From a virus, in the IMG/VR virus record IMGVR_UViG_3300022745_000153, positions 1 through 22,236 of that record: a DNA stretch of 22,236 nucleotides; one strand, 5' to 3'. Of the stretch, positions 1-22,236 are shown piece by piece. Under the pieces are notes generated by a model, which ran no database searches, was not told where the DNA came from, and saw only the letters and a list, made by a program, of their open reading frames with translations. Positions within the stretch are counted from its first letter, which is position 1, and every line of letters starts with the position of its first letter. The translations under genes were made by a program, and so were the position numbers.

Positions 1-767
1 GGTACCGCGAAAGTGCTGGGCGGCCCCTCCGACACGATGCCCACGGACGGCACGCGCACCGACACGTTCGAAGTATTCCCGGAATTCAAAGCCCGCGCCC
101 AGAAACGGAGGATGGGGTTTTGCAGGGAGGTAGCTGTCGCCGTATTCGGATAGTTGATTTGGTGGACGAGTACGAATTCCCCGGATGGCAGCTCCATCTG
201 GAAGCGGATGACGCCGAAGCCCAGCCACTGGTAGGCGATGGAGTAGACATTGCCCTTCGTCACGTTGAACGTGGGGCGCACGCCGTTCCACGCCGTCTGG
301 GGGATGAACGTCTCGGCGCCGTTATTGCGGTGGAAAATCCCGAAGGTGGCCCCGCTGCACCCGAAGAAGAAGCCGTCGGTGGTATTCCCGATGCCGACTT
401 CCTGCCGGGAGTTGGCCGTGCACGTGGTCCACACAGCGGTGAAGCGGACCCGGACGCCCTGCCCGGGAGTGTACCGCGTGGCCGCTCGGCTCTGGAGGAC
501 GGCCGAGGCCGTGGCACCCGTACCCGTGGCGATGACGGCCATGTTGGCCGACTGGGTGATTGTACCGCCGTCCGTCGAGGCCGTGACGAGGTCCGTGTTG
601 ATGCCGTACTGAAAGGTGTACCCGGCGAGGGGGAATTCCTGCGTCACCTTCTCAGCGCCGAAGATGCCCTTACTGGAGTCGGCCCGGTTGTAGGTTCCCT
701 GGGGGACATTCAGGTTAGGGCTCGTCTGAGCGAGTAGCAGCCCCAGCAATATTGGACCGGTAAGCAT
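1..767 (-). CDS. Putative phage surface/fibre protein with signal-like N-terminus (C-terminus beyond window)
   Basis: The reading frame is open from an ATG at 767 to the left edge, giving 255 codons with no stop, so the C-terminus is missing. The ATG follows the TAA of the upstream gene directly, and GGAG lies 6 bases upstream. The first residues, MLTGPILLGLLLAQTSP, form a short hydrophobic leader without a basic n-region. The body contains YTFQYGINTDLVT, RYTPGQGVRVRFTAVW, EVGIGNTTDGFFFG and NVYSIAYQWLGFGVIRFQ. I recognise this series of motifs from phage virion or appendage proteins, probably a beta-rich binding domain. Two cysteines are visible. As last gene of the virion operon, after another fibre-like protein, a host-surface or capsid-appendage role is likely. 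The leader is odd for a virion part. Family recognition is from memory; the exact function is unknown. Confidence 0.75.
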   Translation of the reverse strand, partial: MLTGPILLGLLLAQTSPNLNVPQGTYNRADSSKGIFGAEKVTQEFPLAGYTFQYGINTDLVTASTDGGTITQSANMAVIATGTGATASAVLQSRAATRYTPGQGVRVRFTAVWTTCTANSRQEVGIGNTTDGFFFGCSGATFGIFHRNNGAETFIPQTAWNGVRPTFNVTKGNVYSIAYQWLGFGVIRFQMELPSGEFVLVHQINYPNTATATSLQNPILRFWARALNSGNTSNVSVRVPSVGIVSEGPPSTFAV

Positions 768-1352
768 TTACAGCTCCGTGTCCGGGTCTTCCCCGAGGAC
801 GACTGCGCAGCTGGCCCCCATGGCCTCCACCTTCTGACAGGTACCCGCCAGCATAGCGGCCGGCCTCACATTCATTTCACCTGGGTTGCCGCCATCAGTG
901 AGGGTACACGCGCCGAAGCCGGCGTCGGTATTCTTCCGGAGACAGCGGGAGATACGGGCCTCGAGCACGAGGGGCAGGGCAGCGCCCCACTTCGCGCAGA
1001 CGGCCGGCCTCGAAGCGCACGCTACGAGGGTGCAGTTTTCCCAGTCCGGCTGGATGCCTTCGCGCGCGTCCTGCCGAATGGGCGGCAGCGAGACGTCACG
1101 TCCGCCGTCGGGCAGCACGAGGAGAGACACGGGGAAGGAGAGGCGCTCGTAGGTGTGCACGGTGACGCCGGCCGCGAGGGCGTCGGCTTTCAACTCGGGA
1201 CTGATTCTGACTGGGCACGTGGCGACGTGCGTCGGAGACTTCCCGGCGTCGGCGAGGAATGCCGACTGCTGGGCGACGTTTCCGCCCTGCACGAGGTACA
1301 CGGAAAACGAGAGGGCGCCAACGGCAACGACAGTGATGAGGGCGCGTCGCAT
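768..1352 (-). CDS. Unknown Cys-rich protein with N-terminal membrane/signal segment
   Basis: This is a 194-residue protein. I chose the ATG at 1352 because it overlaps the preceding stop as TAATG and is preceded by GAGG 7-8 bases upstream; an upstream in-frame start would run into the previous gene. The N-terminus MRRALITVVAVGALSFSVYLV has a basic n-region and one hydrophobic helix, either a signal peptide or a membrane anchor. The remainder carries eight cysteines and DAG, DGG and TDGG tripeptides, which suggests a disulfide-bonded protein outside the cytoplasm. I do not recognise a domain. It lies between two fibre-like genes that also have hydrophobic leaders. It could be an accessory surface protein, a virion part, a superinfection-exclusion factor or a lysis accessory; the sequence does not decide between these. 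Confidence 0.75.
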   Translation of the reverse strand: MRRALITVVAVGALSFSVYLVQGGNVAQQSAFLADAGKSPTHVATCPVRISPELKADALAAGVTVHTYERLSFPVSLLVLPDGGRDVSLPPIRQDAREGIQPDWENCTLVACASRPAVCAKWGAALPLVLEARISRCLRKNTDAGFGACTLTDGGNPGEMNVRPAAMLAGTCQKVEAMGASCAVVLGEDPDTEL

Positions 1353-2701
1353 TACCGGCACCTCGCCAGCGAACCATCCCAGCAAACCTGTTTGACGACA
1401 CCGTCGAGATGATTGACTCCAACGGTGTTGTCGGCGAGTCCAGTGGCGTTTGCGTTAGGGCCGAGTCCGTCGGTTAAGGCCGTGGGGCCGCTAAAAAGCG
1501 CGCCATTGACATACACGTTTCCAAATCCTCCACCAGAAGACGCGGCCAAGCGAAGTGGAGTATTGGCGGTGACGGTGATGGAGGCCGTCGTGAAGCTCAC
1601 GAAGGCCGCGCCAGTGCCGTTTTGCACGCGAAGTCCACCGCCCGCGAAAAACAAATCTGAACCGGTAAACGGCGCCTTTTCGCCCATCAGGATGCTGGGC
1701 AGGGCTGGTTCATTCGCAGTGGTCCACGGCACGATGATGGTCGCGGCTTTTGAGTACGGCGAGCCGGGGAGTGTCGAGCCGTTGAAGGCGGCCGTTTCAA
1801 GACTCCGCGTCGCCGCCGCGCTGGTGGTGGGGATGTAGCTGGTGGCGTAGGCGCCGGCCTCGACTTGGGCGCCCCACACGAAGACGTCGCCAGCGCCCGT
1901 ATTGCCCGGGTTAGGGCTGATGACCCCCGAGTTGTTGATGCACCCAATGTAGAATTCGTCCGGTGCTGCGCCTCCGGTATTTGAGACGATGCACCGTGTC
2001 CACGTCGTCGAGTTATACGCGCATGTGGCGCCCTTATACGGCAACGCGTTGCTGCTGCCGGACACCAGTCCAATATTGCCGGAGGTGCCGTTGCCCTTCA
2101 CATACACGCTGGAGGAGTGCGCGGCCGCCAGACTGAATATTTGATAGATGCCGCTGGTGGTTGGGTCGGTTGGGCACGCCGTAAATTGCAGCCGCTCGGC
2201 CGTCGTGGTGCCATCGGGCGCAACGGCTTGGTCGGCCGTAACCGTAACGGCTCCGGCGGTAACGAGTTTAAGCCACACCGCGTTGTCCAGTTCCGAGCTC
2301 CGCAGTGCCGAATTCGTCCGCGCCGACTCCACCAGCAGGCCCAGCGCCCCAGTGCCATCACCGCCCGGCATGACGCGCGGCTGGTTGGTGCTGCACACCA
2401 CCAAGTCGCCATTGGCGATGGAGGCCGAGACGTTGCCCTTCATGCACGTCGCGCTGCTGCCCCGCGTAAACGTCAGCACCTCGCCTTTCGCGCCCGTCGG
2501 CGTGGTGCAGGCGCACGCCGTCCCCATACCCGCTCCTGAAGCCGGCGCGAATTCGAAAAACGCGTACGCTGGCCCGCCCCGCGGCGCGTTGCGCCCCCAC
2601 GCCCGCATGCCCTCGCGCCACATCCTCTCCGTATGCGTCGACGTTTCGCCCGTCCCGGTAGAATAGGACTGGGCCAACACCATGAGCAGGGCTGTCAGCA
2701 T
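1352..2701 (-). CDS. Putative tail-fibre/carbohydrate-binding protein with LamG-like C-terminus
   Basis: This is a 449-residue protein with GGAGG 4-5 bases before the ATG. It begins MLTALLMVLAQSYSTG, a short hydrophobic leader. Residues 119-300 match a module seen in many phage fibre proteins: GLLVESARTNSALRSSELDN, then TADQAVAPDGTTTAERLQF, then a beta-rich stretch ending in GAQVEAGAYATSYIPT and a TRS motif. This module is thought to bind glycans. Residues 310-449 look like a concanavalin/LamG-type sandwich (NVYVNGALFSG, GVVKQVCWDG). Ten cysteines are present, unusual for a cytoplasmically assembled fibre. No N-terminal virion-anchoring domain is visible. It stands after the ejection proteins, where fibres are common. 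Binding to a host surface polysaccharide is the best guess; trimer formation is not evident from the sequence. Confidence 0.8.
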   Translation of the reverse strand: MLTALLMVLAQSYSTGTGETSTHTERMWREGMRAWGRNAPRGGPAYAFFEFAPASGAGMGTACACTTPTGAKGEVLTFTRGSSATCMKGNVSASIANGDLVVCSTNQPRVMPGGDGTGALGLLVESARTNSALRSSELDNAVWLKLVTAGAVTVTADQAVAPDGTTTAERLQFTACPTDPTTSGIYQIFSLAAAHSSSVYVKGNGTSGNIGLVSGSSNALPYKGATCAYNSTTWTRCIVSNTGGAAPDEFYIGCINNSGVISPNPGNTGAGDVFVWGAQVEAGAYATSYIPTTSAAATRSLETAAFNGSTLPGSPYSKAATIIVPWTTANEPALPSILMGEKAPFTGSDLFFAGGGLRVQNGTGAAFVSFTTASITVTANTPLRLAASSGGGFGNVYVNGALFSGPTALTDGLGPNANATGLADNTVGVNHLDGVVKQVCWDGSLARCR

Positions 2702-2713
2702 CGGTCCTCCCGG

Positions 2714-3112
2714 TTACTTAGCCTGCCACGGCTTCGGGCGCTTCGTCGTCGCGAACTTGCACGTTCCGCCGTCCGTGACGCCGCGCACTGAGATGGTCGT
2801 CTCGTTGCTGTCCAGGTACACGGGGACGGGGTCGAGGTTATTCGTGAAGTCCACGCGGAGGTCCGAAGACGACGCCGCGGCTCCCGCCGTGCTATTCACG
2901 AAGACGTCATTGGTGCACTGCATCAGCACTGTAGACCCCTTCGCCCAGACGCACGTACCCGTGCCGCCATCGCCCGGGCCGGCGTCGGTGGATGGCACCG
3001 ACACGGTAGAGACGAAGGATGTGAAACAGACGACGGGCTCCGCCGCCCACACGGCCGCCGCGAGGAGGGCCGCCACGACTACAGCGAGTTTGAGGTGGTT
3101 TTTGGGTTGCAT
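2714..3112 (-). CDS. Small exported protein, function unknown
   Basis: This is a 132-residue protein. The start is supported by AAGGAG 8 bases upstream, where the SD overlaps the stop of the 928-residue gene as TAAGGAG. It has a textbook signal peptide: basic MQPKNHLK, hydrophobic LAVVVAALLAAAV and a likely cleavage site after WAA. The mature part has four cysteines, a DAGPGDGGTG linker and beta-type alternation (DLRVDFTNNLDPVPVYLDS). It looks like a small disulfide-stabilised beta domain. I do not recognise the family. It is the first of four consecutive genes with export-like N-termini, directly after the cysteine-free ejection proteins. Export through Sec is the firmest prediction; it could be a periplasmic, envelope or virion-associated protein. 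Confidence 0.8.
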   Translation of the reverse strand: MQPKNHLKLAVVVAALLAAAVWAAEPVVCFTSFVSTVSVPSTDAGPGDGGTGTCVWAKGSTVLMQCTNDVFVNSTAGAAASSSDLRVDFTNNLDPVPVYLDSNETTISVRGVTDGGTCKFATTKRPKPWQAK

Positions 3113-3124
3113 TTTTACGGCTCC

Positions 3125-5911
3125 TTACCGCTTTTCAAGGCGTTGGCCCTGGGTTTCCATGTTTTCCTGCGCGTCGACTTTCTGGCGCCCGTCGGGCTGG
3201 GGGCCCTGCTGGGGATTCCCCTGCTTGGCGTGGAAGCCCTGTACCACCTGCATCTGCTGTGGATTCATGGCGGGGCCTCCGAAAAGCTGCTGAAAACCGG
3301 TGCGCTGGGCAGCGGTGAGTTGCCCCTTATTCATACGCTCCATCATCTTCCTTTGCAAGTCCGAGTACATGGCGGGATACACGGTTTGCAGGACTTTGAT
3401 GGCGTCTCGGGGTACGACACCCGTGCCCGCCTGAGCCACTACCTTGGCGGGGTTCTGGACGGCGTCCAGCATCCGGTACCACCGCGCCAGTTCCGCCGGG
3501 GAGGGCTCCCACGGGCGCTTCAGGGCCAGGGGCAGACCAGCGCCGGGGTCCTTCGGGGCGGCATCAGCCAACATCTGCAGGGCCGTCACGGCCGTAGATA
3601 CTGCCTGCCCGGAGATGGCTGGAGTGCCGCCCATCATCTTCGAGGGCAGCGACTCGTACAGCGCCGTCGGGTTGGAAAGGATAGAATGGACATTTTGCAG
3701 CTTCATCTGGAAGTCCTTGAAGCTGCCCCGCGGGGCCTTATTGGCCGCGCCACCGTTGAAGAAACTGTCGATGTGGACGTCGTTCATGCGCCCCTTCGAG
3801 TCGCTGAAGGACGCGATGGAATTGACGACACCCGCCTGTTCGTCCCCCTCGCCGGGGGCTTCGGGCTGCAGGCCCATGGCGCGCATGTACTCCGGGGCGT
3901 CGGTCGTCTGCATGATGCGGGCGTGTTCCGCCACGAGGGCCTCGTTGCCCTTCGCAGCCGCCCGATTCAGCAGCACCCGGAAGCTGTCGCCGCCCATTAC
4001 CTGAGACAGGCCTTCCATGCGCTGGGCGATGCCCTTGGCGGCTCTATCCAGCAGACTTCCCCGGGCCCCACCGCGCAGCGCGTCCGACACCATGAAACCC
4101 CACCGCGGATTGAGGTACTGCTTCCCGAGGAGTTCCGCGATGCCGAGGCCGGGGTGGGCACTGAGGAGGGCCCCGGCGAGGAAGCCGGCGTTGGCCCCAT
4201 TCTTCTTCATGGAGTTGGCCACGGTGGTGGAGATGGCGTCCGTCACTTCGCTGGCCAGTTTGTACTGTTCCGCGGACACGGCCAGCTGCTCGGCCACCGC
4301 GCCCTCGGGGGCCACCTTTCGGGCCGCGGCGAGGATGTCCTCGAAGTGCGACTTCCCACCGGCGCCGGTAATCTCCCGTTCCATACGCGCCAACTCGGAC
4401 CACGTCGGAGCAGACGCGCCTTCCAGAGATGCGGCTTCCTCAACCAGCGCCCGGTGCTTCGCCGACATCGTGGGCGGCTCGAAGGGCTTGAAGTCCTCGA
4501 GAACGGGCAGGGGCTTCGTCTTGGGCGCTACGAATTCGGGAATCTCCTTCTTGACGGCCGCGATGGGGTCAGGGGGCTTGAACTCGGGGGCCGTCTCGAA
4601 GACATGGTCCGGATTCTTCTTCCACTTCGCGAGGACCTTCTCATGGTCGGCCTTGGCCTTGGCCAGTACCTTCTCATAGGCCGCCTTGGCCTTGGCCTCA
4701 GCTGCCGCGTTCCCTTCAGTGATTTTCGCGACGAGCTTGTCGTGGGCCTCAAGCGCCGCCGTCTCGATGGCGTCGTTCTGAACCTGGGTGCCGTGGAGGT
4801 TTGCGGCATGCTCGACGGTGGCCTTCGTGACGGCCTCATCGTAGGCGGCCTTGGCCTTGTAGAGGTTGGCCGAATGCGCGGCGTCGAGGCCGCCGAGGGC
4901 CTCTTGAACATCGGGAAAGCGGGCGGCGTTGTCCGTCTGAGCCGCCATAGCCTCCACCTTGCCGATGAGGCTGGGGTCTTCCACTCGGCGAGCCTCGGAG
5001 GCCATGCGCCGGAGTAGTTCTTTCGTCACGTCCTCGGAAGGCGGGGCGATGTTGTCCAGCACGGGCATCACTGCGCCGGCACCCTTCTTGGTGGCCTCTC
5101 GAACCGCGATGGCGTGCGCTTCCATGGCCGTATCGGACACTGAGGCCTTGCCGGACGTGATGCCGTGTTGGCGCATGAACTCGATGTGCGCGTCCGTAAG
5201 AGGGACGTCGAACATCTGCTTCTCGCTCCAGTTCGCGGCAGTCGTAGCGGCCTTATTCAAATCCGTGGTGCCCACCTTCCGGGCGCCCTTCTCGACCAGT
5301 CCCGCGACGCCGTGGGCCGCCACCCCGAGGACTCCGCCCGCGACTCCGTTCCCCACGAGGGACGTCACCACATGCTCCGTAGTGATGGGTATGTCGAGGG
5401 TAGACTCGGACACCAGCTGCCCGACGCCCATACCAACGCCCTCGAGGGCCCCCTTCGTCGCCACGGCCTTCGCGCCCGCGAGGCCCGCTTTCGCGGTTAC
5501 CTTCGCCGCGCCTTTGGTAAGCGCACCGGCCACACCCACTTCGGGAGCCAACACGGCAGCGCCGAAACCCAGCACCTTGCCGGCTGTGGCTGCCCCGGTT
5601 TCATCGCGCGCCCGGAGACGCATAGCCATCTCTTCCGGGTCCACGCCATCATCCCGGTTGAACATGCGCGTCAACTGCCCGCCCTGATTCAGCCGATTGA
5701 TGATAGGTTCCGCGAAGCCGAAGCTGGCCTCGCGCATGGCCCCTTCCGCGAAGGACAATAGCGGGTGCTTGTCGGCCTCCTCGGTAGCGATTTCCTCTTT
5801 CGTCTGGGTACGCCCAGTGAAGCCGCGGTTCGCCAAGTCCTGAAGGTTAGCGCCTTCGGCCGGCAGGACGACGGGCTTCCCCGACGGGTCTATGAGGTAG
5901 AGGTTCGCCAT
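3125..5911 (-). CDS. Large internal virion / DNA-ejection protein (putative)
   Basis: This is a 928-residue protein. Its ATG lies just after the preceding TAG; the SD is weak, so translation may be coupled. The N-terminus (MANLYLIDPSGKPVVLPAEG) resembles a recurrent start of large phage internal proteins that feed a parameter-like strand and then a helical region. Residues 106-213 are an Ala/Gly/Val-rich hydrophobic segment that could insert in membranes. Residues 343-435 are strongly helical and Ala/Lys/Glu-rich, probably coiled coil, followed by a Pro/Lys linker to about 482. A second hydrophobic stretch lies near 572-597. The C-terminus is Gln/Pro-rich. There is no cysteine. Size, helical content and position between nozzle and fibres match ejection proteins that form a channel across the host envelope. 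No lytic-transglycosylase motif was seen. Assigned by context, not by a definite domain match. Confidence 0.75.
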   Translation of the reverse strand: MANLYLIDPSGKPVVLPAEGANLQDLANRGFTGRTQTKEEIATEEADKHPLLSFAEGAMREASFGFAEPIINRLNQGGQLTRMFNRDDGVDPEEMAMRLRARDETGAATAGKVLGFGAAVLAPEVGVAGALTKGAAKVTAKAGLAGAKAVATKGALEGVGMGVGQLVSESTLDIPITTEHVVTSLVGNGVAGGVLGVAAHGVAGLVEKGARKVGTTDLNKAATTAANWSEKQMFDVPLTDAHIEFMRQHGITSGKASVSDTAMEAHAIAVREATKKGAGAVMPVLDNIAPPSEDVTKELLRRMASEARRVEDPSLIGKVEAMAAQTDNAARFPDVQEALGGLDAAHSANLYKAKAAYDEAVTKATVEHAANLHGTQVQNDAIETAALEAHDKLVAKITEGNAAAEAKAKAAYEKVLAKAKADHEKVLAKWKKNPDHVFETAPEFKPPDPIAAVKKEIPEFVAPKTKPLPVLEDFKPFEPPTMSAKHRALVEEAASLEGASAPTWSELARMEREITGAGGKSHFEDILAAARKVAPEGAVAEQLAVSAEQYKLASEVTDAISTTVANSMKKNGANAGFLAGALLSAHPGLGIAELLGKQYLNPRWGFMVSDALRGGARGSLLDRAAKGIAQRMEGLSQVMGGDSFRVLLNRAAAKGNEALVAEHARIMQTTDAPEYMRAMGLQPEAPGEGDEQAGVVNSIASFSDSKGRMNDVHIDSFFNGGAANKAPRGSFKDFQMKLQNVHSILSNPTALYESLPSKMMGGTPAISGQAVSTAVTALQMLADAAPKDPGAGLPLALKRPWEPSPAELARWYRMLDAVQNPAKVVAQAGTGVVPRDAIKVLQTVYPAMYSDLQRKMMERMNKGQLTAAQRTGFQQLFGGPAMNPQQMQVVQGFHAKQGNPQQGPQPDGRQKVDAQENMETQGQRLEKR

Positions 5912-5914
5912 GGA

Positions 5915-8320
5915 CTACTCGCTTTCTGTAGCGGGAGCAGCGGGGCCTTCATCACCAAACTTCTTCCAGTCAATCTTCGCCGCGATTTCAGGCGGGATGT
6001 CGGCGGCGGAGCCGCCCTTCGACAGGATGTCCTGGATAACCTTCGAGTCCGTATCGAGGTCCTGAACGAGGTTGTCGATGAGCAACTTGGACTGCTGCGT
6101 CTTCAGCAACCCGAGGCCCGTCTTGCTCTTGATGTCCTTCAGCATGTTCGCGATAGGCGCGTACCATCCCGCCGACTGGTAGGCCTTCGTGAGCTCGGCG
6201 GTGAGGGCCGCCTCTTGGTCTGGGTCCATGACGCCGACAGCCTGCATGCCGCGGCCGACGTCCGTCTTACGGAATTCATCGAGGGCCCGAGTCTTACCCG
6301 CGGTGCGGGCATTGACCATTGTCTGCACCCGCTTCGCGATTTCCAAACCCGACTGGAACTTGCCGAGGATGCGCAGGGTAGCCGCTTGGCCTTTCGTGGT
6401 GCCGTTCTGTGCTTTGGCCGCTATCTGCGCTTTTACCCGGGCATCGGCGCGGTCCGCGTTGTACTTGGCCGTGACGAACTGCATCCGCAAGTGCGCGTTG
6501 TTCGTCTCATTGGCGTTGAGGGCCGCGACTTCGGCATTCTTATTCGCGAGACCCTGGTCCATGTAGGCTATTTGCTTTTCACGGGCGGCATTGATGACAC
6601 CCTGTGCCTGCATCTGAACACCGGCATTGGCCACGCTACGCGACAGGTTGGACACCATCGTTTCGATGCCCTTCCACGCCGCGGCCTTCTGAAGTTCGAT
6701 GGTGCCGGCGCGGTATTCGCCCGTGTCTAGAGCGTCCTTCGCGCTGAACTTGAAGCCCTCTGCCTTGGCCTGCAGCCCCGCTACCGCTGCCGAGCGGTCC
6801 GCTTGCTGCAGCTTGACATCTCGGTCCACCAGCCCGTCGAGGTGCTGCAGCCACTCCATGCCCTTCCCGCCGAAGCCGAAGAGCGCGCCGGCGATGACGG
6901 CAGACACCTTCTGCCCGGTGCTTCGGGAGTTCCAGAACCTATCGGGGTCCGTAGCCTGTGAGGCCCGGCGGGCAGCGTCATCCAGCGCCTGTCGGTAATC
7001 GGACATGAACTCTTCATGGGCCTTCACCGCGCGGTCGCGCATGCCCACTTGCAGCTTGGTCATCTCCTGCTGCTTCAGCGTTTCAGCCAGCGCCGCGTCG
7101 CGAACCCGGTCCGTCTCCTCCTGAATCTTCTTCTGGAGTCCCTCAGTTTTGGCGACCGCCTCGTCCGAGAACTCTGCCTGCAGGGCGTCCTGCTCGGCCG
7201 TGCGCTGCTGGAACGGAGTGTGCTTCGCCTGAGGTATACCGGGCAGCGGGACTTCCGGAATGCCGGCGCCTGCCGCGGCCCCCGGGGGAGCGACGACGGG
7301 GCGGGCTTGCCGGGCCGGCAGCTGGGTGGTTGCGGGATTGATTTTCTGGGTGCCAGTGGCGCCCATGGCCTTGGCGGCGTCATATCCGGCCGCGATGGCC
7401 GGATTCGTGACAAGGCCCGTGCCGACGTCGCCGACAGCATTCCCGACGAGCTGGCCCACAGTGCCCACGTCCTCGGCGACGGGCACCGTAGGGGTGCCCT
7501 CGACGGGCGGGCTGGACATGCCCACACCGGCGTCGGAGGCTTCGGTGGGGGCTGGGACGCCGGAGGCGTCGGTGGGTAGCGCCCCCGCCGTCATGCTACC
7601 TACCATGTTCCCCACAGGTAGACCCTTGAAACTGCCGCCGCCGCGCACCTCGGAGTCCGTCTCCTCCGCATCTTCCTGGGGGTTGATGCCGCGTTTCTTC
7701 ACTACGTTGGCGGGGGCCTCAGTGGGAATTTCCTTGGCCAGCGGCATCTCGGCGATGCGCGCTTTCTCGGAGTCGACCTCGGCCTGGAGGCTGTTTTCCG
7801 CGTCAGTCCACGCCTTCACCTTTTCATCTTTGGGCAGGGCATCAAACCGCTTCCGGGACTCGGAGCCGGGAGGATAGAATTTGTCGATGGTTTTTCGGGC
7901 CCCGGGGCCTATGACGAACTCACCTTCGGGCTTCGGCAGTTTCGACAACTCGGCGGCGCGCTCGGATGCGCGGACGGCTTCCAGCTTCTCGCGGGCCTCG
8001 CCCTTGGGGAACACGGCATCGAGCCGGTCCGGCCGCGCGGGGATGTCCTCGTTTCGGAGTGACTCTTTGATGGCCCTCGAGGCCCCCGTAACCTTCGGGT
8101 CCTCGGGTGCATTGAGTGGCGGCTTCTCGGCGTCGAAGTCCGGAGGGCCACCGCGCATAGCCTTTTGTTCGTCCTCGATTTTTACCAGCTGGGCCCACTT
8201 CTCGTCCGACATCCGGTGCTCGCCCCGCCCGCGGTAGATTTGCCTACCGTTGATGGTGACGAAGTCCATGCTGTCGTCTCGAGGCTCGGCGGCGGCGACG
8301 GCGTCTGAAAGGTTGGCCAT
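5915..8320 (-). CDS. Large internal virion / ejection protein (putative)
   Basis: This is an 801-residue protein. AAGGAG lies 5 bases before the ATG, in the arrangement TAAGGAG where the previous stop is part of the SD. Residues 1-220 are charged and Pro-rich. Residues 230-365 are a Gly/Pro/Val/Ala-rich, low-complexity linker. Residues 370-455 are long charged helices. Residues 461-500 contain RFWNSRSTGQKVSAVIAGAL, then a glycine turn and a VDRDVKLQQA helix. I recall this motif from structural proteins of other phages and proteobacterial prophages. The rest is helical and Ala/Gln-rich. There is no cysteine. The hydrophobic patch at about 471-487 could contact membrane. Position and architecture fit an ejection protein partnering the next, 928-residue one. 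Confidence 0.75.
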   Translation of the reverse strand: MANLSDAVAAAEPRDDSMDFVTINGRQIYRGRGEHRMSDEKWAQLVKIEDEQKAMRGGPPDFDAEKPPLNAPEDPKVTGASRAIKESLRNEDIPARPDRLDAVFPKGEAREKLEAVRASERAAELSKLPKPEGEFVIGPGARKTIDKFYPPGSESRKRFDALPKDEKVKAWTDAENSLQAEVDSEKARIAEMPLAKEIPTEAPANVVKKRGINPQEDAEETDSEVRGGGSFKGLPVGNMVGSMTAGALPTDASGVPAPTEASDAGVGMSSPPVEGTPTVPVAEDVGTVGQLVGNAVGDVGTGLVTNPAIAAGYDAAKAMGATGTQKINPATTQLPARQARPVVAPPGAAAGAGIPEVPLPGIPQAKHTPFQQRTAEQDALQAEFSDEAVAKTEGLQKKIQEETDRVRDAALAETLKQQEMTKLQVGMRDRAVKAHEEFMSDYRQALDDAARRASQATDPDRFWNSRSTGQKVSAVIAGALFGFGGKGMEWLQHLDGLVDRDVKLQQADRSAAVAGLQAKAEGFKFSAKDALDTGEYRAGTIELQKAAAWKGIETMVSNLSRSVANAGVQMQAQGVINAAREKQIAYMDQGLANKNAEVAALNANETNNAHLRMQFVTAKYNADRADARVKAQIAAKAQNGTTKGQAATLRILGKFQSGLEIAKRVQTMVNARTAGKTRALDEFRKTDVGRGMQAVGVMDPDQEAALTAELTKAYQSAGWYAPIANMLKDIKSKTGLGLLKTQQSKLLIDNLVQDLDTDSKVIQDILSKGGSAADIPPEIAAKIDWKKFGDEGPAAPATESE

Positions 8321-8329
8321 GGTAACTCC

Positions 8330-9103
8330 TTACTTCAAGACGCCGCCGATTGCACCGCCGGCGGGCCCGCCGAAGAGGCTCAGCACCGTACCGAGGCCGT
8401 TGGCCGCGGCCTTGCCAGCGCCCATCATCTCGCGAATCTTGTTTCCGTAGATGGCGTTAATCATCGCGTTTCGCTGGGAGTCGTACTGCGCGCCCGACAC
8501 GTCCAGCGTATTGCCCATGTTATGGGCCGCGGCGTTGACGTTGTTGTTCAACCCGGTAGCCTGCAGGCCGAAGCCTTGGTTGGCCCCGAATTGCCCGAGG
8601 TCCTGCCCGCGGAGCCCGCCGGCCGACTGCCCGGCCGCGCCGAGGAGACCCATCTGCTCATTGAGTTGGCCCTGCCCGCGCTGGGCGGCCAGCTGGCCCA
8701 TGGCCTGCATGATGGCCGGGTTGTCCACGGACGTACCCCGGGCATTTCGGGCGGCCGCGTTGAACATCTGGTTTTGCTGGAGGTTGTTCTGGAGGCCCGA
8801 CACTTCCCCACCGCCGCGGGCCATAGCCATCAAGGCCTGCAGGGCCTGCACCTGTTCCGGGCGAGCCTGCCCGGCCATGGCGTTGTCGTAGGGATTCTGG
8901 AAGTTGCCGCGGGCCGCCAGTTCCGCGATGCGAGCGCGCATGGCGGGCGTATCCGCGTGGGGGACGTTCCCCAACACGCGGTCGGTATCTTGGGTCGCGA
9001 ATTCCCGCATGCCGTTTTCCGACACACGGTGGGGGTTGAAACCGAGTTCGGCACCGATGTCGGTGACCGCATTTCCAAGCCAGCCAAGAGGGTCGAATCC
9101 CAT
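8330..9103 (-). CDS. Gln/Asn/Gly/Ala-rich putative internal virion protein
   Basis: This is a 257-residue protein. CTAAGGAGATACC precedes the ATG, so the stop of the upstream gene forms part of the SD. The N-terminus is an amphipathic hydrophobic stretch (FDPLGWLGNAVTDIGAELGF). The middle, residues 75-220, is rich in Gln, Asn, Ala, Gly and Met and probably helical (for example NLQQNQMFNAAARNARGTS). The C-terminus, GLGTVLSLFGGPAGGAIGG, is a glycine-rich hydrophobic segment resembling membrane-active peptides. There is no cysteine. Composition and layout resemble the 291-residue neighbour, and the pair may be distant paralogues. I infer a small ejection or internal protein that helps genome delivery; no domain was recognised with certainty. 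Confidence 0.75.
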   Translation of the reverse strand: MGFDPLGWLGNAVTDIGAELGFNPHRVSENGMREFATQDTDRVLGNVPHADTPAMRARIAELAARGNFQNPYDNAMAGQARPEQVQALQALMAMARGGGEVSGLQNNLQQNQMFNAAARNARGTSVDNPAIMQAMGQLAAQRGQGQLNEQMGLLGAAGQSAGGLRGQDLGQFGANQGFGLQATGLNNNVNAAAHNMGNTLDVSGAQYDSQRNAMINAIYGNKIREMMGAGKAAANGLGTVLSLFGGPAGGAIGGVLK

Positions 9104-9112
9104 GGTATCTCC

Positions 9113-9988
9113 TTAGGCGATGCCGGACGTGCCGGCTGGGGTGTTGAAATCGCCCATAGGGCTGGCCCCGCCGCCCGCGGGTGCATTCGTGCCGAAGGCC
9201 TTCATGGCCGCCCCCGCCCCGCCCGCCAGCGCCTGAGCCAGCTGCTGCATGAACGCGGTATTCATCTGGCTCATGTCGTTCTCGAGCCCGAGGTTATTCT
9301 GAGCGGTATTCATGCCGATGCCCTGCATTGAGTTCGCCCGTCCGATGTCGCTGCCGAGGATGGATTGCAGGAAATTATTCCCGAGGCCCTGCGCTCCAGT
9401 GAGGCCCGTGGCCAGAGTGTTGGCGTACCCCATGTCTCCCGCGCGCATCTGGGCGTAGGCCTGCTGGAGGGCCAGCGTGGCCGCTTGCTGCTGCTGGGCC
9501 ATGAGCGCCGCGGCGTTGCCGCCCTGCTGCATCGTCAGCTGGCTCTGGGCATTGTTGATGGCCTGGTTATTGGCGCCCACGCCGCCGAAGCCGCGGTGGA
9601 GGGACGCGAGGGACTGGGTGTTCCCGCGGGCCGTGTCGTAGCCCTGACGGAGGCCCTGCTGGGCCGCGGAGTTCCTATCGCCCATGGCCAGCTGGTGGAG
9701 CTGCTGGATGAGAGCGTTTTGAAAGGAACGGTCGACGTCGTCGTTCCCGGGGATGGGGTGCACGCCGGCGTCTTGCGGGGGCGGCTGAAAGGGGTGCCAT
9801 GGGACCCGAGGGTCAGAGGGCTGATTCTCGGCCGGAGGTGGACGTCCGATGCCGCCGCCCACCTGTCCCGTCGGATTCCCATAGGCCCCGCTTCCCGGTG
9901 CGAGACCGCCGACGCCGGACTGCCCGGTGTCGTTCTCGTACTGGTCGCCGTAGCCTCCGATGAGGCCGCCTTCATTGATGTTCGCCAT
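9113..9988 (-). CDS. Gly-rich N-terminus, Gln/Ala-rich putative internal virion protein
   Basis: This is a 291-residue protein. AGAGG stands 7 bases before the ATG, overlapping the end region of the nozzle gene. Residues 1-85 are Gly/Pro/Asp-rich and probably disordered. Residues 85-250 form Gln/Ala/Asn/Met-rich helices, including a run AAALMAQQQQAATLALQQAY and repeated LG-N-(N/D) patterns (GLGNNFLQSILGSDIGRANS, NNLGLENDMSQMNTAF). Residues 250-265 are an Ala/Gly-rich hydrophobic stretch. There is no cysteine. It directly follows the nozzle, the usual place for the first small ejection protein in podovirus gene order. A role in the capsid core or ejection complex is inferred from position and composition only. 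Confidence 0.75.
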   Translation of the reverse strand: MANINEGGLIGGYGDQYENDTGQSGVGGLAPGSGAYGNPTGQVGGGIGRPPPAENQPSDPRVPWHPFQPPPQDAGVHPIPGNDDVDRSFQNALIQQLHQLAMGDRNSAAQQGLRQGYDTARGNTQSLASLHRGFGGVGANNQAINNAQSQLTMQQGGNAAALMAQQQQAATLALQQAYAQMRAGDMGYANTLATGLTGAQGLGNNFLQSILGSDIGRANSMQGIGMNTAQNNLGLENDMSQMNTAFMQQLAQALAGGAGAAMKAFGTNAPAGGGASPMGDFNTPAGTSGIA

Positions 9989-9989
9989 C

Positions 9990-12900
9990 TTAGAACCTCT
10001 GGGAAGTCGGGAGTTTGGCCACGCCGCCCTTCACTCCAACAAGTAAATTCAGCGACGTCAAGCGCGTGGGCGCATTGTTCGAGTACATCGAAATGCTGAG
10101 CTTCAACGACTGGCACTTCTGCACTTCGAAGAGGTGCTCGAACTGGAGCCGGCCATTGGCGTCGGCCGTGGCCGAGAAATCCGTGGCGGTACCGGCGGCC
10201 CCATCGAAGTACGGCGTGAGGGTGCCGTTGATAACCCCATTGGCCACAGTAGTACCCACCACCTGTAGGCGGTAAACGCGCTGGAAACCCTGGATGCCGG
10301 CGAAAGACATCTCTCCGGTAGTGATGCGCTGGAGGATTTCCCAGTCGGCGTCATGGTCGAAATCATTCCCCGCGTGGGCGCCGGCATATGCCGAGTCGTA
10401 CCGCACCAAATACTCGGACCCGAGTGGCCCGGTGGCCTGCGTCGATGCGAAAACCGGACCGAGGTCCTTGGTAACCGCCATATCAGTCAGGTTGCCGACA
10501 AGGGGCGAAGGAACTCCGAGTCGGCTCCACTGGCGCCACGTCCAGTTCCAGACATGCACGGGAGACCATACATCGAAACTAGCGCCTGCTTCCGTGTAGC
10601 CGCCCGTCAGGTCCGCGAACCAGACCTCATGCACGTCCTTGCGAACCCCGGCGACGATGGTGCCGTCGGCGGGGACGAGGCTGTCGATTTCGCTACCGAG
10701 TTCGCGCCCCTCCTGCGTAGTCGCCAGCTGGCCATCATTCTGCACGAGCCGGAGGCCGCCATTCGCGTGGTACCAGATGCCTTCCCGAGTATGGACGACG
10801 GAGTTGGGGCTCTGCCACCGGGCGCCCTCGTGCGTGGCGAGGATGATTTCGGAGAAGTTGTCCTGGTCGCCAGATGGCGTGGGGCCGGTACCGTAGATGA
10901 CGCCCAGCTGATTTTCGCAGAAAACGGCGAGGCGGCTCTCCATCTCCGCGGTGGCCACGACGCGGCCGAAACCTTGGGGAGAACGGCGACCGAAATCGAT
11001 GGAGTGCTCCGGGGCGATGCCGCGGTCCAGTACCTGAGAGAACACGAGGTCATGCCCATCGCTACAGCCTGAGTACCACAGCCGCCCGCCGAACTCCTCG
11101 ATGTGCCTACACGCTGGAGGCGGGTCGTTCGGTTTGATGCCGCCGGAGGTGGGGAGCGCCGTGGAGCCTGTGATGGTGGAATCCGCAGCCGTGACGGTCA
11201 TCGTAGCCGTCGCCGTAGTGGCCACCGACAAGTCGTTGAGGACATCCTGCTCGTACAGCAGTTTTTCGCCCAAGGGGCCACCGGCCACGCCGGAGCGGTA
11301 CAGCCGAATGCGGGCGCGCCGCATGCGCGTGAGGCCCAGTAGGCCCACCGTTACAGTGATGCAGTGTGAGGCCGCCAGCGTAATTGTCTGAATGTTGCTT
11401 GGGGCACTCTCGTGCCAGTTACCTTGGGAATCTTCCCACTGGTATGTACAGGCGATGCTGTAGACGCCGGCGCTGAGGCTCCCGGCGCCGCCGTCGGCCA
11501 GTGAGACCCACGGGCGGAAGTTGAACCCCGCTTCGACCATGTCTCGCCCGTCGAACCATTGGGGACATCCGCCGGCCAGCATCAGACATCCCTGAGTCTC
11601 GATGGACCCCAGCTGGCCGCGGGATAGCGCGGGGGGCGAAAGGACGGCCCGCGCTACGTACCAAGGACTGACGTTGGTGGACCCGTCGGTGTCCGACTTC
11701 CCGGTCCATCGGGTAAATGGGAATGAAAGCCGCCCGTCGTACAGTACCGAGACGTGCAGCGGCGGGAGGCCGAAGGCCCAAAAGGACCCGCCGCAGTTTC
11801 CGTACTCGGGCCGACTGACGACCACCGGCGGGGTGTTGTCATACGTAGTATCTGGCGAGGTGCCCCGAGTCACGTCCACGACATAGATGGACGGAGATAC
11901 GAGGTCATAGCGCCGCAGCGAGAGAAGTACCCGAGCCGCGCTCGAATCGTACAGGATGTCGCCGAAGATGGGAGCGCCGATGATGGTACCGCGTTTCGCC
12001 GCGACGCCAGTCGACTTGGGCATGTTCCAGGTAAAGACGACGGTGTCATTCGGCGACGCCACCAGATAATTTTTGGTGCGCACCTCCACGGCCCCGGCCA
12101 CATCCATCGTATTCTTCGGGTCGCACGCCGTTACGCTGATGACGGAGCCGGCGGCCCACGTGGCGGCGTAGTTGAACAGCACCCCATCGGCCCCGGCAAC
12201 CCCGGCGGCCGTGACGGACACCATCCACAGCTTCGTGTCGTACACCGTGAAGAATGCGAAGTGCCGAACCGTCGTCCCGTCGTAGGTACTGAGGGCTTTA
12301 ATGTTGAGTGCTGTAGACCCGGCCGTGATGGCCGTAGTGCTGGTGGATGCTACCGTGAACCCGTCCAGATTCAGACGCAGGTGAGTGGTGTTGAAGGCCG
12401 CGGTCTCGCATGCAACATAGATTTTCCCGGCGGCGGTGTGGAAACTGGCGTCGAACAGCCCGACGATGGTCGTGATGACGTGCTCAGTGGCCAGATGGAA
12501 CAACGCGGTCGCTGAAGTGCGCACACACAGCGATGTGACCCCGCCTACTGTCTTCCGGTAGTAGAGGAAAAACAAATTGGTGCTGCCGTCGACGCGGAGC
12601 AGCTTGGGCGTGGTGTATGTGGTGGCCGCGGGCGGGTCCAATCGGAAGGTTTCCTCGACGGCTCCGGTCTGGTCGTCCAGTAGCACACCCGCGATGGCGC
12701 CAGTGGCACTGAAGGCCACGGTGTTAATCCAAGCGTACACCGACGTCTTGGCGGTAACCGACGACGCCGAGGTTACATAGGCCGGCTGCCCGGCACCCAA
12801 CGCGCCTACCGTCTGCACGTCCTGCATGTACCTGATGAAGTTGTAATCCTCGGTAGCCCCGATGGATGCCCCGTAGTCTGGGCCACCAAGGCTAGGGCTC

Positions 12901-13187
12901 ATGGACGTCGGCGCTCCCGTCTGGGCATCACGGACCGAGAAATACCCAGCCCCGCCGGCATTCACCGTATCTTCGGTGCACACGGCGCCGCGATACTCAG
13001 AGAGCCTATCGTATTGTGGCCCGTCCTCGGAGGCCATCTCGATAAACGGCTTGCGCGTCTTCAGCGTATTCGCCCCATCGAAGAGGACGTTGTCGGCCTG
13101 GAGCAACTTCGTGGTCAACATCGGGTCCGTCTTGGTATCGACGCCCTGAGTGAAGTTGATTTTAACCGGCGTTTTCTTGAGGGACAT
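9990..13187 (-). CDS. Tail nozzle / tail tubular B-like protein
   Basis: This is a 1065-residue protein. I chose the ATG at 13187 because it overlaps the previous stop as TAATG and starts MSLKKTPVKINFTQ; a longer in-frame start would add nine residues inside the upstream gene. Residues 9-47 carry INFTQGVDTKTDPMLTTK and a VLFDGANTLKTRKP segment. This is a very typical opening of podovirus nozzle proteins (xINFxQGLDTKTDPxQV...KRNG). The rest is almost entirely beta-rich, with many short propeller-like repeats, and ends in a beta-sandwich-like region. It should form the hexameric distal tail tube below the adaptor. It is large for the class; T7 gp12 is about 800 residues. The neighbours (adaptor, collar-spike candidate, ejection proteins) agree with this call. 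Confidence 0.88.
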   Translation of the reverse strand: MSLKKTPVKINFTQGVDTKTDPMLTTKLLQADNVLFDGANTLKTRKPFIEMASEDGPQYDRLSEYRGAVCTEDTVNAGGAGYFSVRDAQTGAPTSMSPSLGGPDYGASIGATEDYNFIRYMQDVQTVGALGAGQPAYVTSASSVTAKTSVYAWINTVAFSATGAIAGVLLDDQTGAVEETFRLDPPAATTYTTPKLLRVDGSTNLFFLYYRKTVGGVTSLCVRTSATALFHLATEHVITTIVGLFDASFHTAAGKIYVACETAAFNTTHLRLNLDGFTVASTSTTAITAGSTALNIKALSTYDGTTVRHFAFFTVYDTKLWMVSVTAAGVAGADGVLFNYAATWAAGSVISVTACDPKNTMDVAGAVEVRTKNYLVASPNDTVVFTWNMPKSTGVAAKRGTIIGAPIFGDILYDSSAARVLLSLRRYDLVSPSIYVVDVTRGTSPDTTYDNTPPVVVSRPEYGNCGGSFWAFGLPPLHVSVLYDGRLSFPFTRWTGKSDTDGSTNVSPWYVARAVLSPPALSRGQLGSIETQGCLMLAGGCPQWFDGRDMVEAGFNFRPWVSLADGGAGSLSAGVYSIACTYQWEDSQGNWHESAPSNIQTITLAASHCITVTVGLLGLTRMRRARIRLYRSGVAGGPLGEKLLYEQDVLNDLSVATTATATMTVTAADSTITGSTALPTSGGIKPNDPPPACRHIEEFGGRLWYSGCSDGHDLVFSQVLDRGIAPEHSIDFGRRSPQGFGRVVATAEMESRLAVFCENQLGVIYGTGPTPSGDQDNFSEIILATHEGARWQSPNSVVHTREGIWYHANGGLRLVQNDGQLATTQEGRELGSEIDSLVPADGTIVAGVRKDVHEVWFADLTGGYTEAGASFDVWSPVHVWNWTWRQWSRLGVPSPLVGNLTDMAVTKDLGPVFASTQATGPLGSEYLVRYDSAYAGAHAGNDFDHDADWEILQRITTGEMSFAGIQGFQRVYRLQVVGTTVANGVINGTLTPYFDGAAGTATDFSATADANGRLQFEHLFEVQKCQSLKLSISMYSNNAPTRLTSLNLLVGVKGGVAKLPTSQRF

Positions 13188-13486
13188 TAGAATACCCACA
13201 GGTCGACGGTGCATGCCGCCGAGGCCGTTAGATTGAACTGCGTCGCGCTCCTCGAGTCTTCCCGCACCGTCGCCAGCGTGTCATTCGTAATGACAATCCA
13301 CCCTAGCGGACTACGCCCGAGGCCGTGGTTTACCGCCGTGGACGTCGCGGCGATAGCCACATCCTTCATGATGCGCCCGTCCAGCAAGGGGCACCGAAGC
13401 AGCGCCGTCATGGGGGCCAGCAACTGGTTCTGCACCCGCTGGAGGTTTCTATCCGGGGTGTCGATGATTTGATATGGAGGCAGCAT
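13187..13486 (-). CDS. Small putative collar-spike / short neck fibre protein
   Basis: This is a 99-residue protein. The ATG directly follows the adaptor's TAG, with GGAGG 5 bases upstream inside the adaptor gene. Residues 1-40 form a helix (LQRVQNQLLAPMTALLRCPL). Residues 40-99 form a small beta domain with VNHGLGRSPLGWIVI at 52-66 and a final CTVDLWVF. I know this pattern (xVxHGLGRxPxGW...VxLWVF) from small proteins encoded between adaptor and nozzle in many short-tailed phages, where similar trimers decorate the neck as collar spikes. The identity as collar spike is an inference from pattern and position; the gene itself is secure. Confidence 0.75.
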   Translation of the reverse strand: MLPPYQIIDTPDRNLQRVQNQLLAPMTALLRCPLLDGRIMKDVAIAATSTAVNHGLGRSPLGWIVITNDTLATVREDSRSATQFNLTASAACTVDLWVF

Positions 13487-14146
13487 CTACCACCTCCAGT
13501 CGAGGCTGATGTCGTCCAAGTCGACGGCCGACTTCGGGAAGCTCTGGTCCCTGTCGTCCTTGATGCGCTGGAGTTCAGCCTCCATCTTCATCTGCTCCTG
13601 CCGAAGCGCGGTGACGTCGGATTCTTCCTTCATGAGCGCCTGGATGGCCGTCTCGATGACGATGAGTCGCTCCCAGCCGTTGGGGAAATTCACCGTGGAG
13701 GAGTCGCCCGTGAGGAGGGTGAACGTGGGCGCGTAAAACAGCGTCATCGTGAAACTTTGAGTCTTAGGCAGCACACGAATGTTGCTGCCCGTCACGCGGT
13801 ACCGTGGGTAGCCGAACCAGATGGGGATAGGATTCTGCAGCGCGTTCCGTTGTGCCCGCGTGAAGGGCCGCATCGTGCGATTCTGGCCATTGATGTTTCC
13901 GTCAACTGCGTACAGTTTGAAGAAGTCGGAGGGGAGGGCGTAGTCGGAGGTACCCGAAACGACGCTGACGGTGGAGGTGCTTTCAACGTACTCCTCCCCC
14001 ATCGCGTCAACTAGTTTTTCGTGGAGTCGCTGACCGCTTTCGTTTATCCAGAGGTTGAAATTCGCGTCGGTGATGAAAGTCGAAGAAGTCATGTCCGCAC
14101 GCTCGCGCGCACGAGCCCTGAGTACGGCGAGCGTGACGGTGGCCAT
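13487..14146 (-). CDS. Head-tail adaptor (SU10/tail tubular A-like)
   Basis: This is a 219-residue protein. The ATG follows the preceding TAA by 3 bases; no strong SD is seen, so coupling is likely. Residues 1-55 are helical with LRARARERADM and NLWINESGQRLHEKLVDAMG, and residues 69-82 read YALPSDFFKLYAVD. These are signature segments of podovirus adaptor proteins, which form a dodecameric ring between portal and nozzle. A helical C-terminus (ALMKEESDVTALRQEQMKMEAEL) follows, then the aromatic end DWRW. Length is typical for the family (about 200-230). Position between the capsid genes and the nozzle supports the call. Confidence 0.88.
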   Translation of the reverse strand: MATVTLAVLRARARERADMTSSTFITDANFNLWINESGQRLHEKLVDAMGEEYVESTSTVSVVSGTSDYALPSDFFKLYAVDGNINGQNRTMRPFTRAQRNALQNPIPIWFGYPRYRVTGSNIRVLPKTQSFTMTLFYAPTFTLLTGDSSTVNFPNGWERLIVIETAIQALMKEESDVTALRQEQMKMEAELQRIKDDRDQSFPKSAVDLDDISLDWRW

Positions 14147-14149
14147 GGC

Positions 14150-14551
14150 TTAGAACCCCGAAGGCTTCTGGGAGGTGTTCGACAGAGTGATTTCCACGTA
14201 GAGTTTCACGTCGGTGGGCAGGTCGCCAAGCGCGGGCGCGGCTGCGGAAGCCGACGTGAACGTTTTGATGGTGATGGTCTTGGTCGAAGCCACAGTCTCA
14301 GCTGTAGGCACCACGAGCCAATTGCGCGTGGTGGCATTACCGTCAAGTACGAATGCTGAGAAGTTGAGCAGCCCGGCCCATTGGTCGGACAGCGTAATGG
14401 TATACGCCCCCGAACCGGTGCGGGAAATGGTTGCCCCATTGCTCTTGATGCTGGTAGGTGCAGAAGTCGCGGCACCCGTGCAATGCAGGAACACCTTCGC
14501 GACGTCGCGCTCCAGTGTGTACGCCTGATGAGACATGTTTCTAGATGCCAT
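14150..14551 (-). CDS. Putative capsid decoration / structural protein
   Basis: This is a 133-residue protein. AAGGAG stands 8 bases before the ATG, a strong SD. It is Thr/Ser/Ala-rich and beta-strand-rich (SGAYTITLSDQWAGLLNFSA, TKTITIKTFTSASAAAPAL), with a motif LYVEITLSN near the end. I have seen small proteins of this style directly downstream of major capsid genes in short-tailed phages, where they often decorate the capsid or support the neck. No firm family match. It is separated from the capsid gene by a hairpin, which may allow different expression of the two. Confidence 0.7.
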   Translation of the reverse strand: MASRNMSHQAYTLERDVAKVFLHCTGAATSAPTSIKSNGATISRTGSGAYTITLSDQWAGLLNFSAFVLDGNATTRNWLVVPTAETVASTKTITIKTFTSASAAAPALGDLPTDVKLYVEITLSNTSQKPSGF

Positions 14552-14573
14552 GGTAGTTCTCCTTGGTTCGGAA

Positions 14574-14597
14574 GCGGGTCCCCTTGCGAGGACCCGC
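14574..14597 (-). promoter_or_regulatory. Intercistronic hairpin after the capsid gene
   Basis: A perfect 8-bp inverted repeat (GCGGGTCC / GGACCCGC) with an 8-base loop lies in the 57-base gap between the capsid stop and the next start, the largest gap between consecutive genes within the operon. In the transcribed direction no T-run follows, so it is not a classical terminator. It could be a 3' stabiliser of the capsid message, an RNase processing site or a partial attenuator. The repeat is seen directly; the role is inferred. Confidence 0.55.
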
Positions 14598-14608
14598 GAC
14601 CGGTTGGG

Positions 14609-15868
14609 TTAGCTAGGCAGAACGAGGCGCATGTTCTTGCCGGGGGCGTAGCACACCATGTTGCCGTAGAAGGCGATGCGGCCTTCGAAGCGGTCGGCCG
14701 AGGACTCTCGGCTCAGGGTGGCTCCGTCCATGTCCAGCATGTTGAACAGTTCCCCGAGGTGCTTGATTTCCCAGGTATTCAGGGTGAGCAGGCGACCCAC
14801 AGCCGCGGGAGCGTTCTGGTCGGCCATGACGCGCACATCGCCCTTGGGGCCATTGATGCGAATCGACGTGAAGCCGATATCGCCCACCTGGGTGAACTCG
14901 GTCTCAACCTTACTGCCGAGGGCGAGGTGGATGTTCTTCACGTCGGTGAAAGACGAGAAGAAGTGGCCGGGGGCCGCGCCTTCACGAGCTGCCAAAGCCA
15001 GCGCGGTGATGAGGCCTTCCTCAGGGTTGAGGCTGGAGATGTCCAGCCGCAGGCCACCGAGGCGCGTCTTGTCGACGCTGCGGTCGACGCCGAAGAAGGA
15101 CTCCAAGGCCGCGGGAGCGGTGACGGGGTTCCAACCCTCGAGCCCGACAATCTTGTTCTTCTCGGCGGTAGCCGTGATGCCGCGGTCCTTCGAGATGAAC
15201 AGGAAGTCGCCGGCGGCGAGGCCAGTGATGACGGCGGTGGCAACAGTGAAGCTGCCGGCCGCGCGGTCGATGGAGTCGATGGTCATCGTCTTGACGGTGC
15301 TGTCGCGGAGGTCCGTCGAGGACGAGGTGGGGGCCGCCTGCAGAATCATGCCGTTTTCGAAGTTGGTGATTGCCTCGCCAACGACGACGGTGACGCTGGT
15401 GGTCGAAACCACCTGGCCCAGCGAGCCGTACCCATCGCCGTACAGCATCTTCGCGGTGTCGCGACCGATGTTGTTCAGCGCCGAGTCCACTTCCGTAGTG
15501 AGCACCCGCATGAGGCTGCCCTTGTCGTCGCGGCCCGCCAGAATCGCCTCAGTCTCGAGGGTGTAAATCTGGTAGTTCTTGACGCGTCCGACGATGAACT
15601 GAACGCCCTTCGAGGCTCCGAGGACGCCGCGGGAACCGTCAGTAGTAGTGCCCTGCGCCGACGCGAAGTCAGAGTTTCGCGCGAGCTGGTCGCGATACCG
15701 GACGGCGTGGATGTGCGACTCGCCCGTAAAGCCAGTGGCCTTGGGGATGAGTGCGAGCAGAGGGTTGTCCTTGTAAACCGCGTTCTCCACCTCTCGGGGG
15801 GAATAAACGCGCTTCAGAAGGTATGCGATGGTACCGGGAGATGCGAGTGTTCCTGCTGTAGCTGCCAT
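14609..15868 (-). CDS. Major capsid protein (HK97-fold, putative)
   Basis: This is a 419-residue protein, with GAGG 10-11 bases before the ATG. The N-terminal segment (YLLKRVYSPREVENAVYKDN, then PLLALIPK) and the following GESHIHAVRYRDQ strand resemble the N-arm and E-loop region of HK97-type capsid proteins in podoviruses. Residues 110-150 (TEAILAGRDDKGSLMRVLTTEVDSAL) fit the long spine helix. A region of about residues 170-250 with DRAAGSFTVATAVITGLAAGD looks like an inserted beta domain. The C-terminal half contains typical A-domain strands. Only one cysteine. Position right after the scaffold and before decoration and adaptor makes this the only candidate for the capsid shell. Confidence 0.88.
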   Translation of the reverse strand: MAATAGTLASPGTIAYLLKRVYSPREVENAVYKDNPLLALIPKATGFTGESHIHAVRYRDQLARNSDFASAQGTTTDGSRGVLGASKGVQFIVGRVKNYQIYTLETEAILAGRDDKGSLMRVLTTEVDSALNNIGRDTAKMLYGDGYGSLGQVVSTTSVTVVVGEAITNFENGMILQAAPTSSSTDLRDSTVKTMTIDSIDRAAGSFTVATAVITGLAAGDFLFISKDRGITATAEKNKIVGLEGWNPVTAPAALESFFGVDRSVDKTRLGGLRLDISSLNPEEGLITALALAAREGAAPGHFFSSFTDVKNIHLALGSKVETEFTQVGDIGFTSIRINGPKGDVRVMADQNAPAAVGRLLTLNTWEIKHLGELFNMLDMDGATLSRESSADRFEGRIAFYGNMVCYAPGKNMRLVLPS

Positions 15869-15883
15869 TGTTGGTTACCTCGG

Positions 15884-16792
15884 TTATTCGCCTTGGGAAG
15901 CCCAAGGCGAGTTTGGGTCCGCGAGAATCTGTTTGAAGAGTTCGTCGCGAGACTTGGGGGTTGGAACTCCACGCGCGGGTGCGGTGGCGGAAGAGTTGGT
16001 GAGTGTCCTTGCGGACGTCGTTCCGGTAGTTCCTTGTCCGGCCGAGGCATTCCTGGCGCCTTCTGCCCCGACTGTAGGCTCGGGGTTTGCAGGTGTCAAC
16101 ACCTTCTTCCATCTTTCCGCCTCTTTGGCCAGTTCCTTCTCGACGGCCGCGGCGGCGATGTCGATGCTGTCCTCGAAGCTGTCACCCGGCAATTCTCCTG
16201 CCTGCCGCCAATACGACTCAATGTAGGCGAGCACCTTCTCCTCGGCCTCCAAAGCCTCGACATGCTTGAACTTTCCCTTCACGGCCTCCTTGGCCTTGCC
16301 CAACGCTTCGGTGCGCAGCTTGTTGGTGGTTTCCTGCTGACGTTCGGCTTTCAGCGCGGCCACCTCGGCCTTGAGCGCCGCCAGGTCCGGATTCTCGTTG
16401 GGGGCCTCGGGCTTCTTTTCGGGCGGGAGGCCGGCGGCCTTCTCGGCCACGTCCTCGTACTTGAAGCCCAGCGCCTTGAGCGCCGCCATCGGGTCCTTCG
16501 CGGCCTTCGCCTGCGCGAGGGCCTTCAGCTCGTCCACCTGCAGGCCCTTGGACGCCTCCATGAAGGGCCGAAGCGCGGCCTTCTCTCGGAGCAGCTTCTC
16601 GAAGGACTTGTCCTCCGCCTTCGGCTTCGCTTCGGGGGCGGCCTCCTTGGGGGCCTCCGCCTTCTCAGGCGCCGCGGGGGCTTTCTCGGTTTGGGTGGGC
16701 TCCAGTGCGACGGCCTCTTTGATTGCTGCCGAAATGCGTTCGCTGCGTGACATTGCTGGCGCGGCAGGCGCCGGGGTTGCTTCCTCTGCCAT
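15884..16792 (-). CDS. Scaffolding protein
   Basis: This is a 302-residue protein. AAGGAG lies 9 bases before the ATG. It is strongly helical and rich in Ala, Glu, Lys and Pro; residues 33-65 are a low-complexity PEKAEAPKEAAPEAKPKAED-like stretch, and residues 130-190 form a probable coiled coil (AALKAEVAALKAERQQETTN). The C-terminal 35 residues hold a basic helix (TPKSRDELFKQILADPNSPW) that could contact the capsid protein, as in P22-like scaffolds. Its place between portal and capsid genes and its composition are standard for scaffolds. No protease motif was seen. Confidence 0.85.
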   Translation of the reverse strand: MAEEATPAPAAPAMSRSERISAAIKEAVALEPTQTEKAPAAPEKAEAPKEAAPEAKPKAEDKSFEKLLREKAALRPFMEASKGLQVDELKALAQAKAAKDPMAALKALGFKYEDVAEKAAGLPPEKKPEAPNENPDLAALKAEVAALKAERQQETTNKLRTEALGKAKEAVKGKFKHVEALEAEEKVLAYIESYWRQAGELPGDSFEDSIDIAAAAVEKELAKEAERWKKVLTPANPEPTVGAEGARNASAGQGTTGTTSARTLTNSSATAPARGVPTPKSRDELFKQILADPNSPWASQGE

Positions 16793-16812
16793 GGGGTACT
16801 ACTCCTTTCTTG

Positions 16813-18771
16813 TTACTGTGCGACGATGGGCGCCGAAACCGGCGCCACTGGGGGACTCGCGTTGACGGTGAGGTTGCCGACGTTGCTGCCGATGCTGGGC
16901 ATGTTCCCGCCCGGGCCCGCCGGCATGGGCGCTGCGCCGGGGGGCGGCATCGGCATGGGGGGAGGGGCCTGCATCTTGGCCACTGCGCCGGAGACGTCCT
17001 CGATGAGTTGCCTCAGCATATCGAGGCGCTCTTCATCGGCCCCGTTGTGTCGGGCGAAGAGGTACGCGGCGGTGGCCCGGCTGCCCAGCAGCTCGAGATT
17101 CTGGAAGGGGTCCAACGGCAACAGCTTCGGCTCGGGCTCGTCGAGGATGGCCGAGATGGTTGCGTCTGCGTCGTCTATGGCCGCGTTGCCGAGGTTGGTT
17201 TCGGCCTCCAAGTCCGGGTAATCGAGCAGCCGCTGGGCCACCGGCTTGTCGATGAAGCCGTCCTTCATCATCTCCGTCACCTTCTGGTACCGGGCCGCGG
17301 GCGTCTGGGGGAGCGACGACACCGGGAACATCTGCATCAGGTACGATTCTTCGGCGAGGTCGATGTCCTTCCAGTTGATTGTCTGGATGACGCGCTTACT
17401 GGGCAGCTTCACCTCGTAGCCCTTGAAACCCGTCTTGCGAATCATCTCGAGACAGAGGGACATGCAGTCGAGGAAGAATTGCTCCCATGCTTGGTGCACG
17501 AGGCTGAAGCGCTCGGACTCGATGTCGCTGAATTCGCGGAGGGCCACGGCGGCATCGAGGCCCGAGGGCTTCTTCGATGCGGCGCTGAGTTCTGAGACGC
17601 CCACCTCCTGGAAGGCGCGCTGATAGAGCCTATCTATCTGCATGAACTCTTCGCCGCTGACGGCGTTCTGCGCGTCCACGACGGGGGGCTGCCCGATGTA
17701 CTCGACGATGTCGGCGACGCCATTGGTGAGGGCATTCGGGTTGATGCTGCTGCCCTTCTGGATGAAGATGCGCCCGCGGCCCTTGCGCCGGAGCTGCTCT
17801 GAGACGGACTGCATCAGCCGGTTCAGCTCGATTTGAATGCCAGTAAGAGTCTCCGCGACTCCTTTCCCCCAGAAGCCCACGGTACGCTTCTTGAATCGGA
17901 TGGCCACGAAGGGGAAGCAGTCGAGCTTCCACTCCTCGCAAAAAAGTTCGCACCCGTCGATGGCGATGATGTGCTTCCCGTCGCCGGCGCCCTTCTTACT
18001 GGGCAAGTGCCATGCCTCCCACACCTCGACGATGGGAGTCCGCGCGTCAGGGTTTGAGAAACGCTGCTGGCGCGGGGGCGCCGAATTCATGATTTCGAAA
18101 GCCTTCTCGGGGAACAGTGATGTGAGAATCTCCCGCTGAATCCACTTCCTCCGCGTCATCATCCGCGGCTCGCCGTAGAAGCCGTCGGCCTCATCGATGA
18201 ACATCTCGTCGGGCAGTACCCGTTCACAATTCAGGCGGCCGGTGGCGTCGTCCTGATAGAAGTGCATGAAGCCGGTGCCATACGTCATGGCGTCGTAGAA
18301 GACGTCCTTCGACTTCTCATAAATCCGCAAGTCATAGAAGAGGCCGATGCCGAACTTGTTCAGCCGCTTGCCCTTCTGAATCGAGCCCCAGTCTCCACCG
18401 TTGGTGACGAATTCGGGCCGCGGCTTATTCTTCGCGATTTTCGCGGCGAGGGTGTCTTCCGCCGCGGCGACGACGTTCAGCCGCACAAGGCCTCGGCCTA
18501 CAAGGGCCTGTCGGACAATCGAGGTGGCGTAGTCCCCGCCCGTCAAGTTGTCCAACTCGACATTCTCGTACATGCGAGCGAAACGGAGGTTGGCTTGGTG
18601 CCGCTCCTGGTTCGTCTGCTCGAGGCCGTGGCACATGCTGATGAAGCGCTTCGCGCGGAGGTCTGGGTCCTCGACGCCCCACCAGTAGCTCTCATTCGGC
18701 GAGGTAGTGTAGAGCCGTTGACGGGCTTCCGTCTCGCTCTTATAGGTGGTTGCGTTTCTGTAGTCAGCCAT
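16813..18771 (-). CDS. Portal protein
   Basis: This is a 652-residue protein. AAGGA lies 6 bases before the ATG and overlaps the previous TAA. Helical N-terminal part (MCHGLEQTNQERHQANLRFA); a wing-type region with VLPDEMFIDEADGFYGEPR at about 186-203; then GFWGKGVAETLTGIQIELNR at 299-318, typical of portal stems in podoviruses, followed by LRRKGRGRIFIQKGS. Residues 600-652 form a Pro/Met/Gly-rich, probably disordered tail. The length suits short-tailed phage portals (about 550-750). It forms the dodecameric DNA channel at the capsid vertex and docks the terminase. Its place between terminase and scaffold fits. Confidence 0.9.
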   Translation of the reverse strand: MADYRNATTYKSETEARQRLYTTSPNESYWWGVEDPDLRAKRFISMCHGLEQTNQERHQANLRFARMYENVELDNLTGGDYATSIVRQALVGRGLVRLNVVAAAEDTLAAKIAKNKPRPEFVTNGGDWGSIQKGKRLNKFGIGLFYDLRIYEKSKDVFYDAMTYGTGFMHFYQDDATGRLNCERVLPDEMFIDEADGFYGEPRMMTRRKWIQREILTSLFPEKAFEIMNSAPPRQQRFSNPDARTPIVEVWEAWHLPSKKGAGDGKHIIAIDGCELFCEEWKLDCFPFVAIRFKKRTVGFWGKGVAETLTGIQIELNRLMQSVSEQLRRKGRGRIFIQKGSSINPNALTNGVADIVEYIGQPPVVDAQNAVSGEEFMQIDRLYQRAFQEVGVSELSAASKKPSGLDAAVALREFSDIESERFSLVHQAWEQFFLDCMSLCLEMIRKTGFKGYEVKLPSKRVIQTINWKDIDLAEESYLMQMFPVSSLPQTPAARYQKVTEMMKDGFIDKPVAQRLLDYPDLEAETNLGNAAIDDADATISAILDEPEPKLLPLDPFQNLELLGSRATAAYLFARHNGADEERLDMLRQLIEDVSGAVAKMQAPPPMPMPPPGAAPMPAGPGGNMPSIGSNVGNLTVNASPPVAPVSAPIVAQ

Positions 18772-18779
18772 GGTTATCC

Positions 18780-19073
18780 TTAACTGAGGTCACTTTCCAC
18801 GAAGCCGTAGAGTGCCTCTTGCTGGTCGCGAGTCAGGCCATCTTTCCCGCGCTTTACTTCCGCCGGTGGCGGCTCTGGTACGAATTCGGGCAAGGCGGCC
18901 TCGGCCGGGTCGTCCAGTGTGATTGAAAGCGTCAAATCGCCTAGAGCATATTGCGCCACGCCTAATTTGCGCAAGTGCTTGACCAACAAAGCCAACTGGG
19001 CGAGGGCCTCAGAAGTCGTCGCTTCCGAAAGCGTCTGCGTATTCGGTTTCGGGCTCATGCCATTCTCGCTCAT
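18780..19073 (-). CDS. Small protein between terminase and portal, unknown function
   Basis: This is a 97-residue protein. The ATG at 19073 is chosen because AAAGG stands 8 bases upstream; another in-frame ATG follows at 19058 with a poorer SD, and a longer start at 19112 has no support. The start lies 65 bases inside the end of the terminase gene in another frame. Residues 18-45 form a helix (EALAQLALLVKHLRKLGVAQ), followed by a strand GDLTLSITLD and an acidic Pro-rich linker. Small proteins with this helix-plus-strand pattern are common next to terminase genes, but their role is not known to me. Confidence 0.7.
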   Translation of the reverse strand: MSENGMSPKPNTQTLSEATTSEALAQLALLVKHLRKLGVAQYALGDLTLSITLDDPAEAALPEFVPEPPPAEVKRGKDGLTRDQQEALYGFVESDLS

Positions 19074-20553
19074 TTTGCTTACCTTTCGTGATGACTTGCT
19101 GCAGCATTGCATCTTCTACTTCCCGGTTGAAGCGCTCAGTTCCGGGCCGGGCTCTTTCTACAGGGGCAGTGTAGAGGAAGTTGTACACTGCACGCCAGGA
19201 ATATAATGCGCTGTCGAGTGCGTGATTGTCGAACCTTGGGTCTTCGCCCGGCGGCTTCCCTGATTGTGGGTCCCAATCAGGGTCTTTGGGTAGCGTGGCC
19301 ATCTCGCGGGCGAGGGGACTGCCGAGCCGGACCTTGATTTTTCCACTGCGAAGGTCGTCATTGAACAGTTGAACATGTTCCCACTTCTCCGTCTTCTTGG
19401 CGGCCTCGAAGACGTGATGGTGGCGTAACATTACCTCCTCGACCATCATGCGCCCGCCGCCTCCCGTGTCGGCCACCTTCTTCACGAAGTTGAAACCGCG
19501 CTGCTCGAGAGCCGTTATTTGGTCCATGACGTCTGAAACTCCGCGCTTCAACTCCGTGCCCGGGCATTTCCAAGAAAAAGCTTCGTACATGTCCGGGTAG
19601 CTTGGGTGCCAGCCCCACACCACCAAGGCCATGCTGTCGAGGCTTCCCAAGTCCCAGCCGAGACTGTGCTGCCACCCCGGGCCCCACGGCACCACCTCGC
19701 CCTCGCGGTACGTATTCCGGGCCTCATCGAAGGCGTAGTACAGGACGCTGTAGTCGTTGACCCACTTGCCCAGCCACTCGCGAACGAAGGTGGGGTTGTT
19801 GTCATCCCATCGGCGCTTCACTTTCAGCGATGCGAGTTCATCTTTCGCATGCGGGATGAAGGGGTTGTCGAGTACGCTCCACCTATGGCAACTCCACCCC
19901 GCTCCCGTTCCCTCCTCATCGCCCGGAGACGTCCAGCGCCTGTCGGCGTCGTTCCGTCCAGACGCCTCGTACCAGTATCCGACGCAGAGTGGGCCTGGCG
20001 TGCCTTCGAGGCAGAAAGTGCCGCGGAGGTCGAAGAGGCACGGCTCCGCGACTTCTTCGACCAACGTCTTGAGGTAGGGCCCGAAAAGCTGCGACTCCAG
20101 CACCACCTCCATGATGGTCTTGTCGCCACGCTTCTTCTGGGCTTCCTTGTCCTTGTCGGCCCCGAGAAGTCGAATCTCGCTGCCGTTTCGGAAGCGGATG
20201 GTTAACTCCGTCTCGTGCATCCCCTCCTCTTCAGGGCCCATACCGTGGCGCTGGAAGAGGTAGCGAAATTCCTCCCATAGGAGCTGCTTCGCGCGGAGAC
20301 GGTTGATGGCCCAGATGCGGATGAGGCACCGCGGGGTGCGCAGGGCCGTCTGGGTGCAGTACCGCGCCCACATAGACGTCTTGCCGGCGCGGCGGGTGCA
20401 CAGGGCTACCTTGTTCCGGCTGGTGTCATCTACGAAATCGAGTTGCTGCTGAAAGAGTTCCTTGCGGATGGCCGCGATGAGGCCCTCCGCTTCGTCCTTC
20501 GCCTTCTGGCGTCGGGCGTACTCCTCCAGCAGCGCTCGTTCCGAGATGCCCAT
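19009..20553 (-). CDS. terL: Terminase large subunit
   Basis: This is a 514-residue protein, the packaging motor ATPase and headful/end-cutting nuclease. An adenine-binding FQQQLDFVDD segment lies near 34-43 and the P-loop CTRRAGKTS at 52-60. The putative Walker B region IMEVVLESQLF at 147-157 has Leu where Asp is usual. The nuclease domain shows D301 (SLGWDLGSLDSMAL), D362 in VADTGGGGRMM and D442-x-H-x-x-D447 (DNHALDSALYSW), consistent with an RNase H-like active site. Length is normal. The ATG is preceded by a weak AAGAAG, and the upstream gene's TAG lies 3 bases before, so coupled translation is likely. The next gene starts within its 3' end. Confidence 0.92.
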   Translation of the reverse strand: MGISERALLEEYARRQKAKDEAEGLIAAIRKELFQQQLDFVDDTSRNKVALCTRRAGKTSMWARYCTQTALRTPRCLIRIWAINRLRAKQLLWEEFRYLFQRHGMGPEEEGMHETELTIRFRNGSEIRLLGADKDKEAQKKRGDKTIMEVVLESQLFGPYLKTLVEEVAEPCLFDLRGTFCLEGTPGPLCVGYWYEASGRNDADRRWTSPGDEEGTGAGWSCHRWSVLDNPFIPHAKDELASLKVKRRWDDNNPTFVREWLGKWVNDYSVLYYAFDEARNTYREGEVVPWGPGWQHSLGWDLGSLDSMALVVWGWHPSYPDMYEAFSWKCPGTELKRGVSDVMDQITALEQRGFNFVKKVADTGGGGRMMVEEVMLRHHHVFEAAKKTEKWEHVQLFNDDLRSGKIKVRLGSPLAREMATLPKDPDWDPQSGKPPGEDPRFDNHALDSALYSWRAVYNFLYTAPVERARPGTERFNREVEDAMLQQVITKGKQNEREWHEPETEYADAFGSDDF

Positions 20554-20556
20554 CGG

Positions 20557-20805
20557 CTACTTCTTCTGCACTACGCTTGGTGACACCGGGAGGGGCTTCT
20601 CGATGTCGAAGCACCTGACGTTCGACATGGGTACCAGCTTGAGGTGCTTGTCGGTGGCGATGGTGATGACGTTCAGGTCCACGTCGAAGTTGATGTCCCG
20701 GTGCTGCCCACTGGCCTGCAGGGGCTTGGTTCCGAGGGACGTCACCGTGCCCCCGAAGATGTGAATGGGATTCAGAAACTCCACTTTCTCGACTTTGATT
20801 TGCAT
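20557..20805 (-). CDS. Small beta-rich protein, unknown function
   Basis: This is an 82-residue protein. GGAG lies 5 bases before the ATG, a clear SD. Predicted beta strands alternate through the chain (MQIKVEKVEFLNPIHI, DINFDVDLNVITIAT, HLKLVPMSNVRCFDI). The segment DINFDVDLNVITI followed by LVPMSNV recalls small phage proteins of unknown role that are found near terminase genes. No catalytic motif is visible. It may act in head assembly or simply be co-expressed. Confidence 0.7.
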   Translation of the reverse strand: MQIKVEKVEFLNPIHIFGGTVTSLGTKPLQASGQHRDINFDVDLNVITIATDKHLKLVPMSNVRCFDIEKPLPVSPSVVQKK

Positions 20806-20820
20806 GCTAACTCCAGGGTA

Positions 20821-21222
20821 CTAGGGGACAGCGTATGGGTCGAAGCGCAGCCTGAGAGATTTGACGAGCGGCTGGCCAGCTCTCGTCTTATGCGTGTAAG
20901 CGCGTGCCCGACGGCACAGGCCTGTGGCGATGCCCTGCTTTCGGTAGACACTCTTGACATAAACGTACTGCAGCACATCTCGATGAACTCCAGTGAAGTT
21001 TGCCCAGCCCAGAATTTCATCGGGGTACTGTTTGGCGTACACGACATGTGTGAGTCCTTCATCCAGGGCCTTGTCGATGAGGGCCGCCTGTCCGGGGTTG
21101 TACACCGCGTAGTCTACCACCTGATTCATGGTGCCCTTCCAGTACGACTCGAACCATGAGGCGGCCACGAAGGCTCTATCCTCGGGGGCCATGAGACGTA
21201 CTGAGATGAGGGCGTCGCTCAT
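20821..21222 (-). CDS. GNAT-family N-acetyltransferase (putative)
   Basis: This is a 133-residue protein. The ATG at 21222 is chosen because it overlaps the previous stop as ATGA and gives a normal GNAT N-terminus (ALISVRLMAPEDRAFVAASW); the longer frame would begin with a low-complexity Pro/Arg stretch. Motif A is seen at 85-102 as LQYVYVKSVYRKQGIATG, with the R-x-x-G-x-A pyrophosphate loop of acetyl-CoA binding. A preceding strand reads ILGWANFTGV. The C-terminus is short. Its substrate cannot be read from the sequence; it could modify a host or phage protein, or a small molecule. It sits between a coiled-coil protein and the terminase region, an uncommon but known place for phage accessory enzymes. 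Confidence 0.8.
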   Translation of the reverse strand: MSDALISVRLMAPEDRAFVAASWFESYWKGTMNQVVDYAVYNPGQAALIDKALDEGLTHVVYAKQYPDEILGWANFTGVHRDVLQYVYVKSVYRKQGIATGLCRRARAYTHKTRAGQPLVKSLRLRFDPYAVP

Positions 21223-21620
21223 CGGGTATAGTCCCCCGGGTCGTGGGCCTGTTGCGGCCGGCGGGCGCGCTCGAGGTCCTCTCGGAGGTTGCTGTTGTAC
21301 ACGCACACCTCCTGGAATTTTTGATTCAGCTTGTTGACTTCCCGGTCGGCGGCCGCGCGGGCTTCCCTCTCTTGCATGAGCGCCTTATCCCAGCTCAGTA
21401 TTTTCGTTTCGAGGTCCTCGATTCGCAGCTTCAACTTTTCCCGCACGTGAGCCTCGTCGTGCTCGAGGAATTCGCGCATCTTGTCCGAGGCCATTTCCAT
21501 GGCCGCGGTCTCGGCCCGGCGCCGGCGGGCCTCGGACACCTCCAGCTCTCCCTTCAGCTGGGCTATCTCCATCACCGCTTTTCCCAACTGCTGGGCCAGC
21601 GCGTCGTATGCGTCACTCAT
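21219..21620 (-). CDS. Coiled-coil protein, unknown function
   Basis: This is a 133-residue protein. The ATG at 21620 is chosen over an earlier in-frame one because it overlaps the preceding stop (ATGAGTGA) and has GAGGA 5 bases upstream; the longer frame adds a Ser/Pro/Lys-rich out-of-frame-like leader. Almost the whole chain is a charged coiled coil (AQLKGELEVSEARRRRAETA, LKLRIEDLETKILSWDKAL, then AADREVNKLNQKFQEVCVYN), with a short polar C-terminus. It could be an oligomerising helper of the terminase, an internal scaffold-like factor or a regulatory protein. No family recognised. Confidence 0.72.
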   Translation of the reverse strand: MSDAYDALAQQLGKAVMEIAQLKGELEVSEARRRRAETAAMEMASDKMREFLEHDEAHVREKLKLRIEDLETKILSWDKALMQEREARAAADREVNKLNQKFQEVCVYNSNLREDLERARRPQQAHDPGDYTR

Positions 21621-22182
21621 CGTCTTCCTCGTCGCTTTCTCGGACTTCCTGTGCTTCGGGTGGGGTAGCGGGTTCGAACTCGGCGTCTTCGACGTGGCCC
21701 TCGGCGAGGACTTGCTTGTAGATGAGGGCCTTGAGTTCCGCATCTGAGAGGGCCTTGACGCGAGCCTGGTCGTACGTCTGCTTTTCGGCCGCGATTATCT
21801 CCGTCTGGGCCACGGGCTTGCCGAAGAGCATATTGGTGATGTGTACGGCCGCGGCCAGTCTATCGCCGGCGGTTGGCAGCTGCGGGGGGCCCTCGCGCCC
21901 GTCGGGCAGCTTGGGTATCCATGCCTTCCCCGCGGCGATGTCCACGATGCTCTGGATGACTTCCTCGGCGTTGTCGCCCCCGGCCATGCGCCGCATTACC
22001 TGGCGCCATACCTCCGTCTTCGTGGCGCGTACTACGGTAGCGGGCAGGCGACGAGGGGGGAGGGGCTTGAGCAGCTGCTCGGTCTCGGCGCGTACTTCGG
22101 CCGTAGACCGGGACCCCGGCTTCACGGTTTCTGCTTCCTGGGCCTTGATTGCCCGGTCGATTGCACGCGGCCGACCTGCCAT
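21613..22182 (-). CDS. Putative terminase small subunit / DNA-binding protein
   Basis: This is a 189-residue protein. I prefer the ATG at 22182 (MAGRPRAIDRAIKAQE) over a GTG two codons upstream because it gives the Gly-Arg-Pro-Arg opening typical of phage DNA-binding proteins; no clear SD is visible, so a leaderless or coupled start is possible. The N-terminal 60 residues are basic. Residues about 105-135 contain GDRLAAAVHITNMLFGKPVA, a helix-turn pattern seen in small proteins at the head of packaging operons. The C-terminus is strongly acidic (ESDEEDDE). First gene of the visible operon, two small genes before terL. TerS is the best guess by position, not proven by a domain match. Confidence 0.6.
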   Translation of the reverse strand: MAGRPRAIDRAIKAQEAETVKPGSRSTAEVRAETEQLLKPLPPRRLPATVVRATKTEVWRQVMRRMAGGDNAEEVIQSIVDIAAGKAWIPKLPDGREGPPQLPTAGDRLAAAVHITNMLFGKPVAQTEIIAAEKQTYDQARVKALSDAELKALIYKQVLAEGHVEDAEFEPATPPEAQEVRESDEEDDE

Positions 22183-22189
22183 GTGCACT

Positions 22190-22217
22190 ACTTAACCGGG
22201 GCGGAGAAGTATGTCAA
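22190..22217 (-). promoter_or_regulatory. Possible promoter for the packaging/structural operon
   Basis: On the minus strand a perfect TTGACA (22212-22217) is followed after 16 bases by TTAAGT (22190-22195), a weak -10. A start site 6-7 bases further would fall at or next to the ATG at 22182, giving a leaderless or nearly leaderless message; this would explain the missing SD. The -35 is well matched, the -10 is poor, so the call is tentative. Confidence 0.35.
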
Positions 22218-22227
22218 CCTCTCCGCC
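22200..22227. repeat. Perfect 8-bp inverted repeat around the -35 box
   Basis: GGCGGAGA (22200-22207) and TCTCCGCC (22220-22227) form a perfect inverted repeat with a 12-base centre that contains the TTGACA hexamer. This is the geometry of a repressor or activator operator. As RNA it could also form a stem, but no T-run follows, so a simple terminator is unlikely. The repeat is certain; regulation is inferred. Confidence 0.5.
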
Positions 22228-22236
22228 ACCGGGAGG

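Follow-up and report, generated by a model that had tools for sequence, protein, structure and literature searches.

A conserved late gene block of uncultured tailed phages predicted to encode exported, fibre-related proteins

Gene content of the locus

The window analysed here corresponds to an entire IMG/VR record (22,236 bases), which is probably a fragment of a phage genome. Its minus strand carries a virion operon of 12 leaderless genes, followed by a block of four genes encoding proteins of 132, 449, 194, and at least 255 residues. A Shine-Dalgarno-like stretch lies 5' of each block gene. The features are listed below in the order of transcription.

3125..20553, minus strand: leaderless virion operon of 12 genes, 5' of the four block genes, encoding the terminase large subunit (514 aa), portal (652 aa), a scaffold-like protein (302 aa), major capsid protein (419 aa), an SU10-type adaptor (219 aa), ejection-type or large internal proteins (928 aa and 801 aa), and other proteins of 257, 291, 1074, 99, and 133 aa
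2714..3112, minus strand: 132-aa protein, predicted to be of exported type, with 4 Cys in its mature part
3044-3112, minus strand: predicted Sec signal peptide of the 132-aa protein, MQPKNHLKLAVVVAALLAAAVWA followed by AE, of textbook Sec/SPase I form
1352..2701, minus strand: 449-aa fibre-like protein with 10 Cys
2672-2701, minus strand: short, uncharged hydrophobic leader of the 449-aa protein, MLTALLMVLA followed by QS
1829..2308, minus strand: CBM4/11/22-like jelly-roll of the 449-aa protein, residues about 132-291, within the core common to the RcGTA head spike fibre
768..1352, minus strand: 194-aa Cys-rich protein (8 Cys) containing DGG/DAG, its ATG overlapping the TAA of the preceding gene
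about 1293-1352, minus strand: predicted N-terminal membrane anchor of the 194-aa protein, MRRALITVVAVGALSFSVYLV
3..767, minus strand: protein of at least 255 aa, phrog_1645 virion structural family, running off the contig end
729-767, minus strand: short, uncharged leader of the 255-aa protein, MLTGPILLGLLLA followed by QT

The original prediction held that hydrophobic N-termini are confined to the last four genes of the operon. The counts bear out the confinement, as such a segment opens all four block proteins but is absent from the start of every one of the 12 virion proteins encoded upstream in the window, and the pattern proved general across related phages. The block is indeed last on the 22-kb fragment, but in relatives the 3' side continues with more leadered genes and then with lysis-type genes.

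The four leaders are of three kinds. Judged by inspection and a hydrophobicity rule, the 132-aa family has the charged n-region, the h-region, and the small residues at -3/-1 of a Sec/SPase I signal. In the 194-aa protein, a charged n-region precedes about 17 hydrophobic residues; because no clear cleavage site follows, this N-terminus is probably a membrane anchor. The short leaders of the 449- and 255-aa proteins possess an h-region and conform to the -3/-1 rule, mostly lack a charged n-region, and at 8-13 residues are very short for Sec.

A Pfam search with the four block proteins returned no domain above the cut-off. The claim that two of them carry fibre domains was right in substance: the 449-aa protein matches PHROG tail families (1e-19), and the 255-aa protein matches the virion structural family phrog_1645 (5e-33, residues 17-252). 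The profile of the 449-aa family further aligns with the RcGTA head spike fibre Rcc01080 (PDB 6tb9; E 6e-22, profile positions 104-303) and with the Pbunavirus baseplate proteins E217 gp45 and Pa193 gp46 (E 2e-7). In a structure model that is weak overall (mean pLDDT 46) and usable at about residues 140-285, residues 132-291 resemble CBM folds and the Pa193/E217 baseplate proteins (Z about 9-12; 9.8-11.6 for Pbunavirus). RcGTA head spike fibres bind capsule (PMC10218006), and homology to their core therefore marks the 449-aa protein as an adhesin of glycan-binding type by descent, as judged from sequence.

The leaderless relatives of these domains differ from the block proteins. The Pbunavirus triplex or baseplate wedge protein has the same jelly-roll region as the 449-aa protein but is part of a contractile baseplate, and the related Epa7 protein has no leader and few Cys. 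Over residues 17-252, the 255-aa protein shares homology with phrog_1645 proteins of Synechococcus myophages and their relatives, whereas the homologues in the jumbo phage LR745208, phiGT1, and locus L020 have no leader and only 1-2 Cys in 406-489 aa. Neither the 132-aa nor the 194-aa family has a confident match in the PDB. The 132-aa protein is modeled as a small all-beta domain, whose fold matches we leave uninterpreted because of the low confidence of the model (mean pLDDT 52).

Conservation of the block among related phages

A tblastn search with the 449-aa protein identified two circular Manatee Spring phages, ctUh1700 (L003) and cto1L10 (L004), and an alignment-based scan of IMG/VR with the 449-aa family added 12 further loci, of which L015 and L018 share one stretch. 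A single-sequence pattern scan with the 449-aa protein found nothing, and a terminase scan for relatives found none. The closest relative of the window is L002/L007, with a capsid protein 58% identical; its contig stops within its 449-aa homologue.

The hydrophobic leader is kept in all 15 aligned 449-aa homologues (the window, L003, L004, L007-L017, and L019). In 13 of the 15 loci, the gene directly upstream encodes a small protein that begins with a Sec signal of classical form, the exceptions being L010 and L011. This protein is a homologue of the 132-aa protein in L003, L004, L009, L012, L015, L016, and L019, and its position is occupied by other signal-bearing genes in L007, L008, L013, L014, and L017. 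Downstream, an N-anchored, Cys-rich protein of the 194-aa type is present in 7 of the 15; the homologues lie in L004, L009, L012, L015, L016, and L019, the same six loci in which the full order of 132-type, 449-aa, and 194-type genes recurs. On this comparison of sequences, at least a dozen uncultured phages, including podovirus-like ones and other tailed phages, carry the conserved late module to which the block belongs.

Additional leadered proteins follow the block in L003, L004, L008, L013, L015, and L019. Several of them contain a GG(L/F)G-type motif, which in our reading resembles classic tail-fibre repeats. L003 and L004 also encode a leadered protein inside the virion operon, after the 834/649-aa proteins, and the one in L004 matches a tail fibre PHROG.

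Leader statistics and cysteine pairing

Across the related phages, a strict rule assigns a leader to 32 of 40 block proteins and to 4 of 63 upstream proteins (Fisher 6e-15, a nominal value because the set includes homologues whose shared ancestry overstates the evidence). The same rule accepts 1.6% of random internal 30-mers. The eight block proteins that escape it do so through P, H, Q, or R in or beside a short hydrophobic window, not through low hydrophobicity.

Cysteine content separates the same two groups of proteins. The block proteins contain 2.7% Cys and the virion proteins encoded upstream 0.42%, and leadered proteins as a class have about five times as much as leaderless ones (2.71% versus 0.52%). 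With cleavage points set by eye, and with nominal p-values inflated by shared ancestry, an even number of mature Cys remains in 37 of the 39 leadered proteins that are complete (range, 4-14), compared with 11 of the 31 leaderless virion proteins that have any Cys. Five genes of the upstream slot that were found later, all with classical signals, have 6, 4, 2, 4, and 2 mature Cys and bring the tally to 42 of 44. Several precursors have an odd Cys that sits in the signal or lipobox and is lost upon its removal.

The number of Cys varies widely among the 449-aa orthologues, from 6 to 14 with one of 17, a pattern that suggests pairwise gain and loss of cysteines. Leaderless homologues of the 449- and 255-aa domains in other phages contain 0-0.99% Cys. 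The 255-aa protein has two, C116 and C137, and the leaderless jumbo-phage homologue has Gly and Tyr at these positions. The even counts read as a disulfide signature and fit an oxidising compartment. Cysteine parity could also serve as a cheap marker for finding such proteins in other viromes.

Taken as a set, the block proteins are quite probably exported. Among the readings put forward by the original prediction, export of fibre-like proteins is the best supported, as regards export itself, by leader conservation, Cys pairing, a lipobox-bearing orthologue of the 449-aa protein, and the classical signals of the 132-aa family.

Possible roles and competing readings

By the textbook account, tailed phages assemble in the cytoplasm, and the exported phage proteins known to us act in lysis or in blocking receptors rather than as fibres. 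A limited literature search, confined to papers outside subscription, found no signal sequences on tailed-phage fibres, although they are reported for lysis-module proteins (PMC3765740; PMC3338817). At the present locus, phage adhesins appear to have been moved into the export pathway.

We see about an even chance that the block encodes a Sec-exported, disulfide-bonded, glycan-binding module that acts in the envelope of the infected cell by masking receptors. The host Sec system would export the block proteins, and the oxidising periplasm would lock them with disulfides. Part of the set may be retained in the envelope by the 194-type protein or, in one phage, by a lipid anchor. Late in infection, the exported fibres could then attach to glycans on the surface or in the periplasm of their own host, receptors of the type used by their virion relatives. 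Such masking might keep sibling phages and progeny from being wasted on dying cells or cell debris, a step suggested by domain type only.

T5 Llp and phi80 Cor, phage proteins that are exported or carry a lipid anchor, block superinfection by masking receptors. Both are small, unrelated to fibres, and not encoded in a multi-gene block of a virion operon, whereas the block in the window is multi-gene, fibre-related, and located in the virion operon, with a masking role that is inferred only. The exported proteins need not be the only adhesins of the virion, because L003 encodes a leaderless C1q-like fibre candidate in our reading of its open reading frames, and leaderless proteins of 320 and 179 aa in L011 read like fibres.

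Those same leaderless candidates count against a two-compartment mode of assembly, in which heads and tails would form in the cytoplasm while the fibres pass through Sec, acquire locking disulfides in the periplasm, and join the particles only once lysis has brought the two compartments together. We consider this course possible but doubtful. The domains in question are those of virion adhesins, the virion operons of L003 and L004 include leadered fibre-like genes, and in cto1L10 leaders are present on both scanned proteins, of 198 aa and 405 aa, with matches to tail or tail-fibre PHROGs. Late joining also has a parallel in P22, whose tailspikes join heads in vitro as the final assembly step. 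However, the lipid-anchored orthologue and the anchored partner would hinder release, and the literature searched offers no precedent. A conserved block of exported adhesins would represent either a superinfection-control or release system derived from virion adhesins or, in some tailed phages, periplasmic maturation of fibres.

Docking into the virion, also among the original readings, has a precedent in RcGTA. The fibre Rcc01080 (GhsB; PDB 6tb9, 6tba) resembles the 449-aa protein in its homologous core, its function as a capsule-binding adhesin, and its hydrophobic N-terminus of about 10 residues (PMC7296036; PMC10218006). Its residues 2-10 (IALGLGLGL) dock as a star into the base pentamer of the virion (PMC7296036), and a hydrophobic N-terminus in the fibre family of the 449-aa protein can therefore be a virion plug. 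On this precedent, docking has to be taken seriously for the short leaders of the 449- and 255-aa proteins, which would act as peptide plugs, fixing fibres assembled in the cytoplasm to a base protein in the particle. These leaders are uncharged and similar in length to the RcGTA peptide, and their genes occupy the tail-fibre position in the virion operon. An RcGTA-type jelly-roll base protein was sought just upstream of the 449-aa gene; the 132-aa protein encoded there is small and all-beta but poorly modeled and lacks a convincing solved match.

The form of the leaders nonetheless makes docking unlikely. In the RcGTA peptide, Ile or Leu alternates at a regular spacing, whereas large hydrophobics occupy all of positions 2, 4, 6, 8, and 10 in only 4 of the 15 449-aa family leaders, the one in the window not among them, and no common register is apparent. 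The leaders are instead irregular and mostly end in LA before Q. They range in length from 8 to 16 and more, and their pairwise identity is 44%, barely above the 39% of shuffled leaders and below the 66% of the 449-aa core. A small residue and Q ([AGS]Q) terminate 18 of 22 leaders, spanning non-homologous proteins and including classical signals.

Leaders of the 449-aa family vary from orthologue to orthologue (MLTIALALALAA, MFALLLSLALAQ, MRAALLVALWAAVTWAQ, and MSLPRLALALLALALLAAP), and even their type changes. The L003 orthologue (489 aa) has a lipobox leader, MLKRASLAVLLLGAMGC, and the L017 orthologue has a classical signal, MRAALLVALWAAVTWA followed by QS, while the leaders elsewhere are short. 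Such swaps fit conservation of routing rather than of a docking surface. Docking also leaves unexplained the cysteine parity, which has no counterpart in Rcc01080, the lipobox orthologue, and the classical signals or anchors of the neighboring 132- and 194-aa families. The irregularity and length variation of the leaders, their small-Q ends, the signal swaps, and the cysteine parity together favor export over docking.

The third original reading, that the phage acquired a host-derived cassette of secreted proteins, found no support and is highly improbable: although the composition of the leadered proteins (rich in Cys, DGG, and Ser/Thr) resembles that of the secreted proteins of some hosts, the 449- and 255-aa proteins are homologous to phage virion proteins, and a pattern search of the 84,980 species genomes in genome_contigs, which reaches fairly close relatives only, found no relatives of the 449- or 194-aa proteins and therefore no prophage or host cassette. 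A MYXO-CTERM search gave no match, nor did any control genome yield one. The composition itself sets the leadered proteins apart from the remaining phage proteome, as they are rich in Ser/Thr, and they alone are enriched in DGG tripeptides (about sevenfold over expectation) and DAG tripeptides (2.6-fold), a bias that presumably recalls secreted proteins of Myxococcota and serves as a host lead only.

Late-region genes in related phages

Two block genes are absent from the annotation of their GenBank records, and in the circular Manatee Spring phage ctUh1700 (MW202637) the slot of the anchored 194-type gene is occupied by a predicted lipoprotein, which carries a zinc-protease-like HELFH motif and has no match in Pfam. 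The same late region encodes a leaderless C1q-like knob protein, adjoined by a leaderless endolysin candidate; both were read by eye.

ctUh1700 19405-19743: signal-bearing, 112 aa, unannotated in MW202637
cto1L10 (circular Manatee Spring phage) 14086-14877: anchored, 263 aa, unannotated in MW202477
ctUh1700 21212-21724: predicted lipoprotein, 170 aa
ctUh1700 about 21988-22443: C1q-like knob protein
ctUh1700 22346-23002: CHAP-like endolysin candidate

Leadered proteins inside the virion operon

Three leadered, Cys-paired proteins are encoded within the virion operons of these phages, one directly after the capsid gene and two after 834/649-aa proteins.

ctUh1700 7661-8101
ctUh1700 11829-12362
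cto1L10 4804-5400: matches a tail fibre PHROG

Across all loci, DGG tripeptides are sevenfold over expectation in leadered proteins, possibly a host signature, with no such excess in leaderless proteins.

Large proteins of the window

Two large proteins occupy the place assigned to ejection proteins.

Window 3125-8320, minus strand: 928 and 801 aa

Neither matches a PHROG or Pfam family above cut-off; the homologue of the 928-aa protein in L002, the window's closest relative, is 32% identical.
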